64,000 bases of DNA from Diacronema lutheri (lineage: Eukaryota > Haptophyta > Pavlovophyceae > Pavlovales > Pavlovaceae): assembly GCA_019448385.1 (NCBI GenBank), contig JAGTXO010000014.1:310001-374000 (forward strand). Reading direction: 5' to 3'. The notes beneath the pieces are model-generated. The model was not told the DNA's origin. It saw only the letters and a list, made by a program, of their open reading frames with translations, and did no database searches. The translations under genes were made by a program, and so were the position numbers. Within the stretch, counting starts at the first letter, position 1; each line of letters begins with the position of its first letter. Shown here piece by piece: positions 1 to 64,000 of the stretch.

Positions 1-816
1 CTTGGCGAGCTGCGGCGCGCTGCGCAGCTGCGCGCCGCGCGCGCGCTCGTTGAGCTGCGTCCAGAGCGGCAGCGAGACGAGTCGTAACGCCGGCCCTCGA
101 ACGCTCTCCACCTCAAGCGAAGCGTAGCAGTGCGTGAGGAAGCGGCAGACGCGCGCGAGCTCGGGCAGCGGCAGCGGCGGCGAGGCGTCGGGCGTGCTCG
201 CGTCGAGCACGCACCGCAGCAGCGCGCCAAACTCGCCAGTGCGCTGCGTGAACGCCGCCCAGCTGTCGACGCCCTCGCGCGCCTTCTCCAGGACTATCGC
301 CACGATGGAGAGGGCGTGCGGCACCGTCGCGCGCGCGCCGTCAAAGTGCGGCCAGAGGTACCTGCGCGGCGCACACGCGGCGGGCGGCGGCGGCGGCGCG
401 CGCCGTTGGCCGCCGTGGTCGCCACGCGCGCGCGCCGGAGGGCCGCAGCCGCACCGCTCGAGATAGCCGCTCTGCTCGAGGGCGGCGAGCCGGCCAGTGG
501 ACGCGTCTCCGCAGATGTGTTCCGTGTAGATCTGCTCGACCAGCTGCGGCTTGAATGCCGCCTTCTTCTCGCCCGACCAATTTGCAGCCGCGAGCTGCGC
601 ACGCGCGCGCGCGCGAGAGAGAGAGAGGGTGCGAGCTCGTCCGTCGGGCGCACCGCCGGCTGCGAGCGGACGCAGCGGGGTGCATGGCGGAGCGCGCGCG
701 TGCACGCACGCCGCGTGCGCCGCGCGCACCTGCCGGAGTTGCGCCCGTGCCCCGTCCTTGCCCTCCTCCCCCTCCGCCGCCCGCCTCCTCTGCGGTGGCG
801 CTGGCTTGGGCGGCAT
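1..816 (-). CDS. AQR: Aquarius/IBP160 intron-binding spliceosomal helicase, N-terminal part (runs off the left edge)
   Basis: Aquarius is an SF1 RNA helicase that binds intron RNA in the spliceosome. Only the N-terminal helical part is here, about 196 residues in three exons: 816-730, 594-455 and 361-1. Introns 595-729 (GTGCGC..CAG, pyrimidine-rich 3' end) and 362-454 (GTGCGG..CAG) join in matching phase. The translation follows animal AQR through its N-terminal segments: an 'L-A-x-x-x-W' helix, 'YLERYLWPHF' (compare human YLENYLWMNY), a 'VLEKAREGVDSW' segment (compare NEKFRENVPAW) and 'YASLEVESVRG..LVSLPLW' (compare FNSLEVDLIRS..LISLPMW). The start follows a short basic, proline-rich leader beginning MPPKPAPPQ. 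The helicase core lies outside the window. Identification rests on remembered family sequence, not a search. Confidence 0.85.
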   Translation of the reverse strand, partial: MPPKPAPPQRRRAAEGEEGKDGARAQLRQVRAAHAACVHARAPPCTPLRPLAAGGAPDGRARTLSLSRARARAQLAAANWSGEKKAAFKPQLVEQIYTEHICGDASTGRLAALEQSGYLERCGCGPPARARGDHGGQRRAPPPPPAACAPRRYLWPHFDGARATVPHALSIVAIVLEKAREGVDSWAAFTQRTGEFGALLRCVLDASTPDASPPLPLPELARVCRFLTHCYASLEVESVRGPALRLVSLPLWTQLNERARGAQLRSAPQLAK

Positions 817-915
817 GAACGCCGCCGCGCGAGGCTGCGCGTGGAAGCAGGATGGCGGCGTAGAAGTCCTCGCAGCGGGTGGAAGAAGTCCTGCTGGGGG
901 AGCGGGGCCGGCGGG
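817..915. promoter_or_regulatory. Shared divergent promoter, AQR/WBP2
   Basis: Only 99 bp separate the Aquarius start codon (minus strand) from the WBP2-like start (plus strand), so one short GC-rich segment must serve both genes. I see no TATA box. It is placed purely by the two start codons. Confidence 0.5.
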
Positions 916-1521
916 ATGTCGATCAACCCGGCGCTCGACGAGCACACGGACGACCCCGTGTGCATGGAGAATGAGCGGCTCGTCCTCCGCCGCGAGGGCG
1001 TCGAGCTCGAGGCGACCATCGACGGCGCGCAGCACCGTCTGCGGGGCTTCGCGGTGCTGAGCAACCTGCGGATCGTCTTCGTCGCGACGGACCCGTCGGC
1101 GATCTCGGCAGTCGACCTGCCGCTTGCGCACCTGCGCGACGAGAGCTTCAATCAGCCCATCTTTGGGTGCAACAACCTCACGGGCGTCACCGCGCCGATC
1201 CGCGGCGGCAGCGTGCGAGCGGACATTGCGTGGAAGCTCTCCTTCCGCGAGGGCGGCGTCGGGACGTGGCTGCCATGGTTCTTCACGGTGCTGAAGGTGA
1301 TGCGCACGCACATGGAGGCAGTTGCGGTCGGCCAGGCCTCGGATCTGCCCGTGCCGTCGGCGCGCGCGATGCGCCAGGCGTACGTTGACCCCGCAGACCC
1401 GACGAGGCTCTTCCTGCCCGACGAGCCTGACATGGATCGAAGCGAGCCGCACGGTCACGACGCAGAGCACCGTCGGCCGCTCCCGCCGCCCGCGCACCGC
1501 GCGCACGAGCACAGCGACTGA
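916..1521 (+). CDS. WBP2: WBP2-like GRAM-domain protein
   Basis: Intronless, 201 residues. The first half carries the WBP2 signature: HTDD after the start, an ERL.LRREGVELE strand pair, a GRAM-type '..LRGFAVLSNLRIVFVA' segment, and the diagnostic 'FNQPIFGCNNLTG' (animal WBP2: IEQPVFGANYIKG), followed by 'W.LSFREGG'. WBP2 proteins bind WW domains and act as transcriptional coactivators in animals; GRAM domains often bind lipids. No PPxY ligand motif is visible in the short proline/histidine-rich C-terminal tail, so the WW-binding role may not apply. The ATG at 916 is chosen because homology starts there; the open frame extends upstream to 130 only as shadow of the antisense Aquarius exons. The next gene starts 81 bp after the stop. 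Confidence 0.75.
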   Translation: MSINPALDEHTDDPVCMENERLVLRREGVELEATIDGAQHRLRGFAVLSNLRIVFVATDPSAISAVDLPLAHLRDESFNQPIFGCNNLTGVTAPIRGGSVRADIAWKLSFREGGVGTWLPWFFTVLKVMRTHMEAVAVGQASDLPVPSARAMRQAYVDPADPTRLFLPDEPDMDRSEPHGHDAEHRRPLPPPAHRAHEHSD

Positions 1522-1602
1522 CGGGGTAGCGACTGCCGGCTCCCGCGGTCCGCCATTAGTAGTACTTCGCAACGCCTACTTGCGGGTGTAGTGGGTCGCG
1601 CG

Positions 1603-4020
1603 ATGCGGCAGGCCTTCACGCCGGCCAAGAACAGGTTCGGCGCGCACGAAGGCAGCCTGTACTTGCTCGCCACCGAGCTCACGCATCCATCGGAGGCCGC
1701 CTACCACGCTCCCAGCGATCGCGGGCCGACGCTGCGCTACTGCCCAAAGCCGGCGCACGTCGCCGCGAGCGAGAAGAACGGCGACGCATCGGGCTCGGCA
1801 ACGTCTTCGGCGTTCCGTGATGTGACCGTCGAGGCCGGGTACGTGGTCTACAACGTGGGCGATTCCGTCTTCTTCAACGACATCCGCAACCTCGACCAGG
1901 CGCGCGCGCGTGGCGCGCTGGCTACGGCGCTCTGCGCGTGCTCGTCCCCGCGAGCCGAGCGCCGCCTGACCATGCGGCCCCCGCGCGGTGCGCGGCGCGC
2001 AGACGCCGATGGACCAGCTCCAGCTGCGGCAGCGGCCCTCCTCGCACGACGTTGCGTGGACGCCGTCCGGCGAGCTCGAGGTCTGCCTCGGCTTTGCGAC
2101 TGGCGAGATCATGAGCTACCAGCCGCTCCGAAAGGACATTCCGACCACGCTCTACTCGCGCGGCTCCTTTGAGAGCACGAGCGCGGTAACTGACATCCGA
2201 TGGGCGCCTGGCCGGCCTGGCTGCTTCGTCGCCGCGCACGCCCACGGCACTCTGCTCGTGTACGACACACGGCGGCTTGAGGCGGCCGCCGCATGGCGTA
2301 ACCTGCATGGCGTAACCGCCGGGCCCAGCTGTGCCGATGCGTCCGGCGGCGGCGCGGGCGGCGGCTCGGCGAGTGCCGCGGTGAGCGACGAGGGTGGCGG
2401 CGCTGGCGCGAGCGCCCTCGCCGCGGGCGCCGCGCCGCCCGCCGGCGCGAGCGGCCGACGGGCGGGTTTGAGGAGGACGGGTTCAAATGAGCGGCGAAGC
2501 CTATCTCTCTTCCGCTCCGCGCCCGTGTCGACGGACGAGCGGAGCAAGGCGCAGGCGGGGCCGTCCGCGTGCTGGCACATTTGCCAATCGGCGATCAACC
2601 AGCTCGACTTCTCGCACACTGGCCGTTACCTCGCGATGGTGTCTGCGGACGGGCTGTTACGCGTTTTCCTATTTGCGACCGAGCAGCTCCTCTTCTCGGC
2701 GCATTCGTACTACGCCGGGCTGCTCTGCGTCGCGTGGAGCCCGGATGATGCGTACCTCATCGTGCGCGCGCGCGCGCGCCCCGCGCTCCTGCCGCGGCGC
2801 GCGCCGGCTGACTGCGGCGGAGCGCGCGCCGGCTGACTGCGGCGGGGCGCGCGCCGGCTGACTGCGGCGGAGCGCGCGCCGGCTGACTGCGGCGGAGCCT
2901 GCTCGCACACGCGCGGTGCGGCGCACGCTCCACATGTCGCCGCTCTGCGCGCGCCGCGCAGACGGGCGGCGAGGACGATCTCGTGTCGGTGTGGAGCTTT
3001 GACGAGCAGCGGCTTCTCGCAAGAGCCGCGGGCCACTCGTCGTGGGTAACGTGCGTCCAGTTCGACCCGTACGCGCCTGGCGCGGCCGCGGCCGGCGTCG
3101 GCGCGCGCGTCGGCGTGCAACCACGCGGCGCGGGCAGCACGCGCGCGAGCGGCGTTGGGAGCATAGCGGAGGTTTCCCCATGCGGGCACGGCTGCGACGA
3201 CCGGGGCTCACGCCCGATCGAGCCGCTTGCGCCGAGCTCAGGCGCGGGCCGTACGGGCGCGCGCGCGCGCACGCTCGCGTTTGGGTCTGTTGGCATGGAC
3301 GCGAAACTGCTTCTCTGGGAGATGGAGGTGGACGAGCCGTCGGAAGCGGAGTTGGCCGACATGCGCTCGCTGCAGCTGCACGCGCCCGTCGGGGCCCCCG
3401 TCAGCGTCTTGCACGCACGCGGCGCGCGCGCGGGCGAGCGCGCGGCGGGCACGCCCAACGGGAAGGTGTCATCGGGCGTGGCAGGGTCGGTCACGGCGCG
3501 CATCGCGCGACTGCCGGCGTCGCCCGTCACGCACGAGCCGCAGTTCTCGGTCGACGCGTCGCCGACGGGCGTGGCATCCACGCCGATTATTGCGCTGAGC
3601 GGCAGAGGCGACGCGGCGGGCGTGGCACACACACCTAACGGACGAGGCTTGGGCAGCGAACATGGATTCGGCCAACGCTCGGCGGCGAAGAGCCAGCTCG
3701 TCTTGCCCGCACCGCCACTCACGGCCACGCCGGTGCTCAAACCGATCGGCGGCGTCACCGCTCACGCTGAGCCCGCCACGCACCTCGCGTTCACGCAGAG
3801 CTGCATTTTGACGACGGCGCTGGATGGGCACGTGCGTGTGTGGATTCCGCGCGTGCCACCGGGCCCCGCGCTGCACGCCGAGTCTGCGACGCCCGCACTC
3901 ACCTTCAACCTGGTGACGATAAACACGACGCCGCAGCACGCAATCTACGCGAGCAGCAAGTTGTGCCACATTGACCCGGTGCTCACCGCCGCGACGTTGT
4001 CAACATTGCGAGAAAACTAG
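1603..4020 (+). CDS. CreC/WDR20-family WD40 protein
   Basis: Three exons: 1603-1899, 2003-2761 and 2962-4020, encoding about 704 residues. Blades are recognisable: 'SSHDVAWTPSGELEVCLGFA..GEIMSYQP', 'VTDIRWAPG', 'INQLDFSHTGRYLAMVSADG.LRVF', 'YYAGLLCVAWSPDDAYLI', then 'TGGEDDLVSVWSF' and 'HSSWVTCVQFDPY', the last two split by intron 2. The order matches WDR20 and fungal CreC, which hold and activate a ubiquitin protease (USP12/46, CreB) together with WDR48. The C-terminal blade ends 'LDGHVRVWIPR'. A glycine/alanine-rich insert lies at roughly residues 210-260. Intron 1 (1900-2002) has a GC donor. Intron 2 carries a 25-bp minisatellite. The stop lies 54 bp from the convergent PPP4R2 stop. Confidence 0.8.
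1900..2002 (+). other. GC-AG intron 1 of the CreC/WDR20 gene
   Basis: The exon ends GACCAG, the intron begins GCGCGCGCG and ends GCGCAG, and the downstream exon resumes in the same phase. The nearest GT (1910) would put the next exon out of frame. Confidence 0.6.
2799..2898 (+). repeat. 25-bp minisatellite, four copies, in CreC intron 2
   Basis: Four head-to-tail copies of a 25-bp unit containing GCCGGCTGACTGCGGCGG, nearly identical (one A/G difference in copy 2). It fills half of the 200-bp intron 2762-2961. Confidence 0.9.
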
Positions 4021-4074
4021 GATTTTCACAATTGTTCCGGAACAGGAGTCAGAGTGCTTGATGAGGGCAGTCGC

Positions 4075-4896
4075 TCACTGCCCGTGGTCGACCTCCATGG
4101 GCGTCGTCTCGCCCTCCGCCTCATTCCTGTGGCTCAGCATCGACGTGCTCGCCCCGCTCTCGTCGCCCGCGGCCCCGCTGCCCGCGCTGGGCGCCTCTGC
4201 GGCTGCTCCGCGCGGCGCGCTCGGTTGCGGCGTCGCCGGAATGGTCTTTGTGACCATGAGCAGCTTCTCGAGCGCAGACATGAGCTTGCGCGTCGAGGTG
4301 TATACCCGCTGCGGGTTGAGCAGCAGCTCGCACAGTCGTTGCAGCGTGAACGGCGGCCTGCGCGAGCGCGCGAGCGTGCCACGCGATGGCGAGGCAGGCA
4401 CGCGATGGCGACCGTCACGGCGCCCGGCCGCGTGCGTAGGCGCTGCGTGAACAGGCGCGGCCAGGCGCGCGCACCGCTGGAAGGAGGCAAGGAGCGCAAG
4501 TAGCCGATCCCGCCACTCGCCGAACTCGGTCTGCCGAGCCGGATTGTCGCAGTCTGTGCATCGCTCGTAGTACTCGCCCACCACCTGACGCGGACGCGTG
4601 CGTTCGGGGAGCGTTGACCGTTCAGCGCCAAAGACCCCGCGTCAAGGGGTGACGAACGCATGTTGCGGACGTCGCATGCGCGCTGCGCACTTCTCTCAAC
4701 CGCAGCACGACAACGTGCTTGAGCGCAGGCCACTGGAGCCTGCACGACGAACAGCGCGCGGCCGTGGGCGCGCGTGTGAGGCACTGGGCAGAGGAGCGGC
4801 GCAGAAGCGGCGCGCGGGCATGCGGACACACGCGGGTTGCCCAGTGGTCGCCGTCTCCTGCAGTGCCGCCTGCTGCTCGGCGCTCAGCGCCGGCAT
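4075..4896 (-). CDS. PPP4R2: Protein phosphatase 4 regulatory subunit 2
   Basis: PPP4R2 is the regulatory/scaffold subunit of the PP4 phosphatase (PP4c-R2-R3). Four exons on the minus strand: 4896-4832, 4739-4691, 4584-4475 and 4357-4075, giving 168 residues, all junctions in phase with GT donors and CAG acceptors. Aligned landmarks: 'TTGQP.LQWPALKHVVVLRL' (human TGEPHFSWSQVKPFFLFKL), a short 'EFGEWRDRLLALLASF' helix, and the hallmark 'FTLQRLCELLLNPQRVYTS' (human FTIQRLCELLTDPRRNYTG) followed by 'LMSALEKLLMVTK'. The acidic tail common in the family is reduced to about 50 alanine/serine-rich residues ending EVDHGQ. Exon 2 is only 49 nt. Confidence 0.85.
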
Positions 4897-5044
4897 GCCC
4901 CGAGCGCGGGAGCGCGCAACACGGCAATGGCGCGCTTCGAACGTGGGGACTGGGAAGTCACAGACAAGTACAAGTTAGGTCTTGGTCAGTTGGTCACTGG
5001 ACGAGGCGAACGGTGGACGCCTGCGCGGCATGCGAACTTCGATG

Positions 5045-6814
5045 TCAACCGTTGCGGAACCGGTCCGCCTTCGCGCCCCAGATCTTGATGGTCCAGTCGG
5101 CGGAGGCGGTCGCGAGCAGCGGGTCGTGCTGGTGAAAGCTGCACGCGTTCACGCGGTCGCGGTGGCCCTCCAGCCGTTGGAGAAGTCGCGCGCCGCGCGC
5201 GCCGCCAACGTCGAAAACGTACGCATGGCTGTCGGACGAGCCCGTCGCGAGCAGCATGCTGTCGTGCACGGATTGCTTGGCCCAGCTCTCATCGCCGCCA
5301 CCGCCGCCGCCCGCCGCGCCGCCGCCAACAGCCGCGACCGAGCCGCCATCGCGCGCGCGCCAGTCGTCGGCGCTGTCCAGCTCCTTACCGCCGCCGCCTC
5401 CAACGCCGCCGCCTCCAACGCCGCCGCCGCCGCCGCCACCACCACCACCACCGTCCTCACGCTCACCGCCGTCCGCCTTGCGCGCGAGCGGGCGCGCTCG
5501 GTGATAATTTCGGCCCACGTACCACGATGAGCGAATGGGCCAGTTGCGATTGAGATGGCCCCTGAGGGCGTGCACGAGCTCGAGGCGCGACGCTCTCGGC
5601 GGCCACTCGTCGCTTGCGCGCAGCTGCGGCTGCGGCGCGTACACTCTGAGGACGTTATCGAACGAGTTGACCGAAATGTAACGGCCGTCATCATACGTTC
5701 CGTCCGCGCGCTCGTGCGCGCCGACGGGCGCGGAGAGCGCGATGTGCGAGATGGGCTTGCCCTGCTCGCCATTGTCCGTGCGCGCGCGCTCGACCTCCGC
5801 GAGCTTGCGCAGGTCCCACGTGCGCAGCACGCCGTGTTTGTCGCCCGTCAGCACGTGCCAGCCATCGTCATTCAACCAGGCAAAGGTGTTCACCATTGCG
5901 TCGTTCTCGAGCACGAACGCGGGCGTGGAGAAGGTCGGCGCGGCCGGCTGCGGAACGCGCGCGTCGAAGCCGAAGAGCCGCGTCGACGTCGTCGCGACGA
6001 GCAGCAGATGCGCGCCCACGTCGGGCTGGAAGGCGGCGCGCTGCACGCACCCGCCGCCCGCGCTGCCCGCGCCCTTTGGGATGGTCCACGTGCTCACGAG
6101 CTGGCCGCGGCGCGCGGCCCACGCGCGCACCGTCTGGTCGAAGGAGCCGGAGAGCAGCGACTCCGAGTCAGCGGACCACGAGACGTCGGCGACGACCTGG
6201 CTGTGCTCGTCGAGCGTGTGCACGCGCTCCTCGCCCGGCCGCCGGTTGATATCCCAGATGCGCACGGTCTTATCGAAAGAGCCGGACGCGATGAGCAGGC
6301 CCGACGGCGCGAACTGCACGCTGTATACCGGCCCCGTGTGCTCGCGCAGCTCGTATTTGTACTGGAACGCGCTCGACGAGTCGGTGCTGTCGCGCCCGCC
6401 CGCGCCGCCGCCCGCACCGCCGCGCGCCTGCAGCACGCTCGAGGGCGGCGCGGCACCGGCGAGCTTGCCACTCTCCCATGCTGACTCCGCCTGCTCGATG
6501 TCCTCGTCCGCCGCGATGTCCTCCACGCCCGCGAGCAGCGCGCCCGCGTCGACGAGCCCGTCGCTCCGCCGGATCTGCGCGACGAGCACGCTGTGGCGCG
6601 CGCTGAGCTCGTAGAGCGATCGCTTTAGGTCGCGGTTCTCGCGCTCCACCTGGTCAACGCGCAGCTTGAGCTTCTTGTTGTCCTGCTCGAGCATGCTCCA
6701 CCCTTGCATCATCCCTCCAGCTTGTTGTGTATTCGCGCCCTCGCTCCCGTGATATGCGCAACTGGACGAATGCTCGGACCGACGTTTCATCGCCCCGGAA
6801 ACGGTGAACGGCAT
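5045..6814 (-). CDS. Coiled-coil plus WD40 propeller protein, function unknown
   Basis: Intronless, 589 residues if the ATG at 6814 is used (581 from 6790). The N-terminal 100 residues hold a short coiled coil ('LEQDNKKLKLRVDQVERENR'). Seven or so WD40 blades follow: 'HTGPVYSVQFAPSGLLIASG', 'DKTVRIWDI', 'VVADVSWSADSESLLSG', 'FAWLNDDGWHVLTGDKHG', 'LRGHLNRNWPIRSSW', and finally 'HRDRVNACSFHQHDPLLAT' with 'DWTIKIWG'. A poly-glycine/serine loop of about 60 residues (near 5280-5470) sits between the last two blades. The layout recalls small nuclear or scaffold propellers, but I cannot assign an orthologue. It starts 42-66 bp from the divergent kinase. Confidence 0.75.
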   Translation of the reverse strand: MPFTVSGAMKRRSEHSSSCAYHGSEGANTQQAGGMMQGWSMLEQDNKKLKLRVDQVERENRDLKRSLYELSARHSVLVAQIRRSDGLVDAGALLAGVEDIAADEDIEQAESAWESGKLAGAAPPSSVLQARGGAGGGAGGRDSTDSSSAFQYKYELREHTGPVYSVQFAPSGLLIASGSFDKTVRIWDINRRPGEERVHTLDEHSQVVADVSWSADSESLLSGSFDQTVRAWAARRGQLVSTWTIPKGAGSAGGGCVQRAAFQPDVGAHLLLVATTSTRLFGFDARVPQPAAPTFSTPAFVLENDAMVNTFAWLNDDGWHVLTGDKHGVLRTWDLRKLAEVERARTDNGEQGKPISHIALSAPVGAHERADGTYDDGRYISVNSFDNVLRVYAPQPQLRASDEWPPRASRLELVHALRGHLNRNWPIRSSWYVGRNYHRARPLARKADGGEREDGGGGGGGGGGGVGGGGVGGGGGKELDSADDWRARDGGSVAAVGGGAAGGGGGGDESWAKQSVHDSMLLATGSSDSHAYVFDVGGARGARLLQRLEGHRDRVNACSFHQHDPLLATASADWTIKIWGAKADRFRNG

Positions 6815-6856
6815 TGCTGGACGACGCCCAAGGCTGGGTGGGGGGGAGCGAGCGCA
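6815..6856. promoter_or_regulatory. Ultra-short divergent promoter, WD40 protein/SNF1-like kinase
   Basis: Between the outermost ATG of the WD40 gene (6814) and the kinase ATG (6857) lie 42 bp, including a G-run (GGGTGGGGGGGAGCG). Transcription start sites must lie inside the opposite gene's 5' end, or translation starts further in. Confidence 0.4.
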
Positions 6857-9225
6857 ATGGTGACGGTGAGCGGCGGGCGGAAAGCCAAGGCGGAGCGCGA
6901 GCAAACGACGTCGATTGGCAATTACTTGCTCTCCAAGACAATCGGCGAGGGCACCTTTGGCAAGGTGAAGGTTGGCGTGCACATCCTAACTGGCGAGCGG
7001 GTGGCCGTCAAGGTGCTCGAGAAGGATCGCATCGTCGACAAGGGCGACGTGAAGCGCGTGTCACGCGAGATCCAGATTCTCAAGCACATTCAGCATCCCA
7101 ATTTGATCCACCTGCTCGAGGTCATCGAGAAGCCGCGCCACCTGTACCTCGTCACGGAGCACATTGCGGGCGGCGAGCTCTTCGATTACATCGTGCGCAA
7201 CGGCCGCCTCGCCGAGGACGTGGGCTGCCGGCTTTTCCGACAGATCATGCTGGCGGTGGACGCGTGTCACGCGATGAATGTGATCCACCGCGACCTTAAG
7301 CCCGAGAACATGATGGTCGACGACGCGCTCAACCTCAAGCTGATCGACTTTGGCCTCTCGAACACGTCCGAGGGCGAGCTCCTCGCGACCGCGTGCGGCT
7401 CGCCGTGCTACGCGGCGCCCGAGATGATTGCGGGGAAGCGGTACAACGGGCCGCTCGCGGACATTTGGTCACTCGGCGTCTGCCTCTTCGCGATGCTTTG
7501 CGGCTTCCTGCCGTTCGAGGACGCGAACACGCCGGCGCTGTACCGCTCAATCCTCAACGGCGAGTACACGCTGCCCGATTTCCTGAGCGACGACGCCAAG
7601 GCGCTGATCCGCGGGATGCTCACAGTCGATCCAACGCAGCGCTTCACGACCAAGGCCATCTACTCCCACCCGTGGTTCGTCAAGGCGATCCGCGAGCCCG
7701 TCCCGCCCGCGCTCACCATGAACGTGGACGCGCTGCGCGACGCGCTCACGACCAAAATTGATCCTCGCGTCCTGCAGCTGATGGAGCAGGTGGGCTTTTC
7801 TCGAGAACAGGTCGAGGCGGACATCCGCGCGCGCAAGCGCAATCACTGCACCGCCACCTTCTTCCTTCTCGTGCGCAGAAAGAGCGACGCGCCGCTCAAG
7901 CCGATGCGCAAGCCCGCGCCGCCCGCCGGCCCCAAGCCGGCCGCGGGCGGCAAGGAGGAGGGCGCGGCGGGCGCAAAGCCGGCCGCGCAGGTCAAGCAGG
8001 CAAAGCCGCCCGCGCCCGGCTCGATGGCCGCGATGCGCGCGGCAGCAGCGGCGGCCGCCGCCGCCGCCGAGGCCGTAACGGCCGCAGCGCCCGGCGGGCG
8101 GGCGGCGGGCGGCGCCGTTCCGGGCGCGCCGCGCCCGGGTGGCATTCCCCCATGGCAGCGGCCAGGTAACCCGCCGTTGCCGCCCGGCTACGGCCGGTAC
8201 GGCACGGGCAGCGCGCGCGCGCACGACCCGTTCGCGCTCGGCGTAACTGCCGACGGCGGCTGGCCGCCGCTCCCGCCGGGCGTGCAGCTCGCATGGGGCG
8301 CCGGTTTGCCGCTCACAAAGCCCGCCGTCGGCGCGCCGTCGCTCGGCGGCAGCGCGCACGTCGAGGTGACGCGGATCGCGCCGCCTGACGCACCACAACG
8401 ACCGCCCGTCCGGTTTGCTCAGACGGCGCGCGCGCACAATGGCCGCACGCGCGGGCGCGCGACAGGCGGCGCGCACGCCGTCGGCGGGCAGCGTGCAAAT
8501 GAGTCAGCCGTGTTTCAATTTGCGCCGCCGCCACCGCTGCTCGTGACCGACGTGCGCGCGCCGTGCGCGCCCTCTTCCTCACGCACACCCAACGCATTCT
8601 GTCCCGCACGCACGCGCGCGCGTCGTGCGCACGCCGCGCGCGCGCGCAGCCCCGGTTTCGTCACTCAAACTTCCGCCCGCGCGTGCGCGCGCGCCGCATC
8701 CGGTCGGCGCCGTGCCGCGTAGGTCGGGCATGCGCTGGCGAGCCACCGGATTGGCGCCACGGCGCTCTCGCCGTACTCGCTCCGGTGCGAGCGTTATGGC
8801 GTCAGCTTCGACGTGGAGATCTTCGCAGCACCGAACGCGGGCACGGAAGTCGCGCTCACGCTCACGCACGGCGACAGGTGGATATTTAAGGTGCGCGCCG
8901 CGCGCACCGCGCGACGCCGCCGCGCGCACGCGGCGGCCACCTCGCGCCGCGCGCACAGTTGCTCACCGCCGCGTTGCGCCGCGCCGCGCTGCGCCGCCGC
9001 GCTGCGCCGCGCTTCGCGTTGCCGGCCGACGCGCAGGAGCTTGCGGCGCGGCTCATGGAGACGGTGCATAGCGGCGTGCGCGCCAGGGCAAAGACGGCAG
9101 ATGTGCCCGACGGCGGTGGCGGTGTGGGCGCGGGCGCACTAGACGCGCAGGCTCAGATGCCGATGGCGACGGCCGCTCTGCTCGGCGCGTCGATGGGCGG
9201 CCGTGGCGCGATCACGGCCAGATGA
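6857..9225 (+). CDS. SNF1/AMPK-related (CAMKL) protein kinase with KA1-like C-terminus
   Basis: Three exons: 6857-8551, 8723-8890 and 9037-9225; 683 residues. The kinase domain (about residues 24-280) is complete: glycine loop GEGTFGKVKV, VAVKVL lysine, HRDLKPEN catalytic loop, DFGLS, and an LKB1-type activation loop TACGSPCYAAPE. A UBA-like helix set follows ('VLQLMEQVGFSREQVEADI', about 300-340), then a long alanine/proline-rich linker, then a KA1-like module split over exons 2-3 ('YSLRCERYGVSFDVEIF', 'GDRWIFK', 'LAARLMETVHSGV'). This order is typical of AMPK-related kinases (SNF1, BRSK, NUAK, MELK); which subfamily is unclear. KA1 domains bind acidic lipids or autoinhibit. The upstream frame to 6704 was not used as it overlaps the divergent gene. 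Confidence 0.85.
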
Positions 9226-9380
9226 CCGGGCGTCAATGCCGTCGTGAGAGTTGACTGAGAGAGGAACTGCCGCGTGACGACATGCGCCTCAAAGTCGGAA
9301 AAACCGAAACAGCCAAAAATTGAAAAAGGGCCAAAACGCCCTTTGGGTGAGAAGAGGGCGGGACGACGCTGGCGTCCATT
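9226..9380 (+). promoter_or_regulatory. Spacer and promoter region before ATG2
   Basis: 155 bp between the kinase stop and the ATG2 start. It holds an A-rich stretch (about 9295-9340) in otherwise GC-rich DNA, with a small inverted repeat, GGGCC..AAAACG..CCCTTTGGG. No TATA box was recognised. Confidence 0.35.
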
Positions 9381-12300
9381 ATGTTCCAAGGCGTTCGGCA
9401 GGCGATGGGCGAGCTGCACCTGCAGGTGCTCAAGCGCTTCTGCAAGTTCGTGCTGGTGCGCCTCCTCGGCCGCTTTATCGCCACCGAAATCGACTTGCAG
9501 AAGCTCAATTTTGACGTCGCGTCCGGCACAGCCGAGCTCGACGACCTGCACATCGACGCGCCCACCATCAACTCGCTGCTCGGCGACACCTCCTTCTCCT
9601 TCCTCGCGGGCACAATCGGCAAGGTGCGCATGGTGCTGCCGTGGCGTGGCATCCTCAATGGCGAGCCCGCGTGCGTTCGTCTGAGCGACGTGCACCTCAC
9701 GCTCGCGCCGGCGAGCGCGCTCGGCGGAGATCCGAGCGCGGCCGCTCGCATGATGCGCAGCAGCTTGCTGCAGGAGTTCAGCACGCCGAGCTTGCTCGCG
9801 CGCTCGATCTGGGCGGACGAGGCGGTGGATGACTCGAACGGCGCGTTACCGCCCGCCGTGCCGCCGCCGCCGCCGTCCGCGCGCGGCGCGGGCGCCGGCG
9901 CGCGCGGCGGCCGGGCGCGCGACGCGCGCGAAGCTGACGCGGACGAGCCGGTGCAGCAGGCGCAACACATGCTCTCGCGGATGATCGGGCAGCTGGTGTG
10001 CGGCGTGCACTTCTCGATCGAGCGCCTCGTCGTCCGCATTCCGCACGACGGGCGCGTGTTCGTCATCTCGCTCGCGCACGCGGCGGTGGACGAGCCGCCG
10101 CCCGACGCGCGCGCGCCGCGCCGCGAGCCGCCAGCCGACGTGGCGGCGTCAATGCGCGAGCCGGCGGTCGAGCCGCCACCCGCCACGGCCTTTGCTCTCG
10201 CCGAGGGCGTGCCGAGCACCGTACGCAAGCAGCTTGAGGTGCGCGGCTTGACTGTCCACCTGCACGACGCTGCGTCCGAGCCGCGCGCGGCCGGCGCGGG
10301 CGAACCTTCAAGGCTCGCGCGCGACCTGCTGCTCGAGATGTGCATGGGCGAGCGCGCCGACACGGCGTTGATCGAGCTCCGCCTCGGCGAGCGACCGCGC
10401 GCCGCGCCGCACCACACCGACCTGCCGCGCGCCGCACCGGCCGTGCCACCACCTCCGCCACCTCCGCCGCCGCTGGCGGTCGACGCGTCGCTGAGCGGCG
10501 CGCACGCGGTCGTCGACGGCGCGCAGCTCGCCGCGCTCGCGTCGCTCGCGCTCGCGCTCGCGCCCACGCCCACGCCCACGCCCTTTGCCGACGCCGACGC
10601 CGTCCGCTCGCCACAGCTGCGCGCGCGGCGCGCGTGCGCGTCGCCGCGCGGCGCGAGCGGCGCCGCGCCGCCGCCCGCCTCGCCCGCCGCGCAGCAGCAG
10701 CCGCCGCCGTGGCCGCAGCCTGCGGCTGCCGAGGACGAGGACGAGGGCGCTCGACAGCCACGTGCGCTGTCCGTGCGCGTGCGCATCGGCGCACTCGGTC
10801 TCGTCGGCCTGATCGGCAGCGCAGCGCGCGCGCGGCCGCCCGAGCGCGCTCGGGCGGCCGCGCGCGCGCACGCCGAGCGTCACCTTGTCTGCTTGGCGTG
10901 CGTCGACACGCAGCTCGTCTTGCAGACCGGCGCAGCGGCGGCGGTGGCGCGCGGCGCGGCCACGCAGCTGGCCGAGGCTACGGAGGCGCGCGTGCGCGCG
11001 AGCGTTGCCGAAGTGGGTCTACTGCACTGCGCGCTGCCGTCGGCGTCAGCCATCGTGCGCGCGCGCGGCACGCGCGGCGAGCCCGACGCTGGTTCGGCGC
11101 TGTGCGCGTGGCTCGGCTTGCGCGCGGGCCTCGCTGACCGGCTGTGCCCCGAGCTGGCGCAGCGCGCGCCGCCGCCGAGCGGCAGGCGGCGCGCGGCCGC
11201 CGCAGCCGAACTCGTTACGCACGCCGCGTTCTCCGTCGTGTTCAGCGCCGCGCGCGCGGACGCTTGGCCCGGCGGCAAGGGCCACACGCCAGAGGCTCAG
11301 CTGCGGCCGCAGCAGCTCGTGCTCGACGTCGAGCTCGTGCGCGCACCGCTCGCGCAGCGCTCTGCCATTCGCTACCCCGGCGGCGGCTGGGCGCCCGCCG
11401 CAGCGGCGACGACCGCCGCGGCCGCGTGCGCGGGCGGCGAGTCCGTCCTGTCCGCGTCGGCAGCGGCGGTCGCCGCGACTGGGTCGCAGCCGGCAGGCGC
11501 CGCCGGCGGCGCGCGCGCGGCCGCCGCACGCGCGCGCGCGACCGAGTTGCGCGTGCGCGTGCGCCTGGGCTTGGCGCAGGCATGCTGTACGGTGGACGGG
11601 CTTTCGCTGCTTGGCGCCGCTGCAGCGCTGCCGGCCGCGGCGGCCGCGGCGGCCGCGCGCGCGCGCAGCGCGCGCGGCGCCGACGGCGCGGCGTGCGACG
11701 GCGACGGCGCCGGCGCAACGGTCGTGCGCGTGCGCGCTCACTCGGGCGGCGTGTGTGCCGCGCTTCTGTGGGACGATGGGACGTGCGACGACGGACGCGG
11801 CCTCATCACGCGCGGCCTCCTCGCCACGACGCACGCCGTGCGGTGCGACGCGCTGCTCGGCGGCGTGGACGGGTGCGCGCGCTCGCTGCACGTGCGATCG
11901 GGTCAGACGGTCATCTATCACGCCGCGCCGCACACGGCCCCAAGCGCCTCCGCTCAACCGGGCGCATGGGGCCACGCGTGGAGCGCGGACGCGCCCTGCC
12001 TTCCACTGCCTGCGCCCGCCGCGGCCGCTGGCTGGGCGCCGCTGCTCAGCTTGCGCAACCGCTCGCTCGGGCCGGCGCGCGCGGTGGACGGGCAGCAACC
12101 GCTCCGCGCACCGCCTGCGCTTGTCCCGCTGCTCGACGTCGCTGCGCATGGCGGTAGCATCCATGCCGGGCGCGCGGGCGCGCGACATGCGCGACAGGCA
12201 GGCAGCGCGGGCGCGCCACGCGCGTGCGCGGGCGGGCCCGACGCGGCAGGTGCGGGTGACGACGACGAGGACAGCGGCGGCGGTGGCGGTGGCGGTGGCG

Positions 12301-15300
12301 GCGGCGGCGGCGAGTCAAAGGGCGAGGGCGAGGGCGAGGGCGAGCGGGGCGACGATGACGACGACGAAGGCGGCGACGCGATCTCGATGCAAGTCGCAAT
12401 CGCGTGGAATGGCGAAGCGCGCGAGCCCAGCGTGTCGCTCGCGCTTCTCGACGACCATGCGCCGATGGCGGCGGGCTCTGTTGCGCAAGCCGCACGCGCG
12501 CACGAGGACGGGTTGCGCGCGGGCCCAACGTTCGCCGGCCCGCCCGCTGCGGGCTCTACTGCTGAGGGCCTCGGGTGCCACGGAGGCTGCGCGGCGGCAG
12601 GCTCTGCGGGCAGCGCCGAGGTGCGGCGCGGCAGCGGCAGCGGCAGCGGCAGCGGCAGCGGCAGCGGCAGCCATGGCGGTTGGACGCACGACACGGCTCC
12701 GCTGCCGGCCGATGCGCGCGCGCGCGCCGACGAGCGCGCGTGTGGGGAGGTGCACGTGGACCGTGAGGAGGAGACGGCGAGCGCCCGCTTCGAGGCGCTG
12801 CTGCACCAGACGGCCGCGCGCAGCGTGGTCGCGCGCGTTGGGCACGCGTCCCTCGCGCTCGCGCCGCACGATGTCGAGCACCTCACGTCGCTCGCGCGCG
12901 CGCTCCGCGGCTCGTTCGGCGGGGACGCGACGGTGGCGACCGACGCGGCGGACGAGGACGAAGTGCCGGGCGCGACGAGGGACGGCGACGCGGCCGCCGG
13001 GCCGAGCTGCTGCGCGCCGACGGGCGCTGCGCCCGCGAGTCCGCCGCTCACACAATGGCGGGTAGCGCAGCCGCAACTCCGCCAGCGGCGCGGCGCGGGC
13101 GCGCGCACGGGCGGCGCGGCGTGCGCGTCTGCGTCGGCGTGCGCGCCGTGCAACAACTCAGCCCTCTTCGCCTCCGCGCTCTCGACCGCCCCGTTCGGCG
13201 GCGCGTCCTGCTCGGCCTTCGAGCCCGCGACGACGGCTGCTCGCGCGCCGTGGGGCGCCGTTGCCGACCCGTTTGACGAACCCCTGATCGAGCCGGCGGG
13301 CGACATGTGGGCCACCGCGGGCGGCCTCCATCCCGGGCGGGCGTCTCTCGCGCGCTCGCGCGCGAGCCGCGTCGACGACTCGTTTGTGTCGGCCGCACAG
13401 CCATTCTTCTCCGTCGCATCGCTCGGTGAAGCGAGCGAGGTCGGGTGGGCATCGCACGCGGGGGGCGCGAGCGCGGCGGGCGGCTTCGGCGGCGGCCTGG
13501 ACGACGCGTCGCCGTCGAGCGCAGCGGGGCGCGCGCGCGCGCGCGGCTGCGCGGACGCGGATGGCATGCGCTCGCCGCCAGGCGCAGGCGCGTGCATGCA
13601 CGCCGCGGCCGGGCCGGCGAGCGCGGCGCGGCTGGGCGGCGCCCCTACGGCGTACGCTGACGGATGGCATGGCCTCTCGGCCCAGCCTGGCAGCGGCGTG
13701 CCCTCGAGCGGTGCGCTATCGAGCGGCGCGCCGTCGCCGTCGCCGCTCTCCGATCAGCTCTCGCCGCGCGACGCGCGCTCGGCGCCCGCATCGCCTCGCC
13801 ACTTGGGCTCGCCCTCGCCGCACCTGTCGCGCGCGCACTCGCCGTTTGCCGACAGAAACGGCGAGCCGTTTGCCGACAGAAACGGCGAGCCGTTTGCCGA
13901 CAGAAACGGCGAGGCGAGTGCAGCCGACAGAAACGGCGAGCCGTTTGCCGACAGAAACGGCGAGGCGAGTGCAGCCGACCGGCCGCGCGGCGCGTCGAGC
14001 GGCGGGCGCGGCGCGGGCAGCGGGCGCGCGCGCGACGTGGCGGGGCCCTCGCTGCAGCAGATGCTCGCCGGGCCCGCGATCGCGCACTCGACCATCTTAT
14101 ACGAAGCGCCAAACGTCGAGCACGATGGCGCCGAGCGCGACGGCACGAGTGGCGCGTGCGGCGCGCCACGCCGCGCTCACTTTGGCGCTTCGGTGGCGCA
14201 TCGCGTAACGGACGAGCAGCATGGACGCGACGGGCGCACGCGCCATCGCCCGCGCCGCGCGCGCGCCGAGCGGCGCGACGGCACCGACGGCGCGCAGCTG
14301 AGCGTGGGCAGCGTTGACGTGTCCGTCTTGGAGGTGCTCTTGCACTCTGGCGGGCGGTGCTGGCAGCTCGTCATCGCTGGCTCGCACGCGGCGGTCGGGC
14401 TGGCGGCGCCGGCCGAGCCACACGATGGCGACGGTGACGCTGACGGTGACGGTGACGCTGACGGTGACGGTGACGGTGACGGTGACGGTAACGGCGAGGA
14501 GGACGAGCGGGGCGACGTGCGCGGCGAAACGGGAGCGCACGCCGAGGGCGTCGCATACGTGCTCGCCAGCGCCGCCGACGTCGAGTTGCGGTACCAGGGC
14601 GCGGCAGACGCGCCGACGGTTCGCGTGCTCCACCGACCCGACGCGCTGCGCCTCGCAAAGGCCTCGCGCGCGCGCGGTCCGGTAGGCGCACCGGCAGCGG
14701 GTGGGCTGGGCGGCGCGCCGAGCGGCGCGGCGGCCGCATCGGCCGCCGCGCGTCCGCTCCCGGCCGCCTTGTCGTGCCTGTCGCGGATCCAGTTGGGCGC
14801 GCCGACGCGCGCATCAGGCGGCGCCTGCGGCGCAGCGCCGCCGCCTCCGCCGCTGCTCCAGCTGAGCGCATGCGGCCTGCAGTTCAACCTCGTCGCGCCG
14901 CGCGCCCAAGTCCGCGGCGTGGCCGCGCCGCGCGCCGGCGTCGGCGGCTTTGCGTGCCGAGCGGGCGTCGACGCGGGCGGCGCGGAGCTGATCGAGCTCT
15001 TCGCCGCCGCCCTCGCCAAGCAGCGCGCAGAGGTCGACGCGCGCGCGACGGAAGGCAGCGCGCCCGCCTGCGGAGCGGCCGCCGTGCGCTGCGCGCCCGC
15101 TGCGCGCGCGCTGCCGTTCGCGCTGCACGTCACGGTGCGGCACGTGGTTGTCCGTTACACGCAGGCTCCACACGCGCAGCCTACGCCGCCGCGCGCGCCA
15201 GAGCTCGTCGAGGGCAGCCTCGTCGTGCTGCTGCACACCGTCTCGCTGCGCGCGCGCAACGCCGAGCCTGCGCCGCCGCGCGCGCGCATGGCGGGCGCGG

Positions 15301-17038
15301 ACGCCGACGCCGACGCCGAGGTCGCAGGCCGCGCGTCTTCCATCGTGTTCCACGTCGAGTCGGATGCCGCAGAGGTGCACGCGCTGCAGGGCGACGAGCC
15401 GACGCACGCAGACCTCGCGGCCGAATGGGGCGAAAGCGCGTGCGGTACGACACCCGCCGCTCCGCTCGAGCTGGAGCAGTGGTGGCTGCACGTGGCGGGC
15501 TATTCGCGGGTGGCTCTGTCCAGCTGGCTTCGGCTTGACGGCACCTTCACCCCGCCCATGCCGACGCCCACGCCCATGCCGACGCCCACGCCGCCCACGC
15601 CTGCCGGGCAGGGCGCGCAAACGCCGTGCGCCGCCGCGCCGCCATCGTTGCGGCTTGAGGTGGCAAACCGCCGTTTCGACATGGTCACCACCGCCGACTC
15701 GACCGCCCTCGTCCTTGCGCTGCTCGGTGGCCTAGCGCAGCCGGCACCAGGGCCCGCGGACGAGTGCGCGGCGCCGGCGGATGGCGCGCGCGGAGACGGC
15801 GCGACGCGGGCCGACCCGTCGCGGCCGGTGGAGGTGGAGGGGTGGGGCGAGGAGGCGGTGGGTGGGGGTTGGTACGGCGCCGCTGAGCCCGAACTCGTCG
15901 AGCGGGCGCCGGCACGCTCCGACGGCGGTGCGACCGGCGGTGGCGAGGAGTTTGGCGACGCCGGTGCGTGGCTCCCGCGTTGCAACCTGCCGCCTCCGCC
16001 GTGGCTCGTCGACGCCGACGCCGACGACGACGACGACAGCCATGCCTGCGGCAGCGACAACGTTACGCGCGCGCAGCCGCCGCAGCTGCGCGCTGCAGCC
16101 GCGGCCGTGGCCGCACCCGCCGCGCCCCGCGCCCGGCCGATCGGGCCTAGCGGGCGGACGCCGCTCATTGGAGCTGGCAGCGTGCGCGCGAAGGCGGCGG
16201 CGGTGCCCATCGTCACGCCGCGCGCGCACGCTTTCCCGCCGCTCGGCACAGCGCACGGCGCGCGCGCCAGCGGTCCGGCCGAGCGCGCCGCCACCGCCGA
16301 GGCCGGCGTGCACGGGGCGCGCCGCGAGGCGTTCTCCCCGAGCGGCGACGAGCCCAAAGCGCGCTGGCTGCCCGCCCCGTGGAGCTTTGTGGGCGACGCG
16401 GACTGCGCGGGTGGCGCACTCCTGCTCGGCGGTGGCGGCGGCGGAGCGCGCGGCACGCACGCTCCCAGCGACGCCGGCCGCGGCGGGCCGGCGACGGACG
16501 AGCAAATCGACGGGTCAACGGACGCGCCGCGTGTCCGACAGCAGCCCTCACCACCGGTCGTCCTGATCGAGGACCACGTGCAGCACCCGCGCGCAGCGTG
16601 TGGCGCGATGGGCGACTGCGCGGCGCGCGGCGAGCCCGCCGCCGGCGCCGACGACGGCGGCGCGCGCGCCGAGCGCGCTTCGCCGCGCGCGGACGACGCG
16701 CAGGTGGTCGTCGAGCTCCGATCGATCTCGCTCTCGTGGAAGGTACACGCAGGCTCAGATTGGCCACAGACAGGGCCCGCAGCCGGATCAGCTTGCGCAG
16801 AAGCGGAGGCGGGCACTCGCGCCAGCTCGGCCGACGAGGGTCAGGGCGGCGGCGCGAGCGCGCATGCGCCCGGCGGCGCAGGTGTCCTGCACGCCTACGC
16901 GCCCGCGCCGCGCAAGCCGGCGCTGCCCGCCGACGGGCGACGCCGGCCGGCCGAGCCGCGGCGCATGGACACGGTGATCGAGCTGCGCGTTGTCGAGCTC
17001 AACGCGCAGTACAGGGCCTTCGCGACCGCGCGCAGCGG

Positions 17039-17071
<33 letters not shown>

Positions 17072-18545
17072 TGCGCCGCTGTGCGCCTCGCTGCGCGCGA
17101 CGGTTGGCGACTTTGAGGTCCTGGACCAGCTCGCCTCGTCCACGTGGGCAAAGATGCTCTGCGCGCACCGCAGCTCGGCGCAGCCGTCGCCGCTCGAGCG
17201 CCCGCACCACCTGCGCCTCGCCGTCGAGTGGGCGCTCGCGCCGCGCGCGCGCGCCGTCGACGGCGCGCGCGCGCCGGGCGGAGCGGCGGCACACGGCGAG
17301 GGCGGCGATGTCGGCGGCGCTTGCGACGCCGAGGGCGGCTTTGACGAGGCGAGCGCGACGCTGGACGCCACGCCGCCGCCGTGCGACGTGCGCGTCGTCC
17401 GCGTCGAGGCGTGCCCGCTCCGACTGCACATCGATCAGGATGCCCTCGACTTTGCCTGCCTTTTTGTCGCGCAGACCGCAGCCATGCTGGGCGAGCCGCC
17501 AGCGGACGCGAATGGCGACGACGACGAGGGCGACGAGGAGGAGCGGGGGAACGATGGGTTCCGCGCCGCGTGGGGCACGCCGCCCGACGAGCCGCTGCCC
17601 GCCGGCGGACCCGCCGGCGCGGGCGCGGCGGCTGGCGTGGGCGCGCGCGCGCGCGGCGCGTGCGCCGGCGCCGACGTCGGCGGGGCCGCCGGCGGCGGCG
17701 GCGGCGGCGGCAGCTCGCGCGCGCGCGCGCGCGCGCAGCGCGGCGCGCGTGCGGCCGCCCGCCGGTGCGGCCGCATCCGCCGGTGCGAGATCTCCGAGCT
17801 GCACTTCACGCTCGACTACAAGCCGAAGCGCGTTGACTACGTGAGCGCGCTTCGCGGCCATGGCGTCGGGCAGCTCGTCAACTTGTGCCCGTGGGAGGGC
17901 GTCCACTTCTCGCTCGGCCGGCTCGTGCTCACGCCGCCGCCCGACGGCGGCTGGCCCGCGCTGCTCGCCGCGCTTGGCGCCGCGTGGTGGCCCCAGCTCG
18001 CACGCCAATTGCCGAACAACTGGGCCGCGTCGCAACCGCTCGCGCCACTCGCGCACATCGGCGAGGGTGCGGCGCAGCTTCTGCTCGGGCCGCTGCGCCA
18101 GTACCAGCGCGAGAAGAAGGTGCTGCGCGGCCTGCGCCACGGCGGCGCGCAGTTTGTCCGCGCGCTCGCCCTCGAGGCGCTCGCGCTCGGCGCAGTCGTC
18201 GCCTTGCACTCGCAGCTGCTGCTGGAGCACGCCGACTCCGCCCTCGGCCGAGCCGGCGCGACCGGCGGCGCCGACGCGCCGGGCGCGGGGAGCGCGGGCG
18301 CGCGGGCCGCGCAGCTCCTCTCGCGCCGCGCGCAGCAGCCCGCCGACATGCGCGCCGGGCTCCAGTCAGCCGCTGAGAGCCTCGCGCGCGCCGTGCGGTC
18401 ATCATCCGCCGCCGAGTCGCGCGCGCGCCGCGTCGTCCGCCCGCTCATCGGCGTGAGCGAGGCGGTGTCCAAGTCGCTCTTCGGCCTGCAGAATGAGCTC
18501 ACGCCCGGGCGGGCAGAAGACGTGCGCGACAAGTACAAGCACTAA
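9381..18545 (+). CDS. ATG2: Autophagy lipid-transfer protein ATG2, giant and intronless
   Basis: A single 9165-bp reading frame of 3054 residues; animal ATG2 is about 1,900-2,100. ATG2 forms a hydrophobic groove that moves lipids from the ER to the growing autophagosome. The chorein/VPS13-like N-terminus (1-110) is clear: 'LVRLLGRFIATEIDLQKLNF', 'GTAELDDLHIDAPTINSLL', 'GTIGKVRMVLPWRGIL'. The conserved C-terminal block (about 2800-2960) reads 'FTLDYKPKRVDY', 'LVNLCPWEGVHFSLGRLVL', 'PLAPLAHIGEGAAQLLLGPL' and 'GLRHGGAQFVRALALEALAL', matching the ATG2 CAD region. Between them are very long alanine/glycine/arginine-rich inserts and several in-frame tandem repeats. It is probably functional, because both ends are conserved and the frame is open throughout. 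Confidence 0.9.
12630..12672 (+). repeat. (GGCAGC)n hexanucleotide repeat, Gly-Ser codons in ATG2
   Basis: About seven in-frame copies of GGCAGC encode a Gly-Ser run in a disordered part of ATG2. Likely length-polymorphic. Confidence 0.8.
13842..13979 (+). repeat. 24/27-bp in-frame coding repeat in ATG2 (PFADRNGE)
   Basis: Four 24-bp units encode PFADRNGE, interleaved with a 27-bp variant encoding ASAADRNGE and a partial copy that decays at the end. The copies are almost identical at DNA level, so expansion is recent. They lie near residue 1490 in the presumed disordered middle. Confidence 0.9.
14424..14498 (+). repeat. GACGGT/GACGCT hexamer array, Asp-Gly/Asp-Ala codons in ATG2
   Basis: About a dozen copies of a GACGGT-type hexamer encode an acidic Asp-Gly run, followed by an Asn-Gly-Glu-Glu-Asp segment. 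The array is in frame. Confidence 0.8.
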
Positions 18546-18739
18546 GCACCGAGGTGGTCAGCGCGCGCGCGCCAGGAGTTGGTCCCATCGTGTGAGATGC
18601 GACAGTCTTGCTTTTGCTGGATGAGGCGTGGGAAGTGGCAGGTCCGCAGGGCCAGCAGCGGCTCGCCGTGACCGTGGACACGTAGCCAATGAAAATGTCT
18701 CGCGTGTGCATGTGTGCGTTACGCGACCCCGCTACTGGC

Positions 18740-20410
18740 CTAGTAGGTCGAGGGCACCTGGAAGACGCGCGGCAGCGTCTGCCACATGAGCCATAGCTGG
18801 TTTTTGGTGAAGGGCGGGAAGCGCAGCGCGGACTCGAGCATGCCGCCGCGTGCCGAGCCGCCGCCCGGCCGCGTCATCACGGCGCGCTCGTGCGAGAAGG
18901 CGCTCGCGAACTGCGCCGAACCGTTGACCGCGCCGACGCCCGAGTGGCCAACGCCGCCAAACGGCAGCGCGTGGTTGTAGAGCTGGCACCCGACGTCATT
19001 CACGACGAGCGACGCGCTGCGCACGCGCCGTGTGAACTCGTCGACGAGCTCGTTGTTCGTCGTGAAGAGGTACGCGGCGAGCGGCGCATGCGCGTCGCAC
19101 TGCGCCTGCACGAGCGCGAGTGCGTCGGACACGCTTTCGACCTGCACAACGGACAGCACCGGACCCAGAACCTCAGTCGCGATCAGACGGCTCGACGCGC
19201 TCGGGTTGAGCACGACGGTCGGCGCGACATTGCGCCCGGCCACGTCCACCTGCCCGCCCAAGACGATCGTGCCGCCGTGCGCCTCCTCGAGCATGTTCCA
19301 CAGCCGCGCGGCCGTGCCATCATCGACGACGCGCGAGTAGGCCGCGGACTTCATCGGCGTCTCGCCGTACATCTCGCGGACCGCGTCCTTGAGCGCGGCG
19401 ACGAAGGCGTCGGTCGCGTCGCGCGTGACGTACGCGTGGTTGGGCGCGACGCACGTCGCGCCGCAGTTCAACGTCTTTGCAAACATGATGCGTCGCGCGG
19501 CCTGCGCCATGTTGCACGTGTCATCGATGACGACCGGGTTGCGACCGCCGAGCTGGAGCGTCAGCTTGGCGCCCGTCAGCGCGGCGGCAAGCGCGACGCT
19601 TCTGCCCACCGCGTTCGAGCCAGCAAAGAAGATCGCGCCCCACGCGCGCGTGAGCAGACGCGCGCCCATCTCGCCGCCGCCCGCGCGCACGAGCGCGCCG
19701 GCGCAGAACTGCGGCAGCAACTGCGCGAGGAGCGCTGACACGGCGGCGCACAACTCGGACGGCTTGACGACGGCGACACAGCCGGCGGCGAATGCCTCGG
19801 CGAGTGGCGTGACCACCTGGTTGAGCGGGTAATTGAACGGCGTGATGATGAGCGCAATCCCAAGCGGCTCCTGGTGTCGCGCGCCGAGCCGACGGGTGGC
19901 GCGTGCGGGCGCCGGGCGCGTGCTGAGCGCGCGCGCGCGTTCCGCAGCGCGCGCGCGGCGCGCGCGCACCTGTACCACATACGACGCCGCGGGCGCAAGG
20001 ATGGCGGGCGAGCTGGTGTACTTTTTGCGCAGCATCGCTGGCAGCTCGCCTAGCGCGACGGTCACGGCTTTGCGCGCAAGCGCAAGGTCACCAATGATCG
20101 CGTCGCCCTCCGAGCGGCCAAGGTCTGCAAGATACGCGCGACACGCGCCGGTGTAGCAGGCGCCAGCAAGTCAGCAGGCTCGCGCGCGTGCTGCGTGCGC
20201 TCGGTGGCCGCACGGCGGCGCACCCGTGTTGAGCGCAGCGACAAAGTCCGCCTTGTGCGTGTCGATCATCGAGGCGAGACCGCTGAGCTGCTGGTGGCGC
20301 CACTCGCGCGTGCGCGTCACGCCGCTCGTGAAGACGCCGTGCAACGCGTCGATCTCCGCATCCACCATCTGCGTGGGCTCCAACCGAGGCGGCGGCGCGC
20401 CGCAGAACAT
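18740..20410 (-). CDS. Class-3-like aldehyde dehydrogenase with Gln in place of the LELGG glutamate
   Basis: Three exons: 20410-20224, 20124-19970 and 19870-18740; about 490 residues. Joined in phase they give an ALDH3-type protein: N-terminal 'EWRHQQLSGLASMI', 'DLGRSEGDAIIGD', then 'EPLGIALIITPFNYPLNQ', 'AVVKPSE', 'GAIFFAGSNAVGRSV', the nucleophile motif 'NCGATCVAPNHAYV', 'TEVLGPVLSV' (family EEIFGP) and 'LPFGGVGHSGVGAVNG'. ALDHs oxidise aldehydes with NAD(P)+. The motif around the general-base glutamate, normally LELGG, reads LQLGGR here (codon CAG near 19548). The hydrophobic C-terminal segment of membrane-bound ALDH3 forms is not obvious. The first ATG is used; a second Met lies 14 residues in. 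Confidence 0.85.
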
Positions 20411-20678
20411 TGCCGCGCGCCGAATCTTGAGCGCGGCCGAAAAGTTCGATGAAAAGGAGGAAAGATGCCATCCAGTTGCGGCCTTTTAGGCTTTTTTGAG
20501 TTTTTTCGAAAGGGCACCGCGCCGTATGCGGCGTGTTGTCACGAAAGGAGACACACTGACGAGCATCACTCGATGCTAAAATCGGACTTGTCTGCCAAGT
20601 CCGGCGACCGGCCCCGCTGTCCGCCGTCCGATTTGGGTGGGGAGTGGGGACCGTCTTCGTTCTCCGCTTGAGCCTTCC
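20411..20678. promoter_or_regulatory. Divergent promoter ALDH/ARM-like gene with nested inverted repeats
   Basis: 268 bp, less GC-rich than its surroundings. An A/T-rich core (AGGCTTTTTTGAGTTTTTTCG, about 20488-20508) is followed by three inverted repeats: AGCAT..ATGCT (20562-20577), CGGACTT..AAGTCCG (20583-20603) and AAATCGGAC..GTCCGATTT (20579-20634). The arms are seen directly; a regulatory role is inferred. Confidence 0.5.
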
Positions 20679-22182
20679 ATGACCCGGCCATCAGCCGACG
20701 GACCTCGGCGGCGCGCGGGGCGCCTGATCGACCGCCTCAAGCGCGGAGAGCTGGATGGTCTTGAAGAGCTGAGCATCCTCTTTGGTACGGACCCGCCCGA
20801 CATCAACCACGCGCACGCGGATGCTGCCGTCTACGCGCTCGCGCGGTGCTTTGAGTCGCATTTCCTGTCGTCGGCGGATGCGCCGACCGAGCGCGACCGC
20901 ACGCTCGTCTGGCTCGGGCTCAACGTGGCGTGGGATCTCATGTACGCTCGCGTCAGAATTCACGCCCCGCTTGCCGAACGCGGCATCGTGCCCATTCTGC
21001 GCGCGTGCGACGAGCATTGGCAGGCGCTCGCCACGCTCGGCAGCGCCGACGATCGGGCGGCGCTCGTGGACGCGCGCGGGGTTGTGGCGCGCTTCGCATG
21101 CGTCATCAGCACGCGACTGGCCGACCTTGCTGTTCTCGGCGACCTCATGCCGCGCCTCACGCCCAAGCTCCTTGCTGTCGCCGCCGAGCTGCTCGATGGC
21201 GCAGAGATGAACGTCTGGCTGGGAGTTCAGGGTCTGCGCAGGCAAGACGCGAGAGTGCATCGCGAGATGTCCTCCGCGCAAGCCCTCACGGCGGCGCTTC
21301 GCACTGTGCGGCTCTTCGCCAAATACGAGCCCGCGCGCGTTGCGCTCTGCACCCCGGTCGCCACGTCCGCGCTCGGCTGCTTGGTCAAAAAGCTGGGCGA
21401 TTGGGCGTCGCGGCCAGCGTCACACGACGAGCCCGGCACGATTGCAAATGCGGGCTACGCATCGGAACTGGTCGACATCCTGCGCTGCCTCTCCGCGGCA
21501 GACGGTGGGCCGACGCGGCTGATGCGCATCGGCGCAACGCAGCCGCTGGCCGCCATCCTGCGCGGCCCCCTCTCCGTGCAGCTGGTCGTCCCGCTGGCCG
21601 CTGGAGTCTACGAAGCGCGCCACACGCTGCGCGCGGACGCGGCCGCCGCGCTCACGCCGCTTGCCAAGCTTGAGGGCTCGTCGGGCCGTGCGGCGCGCGC
21701 GGACCTGTGGGCCAAGCGCGTGCCGCACGCCGCGCTGCGCGTCATTCTGGACCCGGTCACCGATGCCTTCTTGGCCAAGAACGTCGCCATGTCTCACAAG
21801 CACGAGGTCGAGTGTGCCGCGGTCCTTGCGCACGCGCTCCTCACGGACGTCGGTGGCATGACAAGCGCGCTGAAGGCGGCGCACGCCGCGCTGCGCGTCG
21901 ACCTGTACGCCGCTGTGGGGCATCCGTTCGTGCCCTGCAAGGAGCGTGCGCTGCTGGAAGAGGCGCTTGCGTGCTTCGACGTGCCGTCGCCCGCCGCCGT
22001 GCGCTTTGCTGTGCGGCGGTCCAAAAACGCCGCGTGCGAGGCGCGAAAGGAAACGAACGCACAAGGCACGGCTGGACGCCGCTGCTCGCACACATGCTGG
22101 ACGCCCGATTCGCCGCGTCCCTCAACAAGGGTACGACGTGGGCGTGGTGGAGGCCGTGGAACTGAACGCTCACATCAGCTGA
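20679..22182 (+). CDS. Alpha-solenoid (ARM/HEAT-like) protein of unknown function; 3' end unresolved
   Basis: From the ATG at 20679 the frame gives about 450 residues of leucine/alanine-rich amphipathic helices with an ARM/HEAT look ('DRTLVWLGLNVAWDLMYARV', 'LMPRLTPKLLAVAAELL', 'LTAALRTVRLFAKYEPARVA', 'SALKAAHAALRVDLYAAVG'). I do not recognise a family. Near 22050-22070 the plausible frame appears to change: the first frame becomes arginine-rich, while other frames carry 'WTPLLAHMLDARFAASLNK' (stop at 22165) and 'GYDVGVVEAVELNAHIS' (stop at 22182). I could not find an intron that joins them cleanly, so the end may contain a tiny intron or a sequence error. The reading frame staying open to 23264 is shadow of the antisense gene. 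Confidence 0.55.
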
Positions 22183-22230
22183 CGGAGGCGAGGCGCACGA
22201 GCGTTGCGCCTGTCGGCTCACAGTTTGAAG

Positions 22231-23078
22231 TCAAACGCCGAGCCCAAAGCCCGCCTGCGACGCGACTGCCGCCCTCCCGAGCGAACTCATGTGCGCCTGC
22301 GCCGAGTGGCCGCGCCGCGCGCGCTCCGACGCGGTCGCGTACTGCGAGAGGTCGCTGCTCCGGTGCCGGTTGCACGTCTCGCCGACTGGCGGTACGAGGC
22401 CCTCGAGCCAGCCCACCTCGTGCGATGAGCACATTGGCTGCTTGTACTGCTGCTGCGGCCCCGTCTTGCGCCGGTGGTGCCGGACAAGGTCCTCGTGAAA
22501 CAGCCGCGCGGACGCGTACTCGGTCATCGGCACGACGAGCGCGCCACTCGCGTCAGCTGTGTGTGGCGGCAGGCACGGGCGGACGGGCGAGCGGTGAGCG
22601 AGAGGCCATGCTGGCCAACGGCACGCGCGGGCATGGCGTGGCGCGGCACGGTGCTGGCCTCACCGGACGCGGTGCGCAGGCCCTCGACGAACTCGTCCCA
22701 TGTGATCAGCCCATTCCTGTTCTGGTCGAGGCGCTTGGCGAGCAGCTCAACTTCGTGGTCGGGCGGATCGCGATTGCAAAATGTGGTGAGCAGGTTCTTG
22801 AGCTCCTTTGTGTCGAACATGCCGTTGCCGTCCTCATCGTAGAGTTGGAACAGGTGGAAGATCTCCTGCGGCCGGCAAATCGTGGCGCAGCCGTGTTCCC
22901 TCGCCGCATGAGCGCGCGAGCGCGTGCGGCAGACGCGATGTGCCTGACCGCGCGCGCGCGCGCGCGCGCGCACAATCCAGTCCTCCTTCGTACGGATGTT
23001 GAGCACGCTCCGCGTGTTCGCGCGGAAAGGCCCGTCGGTGGCCATCCCCGCGAGCGCGGTGAGGCCAAAAAATGCCAT
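22231..23078 (-). CDS. EF-hand protein fused to a CFAP144/FAM183-like tail
   Basis: Three exons: 23078-22974, 22865-22664 and 22556-22231; 210 residues, all junctions in phase. Residues 36-100 hold two EF-hands: 'DEDGNGMFDTKELKNLL' and 'DQNRNGLITWDEFVEGL', each with good Ca-binding positions D-D/N-G-E. After a short linker the tail reads 'RRKTGPQQQYKQP', 'SSHEVGWLEGL' and 'RHRSSDLSQYA', which recalls the CFAP144/FAM183 pattern (GPRKKYPE.., SQEIGWDSEPL.., a basic segment, then DITLYKA), a microtubule inner protein of cilia. The tail match is from memory and moderate. The gene shares a 179-bp promoter with the CIPK kinase. Confidence 0.65.
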
Positions 23079-23257
23079 CCCTGTCAGAGGTCTGAAACGT
23101 CCGTTCGAACGGACGACGGGCGCCCGTCGTGTAACCGCCATCGTGCTGCTGTCGCAGCGGAGCTGACCGCCGAGCCCGACCGCGCGCGCCGACCCGTACC
23201 GCCGGGCGCGCCGCCGAGCCCGCCGCCCGGCCTGCCGCCGAGCTCGCCATCGCGCCC
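23079..23257. promoter_or_regulatory. Divergent promoter, EF-hand-CFAP144-like gene/CIPK
   Basis: 179 bp between start codons. It contains an inverted repeat ACGTCCGTTCGAACGGACG-like core around 23095-23116 (CCGTTCGAACGG is a perfect palindrome). A role as a transcription-factor site is inferred. Confidence 0.4.
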
Positions 23258-24939
23258 ATGGTGAAGCGCGTCGGCAAGTATGAGATCGGCCGGACGCTCG
23301 GCGAGGGCACATTTGGCAAGGTGAAGCAGGCGATCAATGTCGAGACGGGCGAGAAGGTGGCGATCAAGATCCTCGACAAGGAGAAGATTCAACAGCAGGC
23401 GATGGGCGACCAAATCAAGAAGGAGATCAACGTGATGAAGATGGTCAAGCACCGGCACGTGGTCAACCTGAACGAGGTGCTCGCGAGCAAGACGAAGATC
23501 TTCATCGTCCTCGAGCTCGTCACGGGCGGCGAGCTCTTCGACAAGATCGTCGCCGCCGGTCGGTTCGACGAGTCAACCGCGCGCAAGTATTTCCGCCAGC
23601 TCATCTCGGGCGTGGATTACTGCCATCGGCAGCAGGTCTGCCACCGCGACCTCAAGCCCGAGAACCTGCTGCTCGACGAGTTTGAGCTTCTCAAGATCTC
23701 CGACTTTGGGCTCTCCGCGCTGTATGGCACGGACCAGGACTCGACGCTGCTCAAGACGACGTGCGGTACGCCCAATTATGTTGCGCCCGAGGTCCTCGCC
23801 GACAACGGCTATTCGGGCTTCGCGGCGGACATCTGGTCGTGCGGTGTGATTCTGTACGTCCTGCTCGCCGGCTTCTTGCCGTTTGACGAGCCGGCCATGT
23901 CGGTGCTCTTCCGCAAGATCATGAAGGGCGACTTCACGTACCCGATGTGGTTCTCCAAGCCCGCCAAGGAGCTGCTCGGCATGATCATGCGCACCGACCC
24001 CAAGCAGCGCGCAACGATCGCTCAGATCAAGGAGAGCGCGTGGTACCGGGAGGGCGGCTTCACAGAGGACGAGCTGCGCAACGAGGCGGGCACGAGCCTC
24101 GACCCGGTGATCGACGACGTCGAATTTGGCGAGGCCAAGGATGAGGGTGAAGACGTCGACCCCAACCATCTCAACCCGCAAAAGTGCGCCGCACGCGAGC
24201 GCGCGCGCGCCCGGCTGCACGCACGTCACGGGCCGGGACGAGCGCGAGCAGCTCGGCGGCTGCCGTCGGCGCACAGGCGCGGCGCGCGCTCGCCCTGGCA
24301 TCTGCACCAGCGCGCGTGCTCGCCGCTCACGGCATGAATGCGACGCGCGCCTCCCGCCTGCCGCCAATCGTCAGGATCAACGCGTTTGAACTCATCACAA
24401 TGCTCGGCGGGCTCGACCTCACGCTCATGTTCGACAAGGACGAGCACGCGCAGACGAAGCTCACGCGATTCGCCGCAAAGGTGCGCGTTGCGCGAGCTGC
24501 ATTCGCTCGCCGCTCGCTCGCCCGCGCAGCGCGCCGCGCGCGAGCGCCTCAGCGCGCGCGCTCACGCGCGCGCGCCGCGGCCGTCTGTCTGCGCGCTCGC
24601 CGCGGAGCACAGCTGCCAGCGGCGACGCTGACCGCCGAGATGACGCGCGTGCTCGATGAGATGGGACTGAAGTACGAAAAGGCTACGCAGTTCAAGCTCA
24701 AGATCAGCTTTCAGGCTGACCACGGGCCGGCGACGGCGACGGCGCAGGTCTTCGTCATGGCGCCCGGGTTGCACATGGTGGACTTCCGACGGGGGCAATC
24801 CGATTTTTTTGCCTTCTTCAAACTCTTCAACTCGATCAAGGAGCGGCTGCTCCACGTGATCAACTCGGACGAGTTCTCGCCGCCTCACTCGCCGGCCGCC
24901 GTGCCCCGGAGCGGGGAGGAGCAAAGCGCCGCTTTGTGA
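23258..24939 (+). CDS. CIPK/SnRK3-type kinase with NAF motif
   Basis: Three exons: 23258-24183, 24375-24480 and 24613-24939; 452 residues. The kinase domain (about 8-262) is complete: GEGTFGKVKQ, VAIKIL, HRDLKPENLLLDEF, DFGLSAL and activation loop TTCGTPNYVAPE. Exon 2 encodes the CBL-binding NAF/FISL motif ('INAFELITMLGGLDLTLMF'), exactly joined across intron 1 by a split lysine codon. Exon 3 gives the C-terminal PPI-like module ('MTRVLDEMGLKYEKATQFKL', 'QVFVMAPGLHMVDFRRG', 'FFKLFNSIKERL'). In plants CIPKs are activated by calcineurin-B-like EF-hand sensors and regulate ion transporters. Introns 1 (24184-24374) and 2 (24481-24612) are GTGCGC..AG. Confidence 0.9.
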
Positions 24940-25204
24940 TCTTTTTTTTTGTTTTTGTTTTTGGTGTGCTCGGCGCCCACGAACGGCTGGAGAGTGAACG
25001 GACAGTCTTTGGGTCGCTCCGCCATTTCTTCGGCTTGTACGGACGGGTGCCGTGCCGGGCAAATTGACCCACGCCCCAGGGCCTGACGGCGCTCGCGTGC
25101 GCTGCGCAGGCACCATCGCCGCAACACGCGCCGAGCCGAGCCGATCGGAGGCGTAGCGCCCACGGCGCGCGCACTCGCCCCACCGATGCCAAGCGCAGGC
25201 GGCA
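24940..25204. other. Convergent intergenic region CIPK/COPZ with T-tract
   Basis: 265 bp between two stops. A T-rich run (about 24941-24963, ten T, G, five T, G, five T) follows the CIPK stop at once; on the RNA this is a U-rich 3' UTR element. The rest is ordinary GC-rich sequence with nothing coding. Confidence 0.5.
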
Positions 25205-25889
25205 TCAGCGGAGCAAGGAGCGCGCGAACGACTCCTTTGCACTCGAGAAGGCGAAGCTAAACGTGCCCCCCTCAGCGGGGGCGGCCGGTTCGCTGTTCGC
25301 AGCCTTCATCCCCACGCGGTTGGAGATGGCGCTCGCGTCGGTCTCGAGGATCATGCCACCGTCGATCAGCTCGTCGACCGTGAGTAGCAAGCTTTCGTAG
25401 TTGTCGAGCATCGTCCTTTTGTCGATCTGCCGCAGCGAGAGCGTGAGCGCCTCGCACAGCGCCGTCAGGACGTTTGCGAGGATCAGCTCGTTCTCGTTTT
25501 GCCTGCTCACGATGAAGAACCACGCGTCGGCGGAGTTCTTGTACACGGCGACGAGGTTGTCGAATAACACGATCTCGGCTGCGCTCGGCGCGCCGCCGCG
25601 GCGCGGGTGCGCGGATAGGCGGGCGGCGCAGCGCGTCGGCGAGTGGGCGGCGGCGGCGGGGTGGGGAACTGCGAGAGCGAGGGCAGCGCGCGGCATGCGC
25701 TCCGGCGATATGCGCACCCTCCGAGCGCGCGTTGGTGCGCGACGACTTGTCGAACATCTTCTTCTCGAACGCGAGCTGCTCGGCGTGCGTCGTGCCCAGG
25801 TCCTGCGTGTAGTACTTGCAGCAGATGCGCTGGCCGTCCGAGTCGAGGATGAGGATGCACGACAACGACGGGATGTCGGCCTGCATCAT
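25205..25889 (-). CDS. COPZ: Coatomer subunit zeta
   Basis: Two exons: 25889-25718 and 25578-25205; 181 residues, normal for the family. COPZ is the small longin-fold subunit of the COPI coat on Golgi-to-ER vesicles. Matches: 'CILILDSDGQRICCKYYTQ' (family AVLILDNDGDRLFAKYY), 'EQLAFEKKMFDKSSRTN', then across the intron 'AEIVLFDNLVAVYKNSADAW', 'VLTALCEALTLSLRQ', 'LLTVDELIDGGMILETDA' and the C-terminal 'SSAKESFARSLLR'. The intron (25579-25717, GTGCGC..CAG) splits an alanine codon. The start is one of two adjacent ATGs. Confidence 0.93.
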
Positions 25890-26123
25890 GACGCGGCCGC
25901 AACGTTGCGCGTGGATGCGCCGGCGTGAGCCGCCCGCACTGCGCCTGCGCGCCCCGCCTGCCGCGCGGGTGCCGCGTGAGCGCACCTGCATGGCCGCCCA
26001 CGATGGCCGTAAAACGGTGAAAAAGCCGCAAAGACGCCAACAGAGCGGCACTACACACTTCCCGCCAAACGGCGATGGCGCTGCAGCTTTGAACAAGCGT
26101 TTGGCGCTAAGCGCGGGCGACTC
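25890..26123. promoter_or_regulatory. Divergent promoter, COPZ/CEP290
   Basis: 234 bp between the COPZ and CEP290 starts. The CEP290-proximal half has an A-rich segment (about 26008-26040, CCGTAAAACGGTGAAAAAGC) like the one before ATG2; CCGTAAAACGG is itself an imperfect palindrome. Confidence 0.4.
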
Positions 26124-29100
26124 ATGCCCGAGTTTGCGCCGAAAACGCGCGGGTTGGCTGAGCTGCTCGACGAGCCCGAGCTTGGAGATGTCGACCTTGC
26201 GCTCGCCCAGGGCGGCGAGCCCTCACAGCACGCGCTCCTCGTGCGGCTCGCGCCAAAGCTCGCTGCCGCGCGCGTCTCTGACGATGCGCCGGCCGCGCAG
26301 CTAGCGCGGCTGCTGCGCGTGATGCAGGCGTGCATGGAGGCGGAGGGGCTGCGCGCCGAAAAGGCCGACGAGGACCTAGACAAGCTCAAGCTCTCGCACG
26401 AGGCTGCCGAGGTCGACCGGGCGAAGGAAATGTCCGAGCTCCGCGAGGAGCTCGCCGACGAGAAGGCAACGAGCAAGAAGGCGCGCGCGGACGTGCGCGC
26501 GCTTGAGGACAAGCTGCGTGAGCGCGAGGAGGAGCTGCGCGAGAAGAGCGAGGAGATCGAGGACACGCGCGGCTTCATGCAGAAGGAGGCGTACGTCTCG
26601 GGCGGCGCGGGCAAGGCAGCCGATCAGATGCGCCAGCGCATCTCCCAGCTCGAGGAGGAGCTACGCAACGCGCAGGCGCGCCGCAGCGCCCGCGCTGCGC
26701 CGCGTCGCGCCGCGCGCCGCGCGCCGCGCGCCTCCCGAACCGCCGGTCGCCCTCGCACGTCGCCGAGCCGCGAACGCCCGTCCGGCGCGCACGCCGCCGC
26801 GCGCGCACGCGGTGCGCAGGCGGAGAAGAAGAGGCTGGCGACCAAGCTCACATCGTCCGACGAGCAGCTCGAGGCGCAGCGCGAGCAGCTCGAGAAGGCG
26901 CGCAAGGACGCGCGCGAGCAGCGCAAGGCCATCGAGGCCCTTGAGGAGGAGGTCGAGAGCGCGCACGAGAAGCTGCAGCAGAAGGAGGAGCGCGTCAAGG
27001 CGCTCGCCGACGCGACGCTCGCCGAGCGCGAGGGCGAGCGCGACCGCAAGCGCGCGATCCGCGAGAAGGACTCGGAGCTCTCGTGCGCGCCGTCGCGGAG
27101 CGGCGCAGCTGCTGCGCACCGAACCAACCGCGGCCCGCTCGCCTTGCGGTCGCGCGCGCCGCGACACGCTCGCCGCTTTCCACTTTTCACCGCCCGTCCG
27201 CGCCGCGCGACTTGGCCCCACCGCGTGCTTGCCGTGCGCCGTCGACCCGCGCGCGCTGCGCAGGCTGCTGCACAACGCGCTCGAGCGGCTGGAGAAGGAG
27301 CGCGACGAGCTCAAGCACGACCTCGAGGATGTGCTCGGCGAGGCGCAAGTCAGCGCGTCCGACGTGAGCGTGCTGCGCGAGCGGCTCGCGGCCTCGCAGT
27401 CCGAGGCCGCGGCGGCCGAGCGCGAGCGTGCCGAGGCGGACGCCGAGCTCGAGTCGCTGCGCGAGGCGCACGCGCTGCTGCAGGACGAGCACGACGACCT
27501 CTCCGCCGCGGCGGACAAGCTCGAGGAGACGATCGCCGACCTCGAAGCGGAGGTTGGCCGGCGCGGCGACGAGCTCGACGACAAGGACGAGCAGCTTGAG
27601 ACGCTCGAAGACGAAGTACGCGCCCTTCGGCAGGAGAAGGCGGACGGCGGATTCGGCGGCGGCGGCGGCGGCGGCGGTGCGGATGGCACGCCGACGGGCG
27701 GCGCGCAGCGCGAGCTCCTCGACGAGGCGCAGCGCCGCGTCGAGGAGCTCGAGGCGAAGCTGCTCGCCGAGCAGGACGACGCCGACCGGCGCGTGGACGA
27801 GGCGCGCGCGTCGCAGGCCAAGGCGGTGGCCGACGCGGGCGCGGCGGCGGACAAGGCGGTGCGCCGGTTGAGCGAGGAGCGAACGCGCGCGTCCGGCCTC
27901 GAGACGAGCGTTGCTGACCTCGAGGCCGAGCGCGAGAAGCTGCGCGCGCGCATGGGCGCGTACGAGCGAGGTGTGTACGGCCTGCGCGAGGCGGTTGCCG
28001 AGATCGACGAGCTCGTGGCGCTCCTCGCCGCGCGCGACGCGGACGTGCGCGAGATGACGCGCGAGCGCAACAGGCGCGAGGAGCAGCTCGAGGAGCTCAA
28101 GTACGAGACAGAGGCGCTGCGCGACCGGCTCGGTGTGCCGCCCGGCGTTGGGTACGACCTGTCGGCGCTTCGCCTCCGCTCGCAGGTGCAGCTTGAGAGC
28201 CTGCGCGCGCAGCTCCTGCACGCCGAGGACGAGCTGGGCGCGCTCGAGGCGGAACGGCTCGACCTGAAGCGCAAGCTGCGCACCAAGGCCATCGCCCGCG
28301 GCGAGCGCGCCGCGCAGCTCAAGGTGTGCGCGCCGTATCGCGCGGTCGCCGCGCGCGCACGCGCGCGGCGACCCGCCCACCCGCCCACCCGGCGTGTGCG
28401 CGCCCAACCCGCCGCCTCGTTGCGCGTGTGCAGGTGAGCCTCGGCGAGCTAGCGATGCTCGACGAGCTCGAGACGGAGCTCGACGAGTTGGACGGCGCGT
28501 CGCCCAGCCTCGCCAAGGAGGTGCTGATTGCGCGGCGACGCGAAGGCATCAAGGCCGCGGAGACGGCACTTCAGATGCGAGAGCGGGCGGACGGTGCCGC
28601 CGTCGAGGTCGCGCGGCAGCGCGCGCGCGCAAACGAGCACGAGGTGGCGGCGCGCGAGCTCGCGCTGATGAACGACTCGCTACGCGCGCTGCTTCGCGAG
28701 ACGCGCGCGGCCCTTGCTGGCGTCGACGCGTCGCCTGCGTGGGGCCAGCCCGGCGGCGGTGGCGGTGGCGGCGGCGGCGGCGGTGGCGGAGGGATTCGCG
28801 CGCCCGCGCAGATGAGTGCGTTGGCCGACCCGCTCGCCGCGTTCGCGGCGGGCGGCGGCGGAGCGCAGGCGCTCGACCCGCTCGCCGCGTTCGCGGCGGG
28901 CGGCGGCGGAGCGCAGGCGCTCGACCCGCTCGCCGCGTTCGCGGGCGCGCGCAGCGGCGGCGCTCCGCCTTCCGACCCGCTCGCCGCCTTCGCCTCCGCG
29001 CGCGGTGCCGCGCCTTCGGACCCGCTCGCCGCGCTCGCGGCGCTTGGGGATGGCGGGGGCGGCGGCGGTGCTTGCGCGCCGCCCGTGCCGTCCGCGCCGA

Positions 29101-32100
29101 CCGCGCGCCTGACGGCCGTGTCTGAAGTCCTTGCGCGCCTCGACTCGCAGCTTGCTTCGCTCGAGGCGGACGAGGAGCTCCTGCGTGACGTGGGCGGCGG
29201 CTCGGACGGCGGCTCGGGCCTCGGCACGCCGCGCGGCGCGGCCGGCGAGGCCACACGCTCGCCCGCCGCCTCGGCCAGCCTCGGCGGCTCGATTGGAGGC
29301 GGCGGCGCGATGGGCGCAATCGGCGGTGGGCTTCCTGCGGGCGCGGCGGGCGCGGGCGGGCGACGCGTCAAAGAGAGGCTGCAGGCGCTCACGTCGGAGC
29401 TGGCGCTGCGTAACGCCGACCTCGAGGCCGCGCGGCGCGCGCGCGCCAAGGCAGAGGACGAGGCGACCACACTGCGCAAGGAGTTGCGGTACGCGCGCCA
29501 GGCCGCGGGGCTGTCGGCGACGGCGGGCCTCGCGGACATGGCCGCGTTCCCGGCCGAACTCCTCGCGCCGAGCGCGCCGGCCACGCCGGCGGCGGGCGCG
29601 CGCCGGCCTGCGGCGGGCGATCGCGACGACGACCTCGCCGGCCTCACGCCGCGCTCCGCCGCCGACGCGACGGCGCGCGCGCGCGCGCGCGCGCGCGCCG
29701 AGCGCTCGTCGGCCGGGCTGCCGGGCGCGCCTCCGCAGCCGCAGCAGGGCGCACACGTGCACGCGCCGGGCGCGACGGTGCCGCTCGGCATCGCAGCGTC
29801 GCTGCACGCGCAGCTCGTCGAGGCAATGGCGACGCTCTCGCAGCGCGACGACGAGCTGGGCGCGCTCGAGGCGGAGCTGGGCGTCTACCGCAGGTCGCTC
29901 GACGCGCTGCACGAGGCGCAGCGCCAGCTCTACGCCGACGGCGTCAGCGCGCAGCGAGAGGCGGCGGCGCGCGCGGACGAGGCGCGCGCGGCGGCGGCGC
30001 TGTCGTCGGCACGGCGCGACGCCGACGGCGCGCGCCTCGCCTCGCTGCAGGAGGTGGTCGACGCGCTCGGCGCGAGCGGCACCGAAGCGCAGCGCGCGAC
30101 CGCGACGATGGGCCGGCAGCTCATACTGCTGCGCGCCGCGCGGCTCGAGGAGCGGCGGACGGCGGCGGCGGCGCGCGCCGAGCTCGGCGCGCTGCGCGCC
30201 GAGCGTGCCGCGGCGGCCACCGAGGCGGCGAGCGCCGCCGCCGAGGCCGAGCGCGGCGCCGCCGAGCTGCGCGCGGCCGCGCGCGCGGCCGACGTGCGCG
30301 CGGCCGTCGCCGAGGCGCGGCTCGCCGCGTTCGCAGCGGGCGGCGAGCTGCGCGCGGCGCGCGCGGACGCTGCGCGCTTCGCCGCGACGGCGGCGGACCT
30401 TGCGCAGCGCGAGGCCGCGCTCGCATCCGAGGCCGCTGACGCGCGCTCGCTGCGCGCGCAGCTCGCCGCCGTGCAGGCGCAGGTTGCGACGCACGCCGCG
30501 CGCGCGGAGGCCGCGGAGGCCGCGGAGGCCGTCGCGCGCAAGCACGCGCTCGCGCTCACGCGCAGCGCGGACGGGCACGCGCCAGCCGACGGCGGCGCCG
30601 ACGGCTCGCACACAGCGCGCCGGCGCGCGGCGGTCGAGCGCGCCGCGCGAGAGTCGTCGTCGTCGTCGGCGCGCGCCGGCTCGCCGAGCGGCTCGGCGCG
30701 CGGCGCGCGCGGCGCCGGCGCAAGCAATGGCGGCGCGGCATTCGACCCGATCGCGCTCGCCGTGAGCGGTGGCGCCGCCGCGCCGCTCCCGTCCGACGCG
30801 CCGCCGTCGCGCACGCTCGTGTACGAGCTCGAGGCCTCGGAGGCGGCCGCGCTGAAGCGCGCGGACATCGTGCAGCGGCAGCTCGCCGATGCGGACGCCG
30901 ACCGCGTCGAGCTACGCGCGCGCTTGGACGCGGCGGCCGCGCGGCACGCGCAGCTCGCCGCCGCGCTCGACGCGGCGCGCGCCGCGGAGGGCGACGCGCG
31001 CCGCGCGCTCGCCGACGCGCTGCCTGCGTCGGAGGCATCCGCGCTGCGCGCGCGCGTCGACGTGGCTGAGCGCGACGCGGTGCGCGCGCGCGCAAAGGCG
31101 GAGCGCTCGGCAGCGGGCGAGACCGTTGCGGCGGCGCGGGGCGTGCAGCTCGAAGGCAAGCTGCGGGCCCTCGCGCAGCAGCTCGCCGCGGCGGGCGACG
31201 CGGCGATCGCCTCCGCCGCGCGCGACGACGACGCGGCAGATGGTGCGCGCGCTCAATGGGAGACTTTGCAGCTGCGGCTGGCTGAGGCCGACGCGCGCCG
31301 GCGCGAGAGCGCGCAGCGCGACCGCGCCGACGCCGAGCGCGCCGCCGCGCGCGCGCTGCGCGCCGAGCTCGAGCAGGAGCGCGCGGACGCGGCGGCGGCG
31401 CGCGCGCGCGCGCGCGCGCGCGCGAGGCCGAGTTGCAGCAGCGCGTGACGGCGGCCGAGTTGCGCGCGGTGGGCTCGGTATCGGTGGCCGAGCTGTCGCG
31501 CGCGTCGGCCGCGCTCGCCGACGCGTCGCGCCGCGCCGACGCGCGTGCGGCCGATGCGGCCGCGACCGCCGCGGCGCTCGCTGACGCGCGCGTCGAGGCC
31601 GACGGCGCGGCCGCGCGCGCGGCCGAGGCGGAGCGGTTGCTGCACGCGTTCAAAAAGGGGCCCGACGCGACGGAGCGGCTGCTCTCCCTCGCGCAGCTCG
31701 CCGACGAGACCGCGCGGTTGCGGCTCGACGCGCTGCGCGCGCGCCGAGAGGTGGACGCGTTGCGCGACGCGTGCGCGCGCGAGGCCAAGCGGACGGCCGA
31801 CGCCGCCAGCGCGCGCGACGCGGCCGAGGAGGCGCTCATCCGCTCGGAGGAGCGCGCAGCGCACGCTGCGAGGCAGGCGGTGCTCGACAAGGGCTCGCTT
31901 CGCGAGCTCCTCGCGCAGGCCGTCGAGGCGGCCGACACCGCCGACACCGCCGAATTTGGCGCGGCCGCGGCCGCCGCGGCCGCCGCCGAGCGCGGCGTTG
32001 CCGACGACGATCGCGGCGACGAGCTCGGCGCCGACCCGCTCGCCGACGCGGTGGCGGGCGCGACGGCGCAGCCCGCCGCGGCGGCCGAGCGGCGGCGCGC

Positions 32101-35100
32101 GCGCGAGGTCGCGCGCGCCGCATCGTTGGCGTCCGACGAGCGCGGGAACGCAGCCATCGTAGCTGGCGCGGCCGGCGCGACGCCCGGCGCGCGCGCGCGC
32201 GCGGTCGTCGACTCGCTCGAGGCAGTGCGCGAGCGGGCGGCAGGTCTGCAGGCGTCGCTCGACGCGGCGGAGCGCGCGCTCGCCGACCGCTCGGCAGAAG
32301 CGGCGCGCCTGCGCGACGAGCGCGACGAGCTCGCCGAGGCGCGGCGCGTGCAGCAAGCGGAGCTCACGCGCGCCAACGCTGAGCTCGCGCGGCTGACGAC
32401 CGCCGCGGAGGGCGCGGTCGAGGCGAGCGTCGCGGCGACGGAGGCGCGCGGGATGGCGCGCGACGGCGACGTGCGCGCCGCGCGCTACGCGCAGCTCGCG
32501 CACATGCAGGTCGCCGCCGAGCGCGCCAAGCTCGAGACGAAGACGGCCGAGGCGGACCTGCTCTCCGACCAGCTTCGCGAGGCGCGCGGCGCGTTCGCGC
32601 GCGCGGTGCAGGCGCACGCCGAGCAGGTGGACGCGCTCAACGCGCAGCTGCACGCGCTCAAGGAGGGCGAGGCGAACGCGCTGCGCGCGCAGCTCGACCG
32701 GATCGACGCGCTCACAGACGCAGGTGGCGCGCGCGGCGCCGGCGCGGCTGACGCGGCTGCGCTGCTTGAGGCGGCGCTCGCCGAGAAGGACGCGGCACTC
32801 GCCGAGTTGTCGACGCGGCTGCGCGAGGCGACGCAGGAGAGCGGCGCGATGCGCGAGCGGCTGCGCGATGCGACGGCCGAGGCGGCGCGGATGCGCGAGG
32901 CGCTCGCCGACGCGCGCGCCGCGCACGCAGCGGCTGAGCGCGCGGCGGCCGCGTCCGCGTCGAGCGCCGAGCGCGCGATGGAAGAGGCGCTCGCGATGGC
33001 GGCCGCGGCCAAGCCGGCGGGCGCGCCGTCGCCCGGCCGCACCGTCGGCACGCCAACGCGCGCGGCGGCCGGCGCGCCCGCCGGGCCCAACGTCGTCGCG
33101 CACCTTCGCTCGCAGCTGCGCGCGCGCGACGGTCGCCTCGACGACCTGCAAGCTGCGCTCAAGAAGTTGCGCGACGACCTGCTCGAAGCGGCGGAGCAGG
33201 GCGCGGCGGCCAAGCAGGAGGCGGCGAGCGCGCGCGCCGAGCGCGACGCCGCGCGCGAGGCCGCGCGCGAGGCGGGCGCGCCCGCCGACGGCGGCGCGTC
33301 CGCCGCGCGCCGCGCGAGCGAGCTGCACGCGCGGCTTCGCCGCCTGACGGACGAGGTCGCGCCGCTGCGCGCGCGCGAGAACAGCGCGCGCGAGGAGGCG
33401 CGCGCCTTGCATGCCGAGGTCGCGCGCCTCGAGGCCGTCGCGCACCGGCTCACCGCCGAAAGGCACTCGGAATCCAAAAAGGCGGCCGAGCTGCGCGCGT
33501 CGGAGGCGGCGCTGCGCGCGCGCGCCGAGCGCGCGGACGCGGCCGCTGCCGACCTGAGGACGCGCCTCGCCGCCGCGGAGGCGGTCGTGCGCTCGGCCGA
33601 TCGAGTCGTCGCGTCGGATGCGCGGCCGGGCAGCGCGCCCTCGCCCGCCGACGGTCGCGCGCTCGAGCGCGAGCGAGCGGCGCGCCGGCGCGACGCGGCG
33701 CGCGCGGCGGACGCACGCAAGCAAGCGGTCACGGCGGTTGAGGCTGGCGGCGTGGCGGTCGCCGAGGAGGCGAGCCGCACCGCCGTGGCGACCGCGCGCC
33801 TCGCCGCCGCCGAGCGCGCGCGCGACGCGGCGCTCGCGGAGGCGGAGGCGCTGCGGCGCGCGCTGCGCGAGGCCGAGAGGACGCGGCGGGCCGCGCCGCC
33901 GGCCACGCCCGCCGCGCCGCCGGCCACGCCCGCCGCGCCAGCCGCTCCGCCCGCGCGCATGGCCGGCTCGCCGCCGCGCGCCACGGCCAACGCGTTGGCA
34001 GAGGGCGTGCTGCCCGCCGACGCGGCCGCCGTCGGCCCGCCGCCCGCCGGCAGCCGCGCGGCTGCGGTCGCGCGATGGGAGGCGGAGAAGCGCACGGCAC
34101 GGCGGCTCGAGGCGCTGCGGCAGAAGCTGGACGAGCGCGGGCGAACGTTGCGCACGACAGAGGAGAGGCTCGTCGCCGAGACGGCGCGCGCGGACGGCGC
34201 GGTCGCTGACAAGGAGGCGGCGATGCGCGACGCGGCGGCGTTGCGCGCGCACGTACGCGCGGCGCGGCGCGCGCCGCTCGGCCAGTCCCCGCGCGACGCG
34301 CGCTGCCGCTCACGCGCGCGCGCGCGCCGCTGCCCCCGCCGCCGCCCCCGCGCTCGCGCACGCGCGCGCGCCCGCCGTGTACGCGCCTCTTTTCAAATGC
34401 GGCTCTGCGCTTGCAGGTCGCAGAGCTGCGGGCGGCGGGTGCGGGCGGCGGCGGCGGTGACCCAGTGCGCAGCGCCCTCGGCGCGCTGCGCAGCCGCGAG
34501 GAGCTCGCGAGCGCGCTCGACGAGGCGCAAGCGGAGGTCGATCGATTGCGGCGCGCGGCGGCCGCAGCGGCCGGCGCGCGCGCGCCCGCCCAGCCCGCCG
34601 GCTCGGACGCGAGCCCGGCGCTGCTCGAAGCGCAGCTCGAGGCGGAGACCGCGCGCGCTCGCGTCTCACAGCTCGAGGTGCGCGCCTCGCAGCGCCGCGC
34701 GTGCAGCGCCGCGCGCGCCGCCTTCGACCAACGCTCAGTCGAAACCGCGACGCGCGGCGACGCGCGCACGCGCTCAGGGCCGCGTGCGCGAGCTTGAGAT
34801 TTACCGGCAGGCGGTGCGCGCCGCAGAGGCGCCGACGCGCGCGTCCGAGACGCCGAGCGCACCCGGCGCGAGCGGCGCGAGCGGCGCGGCCGCGCGGCGC
34901 GTCGCTGCCGACTCCAACGCCAAGCAGCTCGCCGAGGCGAAGACCGCGCTCGAATCGCTCCGGCGCGTGGCCGAGTCGCTGCGCGTCGACAACGACAACC
35001 TGCGCAAAAAGGCGGCGCGTGCCGAAGCAGCCGCCAAGCGCGCCGACGAGAGCGCGGCGGGTGCGCGCACGCACGCGCCGCGCGCTGCGCGCTGCGCGCT

Positions 35101-36142
35101 GCGCGCTACGCGTGCACACGCAGCCGCGCCGCTGGCGCGCGCCCGCGAAGCGCCACCGCACCCTCACGCGCGCGTGCGCGCCTGCGCCCGCGCTCGGTCG
35201 GGCCGCTCGCCGCAGTCGCCGCGTCAGCAGGCGGCGGTGTGGACGGACGTACGCCCACCGAGCTGCGCTCGGCGAACGCCGAGCTGCAGTTGGCGCTGGC
35301 CGACGCGCGCGCACGCGCGACCGCCGCGCGAGAGGCGCACGCGCGGCAGTTGAGTGAGGTACGCTTGCTGGCGGCGGCGATGCGCGTGGCGTCGCGCGCG
35401 CGGCGGTCGCGCGCGCGCTCGCGCGCCTCTCACGCGCCGCCGCGCGGCCGCTACCTCGCGTTCCTCGCCCGCCCAGCACCGCGTGGCCGCGCGGAAGCAG
35501 GTGGCGGATGCCGAGGCCACGCGGCAGCAGCTCGCGGCCGAGGTGGACCGGCTGCGCGCGGCGTACGTCGAGCAGCAGGCGCGCACCCGCGCGTCCGGCG
35601 CGGACCGGCAGCAGTCCGGCGCGGACCGGCAGCAGTCCGGCGCCGGCGGCGGTGCGCGGCCGTCGAGTGGCGGCGACGCGGCTGCGTTCGAGGCGCTGCG
35701 CGCCGCGCTGAGTCAGCGCGAGACCGAGCTGAGCAGGAAGACCGCCATGCTTGTGCAGCTCGGCGCGCAGCTCCGTTCAGAGGGCGAGCGGGCCGACGCA
35801 GCAGAGGAGCGCGCGGACGCGCTCGGCGCGGACGCGGTCACGGACGGGGCGCGCGAGCGCGAGCTTGGCGCGCTGCGCTCGGCGCTCGAGGGCCAGCGCG
35901 CGCAGCTCGATCTCGCTGAGCGCGAGCGCGCGGACCTCGCCGCGCGCCGCGCCGACGCTGATCGCGAGCTCGCGGAGTTGCGCGCGGCGTACGGCGCGGC
36001 TCAGGCCGAGCTGAGCGCGCTCTCGCCCGAATTCTTTGACGAGGTGGAGGAGCTCAAGTACAAGTACGCGCAAGGCTCGGTGCAACTCGCACGGTATGAG
36101 CGACTGTATGGCCGCCTGCCGCCCGAGCCCGGCGCGGCGTGA
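26124..36142 (+). CDS. CEP290: CEP290, ciliary transition-zone coiled-coil protein
   Basis: A coiled-coil protein of about 3,009 residues (human 2,479). Exons: 26124-26675, 26820-27082, 27264-28323, 28434-34252, 34417-34677, 34778-35060, 35231-35358 and 35477-36142. The key segment at about 27950-28320 reads 'MGAYERGVYGLREAVAEIDE', 'ETEALRDRLGVPPG' and 'LEAERLDLKRKLRTKAIARG', matching human MGAYEQGEYGLSEAV..ENEALRERLGLEP..LEEERLDLKKKIRQMAQERG. The C-terminus has 'FFDEVEELKYKYAQG' (human FFEEIEDLKYNYKE). CEP290 forms Y-links gating cilia. Intron 1 (26676-26819) is GC-AG. Within exon 4 the frame changes by two bases at a (CG)12 tract, 31401-31424; both sides are clearly coding. Confidence 0.85.
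26676..26819 (+). other. GC-AG intron 1 of CEP290
   Basis: The exon ends CGCAACGCGCAG, the intron starts GCGCGCCGC and ends GGTGCGCAG. The next exon (AEKKRLA..) is in the same frame. No GT occurs near the exon end. Confidence 0.6.
28827..29039 (+). repeat. In-frame DPLAAFA repeat in CEP290
   Basis: Five copies of an Asp-Pro-Leu-Ala-Ala-Phe/Leu-Ala core. The first two belong to nearly identical 48-bp units with a Gly4-Ala-Gln-Ala-Leu spacer; the later ones have diverged spacers. It follows a (GGC)n poly-glycine run at about 28752-28790. Confidence 0.85.
31401..31424 (+). repeat. (CG)12 dinucleotide tract inside the CEP290 coding region
   Basis: Twelve CG units lie where the reading frame must change by two bases, one unit, between the upstream frame (ends 31448) and the downstream frame (EAELQQRV..). 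This fits a repeat-length difference, or less likely a very short GC-AG intron ending at TTGCAG (31438). Confidence 0.8.
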
Positions 36143-36237
36143 CCACTTTCAGTGGCGCTGAAAAGTGAAAAACTTTGGTAGGGGGAAGAAGGGGGGGTAA
36201 GGGGGAAAGAGGGGTCTCTCTGCAGTCGTCCTTCGGC
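36143..36237. other. Convergent 3' region CEP290/ankyrin gene with hairpin and purine tract
   Basis: 95 bp between two stops. A hairpin CCACTTTCAG..CTGAAAAGTG (one bulge) starts 36143, followed by an AG-only tract (about 36181-36214). On the minus strand the tract is pyrimidine-rich just after the ankyrin stop. A 3'-processing role is inferred. Confidence 0.4.
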
Positions 36238-36345
36238 TCACTGCAAATAGTCGCCGCGCAGGGAGACCAGCACGTCGTAGCCGACGAGGTCGACCTCGAG
36301 CGCAACGGTCGACTGCAGCAGTCGGCGCGGCGCGCGCGCGCTCTT

Positions 36346-36380
<35 letters not shown>

Positions 36381-37605
36381 GCGCGCCCGGGCAGCCGTTT
36401 GCGCGCGTCCAGTCGAGCGCGGCCGAGCAGCCGTTGTACGCGGCGTGGCGCCGTGCCGCGTAGTAGCACCGCTCGTCCCACGGGCAGCCGTGCGCGCGCG
36501 CAAACTGGAGCACTTCCATTCGCCCATGGAGCGCTGCGCGTGCGATCGTTTCCGCATCCCACGCGTAGCCGCGCGCGTGCGCCCACTTGAGCACCTCGAG
36601 GTGGCCGCGCTCGGCGGCGAGGGTGCACATGTCGGCGTTGCACGCGATTCCCGCGCGGTGCGCTGCGTCGAGCACCTCGATCCGCCCATCCCTCGAAGCT
36701 TCTCGAAGCATGTCGACGTCGCGTGGGCATTCATGCGCGAGCGCCCAACTGAGAACGTCGAGGTGGCCGCTGCGAAGGGCGTTGGAGCAGGTGCGCAGGT
36801 CCCACGGGCAACCATTCTCGTACGCCCAGTGCAGCACGTCCAGGTGCCCGCCCGCCGCCGCCGACGAGCACGTGTTGCCATCCCACGCGCAGCCGTTCTT
36901 ACGCGCCCACTGCAGCACGTGCATGTGGCCGCCGCCCGCCGCGGCCGCACACGTGAACTCGTCCCACGGGCAGCCATGCTGGCGCGCCCACTCGAGCACG
37001 GAGAGGTGCCCGCCGCGCGCCGCGGCCACGCACGTCGTGCTGTTCCACGGGCAACCATCGCGCCGCGCCCATACGAGCGCGGCGAGATGGCCAAACGCGG
37101 CGGCTGATGACGCGACGCACGGCGACCAGTCGCAGCCGTGCGCGCGCAGGCGGGTGAGCACCTCGACGTTGCCGACGGTCGCGGCGAGCGCGAGCAGCTC
37201 CTCCCACGTGCGCAGCTGGAAGCCCGGCAGGTCGAGCGCGAACGTCATCCGTGGGACGGTGCGGAGGAACGCGGTCCGGAAGATCCGCTCGTGGCACTCG
37301 TCGAGCTGCCAGGCGTGCGCCTTGAAGGCGGTGCACACGAGACTAAAGCAGAAAGCGTCGCCGCCGTCCAGCATGCTCGCCACGCGGCGCAGCGCGTCGC
37401 CCGTCAGCATCGCCTCGATCAGCGATTCGGCGCGCTCGGCCTTCCACTTGGGCGGCGGCGGCGAGGCGGCGGCGGCGGCGCGGCGCGGCGCGGCCGGCGG
37501 TGCCGGCTGCACGGGCTGAGCCGGCTGGGCCGGCTGGGCCAGCGTGATCGGTGCCGGCGGCCTCGTCGCCCTGCGAAGCACGGCCAAGGCGAGGTCGGGC
37601 AGCAT
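36238..37605 (-). CDS. Ankyrin-repeat protein with N-terminal F-box-like segment
   Basis: Intronless, 455 residues. After a proline/alanine-rich leader comes an F-box-like helix set ('LRRVASMLDGGDAFCFSLVC', about residues 70-110), then at least ten short ankyrin repeats of the 'GHLDVLxWAxxNGCPWD' type (for example 'GGHLSVLEWARQHGCPWD', 'GGHMHVLQWARKNGCAWD', 'RGHLEVLKWAHARGYAWD'). An Asp11 run (about 36346-36375) follows, then a tail ending 'VLVSLRGDYLQ'. F-box plus ankyrin suggests a substrate receptor of an SCF ubiquitin ligase, but the target is unknown. The same repeat style is abundant in haptophytes, oomycetes and large DNA viruses. The first Met is uncertain; a Met near the F-box is an alternative. 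Confidence 0.75.
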
Positions 37606-37642
37606 GCAACCTCGCCTTGCCGCTGCCGGGGTTTGGCCAACG

Positions 37643-40241
37643 ATGGCGCACGCGCGAAGATTCACGCTGTGCGCCGCGGCGCTTGTCGGCTGGACGTCGG
37701 CGGCGCTGCACACGCGCGTGCCCACGGCGGCGCTGCGTCGTACAGTTAGCTCGGGCGCACGCACGCACGCGCTCGCGTCGGCCACCGCGCCGGCCGCCAA
37801 CCCGCTCCTCGACCAGGCCGCGCTCCCGCGCTTTGGCACGATCGACGCGTCGCACGTGCAGCCCGCGATGAGCGAGCTGCTCGGCGAGTTCACGCGCGGG
37901 CTGCGCGCGCTCGAGGCAGATCTCTCGGTTGCGCTCCGCTCCGACCAGCCAGGCACGCTCACATGGGCGTCCGTCGTCGAGCGCCTCGAGCGGCTGCGCG
38001 CGCCGCTCGAGTATTCATACGGCGTCGTCAGCCATCTGACGGGCGTCAAATCGTCGGACGCGCTGCGCGACGCGCACCAGCAGGTGCAGCCACTCGTCGT
38101 CGAGGCCATGTCCAGCTTCCAGCAGTCGCGCCCTCTCTGCGACGCGTACCGCCGCCTGATCGCTGACTCGGACGCGGCGGTCGTTGCCGGCGACGCGCCG
38201 ACGCTCGACGACGCACAGCGGCGGATCGTGCAGAGCGCGCTCGCCGAGATGGAGCTGGCGGGCGTGGCGCTCGAGGGCGAGGCGCAGGCGCGTTTCAATG
38301 CGATCAAGCTCGAGCTCGCCGAGCTTGCCACCACCTTCTCCAACCACGTGCTCGATGCGACCAAAGCGTACGGCCTCGAGCTTACGTCTCGAGAGCAGGT
38401 TGCCGGCTTCCCGCCATCGCTCCTCGCAATGACGGCGGCGGCGGCGGCGGCGGCGGGCAACGCGCACGCGACTGCGGAGGCGGGGCCATGGCGCGTCACG
38501 CTCGACGGCCCGTGCTACGTCTCGCTCATGCAGAGCGCGTCCGATCGATCGCTGCGTGAGCGCGTCTACCGCGCATACGCGACGCGCGCCGGCGCGGGCT
38601 CCGCGTTTGACAACTCGGCGACGGTGCGGCGCGTGCTTGAGCTGCGCGCGAGCATGGCGGCGCTGCTCGGGCGCGAGTCGTACGCGCACGTCTCGCTCGC
38701 GCGCAAGATGGCGGGCGAGCCAGCCGCCGTGAATGCCTTGATCGAGCGCGTGCGAGACGCAGCGCGGCCGGCAGCCGAGGCGGAGCTTGGCGAGCTGCGC
38801 GCCTTTGCCGCCGAGCGCGGGCAGGCGGAGCCGCTCGCGCTGTGGGATGTGCCGTACTGGGCGGAGCGGCGGCGCGAGGCCCTCTTCGCCTTCTCCGATG
38901 AGGAGCTTCGAGCCTACTTCCCGCTCGAGCGCGTGCTCGACGGCCTCTTCGCACTCGTCGACAAGCTGTTCAGCGTCGCGGTCGTGCGCGCCGACGGCGA
39001 GGCCGAGGCGTGGCACGCCGACGTTGGCTACTACAAGCTGATCGACCGCGCGACGGGCGAAGAGCGCGCTGCCTTCTTCCTCGACCCGTACGCGCGCCCG
39101 GCCGAGAAGCGGCCTGGTGCATGGATGGACGTGTGCACGGGCCGTTCAGAGGCGCTCGGCCGCAAGCCCGTCGCGTACCTCACGTGCAACAGTGCGCCAC
39201 CCGTCGGCGAGATGCCCGCGCTCCTCGCGTTCCGCGACGTGCAGACGCTCTTCCACGAGACGGGCCATGGTGCGCGCTCACCCGCGCCGTCGGGCACCCC
39301 GCTCACCCGCGCCGTGGGGCACCCCGCTCACCCGCGCCGTCGGGCACCCCGCTCACCCGCGCCGTCGGGCACCCCGCTCACCCGGACGTGGGGCACCCCG
39401 CTCACCCGCGCCGTGGGGCACCCCGCTCACCCGCGCCGTCGGGCACCCCGCTCACCCGCGCCGTCGGGCACCCCGCTCACCCGCACCGTCGGGCACCCCG
39501 CTCACACGCGCCGTCGGGCACCCCGCTCACCCGCACCGCGCGCGCGCGCATACGCCGCGCGCTCACACGCCGCGCGTAGGCCTACAACACATGCTCACGC
39601 GCGTGCGGTACGCAGACGCGGCCGGCATTAACAATGTCGAATGGGATGCGGTCGAGCTGCCATCGCAGTGGATGGAGAACTGGTGCTACCACCGCGAGAC
39701 GGTGCGCTCGTTCGCGCGGCACTACAAGACGGGCGAGCCGCTCCCCGACGAGCTCTTCGACAAGCTCGCGGCCGCGCGCACGTACAACGCGGGCCTCGCG
39801 ACGCTGCGCCAGCTCCTGTTCTCAAAGCTTGACCTCGAGTTGCATGGCGACTCGAACGCGTTCCGTCCGTCGCAGCCCGGCGCCGGCGGCTCGCCGTTCG
39901 ACGTGCAGCGAGCGCTCGCGCCGCGCTACGCCGTGCTCGAGCCGCTGCCTGACGACATGTTCCTGTGCAGCTTTGCGCACGTTTTTGCTGGCGGCTACGC
40001 CGCTGGGTACTACTCGTATTTGTGGGCGGAGGTGCTCAGCGCGGACGCCTTCGCCGCGTTCGAAGAGGCGGGCCTGGCCGATGACTCGCAGCTCCGCCGG
40101 CTCGGCGCGCGCTTCCGCGAGACGGTTCTCGAGCTCGGCGGCTCGCGCCATCCTTCTGAAGTCTTCGAGGCTTTCCGTGGCCGCCAGCCCGACGCGCGCG
40201 CGCTCTTGCGCGAGAAAGGCCTGCTGCCAACGGGCCCGTAA
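37643..40241 (+). CDS. M3-family oligopeptidase (OOP/PrlC type), probably organellar
   Basis: Two exons: 37643-39269 and 39580-40241; 762 residues. This is a zinc oligopeptidase that degrades short peptides such as cleaved transit peptides. The HExxH motif is 'FHETGHG', split by the intron (CAT G|GC), then '[18 protein letters not shown]', '[16 protein letters not shown]' and '[20 protein letters not shown]', all diagnostic of M3A peptidases. The N-terminus ([20 protein letters not shown], then basic/Ala/Thr-rich) looks like a signal or plastid-type leader; plant OOP is dual-targeted to plastid and mitochondrion. An earlier ATG at 37604 is possible. The 310-bp intron is mostly a 25-bp minisatellite and happens to be open in one frame. 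Confidence 0.88.
39276..39525 (+). repeat. 25-bp minisatellite, ten copies, in the M3 peptidase intron
   Basis: Ten tandem copies of a 25-bp unit (GCTCACCCGCGCCGTCGGGC plus ACCCC), with a few point variants and one copy short by 1 bp. It begins six bases after the splice donor at 39270. Confidence 0.92.
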
Positions 40242-40390
40242 TTGCTCGTAGGGCCGGCGAGGGGTGGCTAGGCGTGTGTGCGTGTCCGCCCATGCCGCGT
40301 CCAGCCGCGTCTTTGCCGTCCCGGCCGTCCCCGCTGCCGGCGTGCACAGGATCGACGTTGCGTGCGCCCTTTTCGCTCGCTCCGTTCGGC

Positions 40391-40599
40391 TCACGCCTTG
40401 GCCGGAAATTTCTGAGACTTGAGCAGCCGCTTGAAGTGCGCGCTGCCCACGGTGCAACGCGGGCCTGCGGGCGCGGCGCGACTCCAAACGGGCGCGCCGC
40501 CCCTGGCGCGCCGCACCTGCTCTCGCGCTCAGCCGTCCCGCCGCCTTGGCTGCGCGCCTTCCGCGACCGCCGCGGTTGCAGGGACGCGCCCTCGAGCAT
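40391..40599 (-). CDS. Possible 44-residue basic protein, divergent from the myosin gene
   Basis: Tentative two-exon gene: 40599-40517 and 40442-40391, intron 40443-40516 with AG|GTGCGG donor and GGGCAG acceptor in matching phase. The product starts [18 protein letters not shown] and ends 'AHFKRLLKSQKFPAKA', a basic amphipathic helix that looks coding. I do not recognise a family. The start codon overlaps that of the myosin gene on the opposite strand (both read from one CATG at 40597-40600). It could be chance; the only support is the splice phase and the composition of the tail. Confidence 0.35.
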
Positions 40600-43500
40600 G
40601 TCGGTGCCCGACGATCTAACCAAGCTCGTGAACCTCGACCCCGAGTCCATCGAGCAGGCCCTCAAGAGCCGATATGAGGAGGACAAGATCTACACCAACA
40701 TCAACTCGCTGCTCGTTGCGCTCAATCCGTACAAGACGATCCCAGGGATCTACTCGCCCGAGCGGCTCGCTGCGTACACGCAGTACGGCGCCATGCCGCC
40801 CGAGCCGCACGTCTACTCGATCGCGGCGGACACCTACCGCGGGCTGCTCGAGGCGCACAGCCAGTCGGTCATCATCTCGGGAGAGTCCGGAGCGGGTGCG
40901 CGCTCGGCGCGCTGCCGCGAGAGTCGACGCCGCTCGTCTCGCCGTCGCGCGCGCGCGTCGCTCACGATGGCGTCGCATGTCGTGCGGGCGCGCTCGCGCG
41001 CGCGCTTGGCGCGCAGGCAAAACGGAGACGTCCAAGATCATCCTGCAATTCCTCGCGCAGGCCGCGAGCTCAAGTGGCAGCACGTCTGGCCTCGAGAACC
41101 GCGTGATAGCGTCGACGCCCGTGCTCGAGGCGTTTGGCAACGCGCGCACGGTCATGAACGACAACTCGAGTCGCTACGGCAAGTTCCTGATGCTGCAGGT
41201 GCGCGCCGCGCCGCTCGCGTGTGCCTCCCAGCGGTGCGGCTTCACGCATCGTCTTCCGCCTGCGTCACCACCGGACGGGCGTCTTGGCTGGCGAAGCGCT
41301 TTGCCCTCTGGCGGCGAGCCGCAGGCTGGCCGCGCCCGACCGACTTGGCAACGCGCTGGCGCAGCGGCGCGCTGCATGGCTTGGCTGCGCCAGCGCGTTG
41401 CCTAAACTTGCCCGGAGCCGGCGCTCGGGTTTGGCGCCCGTGCCTACCGTCATTGCACACGGCGCTCACCGGTCTGCGCCCGCGCCCGCGCGCCCGCCCG
41501 CCCGCCCGCCCGCCCGCCCGCCCGCGCGCCCGCCCGCCCGCCCGCCCGCCCGCCCGCCCGCGCAGTTCAGCGTCAGCGGCAAGATCATCGGCGCGTCGAT
41601 CTCGACGTACCTGCTCGAGAAGAGCCGCGTCGTCTCGCACGCGCCCGGGGAGCGCAACTACCACGCCTTCTACTACCTGTGCGCGGGCGCGGCGGGCAAG
41701 TCGCACGGCATCGGCGCGGCGGACACGTACGCGCTCCTCGGCGCGGGCAATGGCCTGCGCTCCGACGCCGACATGTACGCGCAGACGGAGGCGGCGCTCA
41801 AGCGCGTCGGCTTCTCCGCCGCCGAGTGCAACTCGACGTGGAAGTTGCTCGCCGCCGCGTTGATGCTGGGCAACCTGACCTTCGGCTCAACGCGCGACGC
41901 CGACTCTGCGATCGGCGAGCCGAAGCTGCTCGCGCAGATCGCCGCGCTGCTCTGCACGGATGAGGCCGGGTTGGTCTTCTCGCTCACCAAGCGCAAAATC
42001 CGAGCGGGCCGTGAGTTCATCGACACACCGTCATCGGTCGAGCAGGCGCAGTACATGCGCGAGGGGATGGTCAAGGCGATGTACGCGAAGCTCTTCGAGT
42101 GGATCGTCTCGCGCGTCAACGAGTCGCTCGCGCTCGGCCGCGTCGAGCAGGGCGCGGGCGCGGGCACGGACGCGCGCTTCTTCATCGGGATCCTCGACAT
42201 CTTTGGCTTCGAGATGTTTGAGTCCAATTCGCTCGAGCAGCTGTGCATCAACTACACCAACGAGAAGCTGCAGCACCGTTTCAACGAGGCGGTCTTCGCG
42301 TCGGCGCAGGAGGAGAATGCCGTCGAGGGCGTCACGGTCGAGGACGCCGACCTCGCCGACTTTGACAACCAGGAGGTGCTCGACCTGATCGAGGTGCACC
42401 CGACGGGCGTCCTCGCGATGATCAACGAGGAGTGCATCGTGCCGCAGGGCTCGGACCTCACGCTGCACGAGAAGCTGAGCAAGCAGCACGCCGCTTCGCG
42501 CCGCTTTAAGAAGGTCCTCAGGCACAAGGACCGCTTCGAGATCGTGCACTACGCGGGCAAGGTCGTCTACTCGAGCACCGGTGACGCGGCGCGGCGCGGC
42601 GCGGCACGGCGCCGCAAGCCCGGCACGCCGGGCGCGGCGCGCGGCCCGCGCGCCGCGCCGCGCCGCTCATCGCGGCGGCGCCCCGCCTCTCTGGCCGCGC
42701 CGTGCCGCTCCACGCGCTCATTCCTTCTCGCCCCGCTGCCGCAAACGCGCGCGCGCAGGCATGCTCGGCAAGAACAAGGATACGGTCTCGGAGGACATGC
42801 TGGTCCTCATGCAGGCGTCGGACGAGCCGTTCGTGCGGCGCGTGTTCGCAGACACGGCCGAGCAGGGCGCGCTGCTCGCGCGCAAGCGCGGCGCAAAGTT
42901 CCAGGGCGTCGTCGCAAAGTTCACGCGCCAGCTCGACGAGTTGATGCACATCCTGGACTCCTCCGACATGCATTTCATCCGGTGCGTCAAGCCCAACATG
43001 TCGAAGGCCGCCGACCGGTGGGACTCGGACGTGCTCATGCGACAGCTGCGCTGCTCGGGCGTGCTCGAGGTCGTGCGCGTCTTCGGCATGGGCTACCCCG
43101 ACCGCGTGCCCCACGGCGAGATCGTCGGCCGGTACGTTTGCGTGCTCAAGCCCGCGCAGCGGCCCGACCCGGCCGCGACGGAGAAGGTCGCGTGCGAGAG
43201 CGTCCTCGGCGCGTTGCTCGGGCGGAAGGAGTACGCCATCGGCCGCTCCAAGGCCTTCCTCAAGTCGGGCGTGCTCGCGCGGCTGCGGCTGCTGCGCGAG
43301 GAGCAGATCGCGCTGAAGAGCTCGTATATCCAGGCGCGCGCGCGCGGCATGATTCAGCGCAAGAAGTGGAAGGTCGCGTGGCAGCTGCACATTGAGGAGA
43401 AGGAGCGGATCGCCGAGGAGAGGCGTCGCGCGGAGGAGGAGGCGGAGCGCAGGCGCGAGGAGGCGGCGGAGCGCAGGCGGCGCGAGGAGGAGATCTCGCG

Positions 43501-46500
43501 GATGAACGAGAAGGAGAGGGCGCGCGCGCTCGCCGAGGAGCGCGCGAAGGAGGCGGAGCGCAAGGCCGAGGCGCTCGAGGCCGACCGGCGCAAGGCGGAG
43601 GAGGAGAAGTATAGGCGCGAGCACGACGAGCGCAATGCCGAGGAGCCTGACTCGTGGAAGAAGACGAACCACGACGGCGCGGGCGCGCGCGCCGACGCGT
43701 CCGGCTTGGGCTTCGCGCTCAACATGGGCAAGGTCTCCAACGCCGCGGCCAAGGCGCAGGAGGAGGCGGCGCAGACCAAGCAGTGGACGCCACGCGCGCG
43801 GCCCAAGGACGCGCCGCAGCAGTCGGCGCGCTACCAGTCCGAGTTCAAGGCGCTGCCTGAGGACATCCTCGAGTACGCTGTCTACCTGGGGATGGACCCG
43901 ACCGTCGACCAGGACCTGCTGTGGATCGCGGAGGAGGCGTTGATGGCGCCCGACCCGCCCGGCTGGGTCGAGATGCTCGACCCGCGCGGCCTGCTCTACT
44001 TCTTCAACGAGACGACGGGCCAGTCGAGCAGGCAGCACCCGCTCGACGAGCACTTCCAGAACCTCTACCTCAAGATGAAGATGCAGAAGGCCGTCACCGG
44101 CGTGAGCGGCTCGGCCGGCGGCTCGAACGCGAACATCACGACCGAGGAGCTGCAGAAGCGGCGCGAGGCGCTCGCATCCGAGTTCCAGGCGTCGATGGCC
44201 GGCGTGGGCGGCGAGCTGTCGGAGACGATGACGTCGATCTCGCAGGCCCTCTCGCTCTCAACGCCGCGCTCGACCAAAGTGCTGCAGGAGAAGTTTGGCA
44301 TCTCCAAGCCTGACACGGACGTGCGCGCGCTCCTCATCAATCCGGCGCGCTGGACGGACCCGTCGCCGCTCATGAACGAGACGGTCTTCGACAAGCACGG
44401 CGCGTCGGGCCTCTTCCCGCGGCTGACGCTGCACCTCGTCCTCACCGACAACTACAGGGCCTTCGCCTTCTCCGCCACCAAGCGCGTCAACTCGACACGC
44501 ACCGAGTTCGTCGTCTCCCTCGACCAGGAGCCCGAGGCCGCCTCGTCCGCCGGCGCATCGTTCGCGGGCCGGCTGCGAACCAACCAAAAGGCGCAGGAGT
44601 GGGTGATGCACGACGACTCGAACGACCCGTACGGCCTCAAGACCGGCCAGCCGCGCCGCGAGCTTGGCCTCATCATCTACAAGAAGAAGGTGATTGGTCC
44701 GATCCAGGTCGAGCTCGTCGTGCCGCGCGTGCGCAAGGACGGCGCGTGCGCGCAGTTCCGCCCACACACGCCCGAGGAGTCCATGCTGCAGCTGTACAAG
44801 GCGGGGCGCGTCGAGCACATGTTCGTCCTGCGCGGCGCGATCGTCGTCCAGCCCGGCGCGATCGTCGAGCTCGTGCACGACAGCGCGCCGCAGAAGGGCA
44901 TGATCATCTTCCGCGCGCGCAAGTTTGCCGACGGCCATTGGAGCATGGCTTACATGCACCCCCTCTCCGCCTTCCAGGCGCGCGCGCTCGGCCGGCGCTG
45001 CCGCGCGCGCCGCGCGCGCGCGCGCGCGCGCGCCCGCACGCGCCGCGCTGACGCTCGTGCGACGCGCGCGCCCGTCGACGGCGTGCTGGGCGCGCGCGCG
45101 CGCGCTCGCATCACAGGCGTTCAACTTCTTGCTGTCGATCGTGCACAACCCGATCACGTCGGCGCTCGACGCGGCGCCGCGCTCCGACGCGGAGGGCAGG
45201 ATTGGACTTTCGGCCGCGCGGCCCGCCGACGCGCACAGCGCGCCCGAGGTCGCCGCCGTGCCGGGCCGGGGCCTGCCCGTAATCCTGAACACGGCGACGC
45301 TCGAAGGCCTGGGCGACGCGGTGTACGCGCTCGCGGTGCTTGAGCACAAGGTCTTCTCCGGCCTCTACTCGGGCGACATCCAAGTATGGCATATGGATCA
45401 TTACATCAATCTGCCCTCTGGCTCCAAGCCCGAGTACAACTGCCTGCGGGGACACACGGCCGCGGTCTGCGCGCTGCTCATCGACGGGCGCTCGCTCATC
45501 TCCGCGTCGGACGACAAGACGATCATCGTGTGGGACCTGAACACGTTCAAGAAGCGCGGCACGCTCAAGGGGCACACGCATCGCGTGCGCTGTCTCGCGC
45601 TGCACGGCACGACGCTCGTCTCCGGCGGCAACGACAAGAAGATCAGGGTATGGGACATCGCGACGTACGCGCTGGCGAACACGATCGAGGCGCACAGCAA
45701 CTGGATCCGGGGCATCGCCATTTACGAGGGCACGCACTGCATCACCGGCTCGCGCGACAAGACCGTCAAGGTGCGCGCGCCAGTCCAGCCGTGGGCCGCG
45801 CCATGCGCACCTCACCGAGCGTGTCGAGCGCGCCGCTCGCGCCACACGCGCCGCGCCGCACCGCCGGGTTGCAAAGGTGTGGGACATGAAGAACTGGAAC
45901 CAGATCGGAACTTTCTCGGCATCTTCCGACGTGTACGACGTCGCCGTCGGCGGCGGGATGGTCTACGCGGCATGCTCGGACTTCAAGATCCGGATCTGGA
46001 ACCTGCAGACGCTGCAAAAGTCGCACATGCTCATCGGGTGAGGGCCGGCGAGCACGAGCAACCAGCGCATCGTCTGCGCGCGCGCCACGGCTCGCGGCAG
46101 GCTGCACGCCGTGCGCTGGCGCGGCGCGCGTGGCGCCATGCGCAGCACCCACCGCCCGCGCCTTCCTCACCCGCGCCTGATGCGCGCACGGCGCGCATCG
46201 CGCCCTCCACGTCGCTCCGTCGGCGGGCGCGCGCGCGCCTGCGCCTGGCAGGCACGATGGGATCGTGCGCTCGCTCCACCTCGAGGCGGGCAAGCACACC
46301 CTCTATTCCGCCGCCGAGGACAAGAAGGTCAAAGTGTGGGACCTCAAGTCGGGCGAGTGCGCCACGCTCTTCGGTGCGCGCGACGCGACGCTCGGCGCCG
46401 CTGCCGCACACGCGCGACCCCGCGCTGCGCCCTGCGGCGTGCCTTACGCGCGCCACTGCCCGTGCGTGGCGCACAGGCCACGCCAAGTTTATTCGGTGCG

Positions 46501-46583
46501 TGGTCTACGAGAGCAAGACCAAGACGCTCTACTCTGCGGGCGACGACGCAAAGATTAAGATGTGGGAGGCGCGGCAGAAATAG
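40598..46583 (+). CDS. Myosin motor fused to CEP164-type WW module, Tubby domain and WD40 propeller
   Basis: Eight exons: 40598-40895, 41017-41198, 41566-42580, 42759-44977, 45117-45770, 45877-46037, 46252-46373 and 46477-46583; 1585 residues, every junction in phase. Motor (1-680): P-loop GESGAGKTE (split by intron 1), '[20 protein letters not shown]', 'HFIRCVKPN'. One IQ-like helix and a charged coiled coil follow (690-790). Residues 860-945 match the CEP164 N-terminus: '[15 protein letters not shown]', '[18 protein letters not shown]', '[11 protein letters not shown]'; the second WW tryptophan is absent. Tubby domain (1015-1255): '[12 protein letters not shown]', 'FAGRLRTN' (mouse IGKLRSN, phosphoinositide site), '[20 protein letters not shown]'. 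WD40 blades (1285-1585) end '[11 protein letters not shown]'. Exons 4 and 5 each span domain boundaries, so the fusion does not depend on splice choice. Confidence 0.88.
41347..41402. repeat. Perfect 18-bp inverted repeat in myosin intron 2
   Basis: Arms GGCAACGCGCTGGCGCAG (41347-41364) and its exact reverse complement (41385-41402) are separated by a 20-base loop. No target-site duplication is evident. Confidence 0.9.
41491..41561 (+). repeat. (CCCG)n tract before the exon 3 acceptor of the myosin gene
   Basis: About 17 units of CCCG with a few interruptions end four bases before the CAG at 41565, in the position of a polypyrimidine tract. Confidence 0.85.
44978..45116 (+). other. GC-AG intron 4 inside the Tubby domain
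   Basis: The donor is CAG|GCGCGC and the acceptor CATCACAG. It splits the Tubby C-terminus exactly between 'PLSAFQ' and 'AFNFLLSIV', matching mouse 'PLCALQAFAICLSS', so the boundary is protein-supported. Confidence 0.75.
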
Positions 46584-46730
46584 CTCGCGCGTGGACGCGC
46601 CTAGACACTCATCGACAAACGTTGTCTGCGCGTCTGCCGCCACAACGTGGCCTGGCTTCGGCTTCGGATCTCTTCTCGCCGCTGGAGCGCGCGACTAAGA
46701 GGGGCCAGCCATGTGGGACTCAAGATCACG

Positions 46731-48299
46731 ATGGCGCCAATCGGGATTGCGACGCTCGTCGCCTTGGGAGCAGCGGCGGCGTCCTCACCCGGGGGCAACC
46801 TTGCCGCGCGGCTGCGCGGCGGCCCGCCCGGTGCGGTGGAGGCCGCGCGGCTGGCGCTCGAACGGCGAGGCGTCCGCGTGCTCACGGAGGCTGACGACGC
46901 GTCGACGGCCGCCGCGTCGTACGCCTTCTCGCGCGCCACGGGCCTGTACCGGCTCGAGGCGCGCCCAGACGGGTCGGACAGCGCAGAGCTGCCCGCGTGG
47001 CTCGGCGGTGCGAGCATGTCGTATGAGGCCGTTGCCGAGGCGCGCGGGCTCGGCTTCCTCGCGCTGCCCGAATCCGAGCGCGAGCGCAGCATCGAGCGCC
47101 CGCGGTACGACGCCGCGTGGGGCGAGGCGGCGGAGGACGAGGAGGTGGGCGTGCGCTGCTCAGCGTCGGGCTACATCATCTCGCCCATGCCCCACGCCGA
47201 GGTCAAGGCCGCCGCCGCAAGCCTCTCCGACGCCGCGCGCGCCGTTCTGCTGCGCGGCGAGACGGAGCGTCCGCGCTCGCACGACGCAACGCCAGCCGGC
47301 GCGGGCGTGTACCGGTGCGCGGTGGGCGGACTGCCGCTCTTCTCGAGCCAGGCGAGACGCCCGTCTACCACCGGCTGGCCCTCGTTCGTCGAGCCGCTCG
47401 ACGAGCAGCACGTCATCTACCGTCCGGATGAATCTGGCGGGCTGGCACGTACCGAGGTACTCTGCGCGCGCTCGCGCTGCCACCTCGGGCACGTCTTCCA
47501 CGAGGCGGGCGGCCGGCGCTTTTGCATCAACGGCGCTGCGCTGCGCTTCGACGCGTGCGACACATCCCCGCGCGAGCTCATCCTCGCAGCTGGCTGCTTT
47601 TGGGGGTTGCAGCACGCCTTGCTGCGGGTCGCGGGCGTGCTTGATGCGCACGCGGGTTACGCGATGCTCGAGCTGCCGACGTCGGCGGGCAGCGGCGGCG
47701 CATTGCGCGAGGCGGCGGCGGCGGCGCGGCGCGCGGTGACGGGCTGGGGCACGCCGCCGCTGCCCGAGGCTACGCTTTCCTATGACGCCGTGCGTAACGG
47801 TTCGAGCGGCTGGGTCGAGGCGGTGAGTGTGCGCTTCAACGCGGAGACCGCGCCCGCGGCGCTGCTGCTCGACCTCTTCTTCCGCGCGCACGACGCGCGC
47901 AGCTCGCGTGTCGAGCCGTGGCCCGCAAATTACGCATCGGCCATCCTCGTCCCGTCGTGCACGCCGGCGGCAGCGGCCGCCGAGCTGCGAGCTGCCGCGA
48001 TGGACAGTGCGGCGCGCGCGCTCGCCGGGCTGCGCGAAGTGGACGCGGCGGCCACCGGCGGCGCCGGCGCGGCACCGCCCGAGCGCCTTGCCACCGTGAT
48101 CGGCGGTGTGTCGGACGGCATCGTCGCGCGCTTTGTGCGCGCGGAGGAGGCGCAGCAGCGGTACCTCGCCAAGCGCGGAAAGCCGCTGGTCGTGCGCAGG
48201 TTTGCAAAGCGTGGTTCGCCGTCGACGAGGGCGCGCGCGGATGCCGCAGCTGGTGTGGGTCTGGGAGGGGCTTCACGGCCTTCACCCAGCACTTCGTAG
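46731..48299 (+). CDS. MsrB-MsrA methionine sulfoxide reductase fusion, secretory leader
   Basis: Intronless, 522 residues. Residues 1-20 (MAPIGIATLVALGAAAAS..) look like a signal peptide or plastid-type leader. MsrB domain (about 180-290): 'YRCAVGGLPLF', 'TGWPSFVEPL', 'RCHLGHVFHEAGG' and catalytic 'RFCINGAALRF'. MsrA domain (about 290-480): 'ILAAGCFWGLQHAL' with the catalytic Cys, 'GVLDAHAGYA', and a 'SGWVEAVSVRFN' strand. The pair repairs R- and S-methionine sulfoxide. The order B-A is the reverse of the common MsrA-MsrB fusions. One of the usual zinc CxxC pairs is broken, and the MsrA 'NRQGND.G.QYRS' segment is replaced by 'SSRVEPWPANYASA'. The legumain gene starts 68 bp after its stop. 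Confidence 0.82.
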   Translation: MAPIGIATLVALGAAAASSPGGNLAARLRGGPPGAVEAARLALERRGVRVLTEADDASTAAASYAFSRATGLYRLEARPDGSDSAELPAWLGGASMSYEAVAEARGLGFLALPESERERSIERPRYDAAWGEAAEDEEVGVRCSASGYIISPMPHAEVKAAAASLSDAARAVLLRGETERPRSHDATPAGAGVYRCAVGGLPLFSSQARRPSTTGWPSFVEPLDEQHVIYRPDESGGLARTEVLCARSRCHLGHVFHEAGGRRFCINGAALRFDACDTSPRELILAAGCFWGLQHALLRVAGVLDAHAGYAMLELPTSAGSGGALREAAAAARRAVTGWGTPPLPEATLSYDAVRNGSSGWVEAVSVRFNAETAPAALLLDLFFRAHDARSSRVEPWPANYASAILVPSCTPAAAAAELRAAAMDSAARALAGLREVDAAATGGAGAAPPERLATVIGGVSDGIVARFVRAEEAQQRYLAKRGKPLVVRRFAKRGSPSTRARADAAAGVGLGGASRPSPSTS

Positions 48300-48367
48300 A
48301 AATTTCAATCAAGAACAGAAATGATGAGCCGACGAGTGCACTCGCTCAAAGGCGCGAGTCAAGAATA

Positions 48368-49822
48368 ATGGGAAGGACGGCATGGACGGCGGCGATGTGC
48401 TTGGCGCTCGCGGGTTTGGCGCGCGCGGAAACCTGGGCGGTTCTGGCGGCGGGCAGCTCGGGCTTCTTCAATTATCGACACCAAGCCGATCTGTGCCACG
48501 CCTACCAGGTCCTCGTGCAGCACGGCGTACGCGAAGCGCACATTATCACGATGCTCTTTGACGACGTCGCGACCGACGGGCTCAACCCTTTCCCTGGCGA
48601 GCTGTTCAACGGTCCAGGCGGCGATGACGTGTACAGGGGCTGCGCAAAGCATTACACGGGCGCCGCCGTCACGCCCGACCACTTTGTCGCCGTGCTCACC
48701 GGCGACGCGGCGCGCTCGGGTGGGCGGCCGGTGCTCAACTCGACGCGCGCCGACGATGTGTTCGTCTTCTTCGTCGACCACGGTGCGACGGGCCTGATCG
48801 CGTTCCCCAATAAACGCGTGCTGCACGCGCTCGACCTCACCGCCGCGCTTGCCAAGGCGCACGCCGCCGGCCTCTACGCGCACCTCGTCTTCTATCTGGA
48901 GACGTGCGAGTCGGGCTCAATGTTTGAGCGCCTCCTCCCGCCCTCGCTCCCAGTGTACGCGCTCACGGCGGCGAGCGCGACCGAGTCGTCGTGGGGCACA
49001 TTCTGCCCGCCGGACGACGTCGTGCGCGGCACGCACATGCAGACGTGCCTCGGCGACCTCTTCAGCGTCACCTTCATCGCGGACGCCGCGCGCCTGGCCC
49101 CGCGCGTGGCACCCAGCGTGCGCGCGTCCAACGACACGTCCTCCTCCCCCGCGCGCATCTTTCCGCCACGCGTCCGCGACGAGACGCTGCACATCCAGTT
49201 TGAGCGCGTGCGCGCGGCCACGTCCCTCTCGCACGTCCAGCAGTACGGCGACGTGCCTTCGTCGTACGATGCGCTCGCACGCGAGTTTGAGGCGGGCGCG
49301 CCGTCGGCCGCCGCGCGCGCGCTCGCGCCTCCGCGCGACCGCGCGCGCGCGCCCGGCTCGGCGGCCGATGCCGAGCTGCGCACCAGGTCGGCCATCGACG
49401 CGCGACGCATCCCGCTCCACCTGCGCCGCGCGGCACTTGCGGCGAGCGGTTCGGCGCGCGACGCCGAGGCGCTGCGGCGCGAGCTCGCCGACGCCGACGC
49501 GGCCGCGGCGCTCTTCCGGCGCCTCGTCTCGGCTTCCGTCGGGCTGCGTGGCGCGGACGCGAACTCGCTGCTCTCGCCGCCGTCCGCGCCCGCGGATGAC
49601 TTGCCGGCCCACGCCGAGTGCCACGCGCAGGCGGTGCGCGCGTTTGAGCGCGCATGCGGCGGTTGGACCGAGCATGCGCTGCCCTTCTCTGTGACGCTGC
49701 TCCGGCTCTGCGCGCGGAGCGGAGGCATGGCAGAGCCGATTGTGCGCGCCATACGGGGCGGCGCGTGCGCGCGACAGCCACGGGCTCCAGCCGCGCTGGT
49801 GCGGCCGGAGTGGGCGGCCTGA
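48368..49822 (+). CDS. Legumain (asparaginyl endopeptidase, C13)
   Basis: Intronless, 484 residues, beginning with a signal peptide (MGRTAWTAAMCLALAGLARA). Catalytic landmarks are intact: 'WAVLAAGSSGFFNYRHQADL', 'FFVDHGATG' (His) and 'YLETCESGSMF' (Cys), then 'YALTAASATESSWGTFC'. Legumains cleave after Asn in the vacuole or lysosome and mature other proteases; the C-terminal 170 residues correspond to the autoinhibitory prodomain, with a four-cysteine-like pattern near the end. The first ATG after the MsrBA stop is used because the leader starts there. Confidence 0.9.
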   Translation: MGRTAWTAAMCLALAGLARAETWAVLAAGSSGFFNYRHQADLCHAYQVLVQHGVREAHIITMLFDDVATDGLNPFPGELFNGPGGDDVYRGCAKHYTGAAVTPDHFVAVLTGDAARSGGRPVLNSTRADDVFVFFVDHGATGLIAFPNKRVLHALDLTAALAKAHAAGLYAHLVFYLETCESGSMFERLLPPSLPVYALTAASATESSWGTFCPPDDVVRGTHMQTCLGDLFSVTFIADAARLAPRVAPSVRASNDTSSSPARIFPPRVRDETLHIQFERVRAATSLSHVQQYGDVPSSYDALAREFEAGAPSAAARALAPPRDRARAPGSAADAELRTRSAIDARRIPLHLRRAALAASGSARDAEALRRELADADAAAALFRRLVSASVGLRGADANSLLSPPSAPADDLPAHAECHAQAVRAFERACGGWTEHALPFSVTLLRLCARSGGMAEPIVRAIRGGACARQPRAPAALVRPEWAA

Positions 49823-49911
49823 CGTCTCGCAACGCGTGGTGCACGCGTGTCTCGCGAGAGAGAGAGAGGGGAAACTGTGAAGTGAGCGCGCATACAGCAA
49901 ACGAGAGCGAG

Positions 49912-50751
49912 TCAGCCGCTCTCGACCACCTCGATCTCAAAGTCGGCCGCGTCGGACACGGCCGTGCGTGCGGCCGAATGCGGATCCGCAGCGCGGTTGG
50001 GGCGTGCGCCCTCCGTCGCGGCGTCGGTGTGCCCTCGCGCGACACCGTCAGCGCCTGGCGGTGGCGGCAGCGGGAGGGCAAAGTTGTAGAAGGAAGCCGC
50101 GAGCAAATTCTCCACAGGCTTCCAGCCGACCCAGCCGCCCGCGAGTGCGCGCTCGCGGGCCGCCTCGGCCGACTCGCCGATGCGCCGAAAAAAGTGCGGA
50201 TCGGCGAGCAGCAGGTAGGCCGACGGCCCGGCCGGCGCCTCGCGCTCGCCAATGTGCTCGTGCGTGAGCGGCAAGCGCGGCGGCAGCGCAACGCCGAGCA
50301 GCGTCTTGGAGTACACGTCCGCGCCGCCGCCAATCATGCCGGGCGCGCCGTGCGCCTCAAAATGAGCGAGCACCTGCGGGAGCAACGCGGGCACTTCGCG
50401 GCCCGAGCCCGCGTGCACGAGCCGCACGGGCGCGCTGGTGGCGGCCTCGACCACAAGCGAGACCTCGTACGCTCCGCCAAGCCACTCTCGCGAGCCGGCG
50501 AAGCGCTCCGGCTTCGCGCCCATCCGCGCGAGCATCCTTTGGATCTCCGGTATGGACGGCACGGGCGCCGCCCCATCGCGGTACGGCGGGTAGGCCGAGA
50601 GGATGGACTGCAGCGAGCGGTAGCCGCAGCCCCAGCCCGCATCATCAAAGCCGTCGTCGCCATAATGCCTGTGCACGAATTCGCGCACGGTCGCGATGCG
50701 CCAGCCTGATGGCGCGCCGGGGAGCGCTGAGACTGGGCACGTGTGGGCCAT
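49912..50751 (-). CDS. UFM1-specific protease, short UFSP form (C78)
   Basis: Intronless, 279 residues. The catalytic centre is visible: 'DDAGWGCGYRSLQSILS' (Cys), 'PGMIGGGADVYSKTLLGVAL', and 'LLLADPHFF' (Asp-Pro-His). UFSPs mature UFM1 and remove it from substrates at the ER. Length and lack of an N-terminal extension resemble UFSP1 or a truncated UFSP2. The C-terminal 60 residues are low-complexity. The stop lies 89 bp from the convergent legumain stop. Confidence 0.85.
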   Translation of the reverse strand: MAHTCPVSALPGAPSGWRIATVREFVHRHYGDDGFDDAGWGCGYRSLQSILSAYPPYRDGAAPVPSIPEIQRMLARMGAKPERFAGSREWLGGAYEVSLVVEAATSAPVRLVHAGSGREVPALLPQVLAHFEAHGAPGMIGGGADVYSKTLLGVALPPRLPLTHEHIGEREAPAGPSAYLLLADPHFFRRIGESAEAARERALAGGWVGWKPVENLLAASFYNFALPLPPPPGADGVARGHTDAATEGARPNRAADPHSAARTAVSDAADFEIEVVESG

Positions 50752-51095
50752 CCCGCGCCATTCCCGCCCTCATCAGAACCGGGTCGGTCCGACTGGGCCG
50801 TGGGCCGTCGTCGGGTCGAGGACTGGGCGTGCGGGCGGCGCCGAGGGCCAAGGGCTGACGATCACGTTGTGCTCGATAAGGCCGGTCGGACCGTGTCTGC
50901 ACATGGTCCCGCCCGCCTAGCGCTGAGGCCCGAAAAGGGTCGCGACTCGCGGCAGGCAAGCAGCGCGCGCACGGGAAGCCGCGCCGCTACGACGCGCACG
51001 CTCTCTCTCGCGCCGTTCGCGCGCTCCGCGGCGCGCATGTTTGAGGGCGCTCTGCCGCGACCGGCGCCACGCGGCCGGGCGGCACGACCAGCCGC
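50752..51095. other. Intergenic region between UFSP start and PDX1 stop
   Basis: 344 bp between the UFSP start and the PDX1 stop (both minus strand), so it should hold the UFSP promoter and the PDX1 3' UTR. GGGCCGTGGGCC at about 50797 is a perfect palindrome apart from its centre. The minus-strand open frame across it has no recognisable protein features. Confidence 0.4.
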
Positions 51096-52308
51096 TCACC
51101 ACACGTTCTTGGCCTTCTTGACCACGCCGTTGTGGTCGGCGCCCTCCTCCATGTTGCCCGCCTCGCGCTTGGAGAAGTGGACCTTCATGTCCTCGCAGTT
51201 GATGCCGACCATCGGCGCGCCGAGGTCCGTCGAGACGCGCGCGAGCACGGCCGGGTCGTTGAAGTTGGTCACGGCCTCGACGATGGCACGCGCGCGCTTC
51301 TGCGGGTTGTCCGACTTAAAGATGCCGGAGCCGACGAACACGCCGTCCATGCCGAGCTGCATCATGAGCGCGGCATCGGCGGGCGTCGCGACGCCGCCGG
51401 CGGCAAAGTTGACGACTGGCAAACGGCCGAGTTCCGCCGTCTGCTTGACGAGCGCGTACGGCGCGCCAATCTCCTTAGCAAAGTTGAACATCTCGTCCGG
51501 GTCCATGGAGGAGAGGCGGCGGATCTCCTTGTTCATCGCGCGCGCGTGGTGCACCGCGTTGACCACGTTGCCCGTGCCGGCCTCGCCCTTGGTGCGGATC
51601 ATGGTCGCGCCCTCGGCAATGCGCCGGAGCGCCTCGCCGAGGTTGCGCGCGCCGCAGACGAAGGGCACGGTGAACTTGTTCTTGTTGACGTGCAGCTCGT
51701 CGTCCGCCATCGTCAGCACCTCCGACTCGTCGATGAAGTCAACGCCTGCGGCGGATGTGGGCGGCGAGTCAGGCGCACGCCGGTCGGACGCGCGCGGCGT
51801 GAGGCGCGCGGTGCGGCGCGGACGGCGGCCGACGAGCGGGCGCGGCGCGCGCGAGGCGTGCAGACGGCGCGCGCGTGCGTGCATGCGCACGCTAGGCCGT
51901 GCCGCCGGGTGGCTGGGCGCGCGTGCCGCGAACGCGCGGCACACTTGGCGCGCGCGCGCGCGCACCAAGGTGCTGCAAGATCTGCGCCTCGACAAAGTGG
52001 CCGATGCGCACCTTGGCCATGACGGGGATGGTGACGGCGGCCTTGACCTCCGTGATCATCTTCGGATCGGACATGCGCGCCACGCCGCCGTCCCTGCGGA
52101 TGTCCGCCGGCACGCGCTCGAGCGCCATTACCGAGACCGCGCCCGCCTCCTCCGCGACGCGCGCCTGCTCGGCGTTGACAACGTCCATGATGACGCCGCC
52201 CTTGAGCATCTGCGCGAGGCCGGCCTTCACCTTCCACGTGCCCGTGCCGTCGGCGTGCGTCGCGGGCACCACCGCCTCGCCGTTCGCCACGCCGTTGCCC
52301 TTCGCCAT
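51096..52308 (-). CDS. PDX1: Pyridoxal 5'-phosphate synthase subunit PDX1 (PdxS)
   Basis: Two exons: 52308-51966 and 51745-51096; 330 residues, close to plant and fungal PDX1. PDX1 makes pyridoxal 5'-phosphate from ribose 5-phosphate, glyceraldehyde 3-phosphate and ammonia supplied by PDX2. Both active-site lysines are present: '[17 protein letters not shown]' and '[17 protein letters not shown]', with the phosphate site '[20 protein letters not shown]' and 'VGSGIFKS'. The intron (51746-51965, GTGCGC..CAG) splits the [12 protein letters not shown] junction in phase. The C-terminus ends in 'KKAKNVW'. No PDX2 gene lies in this window. Confidence 0.95.
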
Positions 52309-52468
52309 CTCTCTGCTCGTGCGGGTGGTGGTGGACGACGGGGATGGACGATGGAAGGTGGAACGAGGCTCTTCTGGAAGAATGGCGCAATTCTCCCCCT
52401 CGACCGCGACACACTTCAAACAAAAGAGTTGCCTCAATTGAGCCCGGGCGGACGCGCGGTGGGCAACG
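52309..52468. promoter_or_regulatory. Divergent promoter, PDX1/GNAT
   Basis: 160 bp between start codons, with an AT-rich core (CTTCAAACAAAAGAGTTGCC, about 52415-52434) and TCAATTGA (52434-52441), a perfect palindrome, close to the GNAT start. Confidence 0.4.
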
Positions 52469-53302
52469 ATGGCGGCCGGGTGCATGCTCGTAGTCGTCAT
52501 GGTCTCTGAGGTGACCCGCGGGCCGCGGTGCGGCGCGCCGCACGCCGCGGCCGTCGCAGTGCGGCGCGTCGGCGCATCCGAGCTCGCAGCGCTGTACCCA
52601 AACGACTGGCACGACAATGCGGCGCTGCGCAACGGCGTCCTCTCGCGCGTCGCTGAGCTTGTCGCAACCGACCTGCTCGGCGCGAGCTCGGCGCAGGCGT
52701 CGTTTGCGCTGCAGAAGCGCATTTACACGGACTACTTGCGGCGCTTCGCTCTCTCGCCGGCCGTTGACCGCGCGCTCCTCGTCGCGCACGACGCTGACGG
52801 CCTCCTGGTCGGCAGCTGCTGCTGCGGCATCGTGCGCGCGACCGCGGACGGCCAACTAGAGAACGAGCCGCTCGTGCAGCGCGACGGTAGCGCGGCGCTC
52901 CGACCGCCGTGGCCGCAGCCGTGGGACCGCGCCGACCCGCTCACCGTGCTGCGCGCCCTCCTCGCCGGCCCGGCGGCCGACGACGCGCGCGCGCGCGCCG
53001 GCGGCGACTTTGTGCCGCGGGCGGTGCTCGATGGCCTCGTCGTGCGAGCGAGCAGCCGGCGCGCGGGCGTGGGGCGCGCGCTCGTCGCCGAGGCTGAGAT
53101 GCTCGCGCGCTCGTGGGGCAGCGGCGCGTTGCTGCTCCGCGTCGAGGCGGCCAACCGCGGTGCGCGGGAATTTTACACGCAGCTCGGCTACACGCCACCG
53201 GCCGGGTGCGACGAGCGCGTCGCTGGGCGGAAGCTCGTCGCGGACCGCTTCGGCGCCAAGTGGGCCCCCGCCGAGGACGCGCCCCTCGCGCGGGCCTTGT
53301 GA
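52469..53302 (+). CDS. GNAT-family N-acetyltransferase
   Basis: Intronless, 277 residues. The C-terminal half has the GNAT fold: '[20 protein letters not shown]' carries the R-x-x-G-x-G acetyl-CoA loop, followed by '[20 protein letters not shown]', typical of motif B (N-x-x-A-x-x-F/Y-Y-x-x-x-G-F/Y). The N-terminal half includes a cysteine run (GSCCCG) on the strand that often holds the cofactor-side beta bulge. The substrate is unknown. The ATG at 52469 is the first after the shared promoter; one at 52484 is also possible. The stop is 18 bp from the convergent oxygenase stop. Confidence 0.8.
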
Positions 53303-53320
53303 CAGTCACACAAAGCGACG

Positions 53321-54187
53321 TCAATTCACGTAGATATCGGCATTCGAGTCGCGGCAGACGGACCACGAGGAGCTGAGCTGGATCTGCACGAGCCGGCGAT
53401 AGCCCTGCCCCGTGTACGTTGGGACACCGTGCCACGCACGTGCGTCGGGCGAGAGGTGCGAGATGCCGCTGTTCTGCTTGATTGCGATGGAGCGATGCAC
53501 CCGCGAGCCATTGTAGACCTGCAGATGCCCGCCCGTCGATTCGTCGGTGTCGGTGAAGTAGATCAACAGCGATGCGACGCGGAACGGCCAGTCGAGGTGG
53601 CGGCCGAACGTGTACGCCTTGCGCCCCGCGCGCTGCGCGCGTGCGACATCGGCCCCCGGGCCGTGGAAAAAGTCCATCACGACGTAGAGCTCGTTCGGGT
53701 CGCCCGTGCGCAGCCTCCGCCGGTGATAGTACGGACCGGTGCGTATCCCACCCCCCGTGTACGCGCCCGTCCGCGGATCGCGCGTGCTGAGCGTTTCGTT
53801 GCGGTCCACGAAGCGCGCCTTTGACGGGTCGACGCGGCATTTGGGGTTTGAGCGAAGGGCGTCGCCAAAGAGGCGCATGCATAGGTCGATCATCCTTGGG
53901 CTGTACACGAAGCGATCGAGCGCTCGCCACGCGGCGCTGTGCGCGAGGAGATGGGCGTACGCGGAGTCGGTGCGGCGAATGCTCTTGTTGCCGAGCGCGT
54001 TCCGCCCCGTCCTGACCGCGTCGGGCACGGGCGGGAAGTCGCGCGCAAGGGCGGCGTAGAAATCGTGGTCAAGAATCCCGTTCGATTCGTAGTACGGGTA
54101 AGGCTCGATATGCTTTGCGTGGAAGTTGAAGGGTGTGCCCGCGCCCTCGTCGAGCGCGAGGGCGAGCGTCACGAGGACATGACACAT
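53321..54187 (-). CDS. 2-oxoglutarate/Fe(II)-dependent oxygenase-like protein
   Basis: Intronless from the ATG at 54187, 288 residues. Iron and 2-oxoglutarate ligands are visible: 'RHLDWPFRVASLLIYFTD' (H-x-D), then 'HGVPTYTGQGYRRLVQIQL' (distal His and the 2OG-binding Arg), in the expected spacing; 'STGGHLQVYNGS' is the usual strand between them. The start could lie further upstream, as the frame is open through a poly-G run, but that run is not credible protein. The N-terminus (MCHVLVTLALALDEGAG) is weakly hydrophobic. Substrate unknown; peptidyl or small-molecule hydroxylase. Confidence 0.7.
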   Translation of the reverse strand: MCHVLVTLALALDEGAGTPFNFHAKHIEPYPYYESNGILDHDFYAALARDFPPVPDAVRTGRNALGNKSIRRTDSAYAHLLAHSAAWRALDRFVYSPRMIDLCMRLFGDALRSNPKCRVDPSKARFVDRNETLSTRDPRTGAYTGGGIRTGPYYHRRRLRTGDPNELYVVMDFFHGPGADVARAQRAGRKAYTFGRHLDWPFRVASLLIYFTDTDESTGGHLQVYNGSRVHRSIAIKQNSGISHLSPDARAWHGVPTYTGQGYRRLVQIQLSSSWSVCRDSNADIYVN

Positions 54188-54228
54188 ATGAATGCGTCGT
54201 GACCAAAGAAACTCCCAAGGAACGGGGG

Positions 54229-54229
<1 letters not shown>

Positions 54230-54275
<46 letters not shown>
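54230..54275. repeat. 46-base poly-C run
   Basis: An uninterrupted homopolymer of 46 C on the plus strand (poly-G on the strand of the oxygenase gene), 43 bp upstream of its start codon. Confidence 0.9.
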
Positions 54276-54278
<3 letters not shown>

Positions 54279-54285
54279 ACTGAAC

Positions 54286-54325
54286 GTTCGAGCCGTAAAT
54301 AAAGGGCCCCAGAAACGGCTCGAAC
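54286..54325. repeat. 11-bp inverted repeat beside the poly-C run
   Basis: GTTCGAGCCGT (54286-54296) and ACGGCTCGAAC (54315-54325) are perfect arms around an 18-base loop holding AATAAA and GGGCCC. It sits upstream of the oxygenase gene; promoter or 3'-processing role unknown. Confidence 0.8.
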
Positions 54326-55016
54326 TTTAATAGAGTCGATCGTGAGGATGGCATGGTATCACGTGTCGCGCCACCGCACGAGGGCCGCATGAACCAGCGA
54401 AACAAGATGGGGGGCTGGCGGTGGGGAGGGGGGGGGGGGGGGTCAGGTGTATAAGTGCGTGTCCGGTCACGCTCTAACTATTGGACGCCCATTATCGGGC
54501 ACGCCAAAAGCCTGGCCCCCGAGCAGGAGAACCGCACGCGCAGGAGAACCGCACGCCGGCGTTTAAGCAAGCGCCGGTGCAGCATCGCGTTCCGGGCGCG
54601 AGCCGCCGCGCGCATCCGCGCCAGGCCGCGTCCCCCTCGCGCGGCCGCGCCGCACCAGCGACGGCGGCGGACGCGCGCTGCGAGCTGCGCGCAGCCCGTG
54701 CGCTTTCGCCTCAGCAGACGTGTTCACTTGCGCGCCACCTGCCTTGCACCGCGCGCCGCTGCTCCACGCGCGCGCGCGCGGCCGGCTGTGCGCACGCACG
54801 CTGCGCAGGTCGAGCCGGAACGCCGGATGACGGCCCGCTGCACGGTCTGTGCCGGCTAATTGAAGGCCGCATCGGAGACAGCTGGCAGGCACCGAAGGAA
54901 GGGGGGGGGGGGGGGGGGGGGGAGGGGGGCTCCGCCCTTCGCTCGACTGGGGCTGCCGCTCGCCGGGGGGGCGTGCTCCAGAATCGGGCAGGGAGATGGA
55001 GCGCTGACAGACGCGC

Positions 55017-57036
55017 TCATTCCGACTTGAGCATGTGCCGCTTGTACACCTCGCCCGAGGCGAGCATCGCCTCGTACTCGTCGTAGCTCATCTCCTTGCA
55101 CCTGGCGCGCCGTTGGAGCATCTCGGCGATCTCGGGCTTGCTCATGGTGCCAGAGTAGTCGACAAAGTGCTCCGCGAGCTTCTTGAAGTCGCCCGCGAGC
55201 AAAAAGATGGACAACTCGAGGATGGAGAGCTTCTCAAAGACAGAGGCCTTGTGCTGTGCGAACTCGGCGATGCGCGCCTTGTGCGCCTCAGACAGGTCGC
55301 GGTGGTACACGGTCGTCGCGTAGTGGTGCATGTAGTGGTCGTCCTCGCCTGCACGCCCAGCACCGTGACACCAGGGGCCGAGAGAGCTCGCCGTCAGCCC
55401 GGCTGGCCGGCCAGCGGGCGCGGGCGCGTGCACGCGCGCGCGCGCGCGCCGCGCCGCGCCGCGCCGCGCCGCGCCGCGCAAGATTGCGGCGACGCGGCCA
55501 AAGCGAGCGGCGCGGCGCGCGGCACGCGCGGCGACTCGGGCTTGGGCGACTCGGAGGCGCAAGCGCGGGCGGCGGGTTGGGCGTGGCGCGCACCGAAGCT
55601 GTCGTCGTCACCGTTAATGATGCATGTCGAATTGACGACAGTTATGTTTGTGCCATCCGGCGCGAGCTCGAGGAAGCCATGGAACCCAAAGTTGAGCAGC
55701 GCGAGGAAGAAGGTCATGCAGATCAGCGGCTGCACGTAAATGAAGAAGACGAACGACGCGCTCTTGGTCGCGAGCAGCAGCGCCGCGGGCACGTACACGA
55801 AATACTGCATGCAGCCGGCGCGCAGCTTCTCGAACATTCCTCGGCTGAGCATGGACGCAGCCATCAGCGCGAGCGGCGGAGCGTGGGTGGGCGGGCGGGC
55901 GGGCGGGCGGGTGGGCGGGCGGGCGGGCGGGCGCATGCGAGTGGGTGCACGGGGCGTGGCGAGCGACCCGCTTCAGCGGCAGCCATGGCAGTTACGCCGC
56001 GCGGGCGCACACGCGGCAGCCGCTCCCTCCGCCGTGCGCGCTCGCGCGCCACGCAACGCCGCGCCACGCTGCGCGCCCATGTCGCCGCGCGCCCTGTCGC
56101 CGCACGCCGGCACACTGCGCCGCGCGCCGCGCGCCGAGCGCCGCCGTGTGGCTTTGTTGGCGCACACACCGGCCTGTCTTCTCGAAGAATCGGAGCGAGG
56201 AGACGCCGGTCATGTGGAGGAGGACGCGGTAGACGTACAGCATGAAGTCGGAGAGCGAGCTGCGGTCGAGATCCCACTGGTAAAACGTGTCGCCCACCCC
56301 GCCGTCCAGCTTGTGATGGATGTGGACGTGCGATGTCTGCGCGCGTGGGGGCCGTGGTGGCCAACCGTCCACCCGCGCCGGCGCATGAGCGGGAGCGCTC
56401 AGCACGTGCAGGCTGCTGGGTCGCCGCACGCCCGCTTGTCGACGTCCGCTCGCCGGCGCCACGCCCGCCCGCCGTCAGCGCGCGAACGCGCGCGGACGCT
56501 CCGCGCGCGCGCGCTGCGTGCGTGCCGTGCGCCTCGCACACCTGAAAATTGAAAGGCACGTTGCCGTACAGCACGCCGAGGCGGTTCTCGAAGAGATTGC
56601 CGATGGTGCGGCGCCACCACTTTTGGTAGATCTGCACGTTGTGCCCCTCCTTGTGCGCCATCGTGTACGCCGTGCCCATCGCGCGCCCGCCAAGCCCGAC
56701 CCACGCGCAGTAGTAGCTGAAGATGAGCCACCACGGCAGCGAGCCGTGCACAATCTGCCAGCGGAGGACCGTGCAGAAGGCGGCGCCGATGGAGATGGCA
56801 GTGACGAGCGACATGAAGAAGAAATCGTTGTACTGATCCTTCTGGTACACGTACTTGGCCGCGAACTTGCGCAGGAGCGGCGCGTCGTCGAGCAGCGCAA
56901 AGAGCGGGCGGCCGAGCGCGGAGAGCGCGTACTTGTAGATCATGCCCATGCCCGCGACGGGCACGGCCCAGTAGGCGACAAAGTTGATCGAGAGCAACAC
57001 GCCCACGAGATACTTCACCCCGCGCGAGACCGCCAT
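55017..57036 (-). CDS. Fatty-acid-desaturase superfamily membrane protein
   Basis: Four exons: 57036-56542, 56336-56170, 55844-55594 and 55348-55017; 414 residues, junctions in phase. Several hydrophobic helices alternate with three histidine clusters: HKEGHN (about residue 133), HVHIHHK at the start of exon 2, and DDHYMHHY across the last junction, the di-iron pattern of membrane desaturases and hydroxylases. A conserved 'NLFENRLGVLYGNVPFNFQ' follows the first box. Substrate and regioselectivity cannot be told. The C-terminal 100 residues are soluble and helical, ending 'RHMLKSE'. Intron 2 (55845-56169) holds the (GGGC)n tract just before its acceptor. Confidence 0.78.
55886..55934 (-). repeat. 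(GGGC)n tract, (GCCC)n on the coding strand, in desaturase intron 2
   Basis: About twelve GGGC/GGGT units, upstream of the exon 3 acceptor on the minus strand, where they read as a pyrimidine-rich (GCCC)n, as in the myosin gene. Confidence 0.8.
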
Positions 57037-57626
57037 CGCTCCGAGCGTGCTCCCGCTGTGGCGCAGCGCCCAGCGTGTGTTCGGCCTCCCGGTGCGGCTA
57101 GCTGCGGAGGGATTCCAGGGTTTATCGGGAGCAGCGTCTGAGCGAGGTGCTCTGGTCATTTGAAAAAGAGCGCTAGGTTCTCGAATTATTTTGCTCGTCT
57201 TCTCGAAAGCTCTCGTCGCCACGGGCCCACGGCAGGGCAGGGTCGCCTTCGGCGCGACGCACTGGCCCGAAGCCCTGCACAAGGTTTCCTCCGGGGGATC
57301 CTAGCGCATACCTGCCGTCTGGCGCCCGATCACCCTTTGTATGTGGGTGTGCGGGTAAGTGGGCGGGATGGAGGTCATCGGTGGTGTGGGTGGATGGGTG
57401 GTGGAGGGGTGGGAATTGCTGTGCTCGCCCCGCGTTTGCTTCCAATGTGGAGAGAGAGTAGCGTCGAGGGGAAGGCTGGGACACAGCGCTGCGGACCCAT
57501 GCGGCCACGCCCCCGCTGCGTGGCGCCGAGACGGCGGCCCGTTTGCGTTTATGGGCTTTAAACCGTCCCGAAAAGGACGTGCTTTCCTCGCCTTCCGTGC
57601 TGTGCTCGTTGTGAGCGGCACGGGGG
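57037..57626. promoter_or_regulatory. Divergent promoter region, desaturase/six-repeat membrane protein
   Basis: 590 bp. The desaturase-proximal part has an A/T-rich segment with TCATTTGAAAAAGAG and TTCTCGAATTATTTTG (about 57158-57196). The middle is a G-rich GGTGG/GGGTGG array (about 57350-57415) able to form G-quadruplexes on the plus strand. No credible reading frame was found. Confidence 0.45.
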
Positions 57627-60600
57627 ATGAATCGCGGCGAGGGGCTCGTCGAGGCAAATGCCGAGCCGGCCGTGGCGGGGCCCGCGCGGGCAAACGAGCC
57701 GCCCGGCCGGCCGCCGGCCGCGCCCGGTGCACAACCACCGGCCGCGCTCGCGCCCGCGTCGTCGGCCATCTTTCTGTCCGAGGGCGAGCAGATCCGGCTC
57801 GGGATCGGGCTGCTGGGCATCGTGTGGTTCGCCTTCTTCTTCGTGGCGGACGCGCGCATCCCGCACGCGGAGCACGAGGCGGAGGTGGCCTACCTTGTCG
57901 CGTCCGCGTCGCTCGGCCTCGTCTGGTCGGGCCCTCTCACCGTGCTCGCCGGCATGCGGCTCTACCCGCGCACGTTCACGCTCTGGCAGCCCTTCTACGG
58001 CGGCTTCGTCTTCGTGCTGCTGCAGGCGTTCGGCTGGCTGCTGTACGCCGGCTCGCTCATGTGCTGCCTGCTTACGCTCGCCAACCTCTCGTCGGGCCAC
58101 TGGCATCGCGGTGCGCATGCTGAGGGCGGGTTCGTCGCGCTCGGCGTGCTCGGGCTCGTAGCGGGCATCATCCTCAACATGTCGCTCGACCACTTTGACG
58201 AGAGCCTCTCCGCGTCAGCCGTGGCGCGCGCGGCTGAGGCGGCGGTGGCCGCCGCCGCCATCGCCGCCAACGGCGGCGCGCCCGGCGCCGCGGGCGCCGC
58301 TCGCCCGCCCTCGCGCCCGTCGGCGATGCAGACGTTGTGCAACGGCAAGACGCTCGTCGCGCTCTTCCTCTCGTCTGTCGGGCTGCTGCTCTTCCTCGCG
58401 TGCGACGCGTACCGCGAGTTGCTCTCGCCGGCAGCGCTACCGATCGCGTCGCTCCCCTTCGTCGGCGCCGCCATCGTCACACAGGCAATCAACGGGCCGT
58501 CGCAGCTGCGCGGCTTTTGCGCGTTCCAACCCTTCTCGGGGGGCATGTCCTTCGTCCTGCTGCAGGCGTTTGGCTGGTTCTCGTTTGGCGGCGTGGTGCA
58601 GATGGTGCTGCTCGTACCGACTGACCGCCTGGGCGAGATTTCGGGCCTCATCCCGATGTGCGGCGTCGCCGGCTTCGCCTCACAGCTCATTCTCATCTCG
58701 TCGCTGCCGCACCACGAATGCAGCCGCCGCGCGCCAGCCGTGCGCGACGCGGCGCGGCGCGGCGGCTGGCGCAACGCGCTCGCGCAGCGGATCCCGCCGT
58801 CGGAGGCCTTCCTCCCGTTCTGCTTCTACTGCTGGTCCGCCGTCACATTCGTCGGCGCGCTCGCGCTCGAGCGCGGCGCCGTCGAGCGCGCGCCCGTGCC
58901 GGTGGACACGCGCGGCCTCCTCCGCGTCTCGACGCTTCTGCTCGCCGTCGCGACGCCGTCGGCGCACCTCGCGGGCAAGCGGCTGCACGAGGCGGGCGGG
59001 TACCGCGCGTGGCAGCCCTTTTGCGGCGGCACGATGTATTGCGTCGCGCAGGGCTTCGGCTGGCTCCTATACGCTCTGTACGTGTTACTTCTCCTCATCT
59101 CGGCGCGGCGCGTGCCGCGCGCGCCCGCGAGCTGCGCGTCGCAGACGCTCGTCTTCTTCGCCGGCTCGCTCGCGTACGCGATGGTCGCCTTCTCGCTCGA
59201 GCAATACGACGCGCGCTGCGCCGCCGGCCCGCCCGCGCCCGCGTGCGGCGACGCCGACGCCGACGGTGCGGCGTGCGCGAGCGATGGCGGTGCGCAGGAC
59301 GAGACGCGCGCGCTCGGCGGCGCGGCGCGCGCGGGCTCGGGCTCGGGCGCGTTCGCGCCCGCCGCCGATGCGCGGCCGGGCTCGCGCAGCCTGGCGTGGA
59401 CGGGCGAGACGTGCGCGTCGGTGACGATGACCGTTGTCTCTCTCTGCACGTGCGCCGGCCTCGACGCGGGCATATCGAGCCAGCTGCCCGCGTGCGTGCA
59501 GCGGTCGGCCAGCCGCTGGCTCGCACCATTCGACCCGGACGACATTGTCGCGCTCGCCGTGCTGATGCTTGCGTCGGTTACGCTTCTCTTCGCGATGTCG
59601 GCGGCGCTGGTGCACGTGGGCGCGTCACGCCGCCTACGCAACTATCGTCTGTGGATGCCGTTTCACGGTGACGACGGTTTCGTCGTCCGGCAGGCGCTCG
59701 GCTGGACGCTCTTTGCGATGTCGCAGGTCCTGCTCTGGATGCTCGTCCTGACGCTGCGCACGGAGCGCGTCGCGGCGCACGGCGTCGTCTTCGGCGCGGG
59801 CGCGGTCGCGGCGGTGTCGCAGTACCTGCTCCTCCGTTCGCTCGACTTTTTTGAGCGCGGGCACGTTACCGTCAAGCTGTCCGGCTTGGCCGATCCGGCG
59901 CTCACCGTCGCGCGGCTCGGCGAGGAGATCCAGCTGCTGCAGCGCCTCGTCAGCTCAGCCGATCAGCCCCTCGTCTCGCGCGTCCTGCGCTCCGTCCTCG
60001 CCCAACTCGAGGAGCGCGCGGCCGAGGCGAGCGCGCACGGCGCCGCCGCGCGCCCGCTCAACGTGCTGATCACGCCGCGCGCGATGCAGCTCGTCAACCT
60101 CTGCCTCATCCTCGTCTCGACGGGCAGCATGCTCATCTCGGACGCGCTGCGCGGCACGCAGCCGCACGTCGCGCAGGTCCTCCTCGCGACGGGCGTCGGA
60201 CTTGCGTGCTACACGGTGGTCTTCTCGCACTGCTTCGTCGGCCGCCTCTTCCACCCGTCGTACCGCGCCTTCCAGCCCTTCACCGGCTCGCGCTACTACG
60301 TGATCTTGCAGGCGACGGGCTGGGCGCTCTTCGGCATCGCGCTCGTCGCGTCGGCGACGATCCTTTACGCGCACGTGCAGAATGTGACCGTTGATGGTGT
60401 CGTCGCAACCGTCGGCGTCGTTCTCTTCCTCGCGCAGCTGCTCGTCGCCATCTCCATCTTTGCCTACCGCCCGCCGCCGCGCGCGGGCGCGGGCGCGGAC
60501 GGTGGCGCGTGCGCGGCGGGCGGCGTCGGCGCGCACCACGCCTCCGGCGAGTGGTCGGCGGCGGGCGGGCGGATCCAGGCGACGCACGGGCAGGCGATCG

Positions 60601-63600
60601 CTCTGCTCATGTCGTTGTCTGCGCTCCTCCTCTTCGTGATCGCCGACCTTGCGCCCGCGCGGCTCGGCGCGGACGGCGTTCTCATCGGCGTGCCGACCGC
60701 GCCCATCATTGCGAGCGCGCTCGTCGCGCTCTGCGGCTCGGTCGGCGTCACGTACTTGATCTCGTGCACGCAGGTGCACGGCGCTGCGGCAGCGGCCACG
60801 CCTCGTGGCCGCGCGCGCGCGCGCGCGCGCGCAGCGCCGCTCACGCGCCCGCCGCCACGCGCCGACCGCACGCGCGCGCGCGCGCGCGCGCGTGCACACA
60901 CAGATGCCGTGTGGCCTGGCGCTGCACCGGCCGCCGCATGGCGCCGCCGGCGCGGGCGCGGGCGCGGACGGCACCGTCACGCCGGTGCGTGGCTCCGATG
61001 ACGGCACGGACGCGGCGGACGCGACAGCGCCGACGCACTCGCCGGCATTTGCGCGCACCTCGCCGCTCGCCTTGTCGCCTTCCGCGCCCGACGTGACGGT
61101 CATCTTTGCCGGCCGCGGTCGCTTTCTTGTACCGCACATCTTTGGCTGCGCGCTCTTGTCCCTCACCTTCCTGCGCGCCGCGCTCGCGGAGGTGAACCGC
61201 TTTGAGATGCACGCGCACGGCCAGAACACGCTCACGGGGCTCGCCGGACTTGCCTCCATCCTGCTCATGCTCTGCTCGCAGTCCAACGCGCGCGACGCGC
61301 ACGTCGCGCAGCCGCGCGCGGACGCGCTCACGATCCGGGTCGACGCGCTCCCCGGACAGCTCCTCGCCGCGCTCGTCGGCGCGCGCGTCGACGGGCGGCG
61401 CGACGGCGCGCGCGGGCGCATCGCGCGCGCGCTCGCGTGGCGGCTCGCGCTCAGCCTGCGACCCCTCTCCGTCGCAGCCGCGCTGATGGCCACCCTCGCC
61501 GTGCGTGAGCGCGCCGGCGGCGCGCCTGCCGGCTCGACGGCCCACGAGTCAGCCGCTGGCCTGCTCGTCGAGCTCGCGGCCAACGCGAGCGCGGCCGGCG
61601 GCCTGGGCCACACGCGCGCGGGCGCGCACGCGTCGAGCGCGCGCGCCGCATCGTGCGCCGTCGACGGCGGCGCGGCGCTCGCGTGCGCCGTCCGGCCGCT
61701 GCTCCTCGCGGCCGCGCGCGCCGCGCCACCGCCCGTCACGCTTGGCGCGGTCACCATGCGGCTGTGGAACGCGTCGTGCTCGCTCGGCCGCGCGCTCTCG
61801 CCAGGCCGCGTCGTGCTGCTCGGCGCGCTGCTGACCGCTGCAGCGCTCCTCGTGCGTCTCGTCCTCTCCGCGACGCAGGGCGCGCGGCTGCAGGCGGCCG
61901 ACGCGCAGCTGTCGCCTGCGGCCGTCGACACGGACGACGTGCACGGCGCGCGCCCCGCCGAGCCGACCGCCGCAGATCCCACGATGGCGGCCGAAACGCC
62001 CGTCGTCGGCCTCAACGCGACGCGGCTCGGCACCGGCGCGGAGCAGCTTAGCCTCGGCCTCTCGGCTGCGGCTCTCGCGTCTCTCGCGCGCGCCGAGCTG
62101 CCAATGGTCTGCGCGCACCGCCTCGCCGCCGCGCTGCGCCGGCTGCGCGGCGCGTGCGCGCCCGCCGTCGGAACGGGCGCGGGCGCGAGCGCGAGCGCTC
62201 GTGAGCAAATGGGCGCGCGCGCGGTCGCACTGCTCCGCGCGCTCGACGCCGCGCTCGACGGCGTGGCACGCGCGTCGGCCGTGCGCGCGCGCGCCGAGAG
62301 CTGTCCGTGGCGCAGCGGCGTGCGCGCGCCGGCGCAGCTCGTCGCGTGTGCGGACGACGACGACGACGACGGCGCGCCGCGCGCGCGCCTTTCCGCCCTC
62401 GAGCTCCTGCCCGTCGAGGAGCTGCAGGACACGCTCGGCATGCACGTGCCCGTCGAGCAGCTCGCCGTGCTCTCGCTCTGCTCGCGCACGCTGCGCGCGC
62501 GCTTGCCGCCCGCCTTTTGGCGCGCGCGCTTCGTGCACGAATACGGCACCGCCCTTGGCTTGCCGCCGCACGCCATGATTATCCCGAGCCTGCGCCCGTG
62601 CAGCGCGGTGACGCGCTCGCCGCTCGGCGCGCTCGCGCACTCGGTCGAGCGGCGCGTCGCGTCGCTCGTGCGCCGCGCACGCCTCCTCGCCGCGTGCGCG
62701 CGCCAGCGCTCGCTACCATCGCCGCCGCCGCCGCCACGCCCGACACCTCCGCCGGCCACCCTCGGCGCCGCCGCTGCCGGGCTCAGCTGGCGGCGCGCGT
62801 GCGTGCTCGCTGGTGGCGGCGCGACGCTGCGCTATTGCATCATCTGCTCGCACGTCGACCTCGACCTCGACGCACACGCCGAGGCGACCGGCTCGTCTGT
62901 GACCAGCGCGCGATCGCCTGCGCGCGCGCGCTCGGCGTCCTTCGGCGGCGGCTCTGCAACGTCGGCGACGGCGCGCGGCGCGTGCAGCGCGTGGATCGTG
63001 CTGCGCGCGTGCCCCGCGCACGGCGACGCGGACGATACGAGCGAACACGATGGCGACGCCGCCCACCCGCGCGCCAAAAGCGCACGCGCGCTCACCAACC
63101 ACACCCGCACGCCTGCGACGTCCGCGATCTGCGCGCACCGGGCGTGCGTCGAGCGCGCGGCGGCGGCGCGCGAGGAAGCGGCGCTCGGCACGCGCTTCGA
63201 GTGCCCGCGCTGCGCGCACCCGCTGCCGGCGGCGCGCCGCCCGGCGCAGACGTGGTCGGAACTGGTCGCCGCGACTGGCACGGCCGAAGGTCGCCGTTAC
63301 GCGCGGCGAAACGTCTTACTGAGTGGCGTGGTGCTCCTTGCGCTGCGCGCGCTGCAGGTGGCCGTCGCACTCGCCGAGCAGCGCGCGTGGCGCGCGCCCT
63401 TGGCCGCGTGGCCCGCGGACGCGCGCGGCGCGGTGTCCGCGCTGCTCTCCGCGGCGTTTGGCGCCATGCCGCGCGCACGCGCGCTCGTCTTCGCGCTGCA
63501 CGGCGGCGGGCTCGTCGAGCTGCTCGTCAGCAGGCACGCGTGGCGCGCCGTCGCCTCTGCGCGCTGCGCGTCGGAGCACGCGCAGCAGCTCGCGATCGCC

Positions 63601-63876
63601 GCCGTGATCTGCGTATGCGCGGGCGCCGAGATCGCAGAGTTGAGCGCGCTCCGCCTGCGATCGCTCCATCCGCTTCTCTCGCTGCCGGTCCCGCCGGCGC
63701 TCGCGCGCGCGCTCGCCGCGCTCTGCTCCGCAGTCTTCGCCGCCGCGACCGACGCCGTGCTCCTCCGCGCGTGGTGTGCGCGCACCGTCGTCCCGACACC
63801 GCTCGACGCGCCGTGCGGACGAGGATGCGCGTGCGACCCGCCGCTCGGCGCCGTGCGCGACGAGCAGCGCGCGTGA
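57627..63876 (+). CDS. Six-repeat polytopic membrane protein with F-box-like and RING-like cytosolic segments
   Basis: Two exons, 57627-60773 and 60904-63876 (intron GTGCAC..CAG, 130 bp); 2039 residues. Exon 1 has five full copies and part of a sixth of an approximately 150-200-residue four-helix unit. Each has a loop 'QPFxGG..FVLLQAFGWLLY' (variants near residues 118, 299, 460, 672, 880), for example 'FQPFSGGMSFVLLQAFGW' and 'FQPFTGSRYYVILQATGW'. The sixth is split by the intron and completed by 'RGRFLVPHIFGCALLSLTFL'. Exon 2 then has an F-box-like segment ('LPVEELQDTL..LAVLSLCSRTLR', about 1548-1590), a Cys/His cluster (CIIC about 1694, C-x8-C, CAHRAC, CPRC to about 1820) resembling a RING or RING-CH finger, and four or so final transmembrane helices. 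I do not recognise the repeat. A membrane ubiquitin ligase is a reasonable guess. Confidence 0.7.
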
Positions 63877-64000
63877 TTGAGAGTGCTGGGCCGGCATCTC
63901 GACTCTGGCCAACACAGCGAGTGCGGCTGCAGGCCCGCGCGCGCCTCGGCCATCGCGGTGGGAGTCGGGACGCCGCCAGGGCCGAGGAGTCAACAGCTGT
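63877..64000. other. Right-edge intergenic remainder
   Basis: 124 bp after the membrane-protein stop; nothing coding or structural recognised. Confidence 0.5.

Follow-up and report, generated by a model that had tools for sequence, protein, structure and literature searches.

The haptophyte Diacronema lutheri carries, in a 64,000-nucleotide stretch of contig JAGTXO010000014.1 (positions 310,001 to 374,000 of the forward strand, hereafter the window), a gene that appears to join a myosin motor, a CEP164-type WW module, a Tubby (Tub) domain and a WD40 propeller, in that order in the DNA. We read its predicted product, at a probability of roughly 0.6, as an actin motor that would grip PI(4,5)P2-bearing membrane through Tub, and adaptor proteins through the WD40 propeller and a changed WW module. 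The four-part architecture had been proposed in an original prediction made from the DNA letters, and at the level of sequence it is confirmed by Pfam matches for all four parts in the spliced protein: Myosin_head at residues 5-667 (3.3e-198), WW at 898-926 (4.1e-7), Tub with its best stretch at 1046-1190 (1.5e-15) and WD40 (4.1e-35), each exceeding its curated cut-off and each taken from the best 25 of 37 families.

Gene model and coding evidence

Joining the 8 exons across 7 introns gives an open frame of 1585 aa. The gene and its parts are as follows, in coordinates of the window.

40598-46583 (+): whole gene, 8 exons and 7 introns, 1585 aa, predicted from DNA
40598-40895, 41017-41198, 41566-42580, 42759-44977 (+): exons 1-4
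45117-45770, 45877-46037, 46252-46373, 46477-46583 (+): exons 5-8
40610-43264 (+): myosin motor, residues 5-667, by Pfam Myosin_head, with introns 1-3 inside
43319-43369 (+): one IQ-like motif of 17 residues (686-702), by eye from the translation
43397-43663 (+): charged, single-alpha-helix-like lever extension, about residues 712-800, by composition statistics
43844-44098 (+): CEP164-N-terminal-type module, residues 861-945 (two helices, WW, helix), by PDB sequence matches
43955-44041 (+): WW domain, residues 898-926, by Pfam WW
44009-44011 (+): E916, at the position of CEP164 F77
44030-44032 (+): R923, at the position of CEP164 W84
44390-44977 (+): Tubby domain, exon 4 part, residues 1043-1238, by phmmer to tubby structures (best 6.2e-14)
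44978-45116 (+): intron 4, GC-AG, between the Tubby strands and the Tubby C-terminal helix
45117-45152 (+): Tubby C-terminal helix in exon 5 (12 residues), aligned to tubby QAFAIALSS across the junction
45303-46580 (+): seven-bladed WD40 propeller, residues 1301-1585, by Pfam WD40, with introns 5-7 inside

All introns are GT-AG except intron 4, which is GC-AG, and the length of every one is a multiple of three plus one, so that retaining any single intron would shift the frame. GC content by codon position within the exons is 0.46-0.66 at the first, 0.38-0.48 at the second and 0.83-0.95 at the third position, a pattern that continues across the linkers between domains and is absent from the introns. 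Between Tub and WD40, in a linker of 38 residues, the pattern is weak (0.79/0.63/0.89). A single ORF at 42479-45343 holds the end of the motor, the WW and Tub without any splicing; the claim that the fusion holds independently of splice sites therefore stands for these three parts and falls for WD40, which needs the GC-AG intron 4.

In none of 300 single-base shuffles does the longest ORF (442 aa at most) reach the length of exon 4 (739 aa). As a control this is weak, since spurious ORFs run long in this GC-rich DNA, as exemplified by an antisense ORF of 579 aa over the exon 4 region. Elsewhere in the window, GC content is near 80% at 28197-35919, where long ORFs overlap on both strands, and a 1355-aa ORF at 31286-35350 has no Pfam match; ORF length alone consequently means little here. 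The case for one predicted protein is instead built mainly on domain matches that share one frame, and the possibility that the myosin gene is a spurious ORF was ruled out by these matches together with the codon pattern.

The same window holds several other features. At 39275-39538 a 25-base unit is repeated about 10.6 times; the array separates the two halves of a Peptidase_M3 gene and seems to sit in an intron. One ORF at 46605-48299 matches SelR (MsrB) and partly PMSR (MsrA), as a methionine sulfoxide reductase fusion, while an ORF at 47798-49822 gives a strong Peptidase_C13 match. On the reverse strand, an ORF with WD40 repeats at 5045-6985 is a separate gene.

Motor domain and lever

The motor domain is complete, with positions 2-679 of the 679 in the Myosin_head profile matched, and it belongs among the myosins by its P-loop, switch I and switch II. 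We take the motifs GESGAGKT at residue 95, NDNSSRYGK at 147 and DIFGFE at 371 to be the nucleotide-binding ones, and Glu310 presumably occupies the TEDS position. Compared with PDB sequences, the motor scores 455.7 to 428.5 bits among the best 60 of 145 matches, a range that does not separate myosin classes.

Behind the motor, residues 686-702 form what we take to be an IQ-like motif; the IQ family itself does not appear among the best 25 of 37 Pfam families for the spliced protein. The stretch that follows (residues 712-810) is 64% charged and 7% hydrophobic when Ala is left aside, its best heptad register has a hydrophobic share of 0.11 at the a/d positions, and its net salt-bridge score is 20, a value reached by 7 of 5000 shuffles, whose mean is 0.5 (sd 6.2). 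By these statistics a single alpha helix appears to fit the stretch better than a coiled coil, which was ruled out since the a/d positions are hardly hydrophobic. The lever would be short, with its one IQ-like motif, and probably extended by this stiff charged helix.

Tubby domain and its predicted lipid site

All six sequences matched by the Tubby part in phmmer at E up to 10 are tubby or TULP proteins. The alignment to tubby falls into two pieces, a first one with 43 identical residues among 146 and a C-terminal one with 14 among 44. The homology to the Tubby/TULP C-terminal domain (1i7e, 1s31, 8fh3) is found at both ends and spans the fold including the C-terminal helix, as expected of a Tubby domain. 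A structure prediction for the WW module together with the exon 4 part of Tub, run with no alignment and with no last helix, had a mean pLDDT of 36 and gave no usable Tubby fold.

For residue numbers we assume that the 1i7e chain is numbered from 241, which fits the letters (K330 and R332 in the GKLR motif, RKRKK at 301-305), and we further take R363 and N310 of tubby to be lipid-pocket residues. On this numbering R1103, R1105 and R1131 occupy the positions of tubby K330, R332 and R363. The canonical PI(4,5)P2 pair K330/R332 is Arg/Arg here, a conservative change at K330 with R332 kept, in agreement with the earlier statement that basic residues at the phosphoinositide site had been retained. 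Unlike tubby and TULP proteins, the domain is fused to a motor, has partly lost its second basic site (RKRKK at tubby 301-305 reads TKRVN, with 2 of the 5 basic residues kept) and is shortened, with 10 residues before the C-terminal strands compared with 28 in tubby, about 18 fewer; tubby N310 is replaced by E1081. In tubby, residues 301-305 are described as a basic second PI(4,5)P2 site, and both R332H and K330A/R332A lower PI(4,5)P2 affinity (PMC10445746). Judging from the residues at these positions, PI(4,5)P2 binding by the myosin Tub is likely, with an affinity that may be weak or less cooperative because of the TKRVN second site, the Glu in place of N310 and the shortened domain. A lipid-marked cargo for the myosin-Tub protein is plausible.

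Such a lipid grip would also suit a tether in place of a transporter, with the motor anchoring PI(4,5)P2 membrane to actin at, for example, endocytic or secretory sites. This alternative, which we consider unlikely, gains from the presence of one IQ-like motif only and from the role of PI(4,5)P2 as a plasma-membrane signalling lipid (PMC10445746), and loses from the long charged helix, which we infer could allow a long step.

CEP164-type WW module and its peptide groove

The reading of an actin motor with a changed WW module draws on the part of the tail that precedes Tub. Among PDB sequences, the best match of this module is the CEP164 N-terminal domain (7nwj at 9.8e-17, 7o3b at 1.6e-16), and ordinary WW proteins trail it at 8e-8 and weaker among the best 60 of 64 matches. 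Used by themselves, the 38 residues of its first two helices return two matches at E up to 10, both of them CEP164 (best 2.9e-4), and over the aligned module 30 of 87 residues are identical to CEP164. Foldseek with a 96-residue piece (model pLDDT 60) likewise places CEP164 chains at ranks 1-5, matches that lean on sequence given their low TM-scores (0.31-0.34 by query length) and the low-confidence model. The CEP164 module has been defined as a WW inserted in a helical bundle (PMC8752127), and the myosin module shares this helix-WW-helix scaffold with the CEP164 N-terminal domain (7nwj, 7o06, 7o0s, 7o3b), keeping the defining P59, W62, H86 and P87 along with A56, Y73, F75 and S82. Its CEP164-type identity, also part of the original prediction, is upheld by these comparisons.

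The module differs from CEP164 in being embedded in a myosin tail and in its ligand groove. CEP164 binds TTBK2 through Y73, F75, F77 and W84, aided by an N-terminal arm, and binding is cut strongly by F77A and W84A and moderately by F75A (PMC8752127). This groove is incomplete in the one myosin sequence at hand, where only Y73 and F75 are kept (as Y912 and F914) and E916 and R923 replace F77 and W84. Q932 replaces R93, and the arm (CEP164 residues 1-18) falls outside the alignment. With Glu and Arg at the positions of F77 and W84, TTBK2, the known ciliary ligand, would not be expected to bind. The module is, as far as its residues tell, CEP164-like in scaffold and not in the known ligand groove, and the term "ciliary-appendage signature" that had been attached to it was overstated.

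These residues bear directly on a second alternative, a ciliary motor whose CEP164-type module would dock at basal-body appendages while Tub delivers membrane cargo, bound through PI(4,5)P2, to the flagellum. Several observations favour it: the CEP164-type module is well supported by PDB matches, its first two helices and Foldseek, and tubby and TULP3 carry ciliary cargo. A flagellar precedent exists in the kinetoplastid "myosin XXI" of the proximal flagellum of Leishmania (PMC7188243), which takes its number from another numbering and serves as a precedent only, not as a sign of kinship. Weighing against a ciliary motor are the substituted groove, the Gln at R93 (a ciliopathy mutation site) and the unaligned N-terminal arm, as well as the route of the Leishmania protein, which gets to the flagellum base via UBA-like domains (PMC7188243); the Pfam-named neighbours (M3 peptidase, methionine sulfoxide reductase, C13 peptidase) give no ciliary hint either. 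Overall, the parts make a ciliary role a reasonable guess, with the groove result speaking against it and no result speaking directly for it, and the full ciliary-motor account seems doubtful to us.

WD40 propeller and the intron 4 junction

The adaptor-binding part of our preferred reading also calls on the propeller. Six of its seven blades have ends recognised by pattern, at residues 1374, 1414, 1455, 1494, 1536 and 1577, and blade 1 (IQVWH) was identified by eye. Designed and generic WD40 proteins lead the PDB matches (best 60 of 454), so the binding partner is unreadable from the propeller; flagellar DAW1 and Pf20 are among the matches listed, far below the best.

Since intron 4 must be removed, the join between Tub and WD40 depends on splicing. 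One AG acceptor alone is present at 45060-45139, and at 44930-45059 there is no in-frame GT donor and there are 12 possible in-frame GC donors, so that the exact donor was picked by tubby homology. Against each of the six tubby/TULP sequences the spliced Tub end gains 3.0-3.7 bits over intron read-through. In the WD40 ORF an in-frame ATG first occurs at 45393, past blade 1. We consider the predicted join across intron 4 supported but not proven. The converse reading, in which the model alone unites a myosin-WW-Tub gene that stops after exon 4 with a second, independent WD40 gene, is very improbable: it can appeal to a GC donor that is one among 12 with the GT alternative absent, to the small gain in bits and to the weak codon pattern of the Tub-WD40 linker, but it is opposed by the last Tubby helix sitting in exon 5 in the WD40 frame, by the absence of a start codon until after blade 1, and by read-through of exon 4, which yields an Arg/Ala-rich tail instead of that helix.

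Relation to known myosins

A 2014 survey (Sebe-Pedros) describes the tails of myosin XXI in heterokonts and haptophytes as diverse, with IQ, WW, PX and Tub among their domains, and counts 53 myosin genes in Emiliania huxleyi; its passages on these tails leave unstated which species have Tub and whether WW and Tub occur in one protein (PMC3942036). The Diacronema protein has WW and Tub by Pfam, both among these class XXI tail domains, and because the class is described as diverse this tail does not decide membership. WW and Tub are thus already known as tail domains of one myosin class (PMC3942036), and the novelty first claimed for the fusion was overstated in this respect; the main text of that survey does not mention WD40, and its passages on these tails do not describe the WW as CEP164-like. 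The word "WD40" has 0 occurrences in the main texts of the 2014 survey and of a 2017 survey (PMC5583752), the latter listing 79 myosin classes and 287 orphans and expecting more in haptophytes, and it appears in the domain key of a 2007 survey (PMC2375034). The name XXI is itself used variously, for an arthropod class in the 2007 survey (PMC2375034) and for the kinetoplastid flagellar myosin elsewhere (PMC7188243), and myosins XXX and XXI are reported as expanded in oomycetes and kin (PMC5795050). Class IV myosins share a WW, which they carry alongside MyTH4, and Tub and WD40 are unnamed for them in the passages of PMC3942036 on this class. MyTH4 does not appear among the best 25 of 37 Pfam families for the spliced Diacronema protein.

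Apicomplexan myosins have WD40 tails and TULP4 combines WD40 with Tub, each sharing two parts with the protein described here; to our knowledge, neither unites a motor, a CEP164 module, Tub and WD40. In the literature covered, which for the surveys means passages of their main texts, we found no myosin with a CEP164-type WW, Tub and WD40 together, and the covered portions of PMC8215601 and PMC4501334 contain nothing on such myosin tails. As far as seen, the WD40 propeller is new here, and so are the single-helix-like lever and the recognition of the WW part as CEP164-type.

We also scanned contig collections with parts of 388, 183 and 389 aa out of the 1585. No relative was confirmed in viral contigs (1 pattern match for the WW-Tub part, 15 for the motor end), and none with the WW-Tub part in prokaryotic genome contigs (41 pattern matches); missing relatives say little, as the collections scanned were viral and prokaryotic. 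NCBIfam gave no match for exons 4 and 5.

Proposed mechanism and implications

In the reading that we favour, the whole gene would encode one long actin-based motor with nucleotide-binding motifs. Its tail would dock in three ways: through a CEP164-type helix-WW whose peptide groove is altered, through a Tubby domain that has the basic pair for PI(4,5)P2, and through a WD40 propeller of seven blades. Tub would most likely keep the tail on a PI(4,5)P2-bearing membrane, plasma or flagellar, and the propeller and the WW module would most likely bind adaptor proteins. The motor would then most likely pull or tether that membrane or cargo along actin. A more speculative version, in which this one protein hauls PI(4,5)P2 cargo along actin to the flagellum base and its changed CEP164-type groove reads a different, lineage-specific ligand, strikes us as a long shot.

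If made as modelled, the favoured actin motor would combine in a single chain the means to move on actin, to recognise phosphoinositides and to dock proteins through two modules. The gene would then offer a way into the protist myosins whose tails carry WW and Tub, which have been little studied, and would allow one to ask whether cargo handling by Tubby domains can be driven by actin and whether the CEP164 module may work outside distal appendages.
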